Virus record (IMG/VR): IMGVR_UViG_3300037041_002705
Span: 1 to 64,000 of that record
Strand: one strand, 5' to 3'
Source of the DNA: a virus
DNA: 64,000 bases
This document shows positions 1 to 64,000 of the stretch, in pieces; the first letter of the stretch is position 1; each line of letters opens with the position of its first letter. The notes beneath the pieces were generated by a model that saw only the letters and a list, made by a program, of their open reading frames with translations, was not told where the DNA came from and made no database searches. A program made the translations under genes and the position numbers.

Positions 1-158
1 TTCAACATTTCTACTTCCTTCTCAAGGCCGTAGATCTTTGAGTCGAGCTTTGCAATGAGGTTGAATGCCATTCTGGCATCCTTCCATGAAAGCCAGGTCA
101 CATAGCCAGAACCTGCTGAAAAGATTGCGCCGATCAAGATTATCAGGTAGTGTTCCAT
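1..158 (-). CDS. Partial small membrane protein (C-terminus beyond window)
   Basis: The reading frame begins with an ATG at 158 that shares one base with the TAA of the preceding DUF4494-like gene (TAATG), so the two are translationally coupled. The visible 52 residues start MEHYLIILIGAIFSAGSGYV, one hydrophobic membrane segment. A charged, heptad-like stretch follows (residues about 33-52, ending KEVEML), which suggests a short coiled coil. The stop codon lies before base 1. The function is unknown; a small single-pass inner-membrane protein is the most that can be said. Confidence 0.6.
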   Translation of the reverse strand, partial: MEHYLIILIGAIFSAGSGYVTWLSWKDARMAFNLIAKLDSKIYGLEKEVEML

Positions 159-394
159 TAGTACAACTCCTCATCCTTTGATGGAACATCCTTCGTGAAT
201 ATGTCTGCGATCTTTGACTCGCTGATTGCGCTGATCTCAAAATCCTCTGGTGCAAGGGTTGCAAGGTTCTTGTGAACGATCACCTCTGCGTCTCCAATTG
301 AGACTGCCTCAACGAGATACTCGCGTGAGCTCTTTCTCACCTTTCCGTTGTCGTCTGTCGTCACAAACTTTACCTTTGCTACATAGTACTGCAT
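158..394 (-). CDS. DUF4494-like small protein
   Basis: This 78-residue protein begins MQYYVAKVKFVTTDDNGKVR. It shows the pattern of the DUF4494 family of Bacteroidota and their phages: an N-terminal strand, a Lys-rich turn (NGKVRKSSREYLVEA), then a helix introduced by GDAEVIV and a C-terminal SESKIADIF strand. The family has no established biochemical role. A weak AAGGA lies upstream of the ATG. The gene sits between thyX and a small membrane protein and probably belongs to the same minus-strand transcript. The family assignment rests on memory of the pattern, not on a search. Confidence 0.6.
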   Translation of the reverse strand: MQYYVAKVKFVTTDDNGKVRKSSREYLVEAVSIGDAEVIVHKNLATLAPEDFEISAISESKIADIFTKDVPSKDEELY

Positions 395-405
395 GTCTTC
401 TTCCT

Positions 406-1050
406 TTATGAATGTTGGTTTAATGCTGTGTGAATGTTTGGAAAGTTCTCTTTGAACAGTTCCATTATTGCATTTGCAATGTCTCTGTGTTCCTTCTGTG
501 TGTCTTCTAACGTTCTGAGCTCAAGGTAATGGATCCAATCCCTGACACTGCCCTTCATGTACATCGTCGTCTCGGTTGAGAGTGGAAGAACATCCCTTGC
601 CACTTCTCTTGCGACGCCGGCGTCCAACAATCGGTTGTAAACCTGTGTGGAAAAGATCTGAGCATTCTCAACAAGAAGCTCCAATTGTTCATCGTTGAGC
701 ACCTCGGCGCTACTCTGTCTGTTCTTATCTGCCTGCTTTCGCAGCTCAATCTTCTGAAGCTTTGTTGCAGTTGAGTATCGTTGGCTGAACTCCTGGAATG
801 AAAAGCTCCAGTGCCTAAGTATCTGCGCTGCGATGCTCCTTCTAGTTGTGATCTCGACAGTCATGTCAACAAACTCAAACGGTGACCAGTGCTTATGCTT
901 TATAAGGTATGCAATTAGCCTGGATGCAGTATCCTTGTTTAGTTGGTTTGATGGATTGCTTACTCTAGCTATATAGACTATAAGCTCTTCTGGCGTAAAC
1001 TCTGATAAGTCTGATAATACGGGGTGGGTTACTGATACTAGCTTTACCAT
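406..1050 (-). CDS. thyX: Flavin-dependent thymidylate synthase ThyX
   Basis: This protein makes dTMP from dUMP using FAD, NADPH and methylene-tetrahydrofolate. The ThyX signature is at residues about 79-92 (RHWSFSFQEFSQRY). It corresponds to the RHRx7S motif, with Trp in place of the third residue. HWSPFEF, a typical N-terminal folate/FAD-site sequence, precedes it, and STETTMYMKGSVRDWIHYLELR is replaced here by its core, residues about 160-182. The 214-residue length is normal. I chose the ATG at 1050 over an upstream TTG at 1059 because family homology starts at VKLVSVTHP. The start overlaps the preceding membrane-protein gene by 86 bases. ThyX fits with the dUTPase, dCMP deaminase and NrdJ elsewhere in the window as a complete dTTP supply route. 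Confidence 0.93.
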   Translation of the reverse strand: MVKLVSVTHPVLSDLSEFTPEELIVYIARVSNPSNQLNKDTASRLIAYLIKHKHWSPFEFVDMTVEITTRRSIAAQILRHWSFSFQEFSQRYSTATKLQKIELRKQADKNRQSSAEVLNDEQLELLVENAQIFSTQVYNRLLDAGVAREVARDVLPLSTETTMYMKGSVRDWIHYLELRTLEDTQKEHRDIANAIMELFKENFPNIHTALNQHS

Positions 1051-1204
1051 GCTCTTCAATTAGCCTTTCTGATATTCCTTTTATGATTCCTATTGCAAAA
1101 GTTCCAGCCATCATCAATCCAACTGTAAGAGATGCCAATGCCCCTCCAAGTGAGAAGATTAGGACCAGAATGGGAAGGTCCCATATAGAACTCCCAGGTT
1201 CCAT
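965..1204 (-). CDS. Small membrane protein overlapping thyX
   Basis: The ATG at 1204 follows the stop of the preceding gene without a gap. The 79-residue product has a hydrophobic stretch from residue about 9 to 43 (DLPILVLIFSLGGALASLTV and onward), long enough for one or two membrane helices, and a basic C-terminus. Its last 86 bases overlap the start of thyX in another frame. Tight packing and the clear hydrophobic pattern argue that it is real. No function is recognised. Confidence 0.5.
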   Translation of the reverse strand: MEPGSSIWDLPILVLIFSLGGALASLTVGLMMAGTFAIGIIKGISERLIEEHGKASISNPPRIIRLIRVYARRAYSLYS

Positions 1205-1426
1205 TTATAGGAACTTCCTTGGGTCAATGCCTGGGTTGTTGACGATTTGCGTTGCCTGCCTTATTGCATCTGCAAGATGGCTAGGGCCAGTTATACCTTC
1301 ATTGAGGGCGCTTCCAAACCAGTCCTCCCAGATGATGTTTGCTGCTTCTTGGATCCTTGCATCAAGGTCTTCCTTGTAGTCATAGTCTACTGCCTTGTCA
1401 GTCCACCAATTTCTTCCATTTAGCAT
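1205..1426 (-). CDS. Hypothetical protein, 73 aa
   Basis: This small soluble protein starts MLNGRNWWTDKAVDYDYKED and continues with an amphipathic helix around DARIQEAANIIWEDWFG. It lies one base downstream of the thioredoxin stop and directly before the small membrane protein, so it belongs to the same tightly packed minus-strand operon. No family is recognised. Confidence 0.6.
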   Translation of the reverse strand: MLNGRNWWTDKAVDYDYKEDLDARIQEAANIIWEDWFGSALNEGITGPSHLADAIRQATQIVNNPGIDPRKFL

Positions 1427-1427
1427 G

Positions 1428-1694
1428 TTAGTTGCTCCTTTGGTTGTTTATTGCTGATTCATAAACATTCTTTGGTTGTATCCCAACGAACCTACTTGTT
1501 TCAATCCCATCATTCTGTACGATGACAACTGGGATTCCCCGTATTCCATATTCAGATACTACATCTGGATTTTCATCAACATCAATCGTTTCAAATGTAA
1601 CATCCGGATTTTCTGCCTTTATCTCCTCAATTATAGGAGCCAATGCGCGACACGGCGAGCACCATTCAGCTGTGAACCTCTTAACCTTTATCAT
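1428..1694 (-). CDS. Thioredoxin-like protein
   Basis: This 88-residue thioredoxin fold has its active site at residues 11-15 (WCSPC) and a cis-proline motif in GIRGIPVVIV (residues about 50-59). The conserved DVDENPDVVSEYGI stretch precedes it. Pro in the centre of CxxC departs from the canonical WCGPC only in the first variable position. Thioredoxins reduce ribonucleotide reductase and other disulfides, so the class II reductase at 13.4-15.8 kb is the likely client. The protein is shorter than the usual 105 residues at both ends, like T4 and other phage mini-thioredoxins. Confidence 0.9.
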   Translation of the reverse strand: MIKVKRFTAEWCSPCRALAPIIEEIKAENPDVTFETIDVDENPDVVSEYGIRGIPVVIVQNDGIETSRFVGIQPKNVYESAINNQRSN

Positions 1695-1714
1695 CTTTTC
1701 CTCTGCTTGGTTTG

Positions 1715-2458
1715 TTAAATGACTTCTTTCAGTTCCATTATAGACACTCCATAGGTCTTTTGTTTTCCTATAATTGTTGTGTGTGATTCATGGTAGTGGC
1801 CATGATACCAGCCAAAATCATTGTTTATTGACACAACAAAATCATGGAGCTTCTTCATCTCCTCCTGGCTCTGTTCCATATCAGCCCTCAACGTCTTATC
1901 AATGTTCAGCCATTTAAGTGTTATTGGAGACTCTGTCCTAAATGGTGAACATTGGTGATACACATCATGTGTAAAAAGACAGTCAATTCTCTTTGGGATG
2001 ATCTTTGGCTTCTCCCAATGGTATGTTTCATTTGGCCAGTAGTTGACCCCTTTCACCCTGTTGATCCTATCTATTGATATTGCTCCTCCTGCAAAAAGAC
2101 AGACCTTTCCTTCTATCTCCATCACAGTGTTGTCGCTGACAAACTGTATGTTGTTCATATCATATGAACCATTGCAAGTCCAATATGTTGGATTGTCGTG
2201 GTTTCCTCTTATGACAAACATCTTTGAACCGGATCTTGAAAGTGAATAATCAAGGGTCTTTAGCTTCTTGTGCTCCTTTAGTGGATTGTCAAAGCCAAGA
2301 CCAAAGTCTCCAAGATGTATGAAACTCACAGCATGATCAAGTTTTAGCAGATCTATCTTGTCAGAAAGGTCTGCTATCTTTCCATGTATGTCACCTATTG
2401 CTACTATCATCGGTTTGTTTTTTATTCCCAATAGTCTTCTAATATATGAAATAAACAT
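1715..2458 (-). CDS. Calcineurin-like metallophosphoesterase
   Basis: All five metal-binding blocks of the calcineurin-like phosphoesterase family are visible: GDIHG (residues 22-26), HLGDFG (around 49-53), GNHD (85-88), a His in FTHDVYH and GHYHESH near the C-terminus. The length of 247 residues is typical. Family members hydrolyse phosphomonoesters, phosphodiesters or nucleotides through a dinuclear metal centre, and the substrate cannot be told from sequence. The first 16 residues are basic and could be an extension, because a second Met at residue 17 (MIVAIGDIHG) would also be a plausible start. The gene lies in the minus-strand operon upstream of thioredoxin. Confidence 0.88.
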   Translation of the reverse strand: MFISYIRRLLGIKNKPMIVAIGDIHGKIADLSDKIDLLKLDHAVSFIHLGDFGLGFDNPLKEHKKLKTLDYSLSRSGSKMFVIRGNHDNPTYWTCNGSYDMNNIQFVSDNTVMEIEGKVCLFAGGAISIDRINRVKGVNYWPNETYHWEKPKIIPKRIDCLFTHDVYHQCSPFRTESPITLKWLNIDKTLRADMEQSQEEMKKLHDFVVSINNDFGWYHGHYHESHTTIIGKQKTYGVSIMELKEVI

Positions 2459-2459
2459 G

Positions 2460-2735
2460 TCAGTTTACAACATTTTTTCTTGGAGTTCCAATTATCATGA
2501 ACTCTCCATCTGGAGAAAACTGATCAGTCTCAGGAAGAAACAGTGTGCCGTTCTCCAAGAGAAACAGACAGGTCTCTCCGATGACTGCATCCATGAGCCA
2601 AACACCAGAATCAACCAGAAGCTGACATGAATCCATGAAGTCACCCTCGGTGTTCTCATGCTTTCCATAGAACACTGATATAGCTCTTTCAACCTCTAGA
2701 TCATATTCTTCACAGAATTCATCATCTGTTTCCAT
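2460..2735 (-). CDS. Hypothetical acidic protein, 91 aa
   Basis: I chose the ATG at 2735 (METDDEFCEEYDLEVERAIS). The longer open frame reaching 2858 would run through a strong terminator hairpin and translate its T-tract. The product is acidic and contains a hydrophobic core (GVWLMDAVIGETCLFLLENG). Its stop codon ends one base before the metallophosphoesterase start. No family is recognised. Confidence 0.6.
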   Translation of the reverse strand: METDDEFCEEYDLEVERAISVFYGKHENTEGDFMDSCQLLVDSGVWLMDAVIGETCLFLLENGTLFLPETDQFSPDGEFMIIGTPRKNVVN

Positions 2736-2752
2736 CCCATATGTATTCAAAT

Positions 2753-2786
2753 AAAAAAAACCGAGGGGAAAAATAACCCCTCGGTT
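2753..2786 (-). terminator. Intrinsic terminator for minus-strand transcription
   Basis: An 8-bp GC-rich stem (CCGAGGGG with CCCCTCGG, 2761-2768 and 2777-2784) is followed on the minus strand by eight T (the A-run at 2753-2760). It ends transcripts of the exported-protein genes to its right (2899-4483) and insulates the operon at 0-2.7 kb. Confidence 0.85.
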
Positions 2787-2898
2787 CCTGATCAGTGCCA
2801 TAATAAGCCCGATTCCTAGCAAGCACACTCTCATTGAGCATAGAAGCATTGCTTCCATAGGCCGAGCATGATCACTTGCGGGAGCGACCCGCCAATTA
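2787..2898 (-). other. Structured 3' region between fibre gene and terminator
   Basis: These 112 bases separate the stop of the exported fibre gene from its terminator. Read on the minus strand they begin with a hairpin (GCGGG/CCCGC around 2877-2891), followed by a second perfect short hairpin (GAAGC-AAT-GCTTC near 2844-2856). No open reading frame with a credible start ends before the terminator. The length, the two hairpins and the terminator would fit a 3'-UTR-derived small RNA, but no known RNA family was recognised and a tRNA was ruled out. Confidence 0.3.
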
Positions 2899-4065
2899 TT
2901 ACTGTGCTATTACAACCCACTGGCCATTGTGGTACAGAAGCGTTGCGCTGTTCCTTGGGCCAATGAATACATCTCCGCCCCAAACGTTCCAGATTCCTGC
3001 TGGGATCGAAACAAAGTTTGCAGTTGAGCTGTTAACGATTGTGATGATTCTTCCTTCTACTGCATTTGGAAGAGGCGTGTTAAAGTCCTGTGCAACACGA
3101 TAGATCAATGTTCTTACATCGTTATCAATTGTTGCGAGAGGAACAAGTGTCAACTGTGTTCTTCCTTCGATCCTTGTTGCGCTCCTCCATTGGAGAGAAG
3201 TTCCATTGGTTGTAAGTGTTGCGTAGTTTTCTGCGCCAGCTGCAGCAATTGCAGCAAGGTTAACACCGTTTGCATACACAAAGTGTGTATTTGTAGAGAC
3301 AAATGCACTATCTGCTCTTGTTGCATTTACTGCATTTGTTGCATTGACTGCATGTGCTGCTCTAACTGCAGAATCTGCAAGCGTTGCTTGGTCTGCAAGT
3401 GTTGCTCGGTCTGCAAGCCTAGAGCGGTTTGCAAGAAGAGCATATGATGCACTGTCTGCCCAAACTGCATGCGCTGAGCTAGATGCATAGAGCGACACAT
3501 CGCTTCTTACTGCATGGTCAGACTCTTTTGCATGAAGTGCACTGTCTGCCTTTGCTGCATGGCGGGCTTCATTTGCATTCACAGCATTTGTTGCATTCAC
3601 AGCATTTGTTGCATTTGCAGCATGAAGAGCGCTGTCTGCCTTAGCAGCATGAACTGCTTCTGTTGCAAGATCAGCAAGCTTTGCTGTGTTTGCCCTTACT
3701 GCTTGAATTGCAGTTCCTGCATATGGTGCAGGATCCATGATGATTGTGTCATGTGGCGTTCCATTGATTGCAACGTAGAGGTAGAGCCCACCACGATACT
3801 TCACAAGTGAATCAAGGTTCACATCCTTAAGGCGGTAGTTTACAACGCCGTTTACGATTTCGATCTCTTGGTTCTCAACATACCAAACTGGGTAGTTCTG
3901 GTCGTTGAAAGCAGATCCGAGCTTAAAGCCATCGCGAGCGATGTAGAGACTCAGATTGTTCTTTCCAGTCTGACTTGACCAACCTTGGTAGGTAAAGTCG
4001 ATGTTTTGTGCGTTTGTTGCAACCGTGAACAGGATGGCAACTAGTGCGAGTAATACTTTCTTCAT
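2899..4065 (-). CDS. Exported repeat protein resembling host surface fibres
   Basis: The N-terminus (MKKVLLALVAILFTVATNAQ) is a clear Sec signal peptide with cleavage after NAQ or TNA. Residues about 22-115 resemble the N-terminal domain of Bacteroidota surface proteins that read YQG...LYI..DG...W...Q.I.I.NG...L and end in a PYAGTA motif. A long Ala/Asn/Asp repeat follows at residues 115-245 (AVNATNAVNATRADSA-like units), which suggests a fibrous stalk. A compact C-terminal beta domain ends YHNGQWVVIAQ. An AAGGAG Shine-Dalgarno lies 8 bases before the ATG. Signal-bearing stalk proteins are not virion tail fibres, which fold in the cytoplasm, so this protein probably goes to the infected cell envelope. 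Its gene neighbour carries a T9SS sorting domain. Confidence 0.65.
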   Translation of the reverse strand: MKKVLLALVAILFTVATNAQNIDFTYQGWSSQTGKNNLSLYIARDGFKLGSAFNDQNYPVWYVENQEIEIVNGVVNYRLKDVNLDSLVKYRGGLYLYVAINGTPHDTIIMDPAPYAGTAIQAVRANTAKLADLATEAVHAAKADSALHAANATNAVNATNAVNANEARHAAKADSALHAKESDHAVRSDVSLYASSSAHAVWADSASYALLANRSRLADRATLADQATLADSAVRAAHAVNATNAVNATRADSAFVSTNTHFVYANGVNLAAIAAAGAENYATLTTNGTSLQWRSATRIEGRTQLTLVPLATIDNDVRTLIYRVAQDFNTPLPNAVEGRIITIVNSSTANFVSIPAGIWNVWGGDVFIGPRNSATLLYHNGQWVVIAQ

Positions 4066-4078
4066 TATATCCTTCTCC

Positions 4079-4483
4079 TTATTGTTTGATGATTTTTACT
4101 GTTTTACCGTCTTGAGTTCTTACAAAATACATTCCAGATGGTGCACTCGATAGATCGAATGAACCTTCAATATCTCCTTGAAACACCAATGTTCCAATCT
4201 GTGAGAATACCCTAACATTTCCTGTATGCTCAATGTTAAAGATCCCATTTGACGGGTTCGGCCAAACCTTTGCACCTGGCTCTACCACAACTTCTTCCCT
4301 GACGCTTACCATGATGCCATTTGGCCTCCAGTATCCTGTCCATAGCCCTCTTCCTACTGGCGAGTAAGAAGATATCTTCCCAACTGTTGATGCCTTTGAT
4401 CCCATGCCAATATGGCTAGGGAAGTTGGTCGCACCACATACCACTGATCCCAACAATAGGACCAAAAATAAGACTTTTGTCAT
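4079..4483 (-). CDS. Small exported protein with T9SS type A sorting domain
   Basis: The 134-residue product has a signal peptide (MTKVLFLVLLLGSVVCGATN) and, from residue about 73 on, a type A C-terminal sorting domain of the type IX secretion system. That domain shows VWPNPSNGIFNI, then VRVFSQIGTLVF, FDLSSAPSGMYFVRT and a terminal Lys-rich VKIIKQ, the canonical order of PNP, YD..G, DLS.L..G.Y and K.VK blocks. Only about 50 residues lie between the two signals, so the cargo is tiny. An AAGGAG lies 5 bases before the start. Sorting-domain proteins cross the outer membrane through the host T9SS and are usually anchored to lipopolysaccharide. Finding one in a phage implies use of a host secretion machine. 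Confidence 0.78.
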   Translation of the reverse strand: MTKVLFLVLLLGSVVCGATNFPSHIGMGSKASTVGKISSYSPVGRGLWTGYWRPNGIMVSVREEVVVEPGAKVWPNPSNGIFNIEHTGNVRVFSQIGTLVFQGDIEGSFDLSSAPSGMYFVRTQDGKTVKIIKQ

Positions 4484-4531
4484 ACTTCTCCTTAGATTTT
4501 GTCTTTGTTATACTGAGGATGGAACCGAATG

Positions 4532-5557
4532 TTACGCCATTCCTGTTTCTTTTGGGCCGCCCCATCTGGCAATGCTACGCCCTACGGTATCACGTACATC
4601 AACGTGTGTGAACGTTGGATAAAGACCGAGCCCTCCCTTGTGCCAGCTGTTGAGCCAGGTGTATATCTCCTTTGGCGTGACTCCATCGATCTTTATGTCT
4701 GCTGCATTTCCATACATGTGTTGTGAATTCTTTGCAGCGCCTTTGAGCATCTTATTATACTTTGGTGTTCTGTATGCCGATATCACCTTTACTGGTTTTC
4801 CGAAGTGCGATCTTATCTTCTCTAAGAGATCAACAAGTGTTGGGTTTATCAGTATGACATCTGATCCGTCTCTGCACTTAAAGTCTGATACTTTGAAGTT
4901 TGGAGAAAGCTGTTTTGATCCATCCTTTGAAAGGCTGTACTGAACAGACTTGTCTGCCATTGATGAATCCTCTGGGAAGTTCACTCCTGGCTGGACCTGT
5001 TTACCTTTTATGACCGATGACGTTGGTGCCGATATGCTTGAAGATGCATTTGGATCAGTCTTTGCCTTCTTGACACCCTGTTCAATTCCTCCATCAGGTC
5101 TAGGTTCTAGTTCTATCGATGAAGGAAGCTGTGCCATTGCCTTGTTCTCTTTGAGGACATTCCACAGCTTTATTATTTCCCCCTCTTCAGATATCTCAAA
5201 TATGGATTTTAGTCCCTCAACAAATCCTCTGTCGATTGCATCTACGAGCTTGACATTTATTCCCATTTCCCTCATCACCAGCCTGCACTTGATGACTGCT
5301 GTTGATGTGTGTTGATCATACAATTCAACGTCGATGCCCTTGTCTATGTCCGAGAACCCAAGCATGTATATGCAGCCCTTGAGGTAAGTAACAAGATCGT
5401 TTCTTGATCCGGGTGTTATCACGGCAGATGAATCCATCTTTTCAAGAACACCATCAGAGATCTCAAGGCCTATCTCAGATATCTCAGGCCAGATCTCTAT
5501 GAACTGATCCTTTTCATATATTGATGTATCGTACTCTTTTGTGAATCCTAGTGCCAT
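4532..5557 (-). CDS. Virion-associated peptidase, M15 family C-terminal domain
   Basis: The C-terminal third (residues about 225-335) is a peptidase M15-type zinc domain: VKVISAYRTPKYN, then SQHMYGNAADIKI with the first metal ligands, and THVDVRD with the last His. Such domains cleave D-Ala-containing peptide bridges in peptidoglycan. The N-terminal 160 residues have no recognised family, and a low-complexity linker rich in Ser and Pro joins the two halves. The large N-terminal part and coupling to the next gene (the stop of the upstream lysozyme gene at 5557 abuts this start) suggest a tail- or baseplate-borne enzyme rather than a free endolysin. Confidence 0.75.
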   Translation of the reverse strand: MALGFTKEYDTSIYEKDQFIEIWPEISEIGLEISDGVLEKMDSSAVITPGSRNDLVTYLKGCIYMLGFSDIDKGIDVELYDQHTSTAVIKCRLVMREMGINVKLVDAIDRGFVEGLKSIFEISEEGEIIKLWNVLKENKAMAQLPSSIELEPRPDGGIEQGVKKAKTDPNASSSISAPTSSVIKGKQVQPGVNFPEDSSMADKSVQYSLSKDGSKQLSPNFKVSDFKCRDGSDVILINPTLVDLLEKIRSHFGKPVKVISAYRTPKYNKMLKGAAKNSQHMYGNAADIKIDGVTPKEIYTWLNSWHKGGLGLYPTFTHVDVRDTVGRSIARWGGPKETGMA

Positions 5558-6249
5558 TACTTGCCTGCCTTTCTCTTTGCGATCATTTGCTTAAGCATCT
5601 TGTCGTTGTTTGCTATCTTGTAGATCCTCTCTGCCAGGTTTGACCTGAAGTTCTGTTCTTCTTTCTTGTCCCTGTCCTTTGATATCTCATACTTTTTGAG
5701 GACGTCTATTGCCTTTTGGGAAACCGATCCAGGTGAGGTCATGTTCCTCCAAACGCCTGGAAACTTTTCTCTCATCTCATACACTATGTATGCAAGCTGA
5801 GGCTCAAGGTCATCGATCTTGGAATTCTTCCAAAACGAATGGGAACTCTTCAACATTGGAAAGAACTCATCATTGTAATGGTCCCATCTCTGCCGTCCAT
5901 CATCAGTGGGCTTCTTTGTCAGCGTGGAATCCGTCCACTGTGCCAAACCACGACCTGGTCCTATTGGCTTTCCAGATATTATCTGAAGCTGCGTAGGATT
6001 GAAGTAGCTCTCCCTCCAGAGGTTTCCTGCTGTTGCAGAGGCTCCTTCAAGGCTCATCCCACTTGACACAAACCATCTTACTATGAACTTTGCAAGATCC
6101 TCTGGTATGTCATAGAGATCAGGCTGATCCCTTTGTCCGTAAGGCGTCTTTGGATACGGCGGGGTAAATGATTTTGCCTGCTTTGGTGGTTCATCATTCG
6201 ATGAGAAGAGCCCCTTGAACCAGTCTATTATATCGTTTACAAAATCCAC
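5557..6249 (-). CDS. Phage tail lysozyme-like glycosidase
   Basis: Residues about 50-200 match the phage tail lysozyme pattern: GASATAGNLWRESYFNPTQL with the catalytic Glu at residue 80, then GRGLAQWTDS and RWDHYNDE. Members cut the glycan strand of peptidoglycan during infection. The open frame extends to a TTG at 6276, but I chose the GTG at 6249 (VDFVNDIIDWFKG). The upstream stretch would translate the promoter-like element at 6266-6274, and GTG is the better initiator. The product is then 230 residues. The gene overlaps the M15 peptidase gene by one base, giving a two-enzyme wall-degrading pair. Confidence 0.75.
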   Translation of the reverse strand: MDFVNDIIDWFKGLFSSNDEPPKQAKSFTPPYPKTPYGQRDQPDLYDIPEDLAKFIVRWFVSSGMSLEGASATAGNLWRESYFNPTQLQIISGKPIGPGRGLAQWTDSTLTKKPTDDGRQRWDHYNDEFFPMLKSSHSFWKNSKIDDLEPQLAYIVYEMREKFPGVWRNMTSPGSVSQKAIDVLKKYEISKDRDKKEEQNFRSNLAERIYKIANNDKMLKQMIAKRKAGK

Positions 6250-6265
6250 GTGGGAGAGATTTTTG

Positions 6266-6274
6266 CTATATATC
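6266..6274 (-). promoter_or_regulatory. GATATATAG promoter-like element
   Basis: On the minus strand this reads GATATATAG, 16 bases before the GTG of the tail lysozyme gene and just after the rpsU terminator. It is one of about a dozen such elements placed in front of transcription units in this window. Confidence 0.5.
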
Positions 6275-6278
6275 AAAG

Positions 6279-6304
6279 AAAAGGGGACCGTTTGGTCCCC
6301 TTTG
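6279..6304 (-). terminator. Terminator downstream of rpsU
   Basis: A near-perfect stem of AAAGGGGACC with GGTCCCCTTT around a GTTT loop lies directly after the rpsU stop codon. Both flanks are A/T-rich. It separates the single-gene rpsU transcript from the lysozyme operon. Confidence 0.8.
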
Positions 6305-6306
6305 TC

Positions 6307-6543
6307 TTAGTCTAGATCAGCCAGAATTCGACGTTCCTTTTCTCGGCGCTTTGCGCGAGCCATGCGTTGCTTCTTGCGTTCGCTTGGCTTGATGTACTCC
6401 TGTCGCTCCTTGAATTCACGAAGGATCTTTGAAGAGTCAATCTTCTTCTTGAAACGGCGGATTGCACGATCGATGCTCTCGCCCTTTTCGACGATCACTC
6501 CGATCTTTCCGCTACGAATCTGCAAACTTGGATTGTTTGCCAT
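6307..6543 (-). CDS. rpsU: Ribosomal protein bS21 homologue
   Basis: The 78-residue, very basic product matches bS21 along its length: GESIDRAIRRFKKKI (residues 21-35), then LREFKERQEYIKPSERKK and a Lys/Arg-rich helix to the C-terminus. bS21 sits beside the 3' end of 16S rRNA on the small subunit platform. The YIKPS segment resembles Bacteroidota bS21, where the protein helps to hide the anti-Shine-Dalgarno sequence. The gene is monocistronic, with its own terminator and an unusually complete Shine-Dalgarno at 6550-6561. Arg codons are CGN, unlike the AGA/AGG of neighbouring virion genes. Phage bS21 probably replaces or supplements host bS21 on ribosomes. Confidence 0.92.
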   Translation of the reverse strand: MANNPSLQIRSGKIGVIVEKGESIDRAIRRFKKKIDSSKILREFKERQEYIKPSERKKQRMARAKRREKERRILADLD

Positions 6544-6549
6544 CTGACC

Positions 6550-6561
6550 TCACCTCCTTTC
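6550..6561 (-). promoter_or_regulatory. Full-length Shine-Dalgarno of rpsU
   Basis: The minus strand reads GAAAGGAGGTGA, a 12-base perfect complement of the conserved 16S 3' tail (UCACCUCCUUUC). Nine bases separate GGAGG from the ATG. Most genes in the window have only weak or no such signal. Confidence 0.85.
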
Positions 6562-6626
6562 CTTGTTGGTAACAGTACAAAGATAACTAAAAGGAATATA
6601 TAAGAAAAGTAAATTTTCACATCCGC

Positions 6627-7220
6627 ATGAAACTCTCAGAAAAAGCCCGTTCATTGAACCCAATTGTGTACAATGAAGCAATCAAAGAGATCAACGAGAC
6701 CAGCATCCTATCATACGAGATCTGGGAGTCCCTCAACGAAAAGCAGATGACAAAGAAGAAGAACACATCTGGTGCAAGCTTTGAGACCTGGGCAGAGTGG
6801 AGATCGTGGATAAACATGTCAGCGGATGAACTCAAGAAGTTTTATGACTCTCCAGAGGGCAAGCAGGCAGGCATGAAGCAGCAGGCAGCAGGAAAGCTTG
6901 GCATAGACACTGGCCGTGAATCTGCAAGGTGGCTCATGAAGATGATACCAACAGGTTCTTCATGGTCAAGTGCCCTTGAGAACTGGACGCCAAAGATGTG
7001 GGAATGGGCAAAGAAACAGAACTCATTCAATGCAAGGATGTACGGAACATCAAAGAGGGCAAAGGGAAACCCATGGTATGATGACAAGACCGTCGATGGA
7101 AAGAAGACAAAGGTTCCAACAAGGATCCTTCTTGCACTGAAGATCTGGGGCCACAACCCAGAGAAGAAGAGGAAAGAGAAGCCTAGTGCTCCTAAAAATT
7201 TGGACCCAATCTACAAATGA
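6627..7220 (+). CDS. Hypothetical protein, 197 aa
   Basis: The start MKLSEKARSLNPIVYNEAIK is preceded by an AATATATAAG element 23 bases upstream. The central part is rich in Trp and basic residues (ETWAEWRSWINMSADELKKF, GRESARWLMKMIPTG, TPKMWEWAKKQNSFNARMYG). A conserved-looking PTRILLALKIWGHNP follows near the C-terminus. The Trp/Lys pattern recalls small DNA-binding or histone-like phage proteins, but I do not recognise a family. It overlaps the next gene by four bases (ATGA). Confidence 0.65.
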   Translation: MKLSEKARSLNPIVYNEAIKEINETSILSYEIWESLNEKQMTKKKNTSGASFETWAEWRSWINMSADELKKFYDSPEGKQAGMKQQAAGKLGIDTGRESARWLMKMIPTGSSWSSALENWTPKMWEWAKKQNSFNARMYGTSKRAKGNPWYDDKTVDGKKTKVPTRILLALKIWGHNPEKKRKEKPSAPKNLDPIYK

Positions 7221-7471
7221 AAAAGGGCAAGAAGAAATCAAGGCTCATAAACCTTGGAGGCAAGAGTGATGAGATCTCAATGGAGAAGGGGCTGTTTGAC
7301 ATAACAGATGCCCCGATGGCTTACTCAAAAGGCAAAGGAAAAAAGAAGAAGGTCTGGGGCGAGTATGCCACCTGGATGGATCGAGGCCTTGGACCAAAGG
7401 GAATAAAGATTGAAGACGTTCCAGGTTGGAACAAGATCAAAGGATTTAAGACTTGGAAGGAATCTAAGTAA
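7217..7471 (+). CDS. Hypothetical basic protein, 84 aa
   Basis: Translationally coupled to the preceding gene by an ATGA overlap. The product is very Lys-rich at its N-terminus (MKKGKKKSRLINLGGKSDE) and in KGKGKKKKVWGEYATWMDRG, then has a short Trp-containing tail. Its composition resembles that of its upstream partner, so the two probably act together. No family is recognised. Confidence 0.55.
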   Translation: MKKGKKKSRLINLGGKSDEISMEKGLFDITDAPMAYSKGKGKKKKVWGEYATWMDRGLGPKGIKIEDVPGWNKIKGFKTWKESK

Positions 7472-7588
7472 TACCTAAAATCTCTTTTCGGCTCACTTCA
7501 GCCTAGGAAAAATGCTTATTGTGCCCGATATATTCTAATTGCCACAACCACATGAGCGCATTATACGTTTCATATTTGATACAAATTA

Positions 7589-7615
7589 AAAAGGGATCCA
7601 ATGGATCCCTTTTTT
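7589..7615. terminator. Bidirectional terminator between convergent genes
   Basis: A stem of AAAAAGGGATCC with GGATCCCTTTTTT around an AAT-type loop has A/T runs on both sides. It serves the plus gene ending at 7471 and the minus gene ending at 7636. The remaining intergenic bases 7472-7588 hold nothing recognisable. Confidence 0.8.
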
Positions 7616-7635
7616 AACGACAGTATTTTCTTCTG

Positions 7636-8748
7636 TTAAGCCTCATCAAGTTTATCTGATATGCCCTTCCATGCATCTTCAGCTTTTGATGTTTTAGATT
7701 TATCATTGTCAGCTTTAATTGCTCCAAAAAAATCATTCGTATTTTTAATAGCAACATTATCTGGAGTTTTGAAACCATTTTTTGCAATATCTTTTAGTGC
7801 TAATGTAATGGTTGCAAATGTAGTTGTAGTAGGACCGGAGATGTCCTTTGTATCATTTGGCATCGGTCCCCAGAATGTTACCATATTTGCAATAGATTTT
7901 CCTAATTCATTTTTTAACTTTTTTACATTTTCATTGTAGAGTTCTTCAATCTGTTTATCTGTTAACTTTGACCCACCTTGTATCGAATCAGGGCCAAATG
8001 GCATTTCTAATTGCAATACCAATTTATCATCATTTGGGTCAACCTTGATATCTTTTTGCTTTCTCACATCCGGCTTTATTCTAATAACAAACTGTGTTGC
8101 ACGTTCTCCATTTTGTGATACAACATAGTCGCTACCAATCACCCTTTCTATCAATTTAATTCTTTTATCTTCTGGGAGTTCGATAAAGTTAGCGATGGTC
8201 ATTTTTGCAATTTCTCGTATGCTTTTCTTTGATTGTACTTTTGAACTTGCTAGTTTATCATTTTTAGCTATGTAAAGTAGTTCATCCATCGAGTTATTCA
8301 TTTCTTCATCAGATAGAGGTTCTAATTTCTGACCAGCAATTACCGAATAGATAAATTGTGCGAGTGATGTACTTTTTTGAAAAGCACCGGCATGTATGTT
8401 TCCCGCTCCTTCTATAGCTAGGATATTATTATCTTCAACTTCAAATGTAGCTTTGTCAAAGTCAAATGTAAATGTTGAAAGATCTTCATCTCCGGAAGAG
8501 GCACTAAGAGTTATTTTCTTATTAAGGGCCTTTGGGGTAATTGTGGTTCCATAATCCCTATCCTTTCCAGAAAATGCTTTATTTACTAACTTAGCTATAT
8601 GCTTTGCAAGGCCATCAGAAGATTTTGCATAAGATTCTTCTTTATCATAATTAAATCCTAGGTCAAATTTAATTGTTTGTATTTTATTAGCGTCTATACC
8701 TTCATTTACACTTTGAATCCATGATTCAAATAGCTTGACGTATTTCAT
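7636..8748 (-). CDS. Hypothetical protein with capsid-targeting-like leader
   Basis: The 370-residue product is unrecognised. Its first residues (MKYVKLFESWIQSVNEG) resemble the short leader that T4 internal head proteins use for capsid targeting, with VNE-G as a possible prohead-protease site. Most of the rest is predicted soluble and rich in Lys, Asp and Ser. Codons are more A/T-rich than in neighbouring genes (Lys AAA is frequent), which suggests later acquisition. A GATATATAG element lies 24 bases before the ATG. Confidence 0.7.
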   Translation of the reverse strand: MKYVKLFESWIQSVNEGIDANKIQTIKFDLGFNYDKEESYAKSSDGLAKHIAKLVNKAFSGKDRDYGTTITPKALNKKITLSASSGDEDLSTFTFDFDKATFEVEDNNILAIEGAGNIHAGAFQKSTSLAQFIYSVIAGQKLEPLSDEEMNNSMDELLYIAKNDKLASSKVQSKKSIREIAKMTIANFIELPEDKRIKLIERVIGSDYVVSQNGERATQFVIRIKPDVRKQKDIKVDPNDDKLVLQLEMPFGPDSIQGGSKLTDKQIEELYNENVKKLKNELGKSIANMVTFWGPMPNDTKDISGPTTTTFATITLALKDIAKNGFKTPDNVAIKNTNDFFGAIKADNDKSKTSKAEDAWKGISDKLDEA

Positions 8749-8772
8749 ATGTCATTTATTTTTTTGCTTACT

Positions 8773-8781
8773 CTATATATC
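8773..8781 (-). promoter_or_regulatory. GATATATAG promoter-like element
   Basis: On the minus strand this is an exact GATATATAG, 24 bases upstream of the ATG at 8748. Confidence 0.5.
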
Positions 8782-8881
8782 AAAATGCTCAAGAAAATCA
8801 AAAAGTGTTTTTTTTGAATCTATATTCTATGTATATTGCATCTATAAGTTATTTCAACACAGCCACCCAAGGGCAGTTCCA

Positions 8882-10072
8882 ATGAAAAACATCATTCTCC
8901 TCCTAGCCTTTATAGCTCTCAATATCCCATCTGTTTCACAGACAAAGGGACAAAAACCAAGCGATTTGGCTGAGTTCTTTATCCGCCCAATGATCCAGGA
9001 TGAATACTACCCAGCAGCACCAGACTCACTATACGAGCTTGAATGGGACCAACTTGTCAGCCGGCTTGATGAGTACACATACTACAACGGTGAAGAAGAG
9101 ACAGTAAAACGCAGTGACATGCTCATTGGATCGCAAGTAAAGGGAGCAACGGGAATTCGCCTCATCACAAAGGACTCATTTGTGGTTGTATCAAAGGTAT
9201 GGAAGGATGGGCCTGCATACAACCAAGGAATTGGCATCGGAGACACAATCCTTTCTGTTGGGGGAAATATTGTTAAGAATCACGGGGACGCATCAGCAAA
9301 CATCCGTGGCAAAGTTGGAACAAAGGTTGTTGTGTCAGTTGCCCGTGAAGGAAAGCGATTTGATGTTGAGCTTGAGCGTTCAGCCGTCAAGGTATCAACA
9401 GCAATGGGCAAGAAGCAGGGCAACACACTCCGATTCAAGGTGTTCATGTTCTCTGAGGGCGTGTCTGATTCCATCGCAAACATTGCCTCACGCCTCGGAA
9501 CAAAGGGAGTTGACACTGTTGTTCTCGACCTTCGTGGAAACTCAGGAGGCCTTCTCAGCGAGGGTGAATCAATGGCCAAGCTCTTTGTGAAGGAAGGAGA
9601 TACAGCATTGGTATACAAGCGTCGCAAGGGAGAAGAAGTCGTCATGTCTGACGAATACAACCCTCTCCAGAACATCAAGAACATCGTCGTGCTTATCGAC
9701 TCTGGAACAGCATCAAGCTCAGAGATCGTTGCAGGAACACTCAAGGTTCGTCGCAATGCAAAGATCGTTGGAACAAAGAGCTACGGCAAGGGTGTTATCC
9801 AACATGTGAAGGAAGTTGAAGGTGGTTCATTCAAGATGACAGTTGCCGAGTACTTTGCAGGTGGAACACTCAAGATCCAAGGCGTTGGCATCTTTCCTGA
9901 TGTTGAGTTCTCAGAGAAGCCGGTTGATGCAGCAGTTGCAGCAGGCCTTGATCTCAAGAAGTTCCGCAAGGACAATCCACTCCCAAACATCGATGCCCTC
10001 AAGAAGGCAAAGCTCGGACCTGAAGTTGCCGAGTACATCTGGGGCGATCTTGGAATCTTTGAACTCCGTTAA
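8882..10072 (+). CDS. Exported S41 carboxy-terminal processing protease with PDZ domain
   Basis: I chose the ATG at 8882, which gives a signal peptide (MKNIILLLAFIALNIPSVSQ). The open frame also extends 49 codons upstream without signal-like order. A PDZ domain occupies residues about 85-165 (GIGIGDTILSVGGNIV). The S41 protease core follows, with nucleophile Ser278 in TASSSEIVAG and general base Lys303 in SYGKG, 25 residues apart as in E. coli Tsp. The 396-residue length is normal for CtpA-type enzymes. They trim C-termini of periplasmic or cell-surface proteins. Sampled Arg codons are all CGN, unlike the virion genes. The gene stands alone between terminators. A periplasmic role in the infected cell is likely. 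Confidence 0.88.
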   Translation: MKNIILLLAFIALNIPSVSQTKGQKPSDLAEFFIRPMIQDEYYPAAPDSLYELEWDQLVSRLDEYTYYNGEEETVKRSDMLIGSQVKGATGIRLITKDSFVVVSKVWKDGPAYNQGIGIGDTILSVGGNIVKNHGDASANIRGKVGTKVVVSVAREGKRFDVELERSAVKVSTAMGKKQGNTLRFKVFMFSEGVSDSIANIASRLGTKGVDTVVLDLRGNSGGLLSEGESMAKLFVKEGDTALVYKRRKGEEVVMSDEYNPLQNIKNIVVLIDSGTASSSEIVAGTLKVRRNAKIVGTKSYGKGVIQHVKEVEGGSFKMTVAEYFAGGTLKIQGVGIFPDVEFSEKPVDAAVAAGLDLKKFRKDNPLPNIDALKKAKLGPEVAEYIWGDLGIFELR

Positions 10073-10093
10073 GACTGGTTGGTGCAAAAACAA

Positions 10094-10120
10094 GAAAGGG
10101 ATCCAATTGGATCCCTTTTT
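10094..10120. terminator. Terminator after the S41 protease gene
   Basis: AAAGGGATCC pairs with GGATCCCTTT around an AATT centre, followed by a T-run. The minus gene that ends at 10126 can use it from the other side. Its core is nearly the same as that of the terminator at 7589-7615. Confidence 0.8.
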
Positions 10121-10125
10121 CATTT

Positions 10126-10368
10126 TCAGTTGAAGTCCCTAAACCCTTTAGGGTAGACCCACATGAAGGTCTTTTTTATGACCTTGACGCTGTCAAGAAC
10201 ATAGTCCAAAAGCCTCTCAAGGTTCAGAAGGTGGAACGTCCTTCTAAGGCTCGAGAACATGTATGGGCTTATGGACCTCTTGAGGATGTTTCCTCTCCAA
10301 TCATATCCGCGATTGAGGAGATTGTCCTTCCTTGTCAAAATCCAGTCTTTATAGTTTACCTCATACAT
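10126..10368 (-). CDS. Hypothetical protein, 80 aa
   Basis: A small basic protein (MYEVNYKDWILTRKDNLLNR at the start) with several aromatic residues. It fills the space between the protease terminator and the next minus-strand gene, with 17 bases to the latter. No family is recognised. The evidence is position and tight packing only. Confidence 0.45.
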   Translation of the reverse strand: MYEVNYKDWILTRKDNLLNRGYDWRGNILKRSISPYMFSSLRRTFHLLNLERLLDYVLDSVKVIKKTFMWVYPKGFRDFN

Positions 10369-10385
10369 GATCTATTGTATTTTTA

Positions 10386-10967
10386 TCACATCCCAAACGT
10401 AGACTTACCCCTCTTCATCCGTAGGAGTTTTGTCTTCATGGCTTCTCGTTCTGTTGGATCCACAATGGATCCAACGGCAAGATCAACATCTCCTGATGTA
10501 AGATCAAGGATTTCATCTATGTCAACACCTGAATTTATCCATATCGATGCAAGCTCTGTTATCGCAGTCTTCAGTGCACCTGTCACAAGGGAGATGACCT
10601 CACCAAAATAGTCCTCGTCGCTTATGCCTTCCATGTGTCCTGAAAGGTTCTTTAGGCTTAGGTTTTCTAAGGTTTTTGGATCAGATTCATAACCTGAACT
10701 CCATTGAACTTCCATCTGATCGGCATCTTCCCAAAAGAATCCTATGTATATCATCGTATCTCCATTGAAGAACGGAAATGTTGTCCCCTGGGTTTCAAAG
10801 ATGAAGCTCTCAAGCATCCAACCCTTTATAGGATTCACTAATACGGTTGGTATCCCTTCTTTCTTGCATCTATCATAGAACAGCTTGGTGTACCTTTCAA
10901 TTGCATCCTTTGGGGCATCTGTGATTACATTCTCGTTCAGCCAGCTTTCAAACTTCTTTATGGACAT
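10386..10967 (-). CDS. Hypothetical protein with capsid-targeting-like leader
   Basis: This 193-residue product begins MSIKKFESWLNENVI, again the F-E-x-x-L-N-E leader seen in several genes here. The middle contains an aromatic beta-rich stretch (DTMIYIGFFWEDADQMEV). The C-terminal half is acidic with a final basic RMKRGKSTFGM. No family is recognised. If the leader is a targeting peptide, the protein is packaged in the head. Confidence 0.65.
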   Translation of the reverse strand: MSIKKFESWLNENVITDAPKDAIERYTKLFYDRCKKEGIPTVLVNPIKGWMLESFIFETQGTTFPFFNGDTMIYIGFFWEDADQMEVQWSSGYESDPKTLENLSLKNLSGHMEGISDEDYFGEVISLVTGALKTAITELASIWINSGVDIDEILDLTSGDVDLAVGSIVDPTEREAMKTKLLRMKRGKSTFGM

Positions 10968-10979
10968 TGTCTAATTTTT

Positions 10980-11588
10980 TTATCTGTATACATTTCCAAT
11001 ATTGAATGCACTGTAGTCCATAGGATGGACTTGGAGCTCAAAGTAGTTGAACCTAAAGCTGCACGTAAACTGCTTTGTTGAGTTTGATATGTCTGTGTAT
11101 GTAGGAGTCAGATCACTTATCCCAAGAAACAGCACCTGCTTTAGTGTTTGGAGTATGGTCAGGTCTCCATTGCTGGTCAGATAGAGTATCTCCAGATCTG
11201 GGAAGAATTCTTCTCCCGGATCATCTGGCTCCTCGGCTGCAAAGTTTGTGTATCGTATGAGCTGCTCATACATAAGCCAGTAGTTCAGGTATGCATCAAC
11301 AAGCCTGAATGTAACCGTGAACTCTTTGTTTATAACCTGTGAGAACTTGTAGCCCTGCCTGTATGCAATCGTTCGTCCTGCCTGAACCTGTTCAACTGGC
11401 GTCACTCCTGTGATGCCAGGAAAGCTTATTGACTGGACTGTTGAATTCAGGAAGGACCTCACATCGGCATACGGAGTCGGAAGATCCTTTAGGTACTGTT
11501 GGTACTTCTCCTCTATGGCTGGATACAAGAACCCCTTTGGGAAGAGGAACTTGAACTGGTTATATCTGGCATTTAGAAAGACTGACAT
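10980..11588 (-). CDS. Tail-tube or baseplate-like structural protein
   Basis: The 202-residue protein has the beta-rich layout of tail tube proteins: an N-terminal NARYNQFKFLFP strand, VQSISFPGITGVTPVEQVQA where tubes have the SLPG or SFPG loop, then FTVTFRLVDAYLNYWLMYEQ, comparable to the long helix-strand region of gp19-type tubes, and a C-terminal CSFRFNYFELQ strand. It lies far from the main tail cluster and overlaps the start of the ligase-like gene region by one base. A baseplate or tail-terminator role is also possible. Confidence 0.5.
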   Translation of the reverse strand: MSVFLNARYNQFKFLFPKGFLYPAIEEKYQQYLKDLPTPYADVRSFLNSTVQSISFPGITGVTPVEQVQAGRTIAYRQGYKFSQVINKEFTVTFRLVDAYLNYWLMYEQLIRYTNFAAEEPDDPGEEFFPDLEILYLTSNGDLTILQTLKQVLFLGISDLTPTYTDISNSTKQFTCSFRFNYFELQVHPMDYSAFNIGNVYR

Positions 11589-13342
11589 TACGTCTGGTAG
11601 TCTATTTTTTGGGTCTTCTCAATGTCCTTTTGGAGCGCCATGTACATAGAATTTATGTAGGTTGGACACAGAGACTTGAACCTGGAGAAATCATCCTTTA
11701 GTATGTATTCAATTACCTTGTGTTCATCATCAATGTGACCAATGTCTCCAACCTCTTGGGCTATGCAATTCTTTAGCCATTGACAGACATCGCTTGTTGC
11801 ACAGATGGATTCTATGTCATACTCTTCTGATATCTCTGACAGCCTTTGCTTTACTTGATCATCGTCATCACAGAAGTGGCATGCCAATGCATCCTTGCAT
11901 GATGATGCATATGCATCAATCTGTGGTACAATGCCATCCTTTGTGAACGGTGATGCTTCATTTGGGAGACATATGAAAAAGACTCGATCAAACTCTGATA
12001 TGTCTCTTATCTTCTTCTCTAGTTCCTTCGTCATCACCAGTGGTCTTGCAACAACGACTGTTGCCGTCTTCTTCATCGGCTCATCATCATATTCAATGCT
12101 CTTTAGCTCATCAGGATCTATGAACTTGTTCATGAGATCGTCCTTGAAGATCCTGAACGTTGAGAAGTCCATGAAGCCTTCAACAAGTGGCATCTCAACA
12201 AGGTCTCTTATCTCATCGATTAGAAGGTTTATCTGGTTTATCATTGATTGCGTCAGAAGGCCATACGTTCTTCTTCTCTTCTTTCTTAGCCCAGCAAGGA
12301 TTATCTTGAACAGCTGTTCGTATGATCTATCGAGGGTCATCAACTCAAGGGTCTTTTCGTTTTCGATGAACCTTCTGTTGAGTTCAAATTCCTTGCTCTT
12401 GAGGAAGTTAGGAACTGAAAAATCAACTCCTCTGTACCTGTCCATGTTTGCTTCAATGAAATCATTGAACAGGAGACATATCAGCTCAAGGTACCTGAAT
12501 TCAGGCGTGCGTTCTCTGAGCTTATAGTTTAATCCTCTTTCGAGTATGAATGAGTAAACGTCCATGAGGGCTATTGAATACAGATCAGATGGAACTCTTG
12601 ACTCTGGAATCTCTTCGTTCATTTCAGCATTGCCTGCAATAAGAGGATCCAATGTCTTTGCGACGTATGCTCCTCCGTCCTTTGTCTTGAACCTAAAGAT
12701 GATCGAATCTGGTCTAAACACTCCTTCTTCCTGAAGAAAGCTTGAGTTGATGTTTGGATTAAGAGTCCTTATCAAAAACTCCGAGAATGTTTGCGTGCCA
12801 TACCTGTCATGGAGCTCCTTTGGCGTCAGCTTTATGTAGTCAAGGATCTTCACCTTCTGCTTATCTGTCAGGTAACCCTCAAATATGATGGGCGCAGGCT
12901 CAACCCTTAGCTCTGTTGCCCACTTTCGTATCGATTCACCGTTGTCCTTTATCTTCTCTCCATCCTGTCCAATGACTCGGACGTCAGTAAGAACAATGTT
13001 GTTCTTTGGCATCCTCTTGTACTGGGTCTTGTTTGGCGTCAGGCTTGAGAAGTAGTAACACCCAAACCTGTAGTTCTCCGGAAGGACCGCATAGTCTATC
13101 ACTGATGTTATGTGGTCTATGGCCTTTTCATAGTACTGCATCAGGGTTCTGTCGACTATGGAAATCGGATACCTCTCATCCTTTCTCCATATCGATAGCA
13201 TGCCATCCTTTACCTGGAAGGATATCCTTGCAGCATCTATCTTTTCAGTCACTATGACATAAGACGAGAAGAGTTCACTAATGAACTCTTCCGTCCTGTC
13301 TTTTACCAACTGTTGTAGTGTGTTTAGGCCTTTTTTCATCAT
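11588..13342 (-). CDS. Ligase-like nucleotidyltransferase, two-part protein
   Basis: The N-terminal half looks like a covalent nucleotidyltransferase of the DNA/RNA ligase superfamily. Motif I appears as TEKIDAARISF with the candidate adenylated Lys34 (KxDG with Ala for Gly), motif III as YRFGCYYF (residues about 91-98), then NNIVLTDVRV, EGVFRPDSIIFRF and AKTLDP as motif IV- and V-like blocks. The C-terminal half, after about residue 430 (TATVVVARPLVMTKELEKKI), looks like a separate alpha/beta domain of unknown type. Two ATG codons stand together at the start, directly behind a CATATATAG element. The assignment to ligases rests on motif order only. It sits 13 bases downstream of nrdJ. Confidence 0.45.
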   Translation of the reverse strand: MMKKGLNTLQQLVKDRTEEFISELFSSYVIVTEKIDAARISFQVKDGMLSIWRKDERYPISIVDRTLMQYYEKAIDHITSVIDYAVLPENYRFGCYYFSSLTPNKTQYKRMPKNNIVLTDVRVIGQDGEKIKDNGESIRKWATELRVEPAPIIFEGYLTDKQKVKILDYIKLTPKELHDRYGTQTFSEFLIRTLNPNINSSFLQEEGVFRPDSIIFRFKTKDGGAYVAKTLDPLIAGNAEMNEEIPESRVPSDLYSIALMDVYSFILERGLNYKLRERTPEFRYLELICLLFNDFIEANMDRYRGVDFSVPNFLKSKEFELNRRFIENEKTLELMTLDRSYEQLFKIILAGLRKKRRRTYGLLTQSMINQINLLIDEIRDLVEMPLVEGFMDFSTFRIFKDDLMNKFIDPDELKSIEYDDEPMKKTATVVVARPLVMTKELEKKIRDISEFDRVFFICLPNEASPFTKDGIVPQIDAYASSCKDALACHFCDDDDQVKQRLSEISEEYDIESICATSDVCQWLKNCIAQEVGDIGHIDDEHKVIEYILKDDFSRFKSLCPTYINSMYMALQKDIEKTQKIDYQT

Positions 13343-13351
13343 CTATATATG
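13343..13351 (-). promoter_or_regulatory. CATATATAG element abutting a start codon
   Basis: On the minus strand CATATATAG ends directly at the first ATG of the ligase-like gene, inside the short gap after nrdJ. If functional, transcripts from it would be essentially leaderless. Confidence 0.35.
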
Positions 13352-13355
13352 ATTG

Positions 13356-15821
13356 TTAACACTTAGTCCATCCGCAATCCCGACAAATCACGCAGCCGTC
13401 TCCACGCTCAACATTGTGTCCGCCACATGATGGGCACTCTTCTCCATGGACCTTTGTTCCGTCCTTGATGTACCTCTTCAGGTTTCTTGCAAGGACCTTT
13501 GCAAAGGAAAGGAGATCACCCTTTGTCTTTTCAAGCTGATGGACAACGAATCCAATGTCTGATCCATGACGCAATGAGGTTGAGATCATTCTGCACAGAG
13601 CATCTGCGTTCTCATCATTGTGTCCGTTTGTGAGCTTGTATGACTGATCACCTGAGTTGAAGAAGTAGTTTCCTCTTCCCTTCTTTGTGACTGTTCCTGT
13701 CATTCCGTTCTTTGGAATGATGGTCTCCTGCACGCCATCAGCACCATGCTCATTGATGCCAGTGAATATCTCATAAGGCTCTCCATTAAGCAATCCGATG
13801 ACAACATAATATGGATGGCCCTTGATGTTGCTGATCCATGCCTCTGCAGGAAGCGCCTCTGGCCTCTTTGGTGCATTGTTCTTTACGATGACATTTTCGT
13901 CCTTCTTCTCTTCTGTCTTCTTCTCAACAAGAACACCGGTGCGACAGTTCTTCCTGTATACAGTCATGCCCTTGCAACCATACTGCCATGCAGCTTCGTA
14001 GATCTTTGCAACTTCTTCCTCTGTAACTTCTTCTGGAAGGTTGACGGTCTTTGAGATTGCATGGTCGATGTACTTCTGTGCTGCTGCCTGGAGCTTCACT
14101 GCTTGTACCCAATCAATGTCCTCTGCGCAGTAGCCAAACCATGGTGACTTCTTAAGGTCCTTCTCGCCTGTTACTTCCATCCACATCTTCACCTTTGGAT
14201 GGTAGACCTCAAACTCCTGCCAGTGGTCTCCGTTCTGATCGACGAAGTCGGTCTTTGCATTTGCATCGTTTGGATTGATCTTCTTCCTTCTTGTGTATGG
14301 GAACAACATGAACAGCGGTTCAACACCAGATGTTGTCTGTGAGAGGATCGAAAGAGATCCTGTAGGAGCAATTGTAAGGTTTGCAATGTTCCTTCTGCCG
14401 TACTTCTCCATGTCTGCGTAGAGTTCCTTGTCTGCCTTCTGAATCTCCTTTGCAAAGCTGGTATCCTTTTCAAGATCCCAGTTCCAGATTGGGAATGCAC
14501 CGAGCTCTTTTGCCATGTCGACAGAAGACCTGAATGATGCAACCATCATCATCTTATGGATCTTTTCAACGAATGAAATGCTTTCTTCTGAGCCGTATCC
14601 CAGTCCAAGGGCAGCAATCATGTCTCCCATTGCGGTTATGCCGGTTCCCGTCCTTCTTCCATCCTGACACTTTCTCTTTACCTTGTTCCATAGATCAAGC
14701 TCTGCCTTCTTTGTCTCAGCGTCCTCTGGATCTGACTTGATCTTCTTGATGATGGCATCAATCTTTTCAAGCTCAAGATCGATCATGTTGTCCATGAGCC
14801 TTTGGCATATTACCGCATGCTCCTTGAAGAGAGAAAAGTTGAACTTGGCCTTTGCCGTAAAAGGATTCTCGACGTATGAGAACAGGTTAAGAACCATGAG
14901 GCGGCATGAGTCATACGTACAAAGTGGAAGCTCAGAGCATGGGTTTGTGCTAACAGTCTCAAAACCAAACTCCTTGTAACAATCGACCATGTTGTGGCCA
15001 GTTACGCGGTCCCAGAATAGAAGGCCTGGTTCTGCACGAAGCCATGAATTATGGATGATCTTCTTCCAGAGATCCTTTGCATCTACCCACGTATCGTTGT
15101 CACTAGGAGGTGCATCAACAGGGAAGCGAAGCCTAAACTTGTCACCCTTCTTGACTGCATCAAGAAACTCATTTGAAAGCCTAACAGAGATGTTTGCCCC
15201 TGTCACCTTTGTATCGTCATTCTTAATTGTGATGAAGTTCTCAATGTCCTTGTGAGCAACATCAACAGTAAGCATCAAGGCGCCACGACGGCCTGACTGT
15301 CCGACTTCGCGAATGGTGTTTGAATACCTCTCCATCCAGGATCCGATTCCGGTGCTTGTCCTTGCTGCATTCTTTACGCCAGTTCCAGCAGGCCTGAGCG
15401 TTGAAATGTCAACACCAACGCCACCACGACGCTTTGATATCTGTGCAAGTTCCTCATCGATTTTCATGATTCCGCCATAGCTATCCTTTGGTGAATCAAC
15501 CACATAACAGTTTGACAATGAGATCAACTGGTAGTTGTTTCCGATGCCAAACATCGGGCTTCCCTGCGGAATGATATACTTGAATCCATCGAGGAGGCCA
15601 AAGATCTGTTCCTCTGACATTGGATTTGAAAACTTCTTCTTTTCAATCCTTGCAAACTCAGATGCAATCCTTCTGTGCATGTGCACCGGAGTTGCTTCCA
15701 AAAGGTTCTGTTGGTTGTCCCTGAGTGCGTATTTGTCAAGAAATACCTTTGCTGCAAGCTCATCTCCAGCAAAATATTCCAACGCAAGTTGGAATGCCTC
15801 TTCGTATGTGTACGTCTGCAT
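13356..15821 (-). CDS. nrdJ: Class II (B12-dependent) ribonucleotide reductase NrdJ
   Basis: NrdJ reduces ribonucleotides to deoxyribonucleotides with an adenosylcobalamin-derived radical, so it needs neither oxygen nor a second subunit. Visible landmarks are SLSNCYVVD (first redox Cys), KRRGGVGVDIS, NPCSELPLC with the radical Cys and Glu, and the C-terminal redox region AWQYGCKGMTVYRKNCR. A zinc-ribbon-like CPSCGG...CVICRDCGWTKC ends the 821-residue protein, a usual length for bacterial NrdJ. It starts 7 bases after the polymerase fragment and shares its transcript. The phage thioredoxin could be its reductant. Confidence 0.95.
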   Translation of the reverse strand: MQTYTYEEAFQLALEYFAGDELAAKVFLDKYALRDNQQNLLEATPVHMHRRIASEFARIEKKKFSNPMSEEQIFGLLDGFKYIIPQGSPMFGIGNNYQLISLSNCYVVDSPKDSYGGIMKIDEELAQISKRRGGVGVDISTLRPAGTGVKNAARTSTGIGSWMERYSNTIREVGQSGRRGALMLTVDVAHKDIENFITIKNDDTKVTGANISVRLSNEFLDAVKKGDKFRLRFPVDAPPSDNDTWVDAKDLWKKIIHNSWLRAEPGLLFWDRVTGHNMVDCYKEFGFETVSTNPCSELPLCTYDSCRLMVLNLFSYVENPFTAKAKFNFSLFKEHAVICQRLMDNMIDLELEKIDAIIKKIKSDPEDAETKKAELDLWNKVKRKCQDGRRTGTGITAMGDMIAALGLGYGSEESISFVEKIHKMMMVASFRSSVDMAKELGAFPIWNWDLEKDTSFAKEIQKADKELYADMEKYGRRNIANLTIAPTGSLSILSQTTSGVEPLFMLFPYTRRKKINPNDANAKTDFVDQNGDHWQEFEVYHPKVKMWMEVTGEKDLKKSPWFGYCAEDIDWVQAVKLQAAAQKYIDHAISKTVNLPEEVTEEEVAKIYEAAWQYGCKGMTVYRKNCRTGVLVEKKTEEKKDENVIVKNNAPKRPEALPAEAWISNIKGHPYYVVIGLLNGEPYEIFTGINEHGADGVQETIIPKNGMTGTVTKKGRGNYFFNSGDQSYKLTNGHNDENADALCRMISTSLRHGSDIGFVVHQLEKTKGDLLSFAKVLARNLKRYIKDGTKVHGEECPSCGGHNVERGDGCVICRDCGWTKC

Positions 15822-15828
15822 TTTTCCC

Positions 15829-17211
15829 TTATTTTTGTTTTTGTAACTTCTTTAACTGTTCTATTGCTTTTTCTATCTCTTTTGCTTCTTCTTTGCTCTG
15901 AACCCGACGGTTGAAGAGGTTCGTTAAGAACCTTCTGGACACTGATTCTGTCTTTGCATCAAAAACCGCCCCGGTGGCAGTCCTTATATAATCGTCGCCC
16001 TCCATGTCATTTCTCTTCCCAAGGTAAGTTTCTGGAGAGATGTTGAACTGCCTCATTGTTGTAGGGTACAGACTGGCAAAGTCATACGTAACAACCCATT
16101 CATACAAGCCAGGGACTGGATCCTTAACAAATGCGCCCTCATATGTCTTGCCTTCTTCAAGCTCGCCCTTTCTCACAAGAATTCTGTTCTTGTCATAGAA
16201 CTCTCTGACAAGCAACGTCTCGGTCATTCTGATTGGGCTAAATGCACCAAGAAGTTCTACACGTGCTATATTTGCCAAAGACAGATATGTTCCCATCACC
16301 GATATCTCTTTGTCAATATACATGACAAGAAGAGTGTCTACGATGTTATAGAACACATATTTCTTGAAGTCCTTCTCATAGAGATCCTTCAATGTTCCAT
16401 TGTACTTGATCTTTGTGAGCTTAAGAACCTGGTCAGCAACGTAGTCAAGCTTTGCGGATTCCTTTACATCGACCTTGTTGTCCCACTTGCTGTAGATCTT
16501 CATGTAGTCGACGATTGGTCTGTGCTGAGGTATCGTCTCCTTGTCAACAAACTTTCTGCTAGGAGATGCAACCATAGGGTCTATGTTCAACCTCTTGCAA
16601 CGATTGACAAGATACTGCCAATCGAAGTTTGTGAAGTTCCAACCTGTGATGAGAGGCATCTGTGGGATGTACTTATTAAAGAACACATAGAGCATCTCAT
16701 ACTCATTCTCAAAGCTCATGAACTTGACAGTGAAGTCTGCATTGTACTTCTTGAAGTAGTCGTTCACATCAACCTGAATGTCTGCAACGTCACCCTGATC
16801 AAGTGGCTTTATTGAGAGAACAAATGCCTTTTGGCCATGCGCAAAGCAGATCGTTGTTATCCTGTTTGGTGCATTTGCCGGCTCAGGAAAACCATCATCG
16901 GTAACTTCAACCTCAATGTCACAGAACCACACTCGTGGCCTGTTTGGCTGGTAGATGCGATTCTTTACTTCTTCAGGAAGGCCATACAGAAACTCTTCTA
17001 CCCGATACCTTGATAGCATCGACTTCTTGGTCTTTCTGATTGCCCTGTTGTCCCAAGACCTCCAGGTTGTGTCAACATCCTTGAGCCTTGTTGCATACTC
17101 CCACTCAAAGCGCTCAGAATCAGGGATGGGGATGTTCTCAAAGACCATCATCCCATCCTCATTGAATCTGCTTATCTTCAAGAGCCCTGGTTCCTGCTCA
17201 ATGTCTATCAT
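15829..17211 (-). CDS. DNA polymerase family B, N-terminal half (split gene)
   Basis: This T4 gp43-type polymerase is cut short. Exonuclease motifs are intact: FCDIEVE (D98/E100), GWNFTNFDWQYL and YNIVDTLLV. Palm motif A is at residues 377-383 (DFASLYP), followed by RQFNISPE as in T4. The frame then ends at residue 460 after a Lys-rich helix, before motif B (KxxxNSxYG) and motif C (DTDS). Neither motif occurs in any reading frame of the window, and the downstream neighbour is an intact nrdJ. The break lies in the fingers region, where some T4 relatives have a natural 43A/43B split. A C-terminal polypeptide from elsewhere in the genome would have to complete it. The start overlaps the dUTPase stop by one base. 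Confidence 0.88.
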   Translation of the reverse strand: MIDIEQEPGLLKISRFNEDGMMVFENIPIPDSERFEWEYATRLKDVDTTWRSWDNRAIRKTKKSMLSRYRVEEFLYGLPEEVKNRIYQPNRPRVWFCDIEVEVTDDGFPEPANAPNRITTICFAHGQKAFVLSIKPLDQGDVADIQVDVNDYFKKYNADFTVKFMSFENEYEMLYVFFNKYIPQMPLITGWNFTNFDWQYLVNRCKRLNIDPMVASPSRKFVDKETIPQHRPIVDYMKIYSKWDNKVDVKESAKLDYVADQVLKLTKIKYNGTLKDLYEKDFKKYVFYNIVDTLLVMYIDKEISVMGTYLSLANIARVELLGAFSPIRMTETLLVREFYDKNRILVRKGELEEGKTYEGAFVKDPVPGLYEWVVTYDFASLYPTTMRQFNISPETYLGKRNDMEGDDYIRTATGAVFDAKTESVSRRFLTNLFNRRVQSKEEAKEIEKAIEQLKKLQKQK

Positions 17212-17696
17212 TAAAACTCCCCTGTTGAACCAAATCCACCTGTTCCTCTATCTGATTCCGTCTTAGACCGAATCGATGACATGGATGACCATCTTGCCCA
17301 CATGTCTTCTTCGCCCTCTACTTCAGTTGGCTCTGCGAGAGAGATGGGAACGAGTATGAACTGGGCAATCTTCATTCCAGGCGTTACATTGACAGGGTCC
17401 TTTCCAACATTTATCAGGGAGATATGGATCTCTCCTTGATAGTCTGAGTCACATACACATGCAAGGGAAGTAAGATTATACTTCGTTGCGATGCCTGACT
17501 TGTTGAACAGTATCAATGCATGGCTTGGAGGATATGCACACTTTATCCCTGATGGGATGAGTATGGATGAACCAGGTCTGACCACCGTTTCTTGGAAGTC
17601 ATCTGGCACAAAAAAATCTATGCCCGCGCTCTCAGCGGTCCCTCTTGTAGGTGACTTTACGGGTCTTGTCTTGGTAAAAAAGAAATCGATTGACAT
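17211..17696 (-). CDS. dut: Trimeric dUTPase
   Basis: The protein hydrolyses dUTP to dUMP, which keeps uracil out of DNA and feeds ThyX. All five motifs are present: SAGIDFF (motif 1), NKSGIATKYNLT (motif 2), CDSDYQGEIH (motif 3), GMKIAQFILVP (motif 4) and the C-terminal RGTGGFGSTG (motif 5). A stretch of about 20 residues before motif 5 (MWARWSSMSSIRSKTESD) is longer than usual. The 161-residue length is otherwise normal. It is the first gene of a dut-pol-nrdJ-ligase-like operon. Confidence 0.95.
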   Translation of the reverse strand: MSIDFFFTKTRPVKSPTRGTAESAGIDFFVPDDFQETVVRPGSSILIPSGIKCAYPPSHALILFNKSGIATKYNLTSLACVCDSDYQGEIHISLINVGKDPVNVTPGMKIAQFILVPISLAEPTEVEGEEDMWARWSSMSSIRSKTESDRGTGGFGSTGEF

Positions 17697-17744
17697 ATGT
17701 GTTATATCAATCGATTTCGTATGGTTATATGCTATTTTGCGGGA

Positions 17745-18137
17745 TTATCCCTTTGCTTTCCTAGGCTTGTAGTCAGTGACATCGATGTCAAAGCTCTTCT
17801 CCCTCTTGTGCGCTGGAAGCTCTGCAAGATCAAGATCTTCCATCTTGTCCTTTGATGACTCATCCTTTGTTGCACCGTCAACCATTGACTGGAGCTTTGC
17901 GTTCCTCTTTGCGTTTGTGAACTCTGCATAGCTGACAGTCTTTGGTGCGTACTTCATCTGGTCCATGACCTTCTTTGTCGTCAGACCTGGTGTCTGTTTG
18001 GCACCAGAAACTGGCTTCTCCATTGTTCCCTTGACATCTTCGCCGATGTCACTGTCTTTCATCTTTTGACCCTTTTGATACTTCTCTCCACTTGAGAGGA
18101 ATGCATCATAGTTCTTTGATTTATATGCTTTATCCAT
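17745..18137 (-). CDS. Hypothetical Lys-rich protein, 130 aa
   Basis: The product is hydrophilic, Lys/Asp-rich and without clear hydrophobic core (MDKAYKSKNYDAFLSSGEKY at the start, DVTDYKPRKAKG at the end), so it may be largely disordered. It lies upstream of dut on the minus strand and faces a divergent plus-strand gene across 63 bases. No family is recognised. Confidence 0.6.
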   Translation of the reverse strand: MDKAYKSKNYDAFLSSGEKYQKGQKMKDSDIGEDVKGTMEKPVSGAKQTPGLTTKKVMDQMKYAPKTVSYAEFTNAKRNAKLQSMVDGATKDESSKDKMEDLDLAELPAHKREKSFDIDVTDYKPRKAKG

Positions 18138-18200
18138 GACAGACTTTATTTTTGTTTTCTTACATTGGTATATACTACGAATTTGAAAAAAACATGCTAG

Positions 18201-18668
18201 ATGAGAAATTTTTTGAAGACATATTCTCAGATATTTGAAGAAGAGGAATCAAAATCACAACCACTGTTTGATGAATACCCAGAGTCATTGAAGAAGGACA
18301 TGGGAAAATTTGTCAAGTTCTTCAACAAGAATGTCATGCAACAGGTGAAGTGCAAGGTCAATTCTCTAAACTTTGATAGAAGAGAAGGAAGCATCACATA
18401 CATACGCTCAACTGACATAATTTCAAGCCAGTTAGGTCTATTGGGCCTTGTTGCTGATGCAGCAACAATACTCCTGAAGCTCACCCTGGATGATGTGAAG
18501 AAGGAAGCAAAGGGAAGTTTTTACCTCTGCTTTTTGGAACAAGAGATACCGTTTGGGGATATACTCCTCAAGAACGGCCAGATAATGTACGCAAGCATTG
18601 AGACCGGTGATTTTGTTGCAGTAGAAACAAGTGACTATGCAATAGGCCCTTCATCAGAACGAGTTTAA
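18201..18668 (+). CDS. Hypothetical protein, 155 aa
   Basis: The start reads MRNFLKTYSQIFEEEESKSQ, which could again be a leader with an acidic cleavage site (IFE). The body has a hydrophobic segment SQLGLLGLVADAATILLKLT and a beta-rich C-terminus (LLKNGQIMYASIETGDFVAV). No family is recognised. A GTATATACT sequence lies 24 bases upstream in the divergent gap. Confidence 0.6.
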   Translation: MRNFLKTYSQIFEEEESKSQPLFDEYPESLKKDMGKFVKFFNKNVMQQVKCKVNSLNFDRREGSITYIRSTDIISSQLGLLGLVADAATILLKLTLDDVKKEAKGSFYLCFLEQEIPFGDILLKNGQIMYASIETGDFVAVETSDYAIGPSSERV

Positions 18669-18695
18669 TCAATAATCAAAATATAGGAGAAACAC

Positions 18696-18872
18696 ATGGA
18701 AGTTGTAACAAGAAGGGTGAAAAGCCTCTTGAAGAAGGTCGAAGATCCAAATGCAGAAAAGTTTGATCTTTTCATGCACGATGTTCTTAAGTCATTTCTG
18801 ACAGGCAGTCTTTCGCCAGAGCAAGCAAAGATCGTTATTGCATTGCTACAAAAGGAAGGCTACATAGCTTAA
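18696..18872 (+). CDS. Small helical protein, 58 aa
   Basis: This short gene has a recognisable ribosome-binding site (AGGAG seven bases before the ATG). It encodes an all-helical protein starting MEVVTRRVKSLLKKVEDPNA and ending LLQKEGYIA. It sits between a hypothetical gene and a strong terminator, so it closes that transcript. The length is too short for a family call. Confidence 0.6.
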   Translation: MEVVTRRVKSLLKKVEDPNAEKFDLFMHDVLKSFLTGSLSPEQAKIVIALLQKEGYIA

Positions 18873-18896
18873 CTCTTAGGTAAATAAGAACTAATC

Positions 18897-18926
18897 AAAA
18901 AGGGGACATTCATTGTCCCCTTTTTT
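18897..18926 (+). terminator. Intrinsic terminator before the Nudix gene
   Basis: GGGGACA pairs with TGTCCCC around TTCAT, flanked by five A and six T. It ends the 18.2-18.9 kb transcript. Confidence 0.88.
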
Positions 18927-18935
18927 CATATATAG
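18927..18935 (+). promoter_or_regulatory. CATATATAG promoter-like element
   Basis: The element begins right after the terminator T-run and ends three bases before the Nudix ATG at 18939. Terminator, promoter and start codon are packed within 45 bases. Confidence 0.5.
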
Positions 18936-18938
18936 AGC

Positions 18939-19505
18939 ATGGGTGACCCCACACAATCAGCAGGGCTTCTGATGTACAGAAGGAATGGAAGTGACATAGA
19001 AGTGTTTCTATGCCGCCCATTCTCATTGGAAAGACAGAAGAGAAACCTTTGGGGGATCCCGAAGGGCAGGATCGATTCTGGAGAAAATCCAGAGGATGCT
19101 GCAAAGAGAGAGTTCTTTGAGGAAACAGGACTGACGCCGCCAAACGTACCACACTTTTACCTTGGAAAGATCATGTACCCGTCAGGCAAAAAGGAGGTTA
19201 GCGTTTGGACATTTGAGTTTGATCCTCCTAAAGGGTTTGTGTTTAAGAGTAACTACACAAAAACTAAGGATGAAGATGGTAACACCGTTGTTGTTCCAGA
19301 GATTGATGAATGGTCCTGGTTCAACATAAGGGACGCAAAGCAAAACATCATGATATCCCAGAGGGAGATACTATCAAGGTTTCTACGCTTCATGGGGAAA
19401 AACAAAAACACATATGGCAAAAAGAGCAACGGCAAAATCGATAGAACGGGCGATGGAAAAGATAGACTACAAGGAGTATCTAAATTCGGTGAACCTATCC
19501 GATAA
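18939..19505 (+). CDS. Nudix hydrolase
   Basis: The complete Nudix box occupies residues 43-64, with G43, E49, R57-E58, E61-E62 and G64 in the required spacing. It is preceded by NLWGIPKGRI. The family hydrolyses nucleoside diphosphates linked to another group, such as oxidised or surplus dNTPs, NAD or mRNA caps. The substrate is open. The last 92 bases overlap the PhoH gene in another frame, and the C-terminal tail encoded there is basic and low in complexity. The gene starts almost on top of a promoter-like element. Confidence 0.9.
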   Translation: MGDPTQSAGLLMYRRNGSDIEVFLCRPFSLERQKRNLWGIPKGRIDSGENPEDAAKREFFEETGLTPPNVPHFYLGKIMYPSGKKEVSVWTFEFDPPKGFVFKSNYTKTKDEDGNTVVVPEIDEWSWFNIRDAKQNIMISQREILSRFLRFMGKNKNTYGKKSNGKIDRTGDGKDRLQGVSKFGEPIR

Positions 19506-20169
19506 ACAGAAAGAATTCTTTGCTTCAATAGAAAAGAACACAATAACAATAGCGACAGGGCCTGCAGGAACATCAAAGACATTTACTGCGTGCTATGCTG
19601 CAATAAAGAGCCTATCAAGCGCGTCACCAATTAACAAGATAATACTAACAAAGCCCATAGTTGAAGCAGGTGAAAACCTAGGATTTCTTCCGGGTTCAGT
19701 CGATGAAAAGATGGCGCCATACATGGAGAGCTTTGTTACGACATTCCATAAGATCATTGGAAAACCAATGTTTGAGAAGCTAAAAGAATCTGACAGAATA
19801 GAGATGAGGCCTGTTGCATACATGAGAGGGTCAACATTCAACAATGCATTCATGATCCTTGACGAAGCACAGAACATGAACTTTCACCAGCTCATGACAT
19901 ACATCACAAGGCTTGGAGAAAACAGCAGGATGGTCATATGCGGTGACGTTAGTCAACATGACATAAAGCACAATCTTGTTGCACTTCCAGAGTTTCAAAA
20001 GATGATCCAAGATGTCAACAGCATCGGAACATTCAACTTTGAGAAGAAGGACATTGTAAGGAACAAGATCATAATTGACATCGTTGAAAAGTACGAAGAA
20101 TGGAAAGAGAAGAATGTGACAACAAACGAAAATGGAAAGGGCAAAGGCAATGGCAATAAAGGATCATAA
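19414..20169 (+). CDS. phoH: PhoH-like ATPase
   Basis: A P-loop ATPase with Walker A GPAGTSKT (residues 49-56) and Walker B MILDEAQN (147-154). Further PhoH signatures are ILTKPIVEAGENLGFLPG and VICGDVSQHD. PhoH proteins are common in phages, and related proteins act on RNA, but the phage role is not established. The C-terminus is a Gly/Lys/Asn tail. An alternative start at 19453 (MEKIDYKEYL) would reduce the overlap with the Nudix gene from 92 to 53 bases. Confidence 0.9.
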   Translation: MAKRATAKSIERAMEKIDYKEYLNSVNLSDKQKEFFASIEKNTITIATGPAGTSKTFTACYAAIKSLSSASPINKIILTKPIVEAGENLGFLPGSVDEKMAPYMESFVTTFHKIIGKPMFEKLKESDRIEMRPVAYMRGSTFNNAFMILDEAQNMNFHQLMTYITRLGENSRMVICGDVSQHDIKHNLVALPEFQKMIQDVNSIGTFNFEKKDIVRNKIIIDIVEKYEEWKEKNVTTNENGKGKGNGNKGS

Positions 20170-20371
20170 GTTCAAGGAACCAAAATACTTGGTTCAACCA
20201 CATGACAACAAGGAGTACTATTTTCAGGTTGCAAAGGAGTTCAAGAAGTCCCAGAGCAATAAGGACTTCACAACCATGAGCTACCAGGACTGGCTGAAGA
20301 AGTACAAGAAGAAATATGGCGTTAGTGGCGAAGGCGCCCTTGAGCCCATAGAAAAGGGTGATAAGCGCTGA
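20132..20371 (+). CDS. Hypothetical basic protein, 79 aa
   Basis: The frame overlaps the end of phoH by 38 bases. An inner ATG at 20150 (MAIKDHKFKEPKYLVQPHDN) would reduce that to 20. The product is basic and aromatic (YYFQVAKEFKKS, MSYQDWLKKYKKKYG) and looks like a small nucleic-acid-binding protein. No family is recognised. Confidence 0.55.
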   Translation: MERAKAMAIKDHKFKEPKYLVQPHDNKEYYFQVAKEFKKSQSNKDFTTMSYQDWLKKYKKKYGVSGEGALEPIEKGDKR

Positions 20372-20378
20372 TATATAG
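20370..20378 (+). promoter_or_regulatory. GATATATAG promoter-like element
   Basis: Exact GATATATAG, overlapping the stop codon of the preceding gene and 16 bases before the ATG at 20395. Confidence 0.5.
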
Positions 20379-20394
20379 CCAAAATACTTTTCAA

Positions 20395-22020
20395 ATGGAT
20401 AAGAAAAAGATATTTGAGAATGTCTTTACACAGTCAGGAAAGTTAGGGATAAAGTTCTCTGATTTTCGGAATGTCTATGAAAGGACTGACTTTTCTGATG
20501 TTGACAAGAAGAAGCTGAATGAGATCTATCTCTGGGGCGATGATAGCACACTTCTGGATCAGGACAAGAGCCTCATGCAGGCGTTGAACATTGATACTGA
20601 AGATAAGGCCCTGATGGCAAAGATTTCAGCAGCAATTCCTGCCTATGCGCCATTCTTCCAAGGAGGAATGGAGAAGAAGGCAAAGGGCATCGATCTTGTC
20701 AGAGCACAGATAGACTACATAAAGACCGCAATCACATCATTTGAGAGCAAGTTTGTTTCTGCGATAACTGGAAAGGAAGAAGGAGAAACATTCAAGTCAG
20801 ACATCCTTGGAATAAGAGGAATTGCAGGAGAGGTCAACATATCGCAGGAGCTCGTCAACAAGATAGCACAGGTGTTCAGCCGTGCGACTGCAGCTCCATT
20901 GAAGCCAACGATAGATGAGTTTGTTCAGAGCGATGAAGGCAAGAAGCTTGTCTCTCTTCTTGAAGAGATCGGTGCAAACAAGGGCGTGACAGGAACAGAG
21001 AGGCTCATAAATGAAATGTTCTCAAAGACACTAAAGACCCTTGGAACAGCAAACATTGATGTTGCAATGAATGCAGCTGATAACACAGATCTTGAGGAGA
21101 TCACTGTTGAGACTGCCGTACTTGATCAAGTTCAAGACTATGTTGCAACCCAGAGCCCGATGACAGAGCTTGAGCTCATGATGTCTATGGATCCGTTTGT
21201 TCGTCTTGGCATCTTTTATCAGCTTGCCATCCAGCAGGATAAGGCATTCATGGATCGTGTTATGCCCGCAGCACTTGGTGAAGGAATGAACTACAATGCA
21301 ATGATCCAAAGGGGCAAGATGAATGATGAGTCCCTTAAGATACTTTTTGGAAGAGGAGTAAAGACTGAAGGAGTAAAGGACATTCTTTCATCCGTTGATT
21401 CAATCTCAATGGACATAATATCATTGAAGTGGTCAGGGACGGAAGCAGAAGAAGTTAAGGCAACACTGTTCATACCTGCAATGCAGGCTGTGTATGTTGC
21501 GCTCCTTAATTTTGTTGTCATGAAGGGGCTCTATGCGTATCTGACAAAGAAGACTGTAATTGTCACAAAGGCAAAGGCAGCAGAAGAGGTAGAAAGGACA
21601 AAGAAGGCGGAAGCAACAAAAGCAGCAAGAACGCCCGCAATGATGGAGGATTCTGAAAGAGGAAAGAAGATAGCAGCTTTGTTTAGAGACCCTAACCTAA
21701 AAGCAATGTTGTCTGACAGCGTACTGTACCTTCCAGGAAAGCCAGGCTATGATCCAAGTAAGGTAAAGGCATTAAAGGAACTTGTATATTACACATTTGG
21801 CGGAAAGGAGACCGGCATAGATAGTGTTAGAAATTGGGACATTTCAAAAAATCCGTTAGACGGCAACTATGACCAATTCTTTTCAAACATAATACGCGAC
21901 ATACAAACCAAGTATGGCGTTCCTCCACTGAGAAATGGAGCAGGCGATGGAAAGATTGGTCCTATAACAAAGGAATTCTTACAGAAGGTAATGCCTCTTG
22001 CAATAGCCGAGCTAGTATAA
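20395..22020 (+). CDS. Large unknown protein with possible peptidoglycan-binding C-terminus
   Basis: This 541-residue protein is mostly helical, with an Ala/Lys/Glu-rich stretch around residues 385-420 (KAKAAEEVERTKKAEATKAA). The last 40 residues (YGVPPLRNGAGDGKIGPITK) resemble the G-DG-GP-T core of peptidoglycan-binding domain 1, like that of the phage endolysin at 34.5 kb. A hydrophobic stretch near residues 360-385 could span a membrane. It may be an internal or ejected virion protein. No family is recognised for the main body. Confidence 0.6.
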   Translation: MDKKKIFENVFTQSGKLGIKFSDFRNVYERTDFSDVDKKKLNEIYLWGDDSTLLDQDKSLMQALNIDTEDKALMAKISAAIPAYAPFFQGGMEKKAKGIDLVRAQIDYIKTAITSFESKFVSAITGKEEGETFKSDILGIRGIAGEVNISQELVNKIAQVFSRATAAPLKPTIDEFVQSDEGKKLVSLLEEIGANKGVTGTERLINEMFSKTLKTLGTANIDVAMNAADNTDLEEITVETAVLDQVQDYVATQSPMTELELMMSMDPFVRLGIFYQLAIQQDKAFMDRVMPAALGEGMNYNAMIQRGKMNDESLKILFGRGVKTEGVKDILSSVDSISMDIISLKWSGTEAEEVKATLFIPAMQAVYVALLNFVVMKGLYAYLTKKTVIVTKAKAAEEVERTKKAEATKAARTPAMMEDSERGKKIAALFRDPNLKAMLSDSVLYLPGKPGYDPSKVKALKELVYYTFGGKETGIDSVRNWDISKNPLDGNYDQFFSNIIRDIQTKYGVPPLRNGAGDGKIGPITKEFLQKVMPLAIAELV

Positions 22021-22039
22021 TCCAAAATAAAAGTGAATC

Positions 22040-22732
22040 ATGATAAAGACGTTTGAACAATTTAATACGGTTTTACCAGTAAATGAGGGAGAAGTTGGCA
22101 TGTACATGCCAGACCGTACTTTTATTTCTCCGGATTCTTCATATTGGCAGAAGACAATAAACTTTTTTAAGCAGGAGACTGGGAAAGATCTCACGACATT
22201 TAAGTGGGTATTCCAGGATAACAACATCGAAAATGCAATAATACCACAGAACTTTGTAATTGCATTGCTATCATCATCACCAGTGACGTCAAAGTACAAA
22301 GGCATGATTGATTACCTTAAAGACTTTCTTTCACAGGGTAACCTAAAGTATGAGACAGGGAACGGTGAGGATTATGTAAGCGGAGGGCTCTCATTACAGA
22401 ACTCAAAGGCACTGTATAAAATTTGGGTTGACCATTTCTACGGCCCTATCAAAAAGGCAATACAGACCAAGAACTTTGATTCAATAAACCCTACGGGGAT
22501 GGAATCATTTGAAGAAAGGATGCATATATTTAGCATGGATTTTGACAGCGACTGGTCGCAATTCTTTTCTACTATAAAGTTGGGGCTGCAGCCAGTAGAA
22601 GCAGAAGCTGCTCCACAGCCAGTAAGCCAAGTAATGCCACAACAACAAACGCAGACAAAGGCCGCCCAACCAAGGCCAGCTGGAAGAGCAAAGTCCGGTG
22701 GATCATATAGCCTTCCAACGTCATTTAAGTAA
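22040..22732 (+). CDS. Hypothetical protein with capsid-targeting-like leader
   Basis: The start MIKTFEQFNTVLPVNEGEVG strongly resembles T4 internal-protein leaders (MKTYQEFIAE), with VNE-G as a possible cleavage site. The C-terminal 45 residues are low in complexity (Gln, Ala, Pro). The middle is a compact alpha/beta region without a recognised family. It shares its transcript with the gene at 20395 and precedes a terminator. Confidence 0.65.
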   Translation: MIKTFEQFNTVLPVNEGEVGMYMPDRTFISPDSSYWQKTINFFKQETGKDLTTFKWVFQDNNIENAIIPQNFVIALLSSSPVTSKYKGMIDYLKDFLSQGNLKYETGNGEDYVSGGLSLQNSKALYKIWVDHFYGPIKKAIQTKNFDSINPTGMESFEERMHIFSMDFDSDWSQFFSTIKLGLQPVEAEAAPQPVSQVMPQQQTQTKAAQPRPAGRAKSGGSYSLPTSFK

Positions 22733-22761
22733 ACACAATAGACATATGTCAGATAAAAGGA

Positions 22762-22792
22762 CCTAAGATCTCAAATCATCTTAGGTTTTTTT
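22762..22792 (+). terminator. Terminator hairpin touching the clamp-loader start
   Basis: CCTAAGAT pairs with ATCTTAGG around an eight-base loop, followed by seven T. The ATG of the clamp loader follows the T-run directly at 22793. Confidence 0.75.
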
Positions 22793-23752
22793 ATGTCTAC
22801 CACTCAGAAGCTATTCACAGAAAAGTTCCGCCCAAAGAGCCTTGAGCACATGATTCTGCTCCCAAGGATCCAGGCACACGTAAAGGATGGAAGGCTCCAC
22901 CAGAACCTTCTTCTTACAGGAAATCCAGGAACAGGAAAGACCACTCTTGCAAGAATACTTGCATCGGGGTACGATCACCTCTACATAAATGTGTCAAATG
23001 AATCATCGGTTGAGACCGTCAGGACACAGATCATAGACTTCTGCTCAACCGTATCGCTCCTTAACACTAGTGGCGATAGGATGAAGGTCGTGCTCCTTGA
23101 TGAGATGGATGGGGCAAGCGAACAGTTTTATAAGGCCCTTCGTGCAACCATTGAGCAGTTCTCAGCAACAACAAGGTTTGTTGGGACATGCAACTACATC
23201 AACAAGGTTCCGGACCACATACAATCAAGGTTTGAGGTCATATCATTTGATCCAGTGAATCGTGAAGAAGAGCAGTGGCTCTTTAACATACAGGTCAAGA
23301 GGCTGTCAATCCTCATAGAAAAGCTTGGCATAGAAATGGAAGCAGATGCGATGACGGAGTTCATCAAGAGGAACTTCCCTGACATGAGGACAATGTACAA
23401 CCGTATTCAAGGTTGGCACATAAAGGGAATCAAACAGATTCGTATAGAGGACATAAAGAGCCTCAATTGGTCATTTGTTGAGCTGTTCCAGCTTGTTTCA
23501 GCCCAGAGCGACCCTATCAACAACTACAAGGAGATACTCTCTGGATATTCAGACAAAGTCGATGATGTTCTACAGTCTCTTGGCACTGAGTTCATTGAGT
23601 GGCTGCGTGAGAACAAGCCAGATAAGGTCAAGAAGATCCCTGAGATAATAATCCTTGTTGCAAAGTACCAGGCCCAGAGGACCCAAGTAATTGACCAGGT
23701 GGTAAACCTTCTTGCTCTGGTGTTTGAGATTCAGCAGTCCCTGAGCAAGTGA
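22793..23752 (+). CDS. Sliding-clamp loader ATPase subunit (T4 gp44-like)
   Basis: An RFC/gp44-type AAA+ protein that loads the sliding clamp onto primer-template DNA. It shows FTEKFRPKSLEHMI at the N-terminus, Walker A GNPGTGKT (43-50), Walker B LLDEMD (101-106), a sensor-like GTCNYINKVPD and an arginine-finger segment QSRFEVISFD. The length of 319 residues equals T4 gp44. The start lies directly behind a terminator hairpin, so no ribosome-binding site is free on a read-through transcript. Its stop codon and that of the facing ATPase gene together form the palindrome TGATCA. Confidence 0.93.
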   Translation: MSTTQKLFTEKFRPKSLEHMILLPRIQAHVKDGRLHQNLLLTGNPGTGKTTLARILASGYDHLYINVSNESSVETVRTQIIDFCSTVSLLNTSGDRMKVVLLDEMDGASEQFYKALRATIEQFSATTRFVGTCNYINKVPDHIQSRFEVISFDPVNREEEQWLFNIQVKRLSILIEKLGIEMEADAMTEFIKRNFPDMRTMYNRIQGWHIKGIKQIRIEDIKSLNWSFVELFQLVSAQSDPINNYKEILSGYSDKVDDVLQSLGTEFIEWLRENKPDKVKKIPEIIILVAKYQAQRTQVIDQVVNLLALVFEIQQSLSK

Positions 23753-24949
23753 TCAGGAATACTTTGATGCAAGCAGCTTCCAGTTTGGCGCTCCGCTCAA
23801 TCTGATCTTTATTGCCTTTATCAGTGTCCTGACGTTTGCCGTCTCCTCTGTTGACTTGTATTCATTCTTCATGAAGTTAAACACTTCCTTCTTGGTTGCA
23901 AGATCAACGTTTGGAAGTATGTTTGGAAGGTTCTTCTCCATTATGTTGAACACCTCTTCCTCGGACAGGCTTATGTCTATCGTGTAGCTTCTTGTCCTTA
24001 CGGCAGGATCGATCTTCTCCATTGGCATGTTTGATATGAAGATGATCTGCCCATCAAACGTGAACCTGTTTGGAACTGGCCTTGACTCAGTTGGTGACTG
24101 TGTTGCCGGGTCGTATGTGGACTTTGAGAGCCAAGAGATCTCTCGCTCATCGTAGCTGTCAAGCGCTGCCTTTAGGATGTTGACGCCATCTGCGTCCTTG
24201 AATATGCTGTCACAGTCATCAAATATGACTATCTTTCCGTTGTTGTAGAAGAGCGACTTATACATTGAAAGGGCCGTAGATGCACCCTTTATCACGACGT
24301 ATTCCTCGTCCTTTACCAGGTCAAATTCTTTCAATGTGCTCATGACGGTATGGGTCTTTCCAATTCCACCACGGCCTGTTATGATGAGGGACGGGTTCAC
24401 ATTATTTATGACCATTATGACAAGCGTCCTCAGCTCATCAAATATGCTAAACTCGTCATCGCTGAATTCTGACTGTGGCTGAACGACATCGTCCGTCTCC
24501 TCTGGTGGGGCTGGGACTATTCTAGGCGTTGATCCCTGTGATTCTGCTTCGAGGGTCATTGCCATCTTTGCCTGAGGCGCCTGCTTTCCGTGGGCAATTG
24601 AAGTTATTATGTCGATTAGCTTTGGGGATATCATCTTAAACAGCTCAAAGTTTCCAAGAAGGGAAACCTTTGGCATCACTTCATTATTTCCTTTGCTGTT
24701 CCAAACATCGATCATTGCAGGTTCGGTTGTCCCCTGCTTCCAGTTTACCCTGAAGAGAATGTCGCCCAGGTACATCCTCAGTCCAAGAAAGACATCATTT
24801 GTGCCCTCTTTGTTGATCTTCTCTGGCCATGGATCGATTGATAGCCTTGGCTCTGCCTGTGTAAAGGTCTTGATCAGCAGGTTGACACGGTTTGGGAGGT
24901 CGTAGTTTGCCTTCTCGTTAAGTGCCTCAAAATCATTGAATTTAAGCAT
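23753..24949 (-). CDS. AAA-type ATPase with targeting-like leader
   Basis: A single minus-strand gene of 398 residues. The ATPase domain starts at about residue 165, with Walker A GRGGIGKT (192-199), Walker B IVIFDDCDS (241-248), a sensor region FDGQIIFISNMP and a PAVRTRSYTID arginine-finger segment. A C-terminal helical domain follows. The N-terminal 130 residues are unrecognised and begin MLKFNDFEALNEKANYD, again an F-E-x-L-N-E leader. The domain order resembles phage DnaA/DnaC-like or RFC-like loaders, but no exact role can be given. Confidence 0.75.
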   Translation of the reverse strand: MLKFNDFEALNEKANYDLPNRVNLLIKTFTQAEPRLSIDPWPEKINKEGTNDVFLGLRMYLGDILFRVNWKQGTTEPAMIDVWNSKGNNEVMPKVSLLGNFELFKMISPKLIDIITSIAHGKQAPQAKMAMTLEAESQGSTPRIVPAPPEETDDVVQPQSEFSDDEFSIFDELRTLVIMVINNVNPSLIITGRGGIGKTHTVMSTLKEFDLVKDEEYVVIKGASTALSMYKSLFYNNGKIVIFDDCDSIFKDADGVNILKAALDSYDEREISWLSKSTYDPATQSPTESRPVPNRFTFDGQIIFISNMPMEKIDPAVRTRSYTIDISLSEEEVFNIMEKNLPNILPNVDLATKKEVFNFMKNEYKSTEETANVRTLIKAIKIRLSGAPNWKLLASKYS

Positions 24950-24975
24950 AATTGCTGAACCTATCTAAATTTAGA

Positions 24976-24984
24976 CTATATATT
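24976..24984 (-). promoter_or_regulatory. AATATATAG promoter-like element
   Basis: On the minus strand AATATATAG lies 26 bases before the ATG at 24949, in the 114-base divergent gap. A GATATATG on the plus strand at 25059-25066 includes the start codon of the next gene. Confidence 0.45.
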
Positions 24985-25063
24985 TCATGAATGCTGCAAT
25001 TATGTCAACGGAATTGCTTATATTGGTTTTCTAACAGTTTCTCATACCATTTAGGATTGATAT

Positions 25064-25816
25064 ATGTTTATAGATTTCTCTGGCCTCATGTGTTTTGACC
25101 TTGAGACCACAAGCTCACACAGGACATTAGAAGAGATGGGCGACAGCAACCCACGGATGGTTGATCTATGGCAAAGGCTGTGTGAAAAGAGAAGGAAGGC
25201 AGGAGATGAACGCTTCCTTGAATGCGCTTCGGATGATGAAGCATACTTTAGCAATGCTGGACTATACCCTGAATTTGGGAGAATTGTCAACGCATCATTT
25301 GCACGGTATGACGAGTCAATAGATGGCCCTGGAACGATACAGGTTATATCTGTCGGAGGAGAGAATGAGTGCGAGATAATAGATGCATCAAACAAGATAT
25401 TCTCAAAGTCTTCCTGGCTGGCAGGCCATAATGTGAAGGGGTTTGACGTGCCCTTCTTTTCACGACGTGCATTCATCAATGGAATTCAACCAAGCGACAA
25501 CATTGATACAACGACAAAGAAGCCATGGGATGTTCGTATACTTGACACACAAGAGATCTGGAAGTTTGGTTCATTCAATCATGCATACACAAGCCTTGAC
25601 CTGTTAACAACGAGCCTTGGGATGGAAAGCCCAAAGCTTGAGCATTTTGGTGCACATGTGTCGGAGCTGTTCTGGAAGGATCAGGACTTTGAAGAGATTG
25701 CAAAGTACTGTGAAGGAGACGTCATCTCAACATTGAAGGTGCTGGTAAAGTTCAGCAATGTGGCAATTGATCTGTCCCAAATAAGTGTGGAAAGGAAGCC
25801 AATGAGGCTCGCCTAA
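25064..25816 (+). CDS. DEDD-type 3'-5' exonuclease
   Basis: A DnaQ-like fold with ExoI CFDLETT (D12, E14), ExoII WLAGHNVKGFDVPFF and ExoIII KYCEGDVISTL with a Tyr four residues before the Asp (YCEGD), so of DEDDy type. It resembles the stand-alone exonucleases related to the proofreading domain of family B polymerases. It probably processes DNA ends or removes host DNA. The start codon overlaps a GATATATG element. It begins the long plus-strand replication operon at 25-29.5 kb. Confidence 0.82.
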   Translation: MFIDFSGLMCFDLETTSSHRTLEEMGDSNPRMVDLWQRLCEKRRKAGDERFLECASDDEAYFSNAGLYPEFGRIVNASFARYDESIDGPGTIQVISVGGENECEIIDASNKIFSKSSWLAGHNVKGFDVPFFSRRAFINGIQPSDNIDTTTKKPWDVRILDTQEIWKFGSFNHAYTSLDLLTTSLGMESPKLEHFGAHVSELFWKDQDFEEIAKYCEGDVISTLKVLVKFSNVAIDLSQISVERKPMRLA

Positions 25817-25903
25817 AGGTCTATAGGGAATACTAAAATCGGGCCCATAAGTCTTTTATACAATGACTGAGGCCAATGTTTCAAAAATTTATGGTAAATT
25901 ACA

Positions 25904-27025
25904 ATGGCAATAAACATCTTATTTGATTCTAGCTTTCTTCTCCACAGAAACCTGTTCTCTCTTGCAAACAATGCATCAGGAAGGTTCTTTGATGATCCAC
26001 AGGATGAGGCACTGTTCGTAAAGAAGCTCATGGAGGACATAAACTCCATAGTGGCAATATTTCCTAAGTCAATGATGGGAAAACTCATCTGGGCAAAGGA
26101 TTCTAGGTCCTGGCGCAAGGATTTGATTGAGAGGATATCTTACAAGGGCACAAGGGTCAAAGATGAGACAAAGGTCAACTGGGAGGAATTCCACCGGGTG
26201 TCAAATGAATTTGCAGGTGTCATATCTGAATGCGGGTTCATCGTCTCATCGGAGAGCAAGGCAGAGGCCGATGATCTTCTTTACCTCTGGTCGCAACACT
26301 TCCTTGAGACCGGTGAGTCATCAATCATAGTGACATCAGATAGGGACCTGAACCAATGCGTTAGATATGAGGGCAATGAGATGGTCTGCATCTACAATCC
26401 AATGTTCAAGGTCAGAAAGTTCACGTTCCACCAAGACCTCAATGGAGTGGATTGGACAAATAATTCATCTGGCATAGATGATCTTTTCTCCATGGGAGAG
26501 GAAACATCAGCAGAGAAAGTGATGAAGATATCATCACAATACGAACAAGAGTTTGTTGACCCAAATCAAGTCACAATAGTCAAGATCTTTGAGGGCGACA
26601 AGGGAGATAACGTTCCATCAGCGCTTCAATGGAAGAAAACAGATTCTGAAGGAAACGAAAGGACCTACTCATTTACCCCTAGAATGGTTGAGAAGCTCAT
26701 GGGAGATCTTGAGTACACAAAGAGCGTGATCGATGATCTTCGGTTTAATGAATCGTTTAGGTCAATGATCTCACGACAGGCAATTGAGATATCAAAGCAG
26801 CCGCTTGATCCTGAAGAGGTCTCACAGAGGATACTCGACAACATAGCAATCATGTATCTTGACAGGGACATAATACCCGATGAAATCCACCTATCTAACA
26901 CGGATCTTCCAAGAAGGTCACTAGACCTGACAGAGTCAAAGGTATATGAAATGAAACCTGAATGGACGTACTCTCCAAAGAGCGGTGGCGGAATAGATTC
27001 TGACATTTTCTCCATGATGTCCTGA
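25904..27025 (+). CDS. FEN-like 5' nuclease (T4 RNase H type)
   Basis: Acidic motifs of the 5'-3' exonuclease/flap endonuclease family are visible: ILFDSSFLLHRN at the N-terminus, SKAEADDLLYLW, VTSDRDLNQC, and FEGDKGDNVPSAL, the helix-hairpin-helix entry. The enzyme removes RNA primers and flaps from lagging-strand fragments. The 373 residues compare with 305 in T4 RNase H, the extra part lying at the C-terminus. Its stop overlaps the helicase start (TGATG). Confidence 0.85.
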   Translation: MAINILFDSSFLLHRNLFSLANNASGRFFDDPQDEALFVKKLMEDINSIVAIFPKSMMGKLIWAKDSRSWRKDLIERISYKGTRVKDETKVNWEEFHRVSNEFAGVISECGFIVSSESKAEADDLLYLWSQHFLETGESSIIVTSDRDLNQCVRYEGNEMVCIYNPMFKVRKFTFHQDLNGVDWTNNSSGIDDLFSMGEETSAEKVMKISSQYEQEFVDPNQVTIVKIFEGDKGDNVPSALQWKKTDSEGNERTYSFTPRMVEKLMGDLEYTKSVIDDLRFNESFRSMISRQAIEISKQPLDPEEVSQRILDNIAIMYLDRDIIPDEIHLSNTDLPRRSLDLTESKVYEMKPEWTYSPKSGGGIDSDIFSMMS

Positions 27026-28731
27026 TGGATGTAAACAACAACCTCAGTGAAGTGATGAAGACCCTTTATGACAAAGGGTTCAAGTTTAGATCATTCCAAG
27101 AGGAGACGATCATAAGGATCGCAAACTCAATTGCGCAGGATCCAAATGGGGCGATCCTCATAGATGCCCCTACAGGAACAGGAAAGAGCATAATATCGAT
27201 AGTTGGATCTGTGCTTCTCAATTCAATGGGCCACAGGGGCTACATACTCACATCAGATCTTGGGCTGCAGACGCAGTATGAGGATGACATCAACCGCCTT
27301 AGTTTCAACATCCCATCGGTCAGAGGGCTTGATAACTACGACTGCCTTGTGAATTCGCAGCCGATATCTCTTGGTGAATGCAGGACAAAAGGATCTGGCA
27401 ACGACATCCCGTGCTACTCAGACTGTCCATACTTCTCAAGAAGGGATCATGCTGCTTATGCCAAAACAGCAATGCTGAACTACAGCTATTGGCTCCTGCA
27501 GCTGAACTACGTTCTAGAGAAGCAGGGAGGAATGGCAAAGTTTGACAAGAGGGATTTCTGTTTCTTTGATGAGGCCCATAAGGTTCAAGACATTGTCCAG
27601 GGTCACTTTTCTCCGAGGATATCACACAGAATATCCGACATGGTCGATGACTACCTAGAAGTGTATTCATCTGAGGTATCATCCGTTAGAAACAATTCAA
27701 GGGAAATAAGAAGAGAGGTTGATGCAATATGTGATGCAAGGGATGCAAAGCAAATGATTAAATCCATGTCGACGCTTAAGATCCTTCTTGCAGAAGCAAA
27801 GAAATCAAAGGAGTCATTCAAGCAGTACTGTGGAAAAAGATGGGAGTTTGGTCAACCTGTTCCAACTCACATATCAAAAGCGCAGAGGAACATAGACAGA
27901 ATAGGTGATGTCTACTGTAAGATTGAGGACTATCTTGAATGTCTTCAGGATGAAAAGGATCTTGTTAGGATAACGGACAAGAAGGATGAGAGGTCATTCT
28001 CGTTCAAGAATCTCAATGAATCGGGCCTCATAAAGAAGACGTTGCTTGAAAAGTCTGGCTTCAAGACGTTCATGTCTGCAACTCTTGGAAACCCAGAGAA
28101 CTATGCAAAGTTTATTGGACTTGAAAAGTACGACTACATAGAGATAGACAACCAGTTTGACCTTGAGAGCAGCCCGATATTCTTTTTCAAGGGGTATAAG
28201 CTCAACTGGGCAAACAGAGAGAAGAACTTCCCAAAGATACTTGAGATGTGCGACAAGGTAATAAACCACCATCAAGATGAGAGAGGCATTGTGCATAGCT
28301 CAAGCTTCTCACTCACACAGGATATAATAAAGTCATCAGCATCGTCCGATAGGTTCATAACATACGGATCGTCATCTGAAAAGGAGGATGCAATACAGAG
28401 GTTCAAAGATAGCACAAATGGTGTTCTCATAGGACCTTCGCTGCTCGAAGGTCTAAGCTTTGATGATGATCTTTCAAGGTTTCAGATATTCTTCAAGGTC
28501 CCTTTTCCAAATGTCTCTGATGAGTTCATGAAGAAGTTGCTTGAGACATACCCAGAAAAGTACATGGCAAAGACAGCAAACAACATGATACAGGGAACCG
28601 GAAGGAGCATAAGAAGCAAGGATGATTGGGCAATAACGTACATACTTGACACTTGCTTTGATCAGCTGTTTGATCTAAAACATCTTCCAAAATCCTTCAT
28701 AGAACGTGTAAAAGTAAGGAGGGTTGCATAA
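27025..28731 (+). CDS. Rad3/XPD/DinG-type helicase with likely iron-sulfur cluster
   Basis: A superfamily 2 DNA helicase: FRSFQEETI (Q-motif-like), Walker A DAPTGTGKS (47-55), DEAH box CFFDEAHK, SATLG (motif III-like) and the C-terminal motifs VLIGPSLLEGLSF and IQGTGRSIRS. Four cysteines at residues 107, 119, 130 and 134 lie between motifs I and II, where XPD and DinG bind a 4Fe-4S cluster. Such helicases unwind 5'-3' and resolve R-loops or D-loops. The length of 568 residues is usual. It is translationally coupled to the flap nuclease upstream. Confidence 0.88.
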   Translation: MDVNNNLSEVMKTLYDKGFKFRSFQEETIIRIANSIAQDPNGAILIDAPTGTGKSIISIVGSVLLNSMGHRGYILTSDLGLQTQYEDDINRLSFNIPSVRGLDNYDCLVNSQPISLGECRTKGSGNDIPCYSDCPYFSRRDHAAYAKTAMLNYSYWLLQLNYVLEKQGGMAKFDKRDFCFFDEAHKVQDIVQGHFSPRISHRISDMVDDYLEVYSSEVSSVRNNSREIRREVDAICDARDAKQMIKSMSTLKILLAEAKKSKESFKQYCGKRWEFGQPVPTHISKAQRNIDRIGDVYCKIEDYLECLQDEKDLVRITDKKDERSFSFKNLNESGLIKKTLLEKSGFKTFMSATLGNPENYAKFIGLEKYDYIEIDNQFDLESSPIFFFKGYKLNWANREKNFPKILEMCDKVINHHQDERGIVHSSSFSLTQDIIKSSASSDRFITYGSSSEKEDAIQRFKDSTNGVLIGPSLLEGLSFDDDLSRFQIFFKVPFPNVSDEFMKKLLETYPEKYMAKTANNMIQGTGRSIRSKDDWAITYILDTCFDQLFDLKHLPKSFIERVKVRRVA

Positions 28732-29150
28732 TGGATTTATTTGATCTAATCAAACAGATTTTTGATAGAGGCTCAAAGTGGGACGCAATAAAGACATATG
28801 ATAAGAGCAAAAACTTCTTCATGATAAACAGGTTCATGTCGATAAACTTTCCCATGCAGGCTAACCTGTTTAACAACAGACATATAGTTTCATCATCTGC
28901 GGTTGATTCATGGAGGGATGTACTCAACCGACTGTTTACGAAGCCTCCATCTTGGATGTACACAAAGACCAAGAAGAAGGAATCACAGGGGTCAAAGAAA
29001 TACCCAGAGAAGGCAACTGTACAAGAATGGATGAAGCTGAACGGCCTATCAAAGAAGGACTTTGAATCCATGATTGAACTCATGGGAGACGATGTGATAA
29101 AAGAGATTTTAAGCTTTGAAAAAATGTTAAAGGAGAAGAACAATGGATGA
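28731..29150 (+). CDS. Possible clamp-loader small subunit (gp62-like)
   Basis: A 139-residue protein with KNFFMINRFMSINFPMQANL near residue 27, then VDSWRDVLNRLF and PPSWMYTKTKKK. The order of an F-I-N-R-x-x-S motif followed by a small helical region and basic RKKRFSKW-like tail is reminiscent of the clamp loader A (gp62) subunits of T4-like cyanophages, but the similarity is by eye only. A good AAGGAGG precedes the start inside the helicase end. It overlaps the next gene by eight bases. Confidence 0.4.
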   Translation: MDLFDLIKQIFDRGSKWDAIKTYDKSKNFFMINRFMSINFPMQANLFNNRHIVSSSAVDSWRDVLNRLFTKPPSWMYTKTKKKESQGSKKYPEKATVQEWMKLNGLSKKDFESMIELMGDDVIKEILSFEKMLKEKNNG

Positions 29151-29523
29151 AATGAAAAACGTGCCGTATGCAAAGTTGCAAAGTATGCATGATGAAATGG
29201 TAGAAAGCACATACGGAAACAGGGGTAAGTTTTTGAACTCCATGTCCCAAAATGCACTTGATGCATTGCAGCTTGTCATAAAGAAGACCCAGGATTATGC
29301 AACAATAGATGATCCTTACAGAAACTTTAGGATGTCTGAATCAGTAGGTGTTTCCTTAGAAAAGGGGATCCTGGTAAGAATGTGTGATAAACTTTCTAGG
29401 CTTGGCAACCTTGTTGAAAACGGTGATCCAAGCGTAAAAAGCGAGTCAATTGAGGACACTTTGATCGATGTAATGAACTACGCAAACATAATGTTGTGCT
29501 ATCTCCAACAAAAGAATAAGTAA
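29143..29523 (+). CDS. Nmad1 / DUF1599-like protein
   Basis: The 126-residue product carries the DUF1599 pattern: KKTQDYATIDDPYRNFRMSE, then GILVRMCDKLSRLGNLVENG and ESIEDTLIDVMNYANIMLCY. The family is also called nucleotide modification associated domain 1 and is found next to phage base-modification genes, but its reaction is not established. An AAAGGAG lies nine bases before the start, within the upstream gene. Confidence 0.7.
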   Translation: MDEMKNVPYAKLQSMHDEMVESTYGNRGKFLNSMSQNALDALQLVIKKTQDYATIDDPYRNFRMSESVGVSLEKGILVRMCDKLSRLGNLVENGDPSVKSESIEDTLIDVMNYANIMLCYLQQKNK

Positions 29524-29557
29524 CTAGTTTATACATACATTTTGCAGAAAAATACAC

Positions 29558-32500
29558 ATGCCAATGAAAATCCTACTACAATTGTTGATGCTCCTGGTTC
29601 TTGCAACCAATGCATTTTCACAGACCGAACGCCGTGGTACAATGGTGCTCACAGAGGGCCGCAAGTACATTGTTGCGTTCCCGCAAGTTCAGGCCAGTGC
29701 AACAGAGAAGCCGATGCCACAGCCAATGCAGCTGCTCATCTCTTCGAAGACAAAGACAACAGTGCGCGTCCAGACACCTGCAGGTATCAATGATGCTCCA
29801 CGTATGGACAAGGAATACACCGTAGAGGCCAACAAGGTCCTCAAGATTTCGGTGTCAACGACATACATGAATACCGAATCGGAAACCCGTAAGGGCTACG
29901 GCATCATGGTGACGTCGAAGAAGCCAATTTCGGTCTCGACATATCAGGCATGGATGGGTAACGGTGAAATGGCTCGTCACCTTCCAGTTGAGGGATGGGG
30001 CAAGAACTACTACTCAATGAACTTCTATCAGGATCGCTACGGTAATAGCTCTGGCTACAAGTACCGTCCAGCACAGATCCTTCTGATCGCTGATAAGGAC
30101 AACACTGTTGTTTCATACACACCAACAGTTGATACTGAGGGTGGCGTCGAAACACCGAGCGTTCGCAAGGGTGCAACGCAGACGATCACGCTTGAGAAGG
30201 GTGAAACATTCCTGATCAAGGCGAAGATCAACGAAGACCAAAACAAGGAATGGTCAACTGACCTTTCGAGCACACTCATCCGCGCGAACAAGCCGGTAGG
30301 TGTCGTCTCTGGTCACGTGAAGGTGGCCATCATGCGCTACCCAGACGTGCTTCCTCCAACAGGTATGTTCGCTGCGGAAGCTCACTTCGTTCGTAGCAAC
30401 GTTCACGACGCTATGCTTCCGCTTGAAATGGCTGGAAAGAAGTTCGTGACAACTCCATGTATGTACACACCAACACGCGTTGTTGGTCAGGCATCTGTTG
30501 AGTTCGGTATCGATGACGATCGCGGCGACGTGATCCGCGTGATTGCTCTCGAAGATGGTACAACAGTCAAGGCTATGCGTCAAGACGGTAGCGGACTGCT
30601 GAACAAGTGGATGCTCAAGAAGGGTGAAACACGTCTCGAGACTGCACTTGAAGTTGCAACGTACTGGGAATCAGACAAGCCGATCCTCATGGGCCAGTAT
30701 GGCAAGTCATATGCTAAGATCCTTCCTCCGGCCTTCCTCCGCGATCGCTCAAAGGGAAGCAAGGATGGCGACGAAGCACAAGGACACCCAACTGTTGAGT
30801 CGGGCATGCCAATGTTGCAGTACATCCCATCTGTTGATCGTTGGGCAGATTACGGTGTGTTCCACGCTCCAGAAGGCATGGACAACTTCTTAAACATAGT
30901 CTTCAAGTCATCTGAAATCGGCAAGATCAAGGTTGACGGTCGTGCGCTCACATCTGCGTTCGGTGGTGCAATGCGCCTCCTGAAGGGTACAGAGTATGCG
31001 TTCATCCGTACGCCAATCGGCGCTGGCGACCACTTCATCGAAACAACAGATCCAAACGTCCGCTGGGCTGCTTGGAACTACGGTTCGCTTGATGGTCTTC
31101 AGCAAGGTCGTGCATACGGCACACCTATCTCGATTGACATGACGGTCCCATGTGATGACTCTCTTGCTGTCACAGAAGAACTCGTTTGCGGTGATGTCAA
31201 GGGTGAAGGCAAGATCCTTCCAGAAAACACTTCATGTGGTTCAATCTTCGCGGTCTATCCAGAAGAAATGAACAACTACGAACTCATCGTTGATGAAGAG
31301 TTCACAAGCGGCGACAAGAAGGTTACGTTTGAAGTCAAGGTGCTCGACAAGACAAAGGATGCGACAGCTACAATCAAGATTGTATCGCGCTCTGGCAAGT
31401 TCGTCGAGAAGACATACACGTATATCGCTGACAAGATCAGCTGGACTCCATCGAAGCTTGAATTTGGTACGATTCCATTCAACACGCCAACGTCGATGAC
31501 GTTCACAATCAAGAACGAAAAGACTGACCGTCCAGTAAACATCCGCAAGATCCGCGTGATGGGTGGTGATCAGATCTTCTTGACAAATCCTACTGGCCCG
31601 ATCACACTTGGTCCATCGGAATCACGTGAAGTAACAGTTACAGCACAGATCAAGACAGCTCCACTTGTTGTTGACACAGTGATCTGTGAACTTGATTGCT
31701 ATGACCAGAAGACAGTTGAACTCCGTGTTCGTGGTGAAGAGCCTAAGATCTACGTCAGCGATGTTGATTGGGGTACTATTCCAGCAAGCACAGCTGGCAT
31801 CGAGCGCGTTGTGAAGATTCTTAATGGTAGTAAAGTAGAACTTATTATTACAGGTTATCAACAAAATCTGCTTGATGGTACAGGTAAATTCTTCAATCCG
31901 ACAACAATGGACGGAAAGTCCCTTAATTCAGTATTCCCACTTGCAATTCCTGCAAATGGCTCGTACGACTTCAAGGTGACATACAGCCCTAAGGGTGAAG
32001 TAGCTGTTCCACACCGCGTGGATGTGCCATTCTACTCGAATGCAACTGGCGTTGACAACATCGCTGTTCTGACTGGTTCAGGTAACGATGTAAACGTTCA
32101 AGCGTACTCAACACCATGGATTGAGCGCGTCATCGACAAGGTTCAGACATCGCAGAATATCAACGAGTACACACAACGTATCTCGTTTGAAAACCTCGGT
32201 GATCAGCCTGTCACATATGAAGCACCGGTCATCCGCGGTACAGACGCATCGAACTTCCGCCTGGTTGACAACGGTAACGTAGGTACGTTCCCAGTTCAAC
32301 TTGTCAAGGGTTCTACAAATCAAACGCGTTATGTCACGGTCGCATTCGTTCCAACGGAACTCGCAAACCGTGCTGCAGAGCGCAAGTACAATGCAGAAAT
32401 CGTCTTCACGACAACAGGTGCTGATGGCGCAAAGAAGGATGTTGTTGCTGCTCTTGACGGAACAGCATGGCAGCCACAAGTCAAGGGCAATGATCTTGAC

Positions 32501-34045
32501 TTCCCAGGCACACTAAATGTTGGAGATGAGGCAAAGGTTCTTTCGATCCCAGTATCGAATGAGCACTTCTTGGGTCAGTCAAACCCGACAGACGGTACCC
32601 CAGCTGGTACATACAACGTTGTGATCACAGACATCAAGATCACAGACGCTGCAACTCGCTTTGAACTCCTGAATGCACCAACACCAGCTAACCCTTTGGT
32701 TATCAAGCCAGGTGAGGCTCCGGTTGAACTCCAAGTACGCTTCGACCCATCGGTCTCAGGTACATTCGAGTCGCCATATGTGATCAGCACGAACGTTGGT
32801 ACAAAGGGTCAGGCGACATACGAGCCTACCTATAAAATCACAGCACGTGTTCAAGGTGGTGAGTTCACGGTAACAGATGCAGATGCAGAGCAGTATGTCT
32901 TCAACACGAAGGACATGGCTATCCGCATCAAGCACACTGAGAACCAGACGATTCGCTACAACATTGCTCAGCCAACAGGCCCTGATGCTTCACGCTTCGT
33001 CATCGTTGACCAATTCGTCGACGTTGCTCCAGGCCAAGAAGTTGCAGTTCCTGTGATCTTCATGCCTGACTTCGTTACAAAGCTCCGTAATGGTCAATCA
33101 GACCTCAAGGACGCAAACAACGAGTGGACAAAGAAGGCGAAGACACAAGGCATCATGTGGCGTGGCAATAGCTTCGCAGCTGAAGTCGTTATCTCTGACG
33201 ACCGTAATGCAGCGAAGACAAAGACAGCAACGCTTACAGGTAACGGTCTCTTCCTTGAGACAACGAACCTGATCAAGGATACATACACGGTTGCACCTGG
33301 TGCATCAGTTGACATCCCGGTTGAACTCAATGCAACACCTGAATCTGTTGATGCAGTTGGCATGACAGAACTCCGTGTGCGTCTGAGCTGGGATCCGAAG
33401 CTTGTCAAGCCACGTGTTAATGCCGCTGACTTCATCACAGCTGGCCTCCAAGCTGAAGGCTGGACTATTCGCGCAACACCAATCAATGGCAAGCCTTCAG
33501 ATGCATCGAACTCAGTTGAGATCGATCTCTGGGACGAGCGCGCAAATCCAGTTGCTATCAAGAACAACGGTACACCGGTATTCAGTGTGAAGTTCGATGC
33601 ATTCTTTGATAAGGGCGTGTCGGGCACATTCACATCACCGCTGAACATCTACACGTACACTGTTGACCACGACAAGTCTGGTGATCGTAAGGATTACACG
33701 CTCTTCCGCGATATTCCTGGCAAGATCACAATCACAATGCCATGCGCATCGATAACACGCCTTGTTGCTGTTGGTAACTTCAAGTATGCGGTCAAGCCAA
33801 TGAGCCCTAACCCAGTTTCGAACTCAGGTATCATCAGCTACTCAGTGGGTCTTACAGCGAACACACGTATCGTTCTCTTCAACAGCATGGGTCAAGAAGT
33901 TCAGACACTCATCAACGATAAGCTTGAAGCTGGTAGCTATGAGATGACAGTTGACTTCTCGAATCTCCCAACTGGTACATACTTCTATCGCGTCATCTCT
34001 GGTCCGTTCTCGAGCGAACCACAAACAGTGACAGTAGTGAAGTAA
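29558..34045 (+). CDS. Giant secreted surface protein with T9SS sorting domain
   Basis: This 1495-residue protein has a signal peptide (MPMKILLQLLMLLVLATNAF, cleavage near FSQ). Residues about 25-520 look like an IgGFc-binding-protein N-terminal domain as found in bacterial surface proteins (RPAQILLIADKDNTVVSYTP, VGVVSGHVKVAI). Several ASH/Hydin-type beta domains follow (LEFGTIPFNTPTSMTFTIKN, VDWGTIPASTAGIERVVKIL), then a cohesin-like domain near residue 1240. The last 80 residues form a type A T9SS sorting domain (MSPNPVSNSGIISYSV, VLFNSMGQEVQTL, DFSNLPTGTYFYRV). All Arg codons sampled are CGT/CGC, unlike virion genes. It stands alone before a strong terminator. It is probably exported to the host surface and anchored there; adhesion, shielding or superinfection exclusion are guesses. 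Confidence 0.82.
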   Translation: MPMKILLQLLMLLVLATNAFSQTERRGTMVLTEGRKYIVAFPQVQASATEKPMPQPMQLLISSKTKTTVRVQTPAGINDAPRMDKEYTVEANKVLKISVSTTYMNTESETRKGYGIMVTSKKPISVSTYQAWMGNGEMARHLPVEGWGKNYYSMNFYQDRYGNSSGYKYRPAQILLIADKDNTVVSYTPTVDTEGGVETPSVRKGATQTITLEKGETFLIKAKINEDQNKEWSTDLSSTLIRANKPVGVVSGHVKVAIMRYPDVLPPTGMFAAEAHFVRSNVHDAMLPLEMAGKKFVTTPCMYTPTRVVGQASVEFGIDDDRGDVIRVIALEDGTTVKAMRQDGSGLLNKWMLKKGETRLETALEVATYWESDKPILMGQYGKSYAKILPPAFLRDRSKGSKDGDEAQGHPTVESGMPMLQYIPSVDRWADYGVFHAPEGMDNFLNIVFKSSEIGKIKVDGRALTSAFGGAMRLLKGTEYAFIRTPIGAGDHFIETTDPNVRWAAWNYGSLDGLQQGRAYGTPISIDMTVPCDDSLAVTEELVCGDVKGEGKILPENTSCGSIFAVYPEEMNNYELIVDEEFTSGDKKVTFEVKVLDKTKDATATIKIVSRSGKFVEKTYTYIADKISWTPSKLEFGTIPFNTPTSMTFTIKNEKTDRPVNIRKIRVMGGDQIFLTNPTGPITLGPSESREVTVTAQIKTAPLVVDTVICELDCYDQKTVELRVRGEEPKIYVSDVDWGTIPASTAGIERVVKILNGSKVELIITGYQQNLLDGTGKFFNPTTMDGKSLNSVFPLAIPANGSYDFKVTYSPKGEVAVPHRVDVPFYSNATGVDNIAVLTGSGNDVNVQAYSTPWIERVIDKVQTSQNINEYTQRISFENLGDQPVTYEAPVIRGTDASNFRLVDNGNVGTFPVQLVKGSTNQTRYVTVAFVPTELANRAAERKYNAEIVFTTTGADGAKKDVVAALDGTAWQPQVKGNDLDFPGTLNVGDEAKVLSIPVSNEHFLGQSNPTDGTPAGTYNVVITDIKITDAATRFELLNAPTPANPLVIKPGEAPVELQVRFDPSVSGTFESPYVISTNVGTKGQATYEPTYKITARVQGGEFTVTDADAEQYVFNTKDMAIRIKHTENQTIRYNIAQPTGPDASRFVIVDQFVDVAPGQEVAVPVIFMPDFVTKLRNGQSDLKDANNEWTKKAKTQGIMWRGNSFAAEVVISDDRNAAKTKTATLTGNGLFLETTNLIKDTYTVAPGASVDIPVELNATPESVDAVGMTELRVRLSWDPKLVKPRVNAADFITAGLQAEGWTIRATPINGKPSDASNSVEIDLWDERANPVAIKNNGTPVFSVKFDAFFDKGVSGTFTSPLNIYTYTVDHDKSGDRKDYTLFRDIPGKITITMPCASITRLVAVGNFKYAVKPMSPNPVSNSGIISYSVGLTANTRIVLFNSMGQEVQTLINDKLEAGSYEMTVDFSNLPTGTYFYRVISGPFSSEPQTVTVVK

Positions 34046-34067
34046 TCGAGCAGTAGCACGTAACCTC

Positions 34068-34104
34068 AACAGCCTCCTTCCGGAACTCCGGGAGGAGGCT
34101 GTTT
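34068..34104 (+). terminator. Strong terminator after the T9SS protein gene
   Basis: AACAGCCTCCT pairs with GGAGGAGGCTGTT over an inner CCGGA/CTCCGG stretch, followed by TTTCATTAT. It isolates the giant surface protein gene from the lysis cassette. Confidence 0.85.
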
Positions 34105-34169
34105 CATTATAAACACAGCTTTTCCTCTTAAGGTAGAGATAAATACCACCAGTAAAAAAACCCAACCAT

Positions 34170-34478
34170 ATGATGAAATATCTAAAGCTATCCTGGGCAG
34201 GCATAAAATGGTTTGTTACAGAGATAATGAACATGTATAGCAGCAAACCATCGTTCTTTTCAAAGAAGAGGATCGAATCTGGAATTGCATTTTTTGTTGC
34301 ACAATGGGGAATGATACACTGGTTGACATCAAAGTTTGATGTTATGACAACATCAGATTTTGCGATGTGGGCAGGCATTGAACTTGCAGCAGCAGGATAC
34401 ATGGTAACGCAGATACAGAAAGAAAAGAAAGCAGAAGAATCTGATGTTTATACTGAGGAAAACGAAATAGATCAATAG
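34170..34478 (+). CDS. Small membrane protein, holin candidate
   Basis: A 102-residue protein with two likely membrane helices (GIAFFVAQWGMIHWL, and FAMWAGIELAAAGYMVT), separated by a short polar loop, and a charged C-terminal tail (KEKKAEESDVYTEENEID). Size, two helices and a position 30 bases before the endolysin gene fit a holin. No holin family is recognised. A second ATG follows the first directly. Confidence 0.55.
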   Translation: MMKYLKLSWAGIKWFVTEIMNMYSSKPSFFSKKRIESGIAFFVAQWGMIHWLTSKFDVMTTSDFAMWAGIELAAAGYMVTQIQKEKKAEESDVYTEENEIDQ

Positions 34479-34508
34479 GTCTGCCCCGAGTAAAAATAAT
34501 TTCAAGCA

Positions 34509-35348
34509 ATGACACTAAAAATAGGATCAGAAGGAGAAGACGTAAAGAAGCTACAAACTGTTCTTGGATTAAAAGCCGATGGAAAGTTTGGTCCTGGAAC
34601 ACAAGCAGCTCTTAAATCTTGGCAAGAAAAGAATGGCCTTGATGCAGATGGTATAGCAGGCCAAAAGACGTTAGAAAAAATGGGAGTATCTCCAACTAGT
34701 TCTGTGCCTACACCAGCACCAGTGGTCCAAGAATCCAATGGAGGGCAAGGGCTAAACATTTCGGCGCTTAAAGGCCACATACCTGATGCAGTTCTTGCAC
34801 AGATACCTGACACTGCAGCAAAGTTTAACATCACAACAAATCTTAGGCTTGCTCATTTCCTTGCACAGTGTGGTCATGAATCAGCTGGATTTAAGGCAGT
34901 ATCTGAAAATCTTAATTACTCTGCAGATGGTCTAAAGAAGATATTTCCAAAGTATTTTCCTGGAAGCCTCAATGAATCATACGCTAAGAAGCCAGAGAAG
35001 ATTGGCGCAAGGGTGTATGGTGGAAGAATGGGAAATGGAGATGAGACGACAGGAGAGGGCTATAAGTTTAGAGGCCGTGGCTATATTCAATTGACAGGTA
35101 AATCAAATTATACAAAGTTTGGACAGTTTATTGGAGCAGATCTATTATCAAATCCAGACCTGGTTGCAACAAAGTATCCTCTTGCATCTGCGGCATTCTT
35201 CTTTGATTCAAATGGCCTTTGGACAATATGTGACAGGGGAGCAACAGATGATGTTGTCACGTCGGTAACAAAGAGGGTAAATGGTGGAACAATAGGGCTT
35301 CCTGATAGAATAAAGCATTTCAAAGAATACTACAATTTATTGACATAA
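34509..35348 (+). CDS. Endolysin: peptidoglycan-binding plus GH19 domain
   Basis: Residues 1-60 are a peptidoglycan-binding domain 1 (LKIGSEGEDVKKLQTVLGLK, ADGKFGPGTQAALKSWQ). Residues about 85-279 form a glycoside hydrolase 19 domain with catalytic Glu124 in FLAQCGHESAGF and the GYKFRGRGYIQLTGKSNY block. GH19 phage enzymes cut peptidoglycan glycan chains. No signal peptide is present, so release depends on a holin, for which the preceding gene is the candidate. Confidence 0.92.
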   Translation: MTLKIGSEGEDVKKLQTVLGLKADGKFGPGTQAALKSWQEKNGLDADGIAGQKTLEKMGVSPTSSVPTPAPVVQESNGGQGLNISALKGHIPDAVLAQIPDTAAKFNITTNLRLAHFLAQCGHESAGFKAVSENLNYSADGLKKIFPKYFPGSLNESYAKKPEKIGARVYGGRMGNGDETTGEGYKFRGRGYIQLTGKSNYTKFGQFIGADLLSNPDLVATKYPLASAAFFFDSNGLWTICDRGATDDVVTSVTKRVNGGTIGLPDRIKHFKEYYNLLT

Positions 35349-35427
35349 TCTAGCACTTTCTGTAACTTTTTGATGCAAAAAGGCTTCTTATTAAGAACGA
35401 ACACATTCCAAAAAATAGGAGATCTTA

Positions 35428-36114
35428 ATGAAAAATGTAATTCTGTCCATCGCATTCTTGCTTGGAATTTTGATGGTTCCTTCGTGCTCTGACATCACAA
35501 CAAAGCCAGAAGAGCCAAATGCAATGTACTTCCAAGTGAACGGCGATGGATCATATGCTGAGCCCGAGGCAGTTGGAGAACGCCCAAATAGGGATTCAGT
35601 AAAGAAGGACACAACAGATAGAAAGAGGGATACCACAACAGGCCGCAAGGATACTGTTAAAAAGGCACCCCCAACTATATTCGGTGACCTACTTAACAAG
35701 CTAAACCTTGGTCCAGATCAGAATGCAATCGTTGAAAGGCTGCTTGCTCAACACAAGGCATGCGTAGAAGAATGCGTAAAGCCACTGAAGGCAGCAGAGG
35801 CAGAGATACTCGCAAAGGCCCGAAAACAAGAGGCAGAGATCAAAAAGGCAGTTGAAGCAGGCACAATAACAAAGGCCCAGGCCCGCGTAAAGCTTGCTGC
35901 CCTAAAGGCAAACGTCAATAAGGCACTAAAGTCACTTCCAGTTCGTCGGTCAGTACAAGAATGCATAAAGGCATGTGATGCGACTTTTATAAATGGACTT
36001 GAGCGAATTCTCAGTGCCGACCAAAAGATCATACTAAAGAGCTGGTTGGATTCAAGGGCAAAGCGTGGCACTTCTGGAAAGAAGGATACGACTGATGTTA
36101 AGCCAAGAGGTTAA
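35428..36114 (+). CDS. Exported lipoprotein with Spy-like helical domain
   Basis: The signal peptide ends in a lipobox with Cys20 (LMVPSCSD), so the protein should be lipidated. A charged Lys/Asp/Thr linker (residues 50-75) leads to a helical region that opens LNLGPDQNAIVERLLAQHKA, similar to the L-x-x-Q repeats of Spy/CpxP-type periplasmic proteins, with four Cys in CVEECVKP and ECIKACDA. An AGGAG lies before the start. Placed just after the endolysin, it could take part in outer-membrane disruption like a spanin, or it could protect the envelope. Confidence 0.7.
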   Translation: MKNVILSIAFLLGILMVPSCSDITTKPEEPNAMYFQVNGDGSYAEPEAVGERPNRDSVKKDTTDRKRDTTTGRKDTVKKAPPTIFGDLLNKLNLGPDQNAIVERLLAQHKACVEECVKPLKAAEAEILAKARKQEAEIKKAVEAGTITKAQARVKLAALKANVNKALKSLPVRRSVQECIKACDATFINGLERILSADQKIILKSWLDSRAKRGTSGKKDTTDVKPRG

Positions 36115-36184
36115 TAATTTTGTTTAACTGAGAGTATATAAGCTGTTACTAATAATGGTAATAAAATAAAGAAAGGAACATTTC

Positions 36185-36769
36185 ATGAAGACATTTTTGA
36201 TTTCTATTCTTTGCTTGCTCTCAATGGTGCCTGCATTTTCACAGGAAACACCTGTTTGTGCAACTCCAGCAAAGAAGTATGTAAACGAGCTTGGTTTGGT
36301 ATTCCCAACAAAGACCGATGACATAAAGGGCTACATCAATGCAAACAACATTGCAGTCAATCCTTTGACGTCTGGTTTTAGCTCAGGCTTTCAAGTAGGA
36401 AAGCACCGCATTATAAATGACCAAGCCACACTTGGCGTTATATTGGCTGCAAATGGATTCTTCTCTGCAGGATCTGCCGAGAACCAAATCTATCAGTTTG
36501 GTGCATATCTAACAGGAAGGCTATACTTTGGTGAGACGTGGAGGAATGGAGTTTTTGCAGAAATTGGAGCGGGTCCAGAAGTTGCAGCAGCATCAGTCCA
36601 AGGCGGCGACTTCCAGTTCCAGGCAAACTTTGGAACAAAGCTGGGTGTTGGATACAACTACCAGTTTAACAAGGATGTAACGCTTGGTCTTTCCTTCATC
36701 ACAGCACCATCGATGCTGTCAGACAACTACTTTAATGGATCTAAGATTGTTGTCAATATGCTTTGGTAA
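36185..36769 (+). CDS. Outer-membrane beta-barrel protein
   Basis: A signal peptide (MKTFLISILCLLSMVPAFSQ) precedes a mature chain of about 174 residues with alternating amphipathic strands and Gly/aromatic turns (NQIYQFGAYLTGRLYFGETW, GTKLGVGYNYQFNKDVTLGL). The chain ends in an aromatic residue (NMLW), the usual beta-barrel insertion signal. An AAAGGA lies 8 bases before the start. Its placement in the envelope cassette suggests a role in the infected cell, such as blocking a receptor, rather than in the virion. Confidence 0.75.
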   Translation: MKTFLISILCLLSMVPAFSQETPVCATPAKKYVNELGLVFPTKTDDIKGYINANNIAVNPLTSGFSSGFQVGKHRIINDQATLGVILAANGFFSAGSAENQIYQFGAYLTGRLYFGETWRNGVFAEIGAGPEVAAASVQGGDFQFQANFGTKLGVGYNYQFNKDVTLGLSFITAPSMLSDNYFNGSKIVVNMLW

Positions 36770-36811
36770 CAAATTAAAACATCTCAATGACTACATGTCA
36801 ATAGAGTTACA

Positions 36812-36846
36812 AAATCGCCAGGAAGCCCCTGGCGATTTCTGTTTTT
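36812..36846 (+). terminator. Terminator closing the envelope cassette
   Basis: AAATCGCCAGG pairs with CCTGGCGATTT around a short loop, followed by CTGTTTTT. It separates the envelope genes from the late structural operon. Confidence 0.85.
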
Positions 36847-36877
36847 AACAGCAGTTTTTTTTGTTAAAGTGACAACA

Positions 36878-36886
36878 AATATATAG
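36878..36886 (+). promoter_or_regulatory. AATATATAG promoter-like element of the structural operon
   Basis: AATATATAG ends four bases before the ATG at 36891, the first gene of the virion operon, and follows a terminator. A T-rich stretch lies 20 bases further upstream. Confidence 0.5.
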
Positions 36887-36890
36887 TCTT

Positions 36891-38927
36891 ATGCCAACAG
36901 TACTACAGAACCCGGGCGACTATGCAATATTCGTTTCTAACACACCTTACGATCTTGTTGGATCAGTGGATGGATTCACCGATTCAGTAATCACAGGGCC
37001 TGATTCTGTCCTGACAAAAGAGTTTAGCTGGTCATTTGACAACAAAAGTTTCTCTGCATACGAAGACCTAACAAACCCAGACACGTATCCACTCGTGACA
37101 GTTCCTTCACCAGAAGTGTGGGCCAAGTTTAGGTACACTCTTGATTCAGGATCACCTGTTACAGTAAATTCAATTGCCTTAGATACAACACAGTATTCGA
37201 TACCACCATCACCGGCACGACCAAATCCTATCTTTAATGCATACAGGATAGGAAACGTTAAGGGCACAATGTTCCTGAATTCCTTTAACTACAACCCATA
37301 TGCAGTAGGCGAAGTTATTCAGATGGTGCAAGGACTGTCGACGATAATAAACCAGCAGTTCGGCATCGAATCAAACTACTACAGGGCAACCGTAGATGAT
37401 TTTGGAACTGATGTCATACTTAGGGAGTATGCACTCCAAAATGTTCAACCGGCAAAGTGTCTGAAGATAGTTGTCCCAAACAACGAGCTTCCTGATGCAA
37501 ACTACAATTTCTCACCCTTCGGTGTTGACTTCTCTGGGATTCCATTTGAAGTACACATTGATAAGAAGTATTATGAGTCCATCTTTGGAGAAGGGGCAAA
37601 GCCACAGAAGCGCGACATAGTATACTTTCCTTTGATGGATAAGATATACGAAGTAATGGATTCATATCTCAGTAGGAACTTCATGCAGACGCAGCTGTTC
37701 TACAAGGTGTCGCTCTTCAAATGGTCTCCAAGAAAGACGAATGTTATTGTTCCTTCTACGGTCCCAGATGCAGAGAATCCGCTTCTTAACCTGGACAACA
37801 TAGCAAAAAACACAAAGGAGCTCTTCCAAGAGGAACAGGACCTTCAAGAGAAGAAGTACACAGACAAGCAACAATTCACAGAAAAATCAGTGCAGTTTGA
37901 CATATTGAGATCTTCGATAAATCCAAACCTGATCATCATTGAACAGAACCTTGAGAATTACTTCAATACACTAACAAACTTCAGGTATGACATGTCATCG
38001 ATACTTCCAGAAACTGGCCAAGGTTATGACATAGGAGTCGAGTACGATCTCACATTCAATTGGCCTGCAAACTCCAACAGAACCTTCACATCATGGTTCA
38101 AGGATAATGCTCCTGCAGTTTCTGTCAAGACGTATGAGGACAACTTTGTTTCAATAAATCGTTCAACTTCAACCGGATATGTTTCCATAATACTGAACCA
38201 ACAGATAAAGGATGTTTCTGCAGGAGACATGATAACGATGTACTCCATAAGGAACAGCTTCTCATTCCCTCTTAATGTTGTTGATGTTGTCCAAGTTGGA
38301 TCAAACTGGGAGTACATCTGTGATGCTCCTTCTGACTATTTCCTCTACTATGACTCAGACATCAACGTTTGGCGTGGCTATATAGAACAGAACTATGGAC
38401 AATGGTTCACTGTTCCATCATCATGGCAGATAAGATTCAAGAAGACATATAAGAACTACTTCATCACAGGTGATAACCTGTTTGAGATAAGCAGCTACAA
38501 CCTTAGGTACTTCCTCGTTAAGTTTGGAAACATTGAGACCTGGTATGATGTTGAGTCCGCAGGATCTGCAGATCCATTGGATCCTTCAACATTCTATGCA
38601 TTGGCATACTCAAGATCCAAGGAGTTCAACCAGACGCTTCTCAATATATGGAAGATGTCAGATCCTAATGAAACGGTTGATCTTGATCTTGTGTACTCAA
38701 GTTTGCAGGAGTCTCCAGAATATACAGATCTCACATCAACCTCCAAGTATGTTCTAAGGGCTGGGCCTAGCGTCATAACTAACATAAGGTTGATGGATAC
38801 AATAATTCCAGAGGAGCAGCAATCGATGTTCTTGAACCAGACGGTTGTTCTGGATTCAGATTCTGGAATGATCATCGATAACGCAATACCACAAATCAGA
38901 AGTCCATACATTGGAAAGTCTGTATAA
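36891..38927 (+). CDS. Virion structural protein, probable neck or tail-completion region
   Basis: This 678-residue beta-rich protein stands immediately before the terminase genes, where T4 has its neck and tail-completion genes. A central block (IPFEVHIDKKYYESIFGEGA, RDIVYFPLMDKIYEVMDSYL, TQLFYKVSLFKW) has the look of a conserved virion domain. The later part has repeated Ig-like strands and a segment (NYFITGDNLFEISSYNLRYF). No single family is recognised, and identification as a neck protein rests on position. Confidence 0.6.
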   Translation: MPTVLQNPGDYAIFVSNTPYDLVGSVDGFTDSVITGPDSVLTKEFSWSFDNKSFSAYEDLTNPDTYPLVTVPSPEVWAKFRYTLDSGSPVTVNSIALDTTQYSIPPSPARPNPIFNAYRIGNVKGTMFLNSFNYNPYAVGEVIQMVQGLSTIINQQFGIESNYYRATVDDFGTDVILREYALQNVQPAKCLKIVVPNNELPDANYNFSPFGVDFSGIPFEVHIDKKYYESIFGEGAKPQKRDIVYFPLMDKIYEVMDSYLSRNFMQTQLFYKVSLFKWSPRKTNVIVPSTVPDAENPLLNLDNIAKNTKELFQEEQDLQEKKYTDKQQFTEKSVQFDILRSSINPNLIIIEQNLENYFNTLTNFRYDMSSILPETGQGYDIGVEYDLTFNWPANSNRTFTSWFKDNAPAVSVKTYEDNFVSINRSTSTGYVSIILNQQIKDVSAGDMITMYSIRNSFSFPLNVVDVVQVGSNWEYICDAPSDYFLYYDSDINVWRGYIEQNYGQWFTVPSSWQIRFKKTYKNYFITGDNLFEISSYNLRYFLVKFGNIETWYDVESAGSADPLDPSTFYALAYSRSKEFNQTLLNIWKMSDPNETVDLDLVYSSLQESPEYTDLTSTSKYVLRAGPSVITNIRLMDTIIPEEQQSMFLNQTVVLDSDSGMIIDNAIPQIRSPYIGKSV

Positions 38928-38937
38928 GGAATCAACA

Positions 38938-39534
38938 ATGAGCAACATTTTAGACGAGCTAGAAAGCATAGCCAAGAACTTTGGTTCCATAAACCCAATA
39001 GAAAAGGGAAATCCAATACAACCTGCCCAACAGGTGTATGTCAACTTTGATGATCTGCAAGAGGATATTAGGATTCAGGCAGAGAAAACAGTGGACTCAA
39101 TAATAAACTTCTATGTCCAAGAGGACTTTAAGTCTGAATCCGTGATGGTTCAGAAGAGGCTAGTTGACATAGATAATCTAGCAGACATAATGTTTTGCAT
39201 AGTGAGCTCATCCTACACCCTCAAGAAGGTGTTGGCAGAAATAGACCAAGGAAACATAACTCCAAGGCTTATAGATACCCAAACCTCTTTGATATCAAAG
39301 AAGAAGGAATATAACCAGCAGCTGGCATTGATGCAAGTCTATCTCAATGATAGCTATAAGTCGCTTGCAAACCAATGGACGATGAGAACAGACCCATCTC
39401 CATCAGCAAGGTCTATAACCCAACAGGCACAGTCTCTCACAAGATCTGATATGGATGTTGAGATCTCAAGAGGATCAAGGGACATTCTCATGAAACTTAG
39501 AGATGAGATAGACGGGCAACAGACCGAAGAATAA
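38938..39534 (+). CDS. Terminase small subunit (T4 gp16-like), by position
   Basis: I use the ATG at 38938 (MSNILDELESIAKNFGSINP), 10 bases after the preceding stop and with AAGGA upstream. The product is 198 residues, largely helical with heptad-like spacing (ISKKKEYNQQLALMQVYLND) and a Ser/Arg-rich tail. It lies directly upstream of the large subunit. Size, helical character and position match T4 gp16, which forms the packaging ring. The sequence match itself is weak. Confidence 0.6.
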   Translation: MSNILDELESIAKNFGSINPIEKGNPIQPAQQVYVNFDDLQEDIRIQAEKTVDSIINFYVQEDFKSESVMVQKRLVDIDNLADIMFCIVSSSYTLKKVLAEIDQGNITPRLIDTQTSLISKKKEYNQQLALMQVYLNDSYKSLANQWTMRTDPSPSARSITQQAQSLTRSDMDVEISRGSRDILMKLRDEIDGQQTEE

Positions 39535-39543
39535 AAATAATTG

Positions 39544-41433
39544 ATGTCGAAACTCTTTACAAAGATAACGGTCCAAGATACTGCCGAAGAAAAGGATAAG
39601 CTTTCATCAGTATGGTCTACTGCAAAGATAGATGCATACTTTGAACAGTACAGCAAAGGTGAAAAGCTTGGGCCTGCGCCATTCATAGATGGAGACATTG
39701 GAAAGAAGTGTGCAAATCTTCCGTTTCAATACACCCCAGATGAGTTAGAAGAGTTTAAGAAGTGTGCAAAGGACGTTGTGTACTTTGCAGATAAGTACGC
39801 GAGCGCAATGACCGATGAGGGCATCCAGAAGATTCAACTTCGTGATTATCAAATAAGGACGCTCTCGGATTTTCAGAATAATCGTTACGTTGCTCTACTC
39901 GCCGCGCGCCAGGTTGGAAAAACAATTACCTCCGCGATCTACATAACATGGTACATCTGTTTTCATGTTGATAGAAACACGCTTATTCTTGCAAACAAAG
40001 GAGCAACCGCAAAGGAAATCATGGAGAAGATTAAAGATGTCTATGATAGGCTTCCTTATTTTCTTAAACCTGGTGTTGTCGTCAATAATGTTCAGACGAT
40101 GTACTTTGATAATGGTTGTAAGATATTTGCCGAGACAACAACAAAGAGTTCAGGTCGTGGCAAAACAGTTCACCTTCTATATGCTGATGAGTTTGCTTTC
40201 ATTCCAGATAATATCGCAGAAGCATTCTATACATCTATCTACCCAACTCTTTCATCATCAAAGGTATCACAGATTATAATCACAAGTACACCTAATGGCC
40301 CAAATCTTTATTACGATATTTATATGGGCGGAATAAATGGTACGAATGAATATAAATCATCTAGGATTGATTATTGGGAAGTTCCAGGCCGTGATGAAGA
40401 ATGGAAACAGAAAGAAATTGGAAACCTTGGCCTTGAGAAGTTTGAGACCGAGTACGGTCTAAAGTTCTTTACAGGATCAAAGATGCTTCTTTCTGAGGAA
40501 CAGATTGAACGCCTCAAGAACGGACAGAAGTACTATGAGTGGAGAGAGATACCAGAGATACACGACCTTGAGATAAACCACGATGGTCTCATATGGGATC
40601 CAGACTTTGATTTTAGCTTTGACGATAAGAGGTTTGTTGTATCAATTGACCTCGCAGATGGAAACGGCAGGGACTCAACTGTATTCAACATATTTGAACT
40701 AAAGCCAAGAGGCAAGAGTGATCTGGAAACCGTAAAGTCTCCAACACAGGAAAGTGACTTCTTCTATCTTGATCAGATAGCCGTATTTAAGGATAACAAG
40801 GTTTCGATAGAAAATGCTGCAAAGATATTTGCAGAGCTCCTCATAAACTACCTGGGTGTTGAAAATACAAAGGTTGTTGTTGAGATAAACTTCAAGGGCG
40901 ACTACTTTATATCAAGGGTCCTCAATGATCCAAAGTACATGGATGATGTCTTTGAGGACGTCTTTGTCCACACAAAGCACACAAAGGATTCAAAGAAGAA
41001 AAAGCCAGGAGTTAGGATAAAGAGGGACAACAAGAACCTCTTCTGTACGACGTTCAAGAGGCTTGAGCAGCTGAGAAAGATCAGGATCTATGAAAAGGCG
41101 ACGTGCGAGGAGCTTATAAACTTCCAAAGGACGGAATCATCCTACTCAGCAGACAGCACACACCATGATGACCTGGCCATGTCATGTGTTAACCTGTGCC
41201 CATACCTCATAGACTTTGACATAGATGGCCAGCCAGCAGGAGAGGACTTCCTTCTTCAGACCGAAGAGATGTTTGATAGCCTGGAAGAAAGCGTCAAAAA
41301 CACGATCCAATCTAGCATTTATAACACCCTTGACAGCCAGGATAATGATGTTGTTGACTTTATGGATGGCTTCAATCTGTTTGATTCTGAATTTAAGCCA
41401 GAACCGCCCCCAAACCTGAATTTTACTCTGTAA
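39544..41433 (+). CDS. terL: Terminase large subunit (T4 gp17-like)
   Basis: The headful packaging motor. The ATPase half has Walker A AARQVGKT (120-127), Walker B LYADEFAF and a coupling motif ITSTPNGPN. The RNase H-like nuclease half has SIDLADGNGRDST, VVEINFKGDYF and HHDDLAMS as its acidic triad. The length of 629 residues is close to T4 gp17 (610). I use the ATG at 39544 rather than a TTG one codon earlier. Codon style changes inside the ATPase half (about 39,840-40,440), where Lys AAA and Arg CGT are commoner than in the flanks. Confidence 0.95.
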   Translation: MSKLFTKITVQDTAEEKDKLSSVWSTAKIDAYFEQYSKGEKLGPAPFIDGDIGKKCANLPFQYTPDELEEFKKCAKDVVYFADKYASAMTDEGIQKIQLRDYQIRTLSDFQNNRYVALLAARQVGKTITSAIYITWYICFHVDRNTLILANKGATAKEIMEKIKDVYDRLPYFLKPGVVVNNVQTMYFDNGCKIFAETTTKSSGRGKTVHLLYADEFAFIPDNIAEAFYTSIYPTLSSSKVSQIIITSTPNGPNLYYDIYMGGINGTNEYKSSRIDYWEVPGRDEEWKQKEIGNLGLEKFETEYGLKFFTGSKMLLSEEQIERLKNGQKYYEWREIPEIHDLEINHDGLIWDPDFDFSFDDKRFVVSIDLADGNGRDSTVFNIFELKPRGKSDLETVKSPTQESDFFYLDQIAVFKDNKVSIENAAKIFAELLINYLGVENTKVVVEINFKGDYFISRVLNDPKYMDDVFEDVFVHTKHTKDSKKKKPGVRIKRDNKNLFCTTFKRLEQLRKIRIYEKATCEELINFQRTESSYSADSTHHDDLAMSCVNLCPYLIDFDIDGQPAGEDFLLQTEEMFDSLEESVKNTIQSSIYNTLDSQDNDVVDFMDGFNLFDSEFKPEPPPNLNFTL

Positions 41434-41448
41434 TTTTTCTGCTGCGTG

Positions 41449-41457
41449 ATATATACG
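41449..41457 (+). promoter_or_regulatory. GATATATAC promoter-like element before the sheath gene
   Basis: GATATATAC lies 28 bases upstream of the sheath ATG in the 52-base gap after the terminase gene. Confidence 0.5.
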
Positions 41458-41485
41458 AAAATAGAACTAGAAAAAAAATCACGCA

Positions 41486-44400
41486 ATGGCAACAGTAACC
41501 CTTGATCTAAACAGATTCAAAGCTAGTGGAGTCTACACAGTAGAGTTCGATGCTAGCGAGAGGATAGTCGTCAATACGAATACGCTTCGTCTTGTCGTCG
41601 GCTTTTCAAGGAAGGGTCCTTTTAACACTCCTGTATTCCTAAGGGATGCAAAGGATGCAAAAACGATATTCGGGGACGTAGATAAGTTCCTCGAAACAAG
41701 AGGATCGTTCTTCCACAGATCTCTAAACACAGCACTCAGGCTAGGTCCGGTTTATGCCATCAACCTCTTGCCGCTGAACAATAAGCCTATCTATGATGGC
41801 GGTGATGCTGTTGACTACATAGCATACTCCCTATCAGCAGGTGAAGCAAATGGCGTTAAGGCCAGGAGCCTCTACGAAAGCTTCTACGATACTGAAAGAT
41901 TTTATAAGCTTTCTGAGGACAACCTCATTGCTGTTGCCAACACGAATGCTCTTAATGAAGGAAAGCTTTTTGACTTTGTGAATGTTGGCCAAAAGCCTAT
42001 ATCGATCATCGTTAGAAAGGCAACTGGAATAACAGGTTACGACATCACAGCAAAGGAATACTACTCACAGATAAACGAGTCTGTTCCTGATTTTGTGTAT
42101 GAGTGGGACAACCTTTCTGAGTATTTCGTTCAGATTGATATAGTACAAGGCAACTGGAACAACTATGAAGTTCTTTCAACAGACCCAGTCTATTCAACGT
42201 TCTTCAACAAGCAGGGCCTCAAGAAGGATCAAGCAACAAACTTCCTTGCATCTCCTGATGTGATAACGATAGGAAGCTTTGTTGGTTGCATAATTCCTGA
42301 TTTCATTGACAATAACAACGTAAACCAATCGATTGATACCATTGTAAACAATGCAACAAACGTAACAGGTCTATACTGTGCAATAAACAGGGATGCGCTT
42401 GGTAACTATGCTGATTCTACGAGCAAGGTTGACATGGTCGGCCACAGCTTTGCAGATATCGATGCAACGTTTACAACTATGAACTTCCTTTCATACAAGG
42501 CAAACCTTGACACAACAAAGGATTATGCATTTGATGCAAGGCAAGTTCTTACAAACGCAATCGATGTTGCACAGATGGGTATATCACCGGATCTTACACC
42601 AGGAGCGGCAGATGATCAACAACCTAACTTTGCAACAACAACTGTTTACGAAGGAGACACATCAAACGCATGGTTCTCTGTAGAGAGCAGCAAGGTTGGA
42701 GGTGCTTATGGTTGGTTTGACAACGTCCTATCGATCAAGAAGCCACTTTCAACAGACACTGACTTTACTCTTACAAACTACAATGCAATAAAGTCAAATG
42801 TTACGGCATCAAAGAGCCTTGTTCTCCTGAACACAACAGACACAGACCTCGGAAGATGGGGTCTAATCAAGTCTGTTGGTGAAGTTGCTTCTGGCGGTGA
42901 AACGTATCTGAAGGTAGCATACACACATGCATCAAAGACGACAGAAGAGGACAATACACAGTATCCTATCCTTGCATGTCCTTCAACTGGTGTTGACATA
43001 GTCTTCTCATCTGCAACAGACCTGACATCAGAAGCAGGCCTTGCAGCAGGAAAGCAGATCTTGGTTGTAAATGCAGCAGATGCAACGAAGTACTTCTACG
43101 TCACAGTTGACTCTACATCTTACGACTCAGCAGCCGACGAAATGACTGTAACGATCGATGCAAGCACCAACTTTGCTGAACTAGTTGACAACTCGGTTGA
43201 AACAAGCTACAAGCTTGTGTTTGGCTCAACAGTGACACCTAGAATCTACACATCTGGTGGATCTGATAACATCGCATTTGTCTACGAACCAGACGCATTT
43301 GATATGGTCTGGAGAGGCGGCACAGTTGGAACAGAAGATGATGCATGGGTTGCATACTCATACGCAACAGTCTTTGAGGACTACAATGCAGCAACTGTTC
43401 TTGACGGTCAAGCATATGAGGCTGTAGAGACTGGTGATACATCGATCAACCCATCTGGCTACCTTAAGTACCAGAGAGGAAAGGATGCAAACGGAATTGA
43501 GATTCTATACATCTATCCTTATACAGATGCAGATCTTAATACAAGAGACGTAGACACAAACATCGAAGCTTCAGGTGATATAACAGTCACACTTTCATCA
43601 GAAACGCTCCTTACGGATGTTTCTGTTCAAAGCTGGGATACGTCAAGGACGACAATAACACTCACAGAAAGCAATGGTTCATCAGTAAATGTTGGCAATT
43701 ATCTTGTTAGCATCGTCTATGATGAGTCCGGAAACCCTTCTTACCATATGGCAAAGGTACAGACTAAGGTAAAGAAGGTGAACTCTGTGACTGGCATTAT
43801 CACATACCAGGTTACAACTAACCAGCCGGTCTACATAAAGGATGAGACGACGTCACCTGTGGTTGTGAAGTATGGCGGCATTGAGAGCCTGATAACAACA
43901 TACCAGTTGACAAACCTTTCTGGATTTGTCATGACAGACTATCATCTGCCATCTGCAACAGGAACGAAGGAAGCACAGCTTCAGAAGATCCTTGGTGTTT
44001 TGGAGGATTCAAACCTCTTTGAATCACTTGCAGATACGGACATCATTGACTACAGATACATTGTTGACACATTTGATGGTGGTCTTGCTCCTCAGATGGG
44101 CGCAAAGAACATTCTTTCTAGACTTGCAATGTCTAGAGGAAAGTGCCTTGCATTCTTGAACCCACCTTCAATAAAGGAGTTCTATGATTCAACGGACCCT
44201 AGGTTCACTGATCAGCCAGATCCAGCTGCAGGCGTTCCAAGGCCGGTTCTTAACACTGCATATATTGCAGAGGGTGGAAACCTATCCCTTGGTCCGACTT
44301 TCACATTCTCTCTTCCAAATGAAGGAAATGGCGCAAAGTACTGTGGAGTGTTCTTCCCATATCTTATTATAAGAGAGAATAATAAGAATGTATTGGTTCC

Positions 44401-44980
44401 CCCAGCAGCAGATGTTTCTAACAACTTTGTTCAGAAGTTTATCTCTGGATATCCTTATGCAATCGTTGCAGGAACAAGACGTGGCGTGATAAGCAATCCT
44501 AACCTTGTTGGGGTTGAGGCAGATCTCTTCCTCTCGGATAGGGAGAACCTGGAACCGGTTGGTTTCAACCCAATCATAACAAAGAGGGGCGTTGGAACGA
44601 TGATCTTTGCTAATCAGACAACATTCCAGAAGACGATCTCTGCATTCAACAACCTGCATGTTAGAGACCTTCTCATCACAGTTGAGCAGAACATTGAGGC
44701 GACCCTTACAAACTTCCTCTTTGAATTCAATGATGAAGCAACAAGACTTGAGATAAAGAACAAGGTTTCAAGCTTCCTTGAAGGAGTAAGAACTGCTGGA
44801 GGAATTTATGACTATAGGGTCATCATGGATGAAACAAACAACACGGCAGCGATCATCGATCAAAACATTGGAATCATAGATGTTCAGATAGAGCCAGCAA
44901 GAGGCCTCCAGAAGATCATCAACAGGATAACGGTGTTCAAGACTGGTGGCATTTCAAGCGGTGGTTTCACCATAGTCTAA
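41486..44980 (+). CDS. Tail sheath protein (T4 gp18-like), enlarged
   Basis: The contractile sheath subunit. The N-terminal part has VVGFSRKGPFNTPVFLRDAK and DVDKFLETRGSFFHRSLNTA. The C-terminal part has HVRDLLITVEQNIEATLTNF, then NKVSSFLEGVRTAGGIYDY and the terminal INRITVFKTGG, all typical of T4-type sheaths. At 1164 residues it is much longer than T4 gp18 (659). The extra length lies in the middle, roughly residues 370-850, and consists of beta-rich Thr/Ser/Asp domains. These probably decorate the outside of the tail. Confidence 0.93.
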   Translation: MATVTLDLNRFKASGVYTVEFDASERIVVNTNTLRLVVGFSRKGPFNTPVFLRDAKDAKTIFGDVDKFLETRGSFFHRSLNTALRLGPVYAINLLPLNNKPIYDGGDAVDYIAYSLSAGEANGVKARSLYESFYDTERFYKLSEDNLIAVANTNALNEGKLFDFVNVGQKPISIIVRKATGITGYDITAKEYYSQINESVPDFVYEWDNLSEYFVQIDIVQGNWNNYEVLSTDPVYSTFFNKQGLKKDQATNFLASPDVITIGSFVGCIIPDFIDNNNVNQSIDTIVNNATNVTGLYCAINRDALGNYADSTSKVDMVGHSFADIDATFTTMNFLSYKANLDTTKDYAFDARQVLTNAIDVAQMGISPDLTPGAADDQQPNFATTTVYEGDTSNAWFSVESSKVGGAYGWFDNVLSIKKPLSTDTDFTLTNYNAIKSNVTASKSLVLLNTTDTDLGRWGLIKSVGEVASGGETYLKVAYTHASKTTEEDNTQYPILACPSTGVDIVFSSATDLTSEAGLAAGKQILVVNAADATKYFYVTVDSTSYDSAADEMTVTIDASTNFAELVDNSVETSYKLVFGSTVTPRIYTSGGSDNIAFVYEPDAFDMVWRGGTVGTEDDAWVAYSYATVFEDYNAATVLDGQAYEAVETGDTSINPSGYLKYQRGKDANGIEILYIYPYTDADLNTRDVDTNIEASGDITVTLSSETLLTDVSVQSWDTSRTTITLTESNGSSVNVGNYLVSIVYDESGNPSYHMAKVQTKVKKVNSVTGIITYQVTTNQPVYIKDETTSPVVVKYGGIESLITTYQLTNLSGFVMTDYHLPSATGTKEAQLQKILGVLEDSNLFESLADTDIIDYRYIVDTFDGGLAPQMGAKNILSRLAMSRGKCLAFLNPPSIKEFYDSTDPRFTDQPDPAAGVPRPVLNTAYIAEGGNLSLGPTFTFSLPNEGNGAKYCGVFFPYLIIRENNKNVLVPPAADVSNNFVQKFISGYPYAIVAGTRRGVISNPNLVGVEADLFLSDRENLEPVGFNPIITKRGVGTMIFANQTTFQKTISAFNNLHVRDLLITVEQNIEATLTNFLFEFNDEATRLEIKNKVSSFLEGVRTAGGIYDYRVIMDETNNTAAIIDQNIGIIDVQIEPARGLQKIINRITVFKTGGISSGGFTIV

Positions 44981-45011
44981 TCTAAGAAGATAAAAAAATA
45001 AGTATAAACAT

Positions 45012-45617
45012 ATGGCATCAGGTCTTCCGCATTTTAGATTGTCACAGGCTTCAATGCAGTCATTCGAACCGATCTACAAGAACTTGTTTGAGGTTCGAAT
45101 CACTCCTCCTGCGGCAGTAAGAACGGGAACCCCTTGGGAGAATTCCCAATTGATTCTCGACAACGTCATCAACGTTAGTGGTCTTGGTGGAATTGAAAAG
45201 ATCCCACCGGTAGTAACACAAAAGTATAAGGGTGCCACACGCTCTTATGCAGGTGCTCTTCCAGATCAAACGTTTGCAGATATAACAATTGACTTTGAAC
45301 TTAACTTGGACAGCGCAAACAGTGCTTATGTCTATAAGGCTCTAAAGTCATGGACCGACTTGGTCTATAACCCTCTAACTGGTGAACTTGGACTAAAGTC
45401 AGAGTACGCAGGAACATCTGATGATCCTACGCTCATGACGGTTCTTGTATACAACAAGAAGGGCGTTATCATCAAGCAGATCACGTTTAGGCAGATATTC
45501 CCTACAACACCTTTGACGACTCCATTTGATACTCTTAGCTACGATACTGGAACTGAGATATCTAAGATCACAGGATTTACATTTAGGGCAGACTACTGGG
45601 ACAACATCACACGATAA
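45012..45617 (+). CDS. Tail tube protein (T4 gp19-like)
   Basis: The 201-residue protein forms the inner tube through which DNA passes. It shows NLFEVRITPP, GLGGIEKIPPVVTQKYKGAT in the loop after the first strands, TFADITIDFELNL and a C-terminal ITGFTFRADYWDNI, as expected for gp19-type tubes. It follows the sheath gene by 31 bases and is closed by a terminator. Confidence 0.92.
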   Translation: MASGLPHFRLSQASMQSFEPIYKNLFEVRITPPAAVRTGTPWENSQLILDNVINVSGLGGIEKIPPVVTQKYKGATRSYAGALPDQTFADITIDFELNLDSANSAYVYKALKSWTDLVYNPLTGELGLKSEYAGTSDDPTLMTVLVYNKKGVIIKQITFRQIFPTTPLTTPFDTLSYDTGTEISKITGFTFRADYWDNITR

Positions 45618-45636
45618 CAATCCCAATACATCGAAT

Positions 45637-45667
45637 CAAAAAGAGGGCCTATTGGCCCTCTTTTTCT
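45637..45667 (+). terminator. Terminator after the tube gene
   Basis: AAAAAGAGGGCC pairs with GGCCCTCTTTTT around TATT. It ends the abundant sheath-tube message. Confidence 0.88.
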
Positions 45668-45674
45668 ATGAATG

Positions 45675-45683
45675 GATATATAA
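45675..45683 (+). promoter_or_regulatory. GATATATAA promoter-like element
   Basis: GATATATAA lies 28 bases before the ATG at 45712 and directly behind the tube terminator. Confidence 0.5.
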
Positions 45684-45711
45684 AACATCCAATTACCATT
45701 AAGGAACAATC

Positions 45712-46641
45712 ATGAACAGTATATTCGATGAAGAAAATGAAGAATATCTAAAGAAGTTCATAGAGTCTGATGAAAAGCTAGAGACCAACCCAAAGGAAGC
45801 ATTAGAGAAGGTTTTATCTAAAAGGCAGGACATAAGAGAGCTGCCAGGTAACAAGTCAGTATCTCCTACCATTCTTCCATCAAAGGGAATATTCTATCCA
45901 AAGGACCTTGTGATTGCAATATCACCATTGAAGGTGAAACACATAAGGCACTTTTCAACGATAGATGAAACCGATGAAATAGACATAAGCTCAAAGCTTA
46001 ACTTTGTCATCAATTCATCTGTGTCAGTTCAGACTTCCCTTCAGGGATTCACACCATCTTCATTGTTGGAGATAGATCGTCTTTATCTACTGTTCCTGGT
46101 AAGAAACATAACGTTCACAGAGTTTCCATCGATCATAAAGCTTGAATCAACATGTGATAGCTGTGGACACGGTGACATGGTCGATGTCAAGGCAGAACGT
46201 CTTGGTGCAATACGAGAAGGTGCGCTGGATGACTATTTGGCAGAATACTCAGAAGGTACAAGATCGATAGAGGTGAACATGCAGAACGAAACCATAAACC
46301 TCTACCTTCCTAGCATGCATAATCTTGAACTATCAAGAAAGGACATACTGCAACACGGCCTAGCACCTGAGCAGCAAGATAAGTTCATGCTGTGCTTCCT
46401 TGTTCCTCCTGGAAGAAACCTCACACAAAAGGATTTTTCATTGTTTGAACAAGAAATAGAGGAATGGAGCCCTGATAAATACTCTGTAATCAGATCTTTC
46501 ATCAATAAGGTAAATTCTGCATACTCTATTGATGTGTACTATAAGTGTTCTGACTGTGGCGCCGGGGTCGCTACGCCGCTTCGATTTCACAGAGGAATTA
46601 AAGAACTGTTTGTTCCAGAGTTTTCAAATAGACCTCAATGA
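45712..46641 (+). CDS. Baseplate hub-type protein with zinc-finger cysteines (gp26-like)
   Basis: The 309-residue protein opens with an acidic helix, then has ILPSKGIFYPKDLVIAISPL and KVKHIRHFSTIDETDEID. This layout recalls the T4 gp26 baseplate family (SKG-Y, then a parallel strand and a short helix). Two Cys pairs (CDSCGH at about 144-149 and CSDCGA near residue 279) could bind one zinc ion. The position after tube and terminator also suits an early baseplate or assembly protein. The family call is by eye. Confidence 0.5.
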   Translation: MNSIFDEENEEYLKKFIESDEKLETNPKEALEKVLSKRQDIRELPGNKSVSPTILPSKGIFYPKDLVIAISPLKVKHIRHFSTIDETDEIDISSKLNFVINSSVSVQTSLQGFTPSSLLEIDRLYLLFLVRNITFTEFPSIIKLESTCDSCGHGDMVDVKAERLGAIREGALDDYLAEYSEGTRSIEVNMQNETINLYLPSMHNLELSRKDILQHGLAPEQQDKFMLCFLVPPGRNLTQKDFSLFEQEIEEWSPDKYSVIRSFINKVNSAYSIDVYYKCSDCGAGVATPLRFHRGIKELFVPEFSNRPQ

Positions 46642-46657
46642 TTTCTTTAAGACAAAA

Positions 46658-46801
46658 ATGATACTTTACTACAAGCTAAATAGGACCGATACTGAGATAG
46701 AATCATATCCATATTACGAATACCAGATGTTGATTGAGAACTACGTAGATCTTTTGGACAAGATAGAAGAGATGAAGGAAGGAAAGCAAAAACTGATATA
46801 A
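46658..46801 (+). CDS. Very small protein downstream of the baseplate gene, 47 aa
   Basis: The ATG at 46658 lies 16 bases after the preceding stop. The product (MILYYKLNRTDTEIESYPYY at the start, then a helix around IENYVDLLDKIEEMKEGKQK) is short, acidic and helical. Its position matches that of small baseplate-assembly proteins after gp26-like genes in T4 relatives. A longer frame starting at 46529 would run inside the upstream gene and is not supported. Confidence 0.55.
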   Translation: MILYYKLNRTDTEIESYPYYEYQMLIENYVDLLDKIEEMKEGKQKLI

Positions 46802-46804
46802 TAA

Positions 46805-48463
46805 ATGGCGGCACTACAACAATTCCAGCTCTACATTAAGGGCAATGGTCTTTATTCCATAACAGACTCAGGCCTTTACTACAATGAGCTCATTGAGAGC
46901 TTCTTTTCCCCATCAGGAAGAGCAGAGGCATCGTCATTCAAAGAAAGAGCATACAATGACCTGGAGCTGTCGTACGATGTAACAATAGATACACTGGAGT
47001 ACCCAACTCTTAACGATTATGCAAAGAAGATCGAGGAAGGCCTAAATGCTTCAGTAAAAGATAAGAAGATAACGTACGAAATCTTCAAAACAGGGGGCAC
47101 AAATCCAAGGGACGTCATATACTTTACGTTGGATTACAAGTATAAGATGGAGGACCTGGAACGTGACATAAAAAAGGCACAGACAAAGTATGCAAAAGAG
47201 CAGAGCCTGATATCTGAATACAACAAAGCCATTGATAAGGGAGATGTAAAAAAGGCAGCTGAACTAAAGGCAAAGCTAGAAGAAGCCCAGAAGCTTGAAG
47301 TAACACCAGTAACTTCCGCAGCAGAGACTGAGCTTGAGAAGAAAGCAATAGGAACAGAAGAGACTGCTGAAGTGACAGCACCGCCTGCTACTCCACCTGC
47401 CCAGGTGCAACAGGCCCCTGCAGTTCAACCTGTCATTGTAACCCCTACAGAAAAGAACACGGTAGTCAGCACAAAAGAAAAGTCAAAAGAGAAGTCTTTG
47501 ATTGAATCAGTATCAAGCAGCGTGTTTGATAAAAAGATTCTTGAGTATGAAAAATCCTCATCAGAGAGGATGTTGGCATCAAAGGGATCTTCTCCAGAAA
47601 AACAACCTACGGTCTCAATACTCCCAGAAAAGGGTGGTATACTCTCAGAAAGCACAATCCTAAAAGAGGTCCAGTCAATTGAAAGGCTCCTGACAGAAGG
47701 AGTGCCTGGAATAGCAACTGCAGCAGTAAAGTCAATAGTTCCAACCGAAGTATCAAAGATCATGACAACTGTGCTCTCTGGTGAAACCTCCAAGGATGCA
47801 ACATCATTCATTGGAAAGGAAGTCACAGACACAATAAAGAATCAGGTAACGCAGGCAGGATCTATAATATCATCGATATCTGATACTGTGAAGCTGATGC
47901 AAAACTCTATAAGTTCAGTTTCATCAACACTACAGGATGCTACTCTAAAGATAGATTCAGCATTCAATAGTGTTGCAAAGGAGTCATCATCGATAGTTGG
48001 CCTTGCAACATCCACAATCGATGGCATAACAAACAAACTAAGTGATGTTGCGGTAAGATCCGAAAAGAGTTCATCAGACAGCACCATCCTTGCTGACATA
48101 CAAAAGAAGATCGTTGGGCTTGAGACAGTGTCACCTTTGAAGACGGAGTTAGGGGCAATGACGACAAACATCGGAAATGCACTAAAAAGTATTGTAACCA
48201 ATATCACAGAAGGTGGTAAAACAAGTACCACACAGGTGTCTTCGCCATCAAGTGTTTCTCTGACAAACCCAACAAACACGTCAACCGTGAACCAGGGAGA
48301 AACATCAACGGCAAACCTTGGAAGCCAAACTAACCAGAGTTTCATTGGCGGACAGAACGCATTTCCTTCTGTTGTGAGCCTCTCGCAGTCAACAATTGAT
48401 AACCTTGCGTCAGCGATCATAAAGAACATGTCAATAACTCCTTTCCTAAACTCTGGAAGGTAG
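46805..48463 (+). CDS. Tail or baseplate structural protein, Ser/Thr-rich
   Basis: The first 125 residues form a compact domain (FQLYIKGNGLYSITDSGLYY, RDVIYFTLDYKYKMEDLERD). A coiled-coil segment follows, then a Pro/Ala/Thr linker. A long Ser/Thr-rich helical repeat region (residues 280-470, for example SISSVSSTLQDATLKIDSAF) recalls tape-measure or needle-type proteins. The 552-residue length is short for a tape measure in a T4-sized tail. No family is recognised. Confidence 0.5.
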   Translation: MAALQQFQLYIKGNGLYSITDSGLYYNELIESFFSPSGRAEASSFKERAYNDLELSYDVTIDTLEYPTLNDYAKKIEEGLNASVKDKKITYEIFKTGGTNPRDVIYFTLDYKYKMEDLERDIKKAQTKYAKEQSLISEYNKAIDKGDVKKAAELKAKLEEAQKLEVTPVTSAAETELEKKAIGTEETAEVTAPPATPPAQVQQAPAVQPVIVTPTEKNTVVSTKEKSKEKSLIESVSSSVFDKKILEYEKSSSERMLASKGSSPEKQPTVSILPEKGGILSESTILKEVQSIERLLTEGVPGIATAAVKSIVPTEVSKIMTTVLSGETSKDATSFIGKEVTDTIKNQVTQAGSIISSISDTVKLMQNSISSVSSTLQDATLKIDSAFNSVAKESSSIVGLATSTIDGITNKLSDVAVRSEKSSSDSTILADIQKKIVGLETVSPLKTELGAMTTNIGNALKSIVTNITEGGKTSTTQVSSPSSVSLTNPTNTSTVNQGETSTANLGSQTNQSFIGGQNAFPSVVSLSQSTIDNLASAIIKNMSITPFLNSGR

Positions 48464-48507
48464 AATAAATGTTTTTTATGCTGCTAATGTTTTTGTATGT
48501 TTGATGA

Positions 48508-48996
48508 ATGCAAAACGATAGAAAGATAAAGAAGATAGAAGTCTTCACTGATTTTGTCTCTGAGATCTCACAGCTTTCAGTTTCACAGACCCTAAAGGTA
48601 GGTGCAATGGCTGTTAAGATAGACTTCTCAAAGATAGGAAGCTTTGGTTACAATGGTTCCTATACTGGTGCAAGTATAAATCCTGGAACAGGAGGCGAAG
48701 AAGAATCGCTTACATCTGGTCATTCTGGGTTTGTGCACGCGGAGATGAACCTTGTTGCAAAGTTCCATGAAATGGACCCCGAGAACTACATAGTTCTCTT
48801 GACACATTCACCGTGTGACATTTGTATGAAACTTATTATCAATTCTGGATTCAGATACGTATTTTGGAAGAAAGAATACAGAATGACCGATCACCTATCC
48901 ATTCTTGGAGATGTTGGTGTGGTGTATGGCGACTTTGAAGAACTAAAAAACAACTATGAAACAATCTTAGGGGACTATCTTGAAAAGAAAAAGTAA
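48508..48996 (+). CDS. dCMP/cytidine deaminase-type zinc enzyme
   Basis: A zinc-dependent deaminase with ligands His77 in HAEMN and Cys103/Cys106 in SPCDIC, the exact pattern of the dCMP deaminase family. The catalytic Glu is residue 79. It probably converts dCMP to dUMP for ThyX. The 162-residue length is typical. An unusual feature is that it sits in the structural region, next to the sigma factor, with which its 3' end overlaps by 17 bases. Confidence 0.85.
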   Translation: MQNDRKIKKIEVFTDFVSEISQLSVSQTLKVGAMAVKIDFSKIGSFGYNGSYTGASINPGTGGEEESLTSGHSGFVHAEMNLVAKFHEMDPENYIVLLTHSPCDICMKLIINSGFRYVFWKKEYRMTDHLSILGDVGVVYGDFEELKNNYETILGDYLEKKK

Positions 48997-49642
48997 TAAC
49001 CTGCAAGAGCTTGGAGAAATATTCTTCAATCTTAAAACGGAGGAGAGCTTCACTGATGTTTACCATGTTCTCGCTCCAAGGCTAAGAAGGTTTGTATCTG
49101 GGTATCTAAAGGCACCCCAGTTCACGCAGGATGACATAGATGACTGTGTATCAAACTGCATGACAAAGATATACCTAAACATCCATCAGTATAACAGCTA
49201 CTGGAACTTTTCAACGTGGTCTTACACAATAGCAAAGAATGAGGCGCTGAAAAAGATAGGTCGTGCAAAGAAGCTTAAAGAGGCTCCTATGTTGACCTTG
49301 GACAGATGGGGAGGCCCAGGTGATACAAAATCAATAGGGGAATGGGATGTTTCAAAGATACTCAAAGAGTGCATCGATGACTACATCTATAATCCAAACT
49401 ATGAGAACATAGACTTTGATCACTCAGACAACATAACAAAGGTCATACTTGAGGAGATAAAAAATCTCAACCCAAAGTATAAAGAGATTCTCTGGGATCG
49501 TGAAGTAAATGAAATGTCATACATTGATCTTGCAAAGAAATACGATCTCAACCTAAACACTCTGAAGGTTTACATCCATAAAGGAAGAAAGATCCTTCAA
49601 AAAAGGTTAAAGAAGGTCTATGAAGAATGGAAGAATTCGTAA
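48980..49642 (+). CDS. Sigma-70 family (ECF-like) RNA polymerase sigma factor
   Basis: Region 2 is visible at residues about 22-90 (APRLRRFVSGYLKAPQFTQD, DDCVSNCMTKIYLNI, NFSTWSYTIAKNEALKKIGR). Region 4 with its helix-turn-helix is at residues about 155-215 (LNPKYKEILWDREVNEMSYI, then LNLNTLKVYIHKGRKILQKR). The domain order resembles extracytoplasmic-function sigma factors. No ATG is available before region 2; the best start is TTG at 48980, 17 bases inside the deaminase gene. It probably directs host RNA polymerase to phage late promoters, as gp55 does in T4. Confidence 0.88.
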   Translation: MKRKSNNLQELGEIFFNLKTEESFTDVYHVLAPRLRRFVSGYLKAPQFTQDDIDDCVSNCMTKIYLNIHQYNSYWNFSTWSYTIAKNEALKKIGRAKKLKEAPMLTLDRWGGPGDTKSIGEWDVSKILKECIDDYIYNPNYENIDFDHSDNITKVILEEIKNLNPKYKEILWDREVNEMSYIDLAKKYDLNLNTLKVYIHKGRKILQKRLKKVYEEWKNS

Positions 49643-50099
49643 TAAAATAAGAAGGATACGTAAGATGATAAACTACATCCTACTAAAAACAGGAATAAAG
49701 GACCTGTACTTCTACTGGTACATATGGAGGTTCATAAGGAAGAACAGAAACTCTGACATGTGGAAGCAATTTAACCTGCGTCATGACTGGATCGGAAGGA
49801 TGTATACAGTTCAGTCTTACACCTATGAAGATGTATCGCTGCCAGAAGATGTCAGGTATGCACTGGTGATGGATAAAATGAGGCCCCTCATCGACTGGCT
49901 TCAATCAAACAATCTTGGTGAGATTGTCATGCCAGATGTAAAGAAGATATCCGACACATATTCATATCTGGTAAAGTTTTCCCCATTGTTTTATGAGATA
50001 AGCTTCTCATGGCTTTTCTTCAGAGCACTGATTGCATATGCAATCTATCTCATTTACCCATACGCAAAAAATCTAATAGAACATGTATTACCAAGATGA
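49620..50099 (+). CDS. Membrane-anchored hypothetical protein
   Basis: A 159-residue protein with a basic N-terminus and a C-terminal hydrophobic stretch (SWLFFRALIAYAIYLIYPYA). The longer start at 49620 overlaps the sigma gene by 23 bases; an inner ATG at 49665 (MINYILLKTGIKDLYFYWYI) would avoid the overlap. No family is recognised. Confidence 0.6.
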   Translation: MKNGRIRNKIRRIRKMINYILLKTGIKDLYFYWYIWRFIRKNRNSDMWKQFNLRHDWIGRMYTVQSYTYEDVSLPEDVRYALVMDKMRPLIDWLQSNNLGEIVMPDVKKISDTYSYLVKFSPLFYEISFSWLFFRALIAYAIYLIYPYAKNLIEHVLPR

Positions 50100-50913
50100 T
50101 GAGCAAGGAAAGTACCAAAATAAGTATTCATTTGAAAGAAAGTTTGGGTTCCAAGAAAAAAGATTCTACAAGATAAATGAATACACAAAGACTGGGATAA
50201 ACTGGCTGTATTTTCCATCTGTCACAACAATAACATCCCTTCTTCCAAATCCAAAGCTAGAGGAATTCAAAAGGAATGTTGGGCTAAAGGAGAGCGAGGA
50301 GATTGCAAGAAAGGCTGCTGAAAGAGGAACCGTAATGCACCTTCTTCTTGAGGATTTTGTAGTTGAATACAATAAGACGCACAACAAATCATTGTCCCTT
50401 CAAAAGGTCCAAGAATATAGCTTTGTCAAATTCAAGGATATGGGTGTATCCCCTGAATCAATCTCCAAGGGCAGAAAGCTGTTCTATAACTTCTACCAGT
50501 CTAACCAATTTCTTGAAGACTTCAAGTTCATATCTGGTGTAGAGGAACCACTGTTTTCATTGAGCAATGGTTATGCTGGAACATGCGACTGCAGCTATTT
50601 CACTGGTAACAGTATTGTAATTAGGGACTATAAATCATCTAGTAGAGAAAAGACAAAGGACGAGATTGAGGCATACTTTATGCAGGTTGCAGCCTATATG
50701 GTTGCTTATGAAGAGATGTATGATCTAGAGGTGGCAAAGGGTCAGGTAATGATAAGCAATGAAAAGACCGGCCTTCATATCTTTGAGATCACACGAGAAG
50801 AAAGGGATATATATTTTGAGAACTTTTTACAACTTTTGAAACAGTTTAACAAATCATTTAATTACGAGGAGCTTTATGAGTTTGCAGCAAGTTCAAACGA
50901 ACGAGTTGATTGA
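50083..50913 (+). CDS. PD-(D/E)XK nuclease, RecB-like
   Basis: The exonuclease core is visible: RGTVMHLLLEDFV with His86, then GYAGTCDCSYFTGNSIVIRD and the DYKSS motif, followed by YFMQVAAYMVAYEEMY with the conserved Gln and Tyr. This is the RecB/Cas4/MGME1-type nuclease fold. A role in recombination, repair or host DNA breakdown is likely; no helicase is fused to it. It overlaps both neighbours slightly. Confidence 0.78.
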   Translation: MYYQDDEQGKYQNKYSFERKFGFQEKRFYKINEYTKTGINWLYFPSVTTITSLLPNPKLEEFKRNVGLKESEEIARKAAERGTVMHLLLEDFVVEYNKTHNKSLSLQKVQEYSFVKFKDMGVSPESISKGRKLFYNFYQSNQFLEDFKFISGVEEPLFSLSNGYAGTCDCSYFTGNSIVIRDYKSSSREKTKDEIEAYFMQVAAYMVAYEEMYDLEVAKGQVMISNEKTGLHIFEITREERDIYFENFLQLLKQFNKSFNYEELYEFAASSNERVD

Positions 50914-51448
50914 TGTACAGAACAACGGCGAAGAAGAACTTCAGGTTGTTCAATACAGGAGGATGTCTCCAGAGGAGATTGATGGCCTGAAGCAGAGAGT
51001 AGAGGATGTAAAGAAGGAGTTTGAATCATACAGATACAAGCTTGATGTTGATCAGGATATGATGAACCGATATTTCGATTTCATCATGAATGATGCAAAG
51101 TTTGACGGGAAGGATTGTTTGGGTCTTCCAAAGGTCTATGAGGCGTTGGAGGAGTGTGTAAAGGAAGGAAACAAGATTGTCATGGGTGGAAGGCCACAGT
51201 ATACCCTAAGCAACATGCATCTTGAGGCCATTTACTACTACCTAACGAAGGTAACTGGTCAAGGTCTTAGAGAAGCAAGCAGCCTAAAGGAGCTTCTTGA
51301 TCCTATTCTTGATTCCCTTTCAAGGGCAGTGGTCCGCCGAAACACTCTTCAGTCATTCCTTGAGAAGGCAGAAGCAAAGCTTCATGGCATCATTGATCCT
51401 GATGAAAATATTTATCCAGAATACGAAGAAAATGTCCAGGGAGAATAA
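50876..51448 (+). CDS. Hypothetical protein, 190 aa
   Basis: The gene overlaps the nuclease gene by 38 bases; a GAGGAG lies five bases before its ATG. The protein is acidic and helical (SPEEIDGLKQRVEDVKKEFE, then SSLKELLDPILDSLSRAVVR). It does not resemble a known family. It forms a packed group with the two following small genes. Confidence 0.6.
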   Translation: MSLQQVQTNELIDVQNNGEEELQVVQYRRMSPEEIDGLKQRVEDVKKEFESYRYKLDVDQDMMNRYFDFIMNDAKFDGKDCLGLPKVYEALEECVKEGNKIVMGGRPQYTLSNMHLEAIYYYLTKVTGQGLREASSLKELLDPILDSLSRAVVRRNTLQSFLEKAEAKLHGIIDPDENIYPEYEENVQGE

Positions 51449-51743
51449 ATACCTGAGGGATTTTTTGAACCTCCTAGATGACGATCAAGTATTTCATTCC
51501 TACTTGACGAACACATTCATGCTTAATCAGATGAATTCATTGATAAGAGAGCTGAATGAGGGAATCAGGACTGAAGCCGAGATCGAAAAGGATGTACAGG
51601 ATTTGATAAGATCGGTTGAAATACTTGCGCCAGACCAATCAGGGATGGCGCAGGTCAACCTGTCAAAAGAAGAGTTCTGTAAGCTATTAAAGACGGTCAA
51701 AGATCAAACAATTCAAAACTTAGCAGAAAGGAGAATAAACTAA
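51432..51743 (+). CDS. Hypothetical helical protein, 103 aa
   Basis: The ATG at 51432 (MSRENKYLRDFLNLLDDDQV) overlaps the preceding gene by 17 bases. An open frame extends upstream but would lie wholly inside that gene. The product is acidic and helical (LIRELNEGIRTEAEIEKDVQ). No family is recognised. Confidence 0.55.
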   Translation: MSRENKYLRDFLNLLDDDQVFHSYLTNTFMLNQMNSLIRELNEGIRTEAEIEKDVQDLIRSVEILAPDQSGMAQVNLSKEEFCKLLKTVKDQTIQNLAERRIN

Positions 51744-52027
51744 TGCTAGAACAGATAAAGAAATTTTCAGATGCATTTGCACTCCCAATCATATTGGTCC
51801 TATGCATTCTGATGTTTTTCAGATCGTGCTCAACGAGTGCATCTGTTGCAAAGGTAGAAAAGAAGATCCAATCAATGGATAGCACAACATCTACCCTCAC
51901 AAAAGGTGATGTTGATTCTATCGTGAAGACTAGGCTTTATGACTTCCTCATATTTGAGGAGGATCTTGACAAGGGCAAGACTAGCCTCACGGACATAAGG
52001 ATAAAAATCTCATCAAATGAAAAGTAG
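51743..52027 (+). CDS. Small single-pass membrane protein
   Basis: The ATG shares one base with the preceding stop (TAATG), and AAAGGAG lies 10 bases upstream. The N-terminal segment (FALPIILVLCILMFFRSCST) is a membrane helix, followed by a helical soluble part (SVAKVEKKIQSMDSTTSTLT). No family is recognised. Confidence 0.6.
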   Translation: MLEQIKKFSDAFALPIILVLCILMFFRSCSTSASVAKVEKKIQSMDSTTSTLTKGDVDSIVKTRLYDFLIFEEDLDKGKTSLTDIRIKISSNEK

Positions 52028-52832
52028 TCTCATAAGAAAGGTAGTAATAGGCACATTTCTTTCTGTACCTGCGATATCATCAATAATATCGACTATCCAC
52101 CTTATTGATCTTTTTAACCTAGGAAACCCAACGTGGCTGTCAATCCTTTTGGCAGTCACGTTTGAGTTAGGTTCAATTGCCAGTTTGCTGGCAATTTCTG
52201 TTATAGAAAGGATAAAGGTTGGTGCAATCTGGTTCATATTCTTCATATTGTCTGCACTTCAGATAATAGGAAATGTGTACTATTCGTACAGCTTTACCAG
52301 CGATCAACTCCTTTCAAACCCTACATTCCTAACAAACTTCATGGATCTTTTCTCCTTCATAACAGGAGATGAGATGAAGGATGTCAAGATATTCCTTTCT
52401 TGTATAATAGGAATTCCGATCCCGTTGATTGCTCTGTTCTTCCTGAAATCTAACATTGATTACCTCAAGCCTGATAAGACTAAAAAGGAAGAGCCAAAGC
52501 AAGTAGAGCCAAAGGATGAGGAGGACAGAACCGAACAAGTGGTTCAAACAAAACGTAAACCTAAAAGTCAACCGATCGCTTCCGTAGAGGCACCAAAAGA
52601 AGAACCACAACACGATGATCCAACAATGGATGATCATGTGATACTAAACCCTAAATCAGCAGAAGAACCTAGTCTTTCTAACGAAGAGGAGGAACAACCT
52701 ATGCATTTTGATGCTGTTGAAGCACAGGAACAGCAGGATGAAGCAACGGCTGAATCGGGCAAGCACAGGTCGCCAAAACCAATGATATCCCAAAGAAGGA
52801 ATGAATCAATTTCTGTCCTTCATAGAAAGTGA
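52017..52832 (+). CDS. Multi-pass membrane protein with charged cytoplasmic tail
   Basis: Residues about 10-140 contain four likely membrane helices (TFLSVPAISSIISTIHLIDL, LSILLAVTFELGSIASLLAI, GAIWFIFFILSALQIIGNVY, IFLSCIIGIPIPLIALFFLK). The C-terminal 120 residues are highly charged and Pro/Glu-rich, probably disordered. It overlaps the preceding gene by 11 bases. No family is recognised; its C-terminus could be a partner-binding tail. Confidence 0.6.
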   Translation: MKSSLIRKVVIGTFLSVPAISSIISTIHLIDLFNLGNPTWLSILLAVTFELGSIASLLAISVIERIKVGAIWFIFFILSALQIIGNVYYSYSFTSDQLLSNPTFLTNFMDLFSFITGDEMKDVKIFLSCIIGIPIPLIALFFLKSNIDYLKPDKTKKEEPKQVEPKDEEDRTEQVVQTKRKPKSQPIASVEAPKEEPQHDDPTMDDHVILNPKSAEEPSLSNEEEEQPMHFDAVEAQEQQDEATAESGKHRSPKPMISQRRNESISVLHRK

Positions 52833-52850
52833 ACAAATTAAACAACAACC

Positions 52851-53288
52851 ATGAGCTATACAGATCCATGCTATCCAGGGCTAGACGCACTCTCAGAGAA
52901 GCGGATAGTCTTTGTAAACAATAAGCTTGCAGTATTATCCGGCCAACTGATAAGCCAACAGATACCTCTTGATAGCTTTTTCATTCCTATAACATCTAGT
53001 GTTGTTACTAGTTTCACCCTTGCAGAAGATACATCAATAACCCTTGGCTATTGTAACATTGATAATGCAAGTGGACAGGTAAATGCAATATTCCTTTTTG
53101 TTGAGTATGATTCAGATGTTGCAGATGCAGATAAGTACATTGAATGGTCATGGGACGAAGCCACATGGTATCCCCTAGGAAAGATCCTGGCCCTAAGTTC
53201 TGCTGATAACAGCATGTTGGACCAGATATACCTAAGAAATCCATCGGCAGCCTATCCAGTGTCAATTACAGCAATGATTGCTACATAA
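52851..53288 (+). CDS. Small beta-rich protein, probable virion component
   Basis: The 145-residue protein (starting MSYTDPCYPGLDALSEKRIV) is rich in beta strands and acidic. Its composition is close to that of the fibre proteins downstream, including the DQIYLRNPSAAYPVSITAMI ending. It precedes the fibre operon and may be a fibre-attachment or head decoration protein. No family is recognised. Confidence 0.5.
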   Translation: MSYTDPCYPGLDALSEKRIVFVNNKLAVLSGQLISQQIPLDSFFIPITSSVVTSFTLAEDTSITLGYCNIDNASGQVNAIFLFVEYDSDVADADKYIEWSWDEATWYPLGKILALSSADNSMLDQIYLRNPSAAYPVSITAMIAT

Positions 53289-53315
53289 AAGTCAGTATCT
53301 ATACTTAAGGCCGGG

Positions 53316-53324
53316 GATATATAG
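53316..53324 (+). promoter_or_regulatory. GATATATAG promoter-like element before the fibre operon
   Basis: Exact GATATATAG, 17 bases before the ATG at 53342, following GGCCGGG. Confidence 0.5.
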
Positions 53325-53341
53325 AGAAAATAAATCTCGTA

Positions 53342-56300
53342 ATGGCAAAAAAGCTTCAGTCTAACTTCATAAGAAGGATAGAGAAGACCCTGACGTCTAC
53401 CAGGCCCCAGATTCCAACAGCAGGAACTAACCACGTCGATGATGCGTCCTCATGGACGACCAACATGATATACCAAGGAGAGCTTGGTATCAACTTTACC
53501 TGCGGCACTCTTTGGACCCAGGATGGTGACACGGGGTTGCAGCCAAACGCTGAAGATGCCATACTTGATGGCCTGGTGCTTTCAAACGTTGGAACAAGCG
53601 GAACTTACCTTGCAGTATCTGATGGCTACGCAAGGCTAAAGGGAAGGACGTATGTGTACAACACGCCTTCTCTATCAAACCCCAGCTCAATAACAATTGA
53701 TGGCTCTTCTGGTGCTGCAGGCCCTAGAATAGATACGATTGTTGCCACGCCAAGCACCAACTACAACTCTGTAGAGGACCTGTACGAGCTTGAGGTAACT
53801 GTCATAAAGGGCGATGTGTTTGCGCCTGGGTGTCTTGCAACAAAGCTCTGGCCCCCACAGGTAACAGAGCCAGCAGTGAACTGCCTCTCTGAATATGTTC
53901 TTCTTGGTTTTGTATACGTTCCAGCAAACCTAAACCAGTTAACTACGCCTCTCTATCCTCTTGCGGTTGTTGATGCAACACTTAATCCTGCAACTGCACA
54001 GCCTTACGACCCATACAACATAGGATCTGGTTACTACACAACGTTTCCGATGCCTATAATGACCACAAATGACTTCATAAAGAGGAGACAGAGGTCAAAC
54101 TTTGAATGGCAGCCAAACACGCTTTACTTTGAGAAGCAGCTTGTCTACATAGTTAGCTCTGGTTGTGGGACACTCTACGAGGTTTCAGAGACGTATCAAT
54201 CATCGGCTTCTTCTGCATCAGACATATCATCTGGGTATCTGGTAGAATTCTGTGGCGTTGGCGGTGCATCAATGACGATAGACACGTTTGCTGACATAGG
54301 ATATCCACCTTCAGCAGGAGTTCCAACATTCTCTGATGGGTACTTCTCGGATTGGAATAGTTCAACGAGGATAATAGATTCCATAGCATATCTTAATAGC
54401 CTGATCGGAAAGCTTGCGCCTCCTTCTCCAAAGACAATTGATGAGATAACACTCATCCTTAGCCCTACGATGGAGTCGTACAGCGCAAAGACGCTTGGAA
54501 ATAGCATAGTTGTAAACGTCATAGACACAAACTTGACGCCGGCTGTTGTAATAACACCAAATGGCGATCCATTCAAGGACTACAATGGCCACTGTGAGAT
54601 GTTCGGATTCTTCAATACAACCGCAACATCCTCTGGAAACCTCTATGATGATGATCCGGCGTTTGATCTTCCTGATGTCCCAACATATTATACTGTGGCC
54701 ACATCATCTGATGCAACATCAGGATCAATGGAAGTCCAGGTTACAGTTGGAACAGACATATCAGCAAACCCAATGCTGATAACAGGAAGAAACTTGTTGA
54801 TAAGGTCGATAGATGATACCAGCAACTACTTCTATGTTGTCGTTAAGGAACCAACAACCTGGTCCGGTGGAACACTCTTTGTGACAATAAATGACAGCAC
54901 ATCCTTTGCATCGATAGCATCAGACTTTGAAGCATGGGAGATCTACATTGCTGATATGGCAGATGTTGCAAGTCCTGACGTTGAACTAAATGCTGCAAAG
55001 GTTGATCCATATGAGAACATAGATCAGAAGAATGACATATACACTGCATTTAGTGTAAGTGTGGAGACTGCTGATCCAATTGCAGCAACAACGACCATGC
55101 AGGTGCTTGGCATAAACTACAGAGGCGTTCAAGGCGTCTGTGATTTCTATGTTGAGAATCCACTAACTCCTATAATAAGCATGAATGCAGGCCCACAAGG
55201 CATACACACAAATGGAAAGTATCTTTCGGGAGTTCCAGTGCTTTCAACCGGCGATACAATGCTGATGAGCTTTGAGGTTGAGGACGCAGTTAACTACTTC
55301 TACAATAAGGACAGAATAGTTGAGTGTCTGAATACAACAGACTTTAATTCGTACGTTTTAATAGATCAGGACGCAGATGGTGGGGCACCTAGCACAGGTT
55401 CTCCTTGGCCAATAAATAAGCTCCTTACATTCACAAACAACAATACGCTGACCGTATCAGATGAGGCATGTAGTGATGGGCTTAGCTTTAACCTTGCTGC
55501 ATACAACTCAAGGGGCACAGAAATAGCTGATGTTGGTGCGCTGCTTCTTGACACAAATGTTGTTGCTGATTCAAACTCACAGGAAATTCCGACCGTTGAT
55601 GCACTTGATTACCTTGGATATGAACCAAGCACAGGAAGGTACACAAGTGGAGCAGGGGCATTTCCAACTGGTGATACACCAATAATATATGATTCATCTT
55701 CATCATGGGGTGACGCATATGATTCTGCACAGACGCAAGTTGACATATCAACAAATGATGAACTTCAGCTTGGATCAACACAGACAAACAGTGGACAAGT
55801 TCTGTGTGGGTACTATTTCTATCCTAGCCAAGACTACAGTTCAATGGACATATATGCTGATACGTCAGCAACTCCAGTATCTCCTCTTCCTCCTGACTAT
55901 TCTAGCCTTCCTAGTTCAGTAAATGATTACAGGTGGGCAACATTCTATGTTGGATACGTTGATACGGCGATCAAATACCTAAAGCTTAGAATAGTTGGTG
56001 GCGAAAACATAAATGAAGTATGGGATGGCCTAACAATGACACCAAACTTCCAGTTCCAGGTAAAGATATTTGACCCAGATACAGGCCTTGTTACTGGTTG
56101 GTTGGATGGAAATACTGCATATGATTCATCTTCTCCAACAGATCCTTATAGCAATGGTGATGCTGCATTGGACGCATCATTTGGTCAGGGTTCATTGTTC
56201 AGAAGGATAACCTTTGGACAGACTGCAAGAAAGGGAACAGTTTGGGTCAGGGTTGGAATGCAGTACTATGATGATGTATCAACACCAACAAACATGAGAT

Positions 56301-56740
56301 TTAGAGGAGTTTCCCTCATAACAAGTGAATCTGCCGTCGAGGGAGATGGTTGGGAGTACATAGACACAAGCCTCATGCCTACACTATCACACATACAGTA
56401 TCTGACGCTTGCCGTCAATGGATCTAACTTCCCGGTTGAGTTCTCAGACCCAGATTCTCCAAACACCATGACCCCTGGTCTAGAACTTCAAGTGAAGCTC
56501 GATGGTCCTAATGGAACAGATTGGATCAGTGCAAACGATGCATATGACCCAGGAATTGTTGCAGAGCCATACAACCTTGGAGATCCTGCTCTTGATGCAT
56601 CTCTCAGCACACAGAGTTCAAGAAGGATTACATTTGGATCTGTTGTTGGAGGAAGAAGTGGAGAACTTAACATAAGGTATCGTGTTGCAGCAAACTCTCC
56701 AATAACGATAAGCACAATCATTCTTGAAGACTACTCATGA
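53342..56740 (+). CDS. Giant baseplate or tail-fibre protein
   Basis: A 1132-residue beta-rich protein. The N-terminal 250 residues (starting MAKKLQSNFIRRIEKTLTST) may attach it to the baseplate. Residues about 470-540 contain a small domain (LLIRSIDDTSNYFYVVVKEP) that also occurs in the sheath insertion. The C-terminal 300 residues contain two tandem copies of a domain of about 110-150 residues, each with MTPxxxxQVK, a DAxYD block, ALDAS and a closing RRITFG. The product ends with an ATGA overlap into the first of four fibre genes. Confidence 0.65.
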   Translation: MAKKLQSNFIRRIEKTLTSTRPQIPTAGTNHVDDASSWTTNMIYQGELGINFTCGTLWTQDGDTGLQPNAEDAILDGLVLSNVGTSGTYLAVSDGYARLKGRTYVYNTPSLSNPSSITIDGSSGAAGPRIDTIVATPSTNYNSVEDLYELEVTVIKGDVFAPGCLATKLWPPQVTEPAVNCLSEYVLLGFVYVPANLNQLTTPLYPLAVVDATLNPATAQPYDPYNIGSGYYTTFPMPIMTTNDFIKRRQRSNFEWQPNTLYFEKQLVYIVSSGCGTLYEVSETYQSSASSASDISSGYLVEFCGVGGASMTIDTFADIGYPPSAGVPTFSDGYFSDWNSSTRIIDSIAYLNSLIGKLAPPSPKTIDEITLILSPTMESYSAKTLGNSIVVNVIDTNLTPAVVITPNGDPFKDYNGHCEMFGFFNTTATSSGNLYDDDPAFDLPDVPTYYTVATSSDATSGSMEVQVTVGTDISANPMLITGRNLLIRSIDDTSNYFYVVVKEPTTWSGGTLFVTINDSTSFASIASDFEAWEIYIADMADVASPDVELNAAKVDPYENIDQKNDIYTAFSVSVETADPIAATTTMQVLGINYRGVQGVCDFYVENPLTPIISMNAGPQGIHTNGKYLSGVPVLSTGDTMLMSFEVEDAVNYFYNKDRIVECLNTTDFNSYVLIDQDADGGAPSTGSPWPINKLLTFTNNNTLTVSDEACSDGLSFNLAAYNSRGTEIADVGALLLDTNVVADSNSQEIPTVDALDYLGYEPSTGRYTSGAGAFPTGDTPIIYDSSSSWGDAYDSAQTQVDISTNDELQLGSTQTNSGQVLCGYYFYPSQDYSSMDIYADTSATPVSPLPPDYSSLPSSVNDYRWATFYVGYVDTAIKYLKLRIVGGENINEVWDGLTMTPNFQFQVKIFDPDTGLVTGWLDGNTAYDSSSPTDPYSNGDAALDASFGQGSLFRRITFGQTARKGTVWVRVGMQYYDDVSTPTNMRFRGVSLITSESAVEGDGWEYIDTSLMPTLSHIQYLTLAVNGSNFPVEFSDPDSPNTMTPGLELQVKLDGPNGTDWISANDAYDPGIVAEPYNLGDPALDASLSTQSSRRITFGSVVGGRSGELNIRYRVAANSPITISTIILEDYS

Positions 56741-58572
56741 CGCAGGAACAGAAACTAGAAATAGTATACAAAAAGCTATTCAACCAGAAGGCTTTTACGA
56801 AAGAGGGGACTCAATTTTTTGAGGAACCTTTTTCTACGTTTTCACAGGTACCACTTTCATACATCTATGTAAACAGTGACTACCTGCCTAGCACTGCGCC
56901 AAATGCTGCAGTGACTGTTGCCGGAATTGAGACGTTGTCATACGTCGAAAAAGAAAAGGCAGTTCCATTTGATTCGAGCGGGCTGAAGTTCAAGACAAGA
57001 AATGGAAGGATAATTCCAACGAGCTATGGCACTGGATATGGCATCGAAATGAGGACCCAGTCAGGAAGCTTGATAGATCCAGATTTCTTTTCCTATGTTA
57101 TAGATTGGGAGTCTGGGTTGATCACATTCAATAACGTTCCATTTGATGTTGACTTCAATAACCCTCCTCTTCTGACTTACCATTACTATTCTGGCAAGAC
57201 TTTAGAAAACATCGTTACATTCACACAGCAAGGCCAAAGAGGGGAAATAGGACCAACCGGTGAAACCGGGCCAATTGATGATTCGGTTCTCATATACAGG
57301 GGGCAGACAAACTTTACCACATCTCCTGCTATACAGTATAATCCAAATGATGTGATAACGTTCACCACAAATGGAAACAGCTACATATGCCTGCTTGCAA
57401 CAACATCAAGCCCAATAGCATCTCCTTCTTCCTGGGAAAACATATCTCCTTCTGGAACAACAGGACAGATGCCGGAGAATGTTTTGTACGTAAACCACCC
57501 AAACTCTGTCCCAACCTCAGGGCTTGCAAATGGATCAGATTTCTATTTTACTTCCCTTCAGGATGCAATAGACCATGTTCAGCAGGGTGTTCCAACGACT
57601 ATAATAGTCAATCAGCTTAACAACCTGTATCCTGCAGCAGAAGGAGACATCACGATAGAAAATAAGACGTTGAACATAATCTTTAGAAAGTGGGCAAATC
57701 TTGCATCGGATCTCATTGTGTCATCAGGCTTTACCCTTTTGATAAAGGACTCAGATGTTACAATACAGAATGCACAGATCGGCAGCGGGATTCTATTTAA
57801 GACCTATGATTCAATAAATGAAATCACCATTGATGCAACATCATCTGAAACCACAGTTAAGTTTGTTGAGTGTAAGATGACATCAAAGATCATTAAGATC
57901 ACAAGAAATGCAGCAAACAATGCTATCGTTACATTTGAGAGATGCTCAATAAATTCAGAGAAGCTCATAACTAATGCTGATGTGGTGATAAAGGACTCAA
58001 TGTTCTCTGGTTCAGTAACCGGCGACTATACACAGGATGAAGTTCAAGGAGAGCGACACACGTTCCATGTAATAAATAGCATCGGATTCCAAAGAACAAC
58101 AAGAGGAAGCCTGAGAAATCTTCAGGCATATGACATCGTTGTTCTTTCAAACAGGAACGACGTACAAAACCTTTCGGTCAAGCTTGAGAACAGCATTCTT
58201 CCAGGCTTTGGTATCGTACTTAATCCAGAGACATTCATCTACTCTCCAGATGTGGTAAGCATTGATTCAAACAACTCTATGTTCTATCACTTTGGTCTTG
58301 ATGAAGCATCTGCAAATCAAGGAGGCACCATAAATGTGGTTGGCTCAAACGTTGGATATGGCGTGAACTTTAATAACTTTCCTGCCCAGTTCTTTACAAT
58401 CGATGATCCATACAACGCATCAAATGCAAACTTTTATTTCTCGATAGATGGACCTGGCGGCGCACAGATTCCGGTTGTTACATGGGACGCTGGTGCATTA
58501 CAGACTATAGGATATGATGCTTATAAATCTCTGATAATTGATGAAATTGAAAAGCTAATGTTATCATTATGA
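56737..58572 (+). CDS. Fibre paralogue 1 with short collagen-like hinge
   Basis: The 611-residue protein starts with the module shared by the fibre genes here (MTQEQKLEIVYKKLFNQKAF). It continues with a domain ending IDWESGLITFNNVPFD, a short Gly-Pro-Thr hinge (GEIGPTGETGPI) and a chitin-binding-like strand set (YRGQTNFTTSPAIQYNPNDV). A right-handed parallel beta-helix of about 330 residues follows, typical of receptor-binding fibres. It is coupled to its neighbours by 4-base ATGA overlaps. Confidence 0.75.
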   Translation: MTQEQKLEIVYKKLFNQKAFTKEGTQFFEEPFSTFSQVPLSYIYVNSDYLPSTAPNAAVTVAGIETLSYVEKEKAVPFDSSGLKFKTRNGRIIPTSYGTGYGIEMRTQSGSLIDPDFFSYVIDWESGLITFNNVPFDVDFNNPPLLTYHYYSGKTLENIVTFTQQGQRGEIGPTGETGPIDDSVLIYRGQTNFTTSPAIQYNPNDVITFTTNGNSYICLLATTSSPIASPSSWENISPSGTTGQMPENVLYVNHPNSVPTSGLANGSDFYFTSLQDAIDHVQQGVPTTIIVNQLNNLYPAAEGDITIENKTLNIIFRKWANLASDLIVSSGFTLLIKDSDVTIQNAQIGSGILFKTYDSINEITIDATSSETTVKFVECKMTSKIIKITRNAANNAIVTFERCSINSEKLITNADVVIKDSMFSGSVTGDYTQDEVQGERHTFHVINSIGFQRTTRGSLRNLQAYDIVVLSNRNDVQNLSVKLENSILPGFGIVLNPETFIYSPDVVSIDSNNSMFYHFGLDEASANQGGTINVVGSNVGYGVNFNNFPAQFFTIDDPYNASNANFYFSIDGPGGAQIPVVTWDAGALQTIGYDAYKSLIIDEIEKLMLSL

Positions 58573-60389
58573 CAACCCAACAGAAAATATCGATTCTGAT
58601 AAGAAAGTATGGCTCGAAGTCTGTCATACGTGATAACACGGCCCCTCTTTCTGGAGATGCAGATTCATTCTCAAACAACAAAGTCCTTCCTGAACAGATA
58701 TGGGTTGACCTGAAGTCTGTTCCTAAAGGAAAGAATCCACTGTTGAACTCTCCTGTTGATCTGTCCACATGGCCAACAGGATCAAATGATCCTGTCATAG
58801 TAAAGATAATAAAGAAGCAGCTCACTTGGATACCAGGGACAAATGCGTTCTATGATCCTTCTGATCCTGACGAAATATCAACAGTCAAAGATGTCATAAG
58901 CCCTGATGTAGATAGATCATACAGCCCGTTTGTCTATGTGCTTAACACGCAAAGCAATCGGTACTTGTACCATTTAAGCCCTGGTGAATACAATTGGGTG
59001 TTTGATTATGAAACAGGTTGCCTAGTTTTTGTTGATGGGCTTCCTTCCTTCATGAAGAGTCCGCAGTTTCAACCGCCTGCAATCACATGTTACAGATACC
59101 TTGGGAGAAAGACTGCCGAGGGCCTGTCATCAGATCTCACGCAAGGACCAACTGGACCAACAGGTCCTACCGGAATAACTGGAGAAACGCAAACAGATTC
59201 CATGGTATGGAAGGGACAATACGACAACATACTCAGTTACTCTGTTAACGATACTGTCTACAAGGATGGGATAATATGGGTAAAGACAACAGGCCCAACA
59301 GGCCCAACAGATTTTACATCTGCATACTTTGATTCAATCACGTACAATGAACTTGTAGATGGATTCATAAACACGATAAATGAGCAGTACATAGATGTTG
59401 AATACACAACAAATTCATCTCCATACTTTGAAAGCCTTGATGATCTTTCAAGCCTTCTTTCAAGTGATCTTTCTGGGATTGGTGATGCGCTGAAAAACAG
59501 TGATCAAAACATAAACGTATTCAATACCACTGGCGCGCAGAACTTTTACTCAAAGACATTTGTTCCATATTCAAACAGGCTATACTTCTTTTCTCCTGAA
59601 AAGCTAACTGATGCAGTTGAGGTATATCTCGAAGGTGCTGGCTACAGGATGCTATCAATTGATGGAATTCGTTCCTCTGATACAAACATCACCACACAGT
59701 CATTCTTAAACGTCTCTAGGTCAAAGCTGACAGGAACCGGATCGATACAATCGCTAACGAACTCAACTGTTGTTCCAGTAGGAATGCCTGATGTATCTAC
59801 AACAATAACAGACAGCCTTTTCCAGGATTATGAACTAGTTCTTAACGGAAGCTCAAGAATAAACTCATGCGACTTTCAGGGATGCAACATTCAGATAGGA
59901 GACCCTGGGTTTAACAGTCCTGTTGCAAAGGACATCTATAACGGCATAATACACTACTTTCAAGATACAAGATTTAGCGATTCAACGTTTGAACTTGCAT
60001 ATACTGGAGAGTATCAGAATGTCACCATAGTGTTTAACAGATGCAGAATATCAGACTCAAGGATAGATGCAAATGATGCTGGGTTTACATTCCCAAACAG
60101 GCCAAATGCATTTGCCCTAAACAATCCTAATGCAATAATCATAAAGGTCGTATTTATAGATACTGCGATAGCATGTGACGGTTCAAACTTCAATTACATT
60201 GATGGATCAAAGATGACTGTAATAGGATCAAATGTTGCTCCTTCAAGAATAACCCCGCCACAGAACACAATTGGATTTGTCTCAGGTATCATAACACAAG
60301 ACCAAGAGTTAAACGCATTTCTACAGAGGCAAAACTCTTATTCTTTGGTAAACCCTAGAACAACAACAAACTTTTACTTCAACCAATGA
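58569..60389 (+). CDS. Fibre paralogue 2 with short collagen-like hinge
   Basis: Same architecture as the preceding gene: an N-terminal module (MTTQQKISILIRKYGSKSVI), a domain with FDYETGCLVFVDGLPSFMKS, a hinge GPTGPTGPTGITGETQ, then the module (WKGQYDNILSYSVNDTVYKD) and a beta-helix with repeated short strands (SRINSCDFQGCNIQIGDPGF). At 606 residues it is nearly the same length as paralogue 1, while the tip sequences differ widely. Confidence 0.75.
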   Translation: MTTQQKISILIRKYGSKSVIRDNTAPLSGDADSFSNNKVLPEQIWVDLKSVPKGKNPLLNSPVDLSTWPTGSNDPVIVKIIKKQLTWIPGTNAFYDPSDPDEISTVKDVISPDVDRSYSPFVYVLNTQSNRYLYHLSPGEYNWVFDYETGCLVFVDGLPSFMKSPQFQPPAITCYRYLGRKTAEGLSSDLTQGPTGPTGPTGITGETQTDSMVWKGQYDNILSYSVNDTVYKDGIIWVKTTGPTGPTDFTSAYFDSITYNELVDGFINTINEQYIDVEYTTNSSPYFESLDDLSSLLSSDLSGIGDALKNSDQNINVFNTTGAQNFYSKTFVPYSNRLYFFSPEKLTDAVEVYLEGAGYRMLSIDGIRSSDTNITTQSFLNVSRSKLTGTGSIQSLTNSTVVPVGMPDVSTTITDSLFQDYELVLNGSSRINSCDFQGCNIQIGDPGFNSPVAKDIYNGIIHYFQDTRFSDSTFELAYTGEYQNVTIVFNRCRISDSRIDANDAGFTFPNRPNAFALNNPNAIIIKVVFIDTAIACDGSNFNYIDGSKMTVIGSNVAPSRITPPQNTIGFVSGIITQDQELNAFLQRQNSYSLVNPRTTTNFYFNQ

Positions 60390-62002
60390 CAAACTCAGAG
60401 AAAATAGACTTTTTGTACTCAAAGTTTGTATCACCAAATTCAGCACAGACTTCAGTGTTCAACAGCCAAGTATGGGCCCAAGGAAATGATATACCATTGA
60501 CCATACCATCATTTGACACAAACGGAGAGTACAAGAATTCGTCAGATGAAGTCATACTAAAGAAGAACGAATACGTTAAAATGATGCTGGTTCCTGGGTT
60601 TCCAAATGCATTCTCTTCAACGGGCGTGTACGATGTGGTCAGCTATGAAAATGGATTTGATCCCTCTTATGAGTATAAGTTCTTCACAAGATCATCAAAT
60701 GGAAGCTATGTTGAGATACCATTTGGAGAAGGTGGGTACTTTTTTGACCATGATACAGGAATACTTTTCTTTCCAGAAGGAAGAACACCCCTGTATAATT
60801 CTGCGAGCCTGTACATAACATTCATACAGTATGTAGGAAGAAAGGGAATCAATACAACCTCACAGTTTTCTGGGTATCCACAATCAGGACAGATGGGTCC
60901 TACTGGCCCAACAGGCCCAACAGGTGATACTGGATCTGCTAATCCCTTTTCCATAAGATACAAAGGTACATGGTCGTCGTCTGTTGAATATTCAAAATGG
61001 AATTTGGTAAAGTATGGTGGCAAGTTTTTCATTTCAACGATAAACTCAAACAGCTACTATCCAACAAATGGAACATACTGGCAGCCATTTGGGATCCCGC
61101 AACTGTCTGCTGTATTCAACAGTCCAGATGATACCTATTGGGTCTCTCCTAACTTCACGCAGACAGGAGAGCTCTATAACGATATTGAAAGCGTCTTTAA
61201 TGACATAAATGTTCAAGCCTTTACAGATACAACTATTGTCATTTATCCGGGCAACTACCAAATAAATGACAGCATAATCGTTAGGAATGGCGTAAACATA
61301 AACTTCGTCTTTTACGGAAATGTCACAATCTCTTTTAGAGATGATGCACTCTCCATGATCTTTAATCAGGGAAGCAAGATAGAATTTAGAGGGGACGGTT
61401 TTGAGTTCACAAACGGCAATGTGCGTCTAAATGGTTCAAGCCTTTCAGTTGTTGGAGGAAAGCTTCCAAATGTTCAGCTCTTGACAACAACACTGGCTGA
61501 TACATCAAGGCTCATGATGGTAAATTCGGAACTTTCATATCTAACAAACCATGGATCATTTGCATCACTAAGAGGAACGAACGTGGTCAACAAAATAACC
61601 ATGGATGAGGTATCCGTTGTTCACATAGAGGAATGCATGATACAGGCAAGGCCAGATGATGATCCAACCCAGGAAAAGATAGAAATAATCTCGGCTGTTT
61701 CAAGCGGCACCCCTCCGGGCTTTGGATATGAGAATCCTGCCCTTTTGATAAAGAACTCTCGGGTTCTGTCAAACGAAGCAGTTCTCTATTCAACAATTGC
61801 CCCCCTATATGGAATGCAGATAGGACTAATTTCTTCTGCTCTGTATGTGAAAGATTCAGCAACAAGCTTCCTTGACTTTTCTGATGTCATGGATGCGTTT
61901 GTTTTCAATACAGTTGTCAACACAACATACGACGATACAAAGCTACAGATACTAAACATCAATGGCCAGTTCCAAACCATTGAGGCTAATTTTGAAGACT
62001 AA
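60386..62002 (+). CDS. Fibre paralogue 3 with short collagen-like hinge
   Basis: Third member (538 residues): N-terminal module (MTNSEKIDFLYSKFVSPNSA), FDHDTGILFFPEGRTPLYNS, the hinge GPTGPTGPTGDTGSANPF, YKGTWSSSVEYSKWNLVKYG, then a beta-helix (GVNINFVFYGNVTISFRDDA). It overlaps paralogue 2 by four bases, so all three can be made in fixed ratio from one message. Confidence 0.75.
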   Translation: MTNSEKIDFLYSKFVSPNSAQTSVFNSQVWAQGNDIPLTIPSFDTNGEYKNSSDEVILKKNEYVKMMLVPGFPNAFSSTGVYDVVSYENGFDPSYEYKFFTRSSNGSYVEIPFGEGGYFFDHDTGILFFPEGRTPLYNSASLYITFIQYVGRKGINTTSQFSGYPQSGQMGPTGPTGPTGDTGSANPFSIRYKGTWSSSVEYSKWNLVKYGGKFFISTINSNSYYPTNGTYWQPFGIPQLSAVFNSPDDTYWVSPNFTQTGELYNDIESVFNDINVQAFTDTTIVIYPGNYQINDSIIVRNGVNINFVFYGNVTISFRDDALSMIFNQGSKIEFRGDGFEFTNGNVRLNGSSLSVVGGKLPNVQLLTTTLADTSRLMMVNSELSYLTNHGSFASLRGTNVVNKITMDEVSVVHIEECMIQARPDDDPTQEKIEIISAVSSGTPPGFGYENPALLIKNSRVLSNEAVLYSTIAPLYGMQIGLISSALYVKDSATSFLDFSDVMDAFVFNTVVNTTYDDTKLQILNINGQFQTIEANFED

Positions 62003-62010
62003 ATATATAC
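62002..62010 (+). promoter_or_regulatory. AATATATAC element before the collagen-like gene
   Basis: AATATATAC lies between the stop of paralogue 3 and the ATG at 62014, three bases away, a spacing also seen at 18927 and 36878. Confidence 0.4.
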
Positions 62011-62013
62011 GGC

Positions 62014-63675
62014 ATGTTAACACCAGAAGAAAAGAGCGACCTCTCATACAAACAGCTTAATGCCTCCAAGGTTTCAACAAACACGAGGCTTTTGCCATTT
62101 GAAGAGTCAAACCAGTCAGACCTTATAGTGTTTCCAGAGAACATCTGGACGAATGCAAAGGAAATACCAACATCAGGTCCTACCGGATACAATCCATTGT
62201 ACCCGACAGGAACGGGTGCAACAACTGGAACCTCATACGTCTATTCAAGCGCCACTGGTCCTTGGGTCACTAAGAAATGGGTCTACCATCCTCTTGCGTA
62301 TGAGCTTGGTTCAAACTATGCTTTTCGTAATACATCAGAGCCAGTCCTAAACATAATGGACTTCAATATGTTTGGTCCTGAGTATGAGGTATCATTGTAC
62401 TACAAAGATGGTGCGACATTCATAGAGATACCGTTTGGACTTGGAGACTGGGTCGTGAATCATTATTCCGGCGTTGTTACGTTCTATGGTGACCTCCCAG
62501 ATGGTGTCGGCGTTACTGGAAATCTTGGAGATCTTTACATAACAGCATACACTTATGAAGGACCTTTTGGTGTTACTGCAGGTGCAGGACCGCAAGGACC
62601 AACAGGACCTGCGGGAGGACCAACAGGAGACACGGGTGCAGCCGGATCGCAAGGACCGCAAGGAAACCAAGGAAATATTGGGCCTGTCGGCCCTCCTGGA
62701 TCTGCTGGTTCTGGGGGAATACAAGGCCTCCAGGGACTCCAGGGACTCCAAGGACTCCAAGGTGGAGATGGCGCCCAGGGTTTACAAGGTTCAGCCGGTG
62801 TAAGAGGATACCAAGGACTTCAGGGGCAAGCAGGCCCGCAAGGTCTTCAAGGCTTTGGCCTTCAAGGAAATCAAGGCATTCAAGGCCTCCAAGGCCTTCA
62901 AGGTAATCAAGGTAATCAAGGACGTCAAGGTTCTTTGGGTCCAACCGGACCTGCCGGTGACGCTTCTAGTTTTACTGGGCCCCAAGGAAACCAAGGAACA
63001 CAAGGCGCACAAGGTGCACAAGGAAGACAAGGAAACCAAGGTGTTCAGGGTGCACAAGGCACACAAGGATCACAGGGGGCACAAGGAAGGCAAGGTCCTC
63101 AGGGAACACAAGGAAATCAAGGTTCTCAAGGAACACAGGGGGCTCAAGGTGCACAAGGCAACCAAGGCCCTCAGGGAACACAAGGGGCTCAAGGTTCTCA
63201 AGGAACACAGGGGGCTCAAGGTGCACAAGGCAACCAAGGCCCTCAGGGAACACAAGGGGCTCAAGGTTCTCAAGGAACACAGGGGGCTCAAGGGGCACAA
63301 GGCAACCAAGGGCCTCAGGGCAACCAAGGCCCACAAGGACCTGATGGGCCAACTGGAACATGTCCATGCCCAACAAAACCAGTTTATCAAGCAGTTGGGC
63401 CTGTTTCTATATCTGGCTCAACAACATACACGCTTGATTCAAATAATGCAAACGAGGTTCTCTTCTATGGTGCGTCATCTTCAGGATTCACTGTTGATTA
63501 TACACTTTCAAGCAATCCTCCTTCTGGAGAAGCATACGTGTATACAATAGCAAATGTCGGTGGAAATTCATTTACGGTCACGGTAAACACGGGTGAATCA
63601 ACAACTCTTGCGGCAAAGAGAACGCTCGTAATTTACGAGAGCTCAACCTCCATGTTCTCCATACTAACATCATAA
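62014..63675 (+). CDS. Fibre paralogue 4 with long collagen-like stalk
   Basis: The N-terminal module is the same (MLTPEEKSDLSYKQLNASKV, later VNHYSGVVTFYGDLPDGVGV). Residues about 190-448 are an almost uninterrupted Gly-X-Y repeat, mostly Gly-X-Gln (GLQGLQGLQG, GAQGNQGPQG), broken near GDASSFTGPQ. A C-terminal beta domain of about 100 residues follows, opening with a CPCP motif. Collagen-like triple helices make long trimeric fibre shafts. Here the stalk replaces the beta-helix of the other paralogues. Pro is scarce in the Y position, so stability would come from Gln and charged pairs. Confidence 0.85.
   Translation: MLTPEEKSDLSYKQLNASKVSTNTRLLPFEESNQSDLIVFPENIWTNAKEIPTSGPTGYNPLYPTGTGATTGTSYVYSSATGPWVTKKWVYHPLAYELGSNYAFRNTSEPVLNIMDFNMFGPEYEVSLYYKDGATFIEIPFGLGDWVVNHYSGVVTFYGDLPDGVGVTGNLGDLYITAYTYEGPFGVTAGAGPQGPTGPAGGPTGDTGAAGSQGPQGNQGNIGPVGPPGSAGSGGIQGLQGLQGLQGLQGGDGAQGLQGSAGVRGYQGLQGQAGPQGLQGFGLQGNQGIQGLQGLQGNQGNQGRQGSLGPTGPAGDASSFTGPQGNQGTQGAQGAQGRQGNQGVQGAQGTQGSQGAQGRQGPQGTQGNQGSQGTQGAQGAQGNQGPQGTQGAQGSQGTQGAQGAQGNQGPQGTQGAQGSQGTQGAQGAQGNQGPQGNQGPQGPDGPTGTCPCPTKPVYQAVGPVSISGSTTYTLDSNNANEVLFYGASSSGFTVDYTLSSNPPSGEAYVYTIANVGGNSFTVTVNTGESTTLAAKRTLVIYESSTSMFSILTS
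63121..63310 (+). repeat. 72-bp tandem repeat in the collagen-like stalk
   Basis: Two 72-base units (63121-63192 and 63193-63264) that look identical by eye, and most of a third, encode 24 residues each (eight Gly-X-Y triplets beginning GSQGTQGAQGAQGNQGPQG). The third copy diverges in single bases after about 63290. Near-identity at DNA level points to recent slippage or recombination, so stalk length is likely to vary between isolates. Confidence 0.85.
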
Positions 63676-63677
63676 TC

Positions 63678-64000
63678 ATGGCAGTTCAAGAACCATTATA
63701 TTGGGTGAATGGGGTTCCAGTGTATCCCAACCAAGTTTCCTATGTGACTCAACAGGTTGATGATACTCCTGATACCATAGATGTAACTGGGGATCTTCTT
63801 ATAAACTCCTTGACTTTTGATAATCCTCTAGACGTAGAGATAAAGAGCGGCCTTCCTCCTTATGAGGTAGCAACAAGTGGCACGTCCTACATATCACTTA
63901 CTGCAGACCAAGAGGTTACGGTCATATACAATGTTGATAACTTTGAAATAACATTTGACATTGCGCAGCCTCCTGCAAAACTTCTGCTTGTCATGTTTTC
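63678..64000 (+). CDS. Probable fibre-operon protein, partial
   Basis: An ATG two bases after the stop of the collagen-like gene opens a frame of 107 codons to the window end without a stop (MAVQEPLYWVNGVPVYPNQV, then beta-rich Asp/Thr sequence). Its composition fits a tail fibre, fibre-tip or capsid-surface protein. The C-terminus is beyond the window. Confidence 0.55.
   Translation, partial: MAVQEPLYWVNGVPVYPNQVSYVTQQVDDTPDTIDVTGDLLINSLTFDNPLDVEIKSGLPPYEVATSGTSYISLTADQEVTVIYNVDNFEITFDIAQPPAKLLLVMF

What the first reader, a model, noticed from the sequence alone, without database searches (positions are those of the whole stretch)
29558..34045. 1495-residue phage protein with signal peptide and T9SS sorting domain
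The protein combines a Sec signal, an IgGFc-binding-like N-terminal domain, repeated ASH-type beta domains, a cohesin-like domain and a complete type A sorting domain. That is the architecture of a host cell-surface protein. It lies between phage replication and lysis genes. A phage exporting a giant surface protein through the host type IX system would be a new route for altering the infected cell, for example by masking receptors, linking cells or resisting predators.
Basis: partly seen in the sequence, partly recalled or inferred. Interest (0 to 1): 0.8.

Follow-up and report, generated by a model that had tools for sequence, protein, structure and literature searches.

The report
Phage-borne bacterial surface protein
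A virus of bacteria carries a recently captured, nearly unchanged copy of a giant outer-surface protein of a Kapabacteria-type bacterium, fitted with a different export signal, so it probably makes the infected cell display or secrete this protein through the cell's own export machine.

Summary
ORF 29558-34045 encodes 1495 aa with an N-terminal export signal, an IgGFc_binding domain (E 6e-42), choice-of-anchor D/ASH domains and a T9SS type A sorting domain above the curated cut-off, in a 133.7-kb myovirus-type phage record, between helicase and endolysin genes. From codon 23 to about 60 bp past the stop the gene is 95.7% identical in DNA to a chromosomal gene of a Kapabacteria/Ignavibacteria MAG (98.8% outside four diverged islands) and falls inside the host clade. 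The signal peptide is not the host's; the host's downstream hairpin came along. The three host genomes have the PorU sortase; the phage record has none. A second, unrelated phage (L172) carries a diverged homologue, also just before its endolysin and next to homologues of two other exported phage proteins (window 2899-4483), so an assembly chimera is very unlikely. Best reading: a host surface protein captured by, or overwritten in, the phage, exported through Sec and the host T9SS, probably altering the infected cell's surface; that last step is inferred. Phage-encoded T9SS cargo is not new (Cryophage, PMC7468147). New are the giant IgGFc/ASH cargo, its traceable host origin and the signal-peptide exchange.

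The parts
29558..34045 (+). CDS of the 1495-aa IgGFc_binding/ASH/T9SS protein
29558..29622 (+). signal peptide of non-host sequence; its last 12 bases (GCATTTTCACAG) are the same as in the signal peptide of the phage gene 36185-36769
   Evidence: host identity begins at 29623; junction sequences; shared 12-mer; host signal peptides differ
29623..34105 (+). tract derived from a Kapabacteria/Ignavibacteria chromosome (95.7% DNA identity to L021)
29981..31054 (+). IgGFc_binding domain (residues 142-499)
   Evidence: PF17517 E 5.9e-42; AlphaFold model with pTM 0.70, nearly all beta
31412..31648 (+). best choice-of-anchor D (ASH-like) domain (residues 619-697); a second stretch is also reported
   Evidence: NF012200 52.2 bits, two stretches
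33209..33742 (+). cohesin-like domain (about residues 1218-1395), weak
33803..34003 (+). T9SS type A sorting domain (residues 1416-1482)
   Evidence: TIGR04183 29.7 bits against a cut-off of 23;
34068..34103 (+). host-derived terminator-like hairpin kept behind the stop codon
   Evidence: fold -33.2 kcal/mol, z -6.4; the stem is identical in L021 and L022
4079..4483 (-). second phage protein (134 aa) with export signal and T9SS type A sorting domain; counterpart near the giant gene in phage L172
2899..4065 (-). 388-aa exported protein with Ala/Asp-rich repeats, directly downstream of 4079-4483; homologue (28-30% over full length) directly upstream of the giant gene in L172
34170..34478 (+). 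small membrane protein before the endolysin (holin candidate, no family match)
   Evidence: homologue at the same place in L024
34509..35348 (+). endolysin (GH19 with peptidoglycan-binding domain); homologue follows the giant gene in L172

Best explanation
The gene is a genuine phage gene whose body is a host surface-protein gene of a Kapabacteria/Ignavibacteria bacterium. It was captured recently, or an older phage copy was overwritten recently by recombination with the host's copy. It now stands behind a different signal peptide and leader and keeps the host's terminator-like hairpin. Proposed working: (1) it is transcribed in the infected cell from sequence that is not the host's (inferred); (2) Sec exports it with that signal peptide (inferred from sequence); (3) the host T9SS recognises the type A C-terminal domain, and PorU cuts it and attaches the protein to the surface or releases it (family knowledge; PorU shown in the donor genomes); (4) the protein then coats or changes the surface of the infected cell. 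The likeliest benefit is less adsorption of further phages, or of the phage's own progeny, to infected cells and their debris; it could also keep up a surface layer the cell needs during a long infection. Steps 1-3 about 0.8 likely; the specific benefit in step 4 about 0.35.
For: Sorting domain above curated cut-offs. Orthologues in three MAGs lie in one conserved chromosomal neighbourhood: HIT protein, KsgA, PAP2 family, the gene, sugar dehydrogenase. Full-length orthologues, 96 down to 47% identical, occur in about 20 genomes of the order, so the gene is native to the host. The phage copy is sister to the G001 orthologue with starred support. 98.8% DNA identity outside four islands, with a 650-nt identical run. 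The signal peptide is exchanged and the host hairpin kept. The frame is intact and dN/dS to the G001 gene is 0.17. Donor genomes have PorU at 675-825 bits against a cut-off of 420, the phage record none. A second phage, L172, carries a homologue next to endolysin and next to the same two exported partners. A more distant phage relative, L024, lacks the gene between helicase and holin.
Against: Nothing shows expression, export or surface display. The L172 homologue has no recognisable T9SS tail, so the T9SS step is not conserved between the two phages. No other phage in IMG/VR or INPHARED was found with the gene. Host assignment rests mainly on this gene; no strong CRISPR-spacer-like match was seen for window 1-20000. 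Part of the low dN/dS may have been inherited with a recent capture.
Confidence: 0.72

Rival explanations
1. Functionless passenger: a host gene picked up by illegitimate recombination or transduction, with no benefit to the phage.
For: Outside the islands identity to the host gene is 98.8%, so the event is recent, and the host hairpin came along.
Against: The junction is in frame exactly at the signal-peptide boundary with a different signal peptide. 4.5 kb stays open. A second phage keeps a much-diverged homologue in the same setting beside the endolysin and the same partners.
Confidence: 0.12
2. Assembly chimera: a host contig joined into the phage contig.
For: The near identity to a MAG gene is what a chimera would show; reads are not available here.
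Against: Two breakpoints would be needed, one of them in frame at the signal-peptide boundary. Codons 22-96 are only 89% identical to either host species, although the two hosts are 96% identical to each other there. The signal peptide ends like one of the phage's own. L172 independently has the same gene order giant-endolysin with the same partners.
Confidence: 0.05
3. The product works away from the cell: released after PorU cleavage as a soluble decoy or glue, binding competing phages, debris or predators.
For: Type A sorting domains can lead to release as well as anchoring (family knowledge). The protein is built of binding-type beta domains.
Against: No ligand or receptor is known, and no solved relative was found by sequence or fold.
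Confidence: 0.2
4. A virion protein (decoration or fibre) rather than an exported one.
For: Ig-like and adhesive domains are common on phage particles (general knowledge); the second phage's copy lacks a T9SS tail.
Against: Export signal plus sorting domain; position among helicase and lysis genes rather than tail genes; no PHROG tail or fibre match.
Confidence: 0.05

Closest known systems
Chromosomal IgGFc_binding/choice-of-anchor D/T9SS protein of Kapabacteria-type MAGs (L021/G001, L022/G002, L023/G003)
   Same: Same protein: 96, 93 and 92% identical residues; same architecture; the downstream hairpin is identical in L021 and L022
   Different: Host copy has another signal peptide and leader and lies in a housekeeping neighbourhood; the phage copy has four diverged islands
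Phage-encoded T9SS type A cargo of Cryophage (PMC7468147)
   Same: Phage genes with a T9SS type A sorting domain, presumed by those authors to be exported by the host system
   Different: Cryophage cargo is an endoglucanase, a GH39 and a PA14 protein; here a giant host surface protein with no enzymatic domain found and with a traceable donor
IMG/VR 3300005805_000190 (L172), a second phage
   Same: IgGFc_binding/ASH giant (77% identical over the first domain) upstream of endolysin, with the 388-aa and T9SS-tail partner proteins
   Different: C-terminal part strongly diverged and no TIGR04183 tail; partners adjacent to the giant gene, whereas in the window they lie 25 kb away
T9SS-tail proteins of other phage records (L140-L158)
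   Same: TIGR04183 above cut-off in phage records
   Different: Shorter proteins (open frames about 200-720 aa); none of the records searched has IgGFc_binding

Membership tests
T9SS type A cargo (TIGR04183 / PF18962) | C-terminal sorting domain above the curated cut-off | tested here: met
   29.7 bits against 23; 34.6 against 27
T9SS type A cargo (TIGR04183 / PF18962) | Sec signal peptide | tested here: met
   strong hydrophobic N-terminal core by hydropathy only; no dedicated predictor available
T9SS type A cargo (TIGR04183 / PF18962) | producing cell has a T9SS | tested here: met
   PorU (NF033707) over cut-off in the three donor-type genomes; other T9SS parts not searched, and the host of the phage is inferred
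T9SS type A cargo (TIGR04183 / PF18962) | T9SS-dependent secretion shown | not testable with these tools
   needs an experiment
IgGFc_binding (PF17517) | domain match above the gathering score | tested here: met
   144.4 bits against 25.6, profile 6-290 of 297
IgGFc_binding (PF17517) | actual binding of IgG Fc | not testable with these tools
   the family name alone is not evidence of this activity in an environmental bacterium
Cohesin (PF00963) | domain match above the gathering score | tested here: not met
   no match in the phage protein; matches in 5 of 9 sequences of the domain alignment, best E 1.2e-4
Host-derived phage accessory gene (moron/AMG) | gene embedded among phage genes, absent from a phage relative, nested in a host clade | tested here: met
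   the closer phage relatives L008-L018 do not cover the site
Superinfection exclusion protein | expression in the cell blocks adsorption or DNA entry of phage | not testable with these tools
   proposed only

The most novel reading that the evidence does not exclude
Two unrelated phages of Kapabacteria-type hosts keep an export cassette (giant IgGFc/ASH protein, 388-aa repeat protein, small T9SS-tail protein) that re-dresses the infected cell's surface. The giant gene is repeatedly refreshed by recombination with the host's own gene, so that the phage always displays a host-matching surface protein.
Probability: 0.25. Interest if true: 0.75.

Novelty: new variant of a known kind. Interest (0 to 1): 0.62.

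Why it matters
If right, a phage copies one of its host's largest surface proteins almost unchanged and re-targets it with a different export signal. That would be a very direct case of a virus using the host's own type IX system to control the outside of the infected cell. Because the donor gene and species are identifiable, what T9SS surface proteins do for a phage becomes testable. It also ties a phage group to the poorly known Kapabacteria, and it suggests that T9SS cargo in Bacteroidota-type phages deserves a systematic survey.

Tried and rejected
Assembly chimera: considered first and set aside because of the in-frame junction at the signal-peptide boundary, the diverged 5' end and the independent L172 cassette. 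Islands as remnants of an older phage copy related to L172: at 31 columns where the three near hosts agree and the phage differs, L172 matches the phage 9 times and the host 8 times, much like some hosts; inconclusive. Phage promoter class: TATATA is enriched upstream of phage genes (16 against 3 expected), but this gene lacks it. A shared AGTAACTAGT...TACATTT element with the gene at 127717 is suggestive only, since 133 gene pairs share some upstream 10-mer. CRISPR or other host link from window 1-20000: only PhoH similarity, short low-identity matches and one short intergenic similarity; the rest of the record was not searched this way. PDB relatives of the N-terminal domain: none by sequence or by fold at E 0.001; the only good fold match is FirrV-1-C4 of a brown-algal virus. 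Exact signal-peptide DNA in other viral contigs: none. Rfam: none.

Full report
What is there. The ORF at 29558-34045 is real and as described: 1495 aa, export-type N-terminus, IgGFc_binding domain (residues 142-499, E 5.9e-42), choice-of-anchor D/ASH domains, and a T9SS type A sorting domain above the curated cut-offs of both Pfam and NCBIfam. The cohesin-like region is supported only through orthologues. The window is part of a 133,673-bp IMG/VR record with an otherwise coherent myovirus gene set: terminase, DNA polymerase, clamp loader, helicase, tail sheath, major head protein, endolysin. The gene follows a helicase, a small ORF and a DUF1599-type ORF and precedes a small membrane protein and the endolysin.

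Where it comes from. No phage in INPHARED encodes a relative, and patterns from the single protein found none in IMG/VR. In bacterial genomes three MAGs titled uncultured Ignavibacteria bacterium, Melioribacter roseus (isolate MiE-14oct19-197) and Candidatus Kapaibacterium sp. encode it at 96.4, 92.9 and 91.7% identity. All three lie in the same chromosomal setting (HIT protein, KsgA, PAP2-family protein, the gene; then a sugar dehydrogenase, a Kdo-transferase-type protein and an enoyl-CoA hydratase where the contig extends; names by reading the translations), with no phage genes seen. Full-length orthologues, 96 down to 47% identical, occur in about 20 genomes of the order. On a maximum-likelihood tree the phage copy is sister to the G001 orthologue with starred support, deep inside the host clade.

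How it was joined. DNA identity to the L021 locus starts at 29623 and ends at 34105. The host signal peptide (MKSMIAVVMMTILGIGVISA...) is absent; the phage protein starts with MPMKILLQLLMLLVLATNAFSQ, whose last 12 bases recur in the signal peptide of the phage's outer-membrane-type gene 36185-36769. Downstream, the host's hairpin is retained (-33.2 kcal/mol, z -6.4). So the unit carried over is mature protein plus terminator-like hairpin, behind a different leader and signal peptide. Of 190 differences from the G001 gene, 153 fall in four islands that make up 28% of the length; outside them identity is 98.8%, and the clustering far exceeds chance (variance 37.7 against at most 6.6 in 2000 random placements). 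The islands were chosen after looking at the data; the variance test does not depend on that choice. Several of the islands are more diverged than the two host species are from each other there, so the copy is a mosaic; the source of the islands was not found. Overall dN/dS to the G001 gene is 0.17, against 0.06-0.07 between hosts.

Is it a chimera? The single strongest argument against is a second viral record, L172 (IMGVR_UViG_3300005805_000190, 39.8 kb). Its other genes (by reading: glycosyltransferases, a DUF1599-type ORF, a GroES-like protein, endolysin) look like those of a large phage, and apart from this cassette, the endolysin and one short match it shares nothing detectable with the window's phage. 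It carries a 1411-aa homologue, 77% identical over the N-terminal domain but with a strongly diverged C-terminal part, directly upstream of an endolysin 64% identical to the window's. Directly upstream are a 388-aa homologue of window 2899-4065 and, before it, a small exported protein with a T9SS type A tail like window 4079-4483. In the N-terminal tree the two viral sequences do not group and starred branches force two separate changes. So the giant protein and two exported partners recur together in two phages, the giant next to the lysis gene in both. In L172 the giant itself has no recognisable sorting tail, while the small partner has one. The 388-aa protein has only partial, weak matches in the host order, so it looks phage-specific.

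Could it be exported? The three donor-type genomes encode the T9SS sortase PorU well above cut-off; the phage record does not. A phage exporting cargo through the host T9SS has been proposed before: Cryophage has three T9SS type A genes (PMC7468147), and T9SS sorting domains occur beside and in crAss-like BACON ORFs (PMC6949934). Here 19 of 49 phage records fetched through the terminase, helicase and endolysin carry a TIGR04183 domain over cut-off. That sample is not random, because records were picked by similarity to this phage's genes. IgGFc_binding occurs in only one of 38 such records, L172.

What it does. The N-terminal domain models as a nearly all-beta fold of moderate confidence (pTM 0.70, mean pLDDT 67.5) without a solved relative. 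The host function is unknown. The most economical explanation is that the phage makes the infected cell display or secrete a host-type surface protein. Reduced adsorption of other phages or of progeny to infected cells and debris is the benefit thought most likely, with maintenance of the surface during infection and a released decoy as alternatives. None of these was tested.

Verdict. Observation confirmed; interpretation partly supported; a new variant of a known kind (phage-encoded T9SS cargo), made unusual by its size, its traceable and recent host origin, the exchanged signal peptide, and an exported cassette shared with a second phage.

Noticed in passing
window 8882-10072 (+): Phage-encoded S41 peptidase with PDZ domain and an export signal (PF03572 E 5e-34).
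   Followed up: partly
window 35428-36114 and 36185-36769 (+): A lipoprotein-like protein and an outer-membrane beta-barrel-like protein follow the endolysin, so at least six proteins with export-type N-termini are encoded in this phage.
   Followed up: partly
window 6404-6474: Short stretch between the ORFs 5557-6276 and 6627-7220 with 71-88% DNA identity to several genomes of the host order; no Rfam match. Unexplained.
   Followed up: no
L140-L158 (other viral records): In about a dozen of these loci the T9SS-tail protein is accompanied by a roughly 240-aa lipoprotein-like protein that looks CsgG-like by eye.
   Followed up: no
whole record, upstream of phage genes: TATATA is enriched in non-coding upstream regions (16 genes against 3 expected), including tail sheath and other structural genes; possible phage promoter element.
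   Followed up: partly
window 29981-31054 (IgGFc_binding domain model): Best fold match among viral proteins is FirrV-1-C4 of a brown-algal virus (probability 1.00, TM about 0.41).
   Followed up: no
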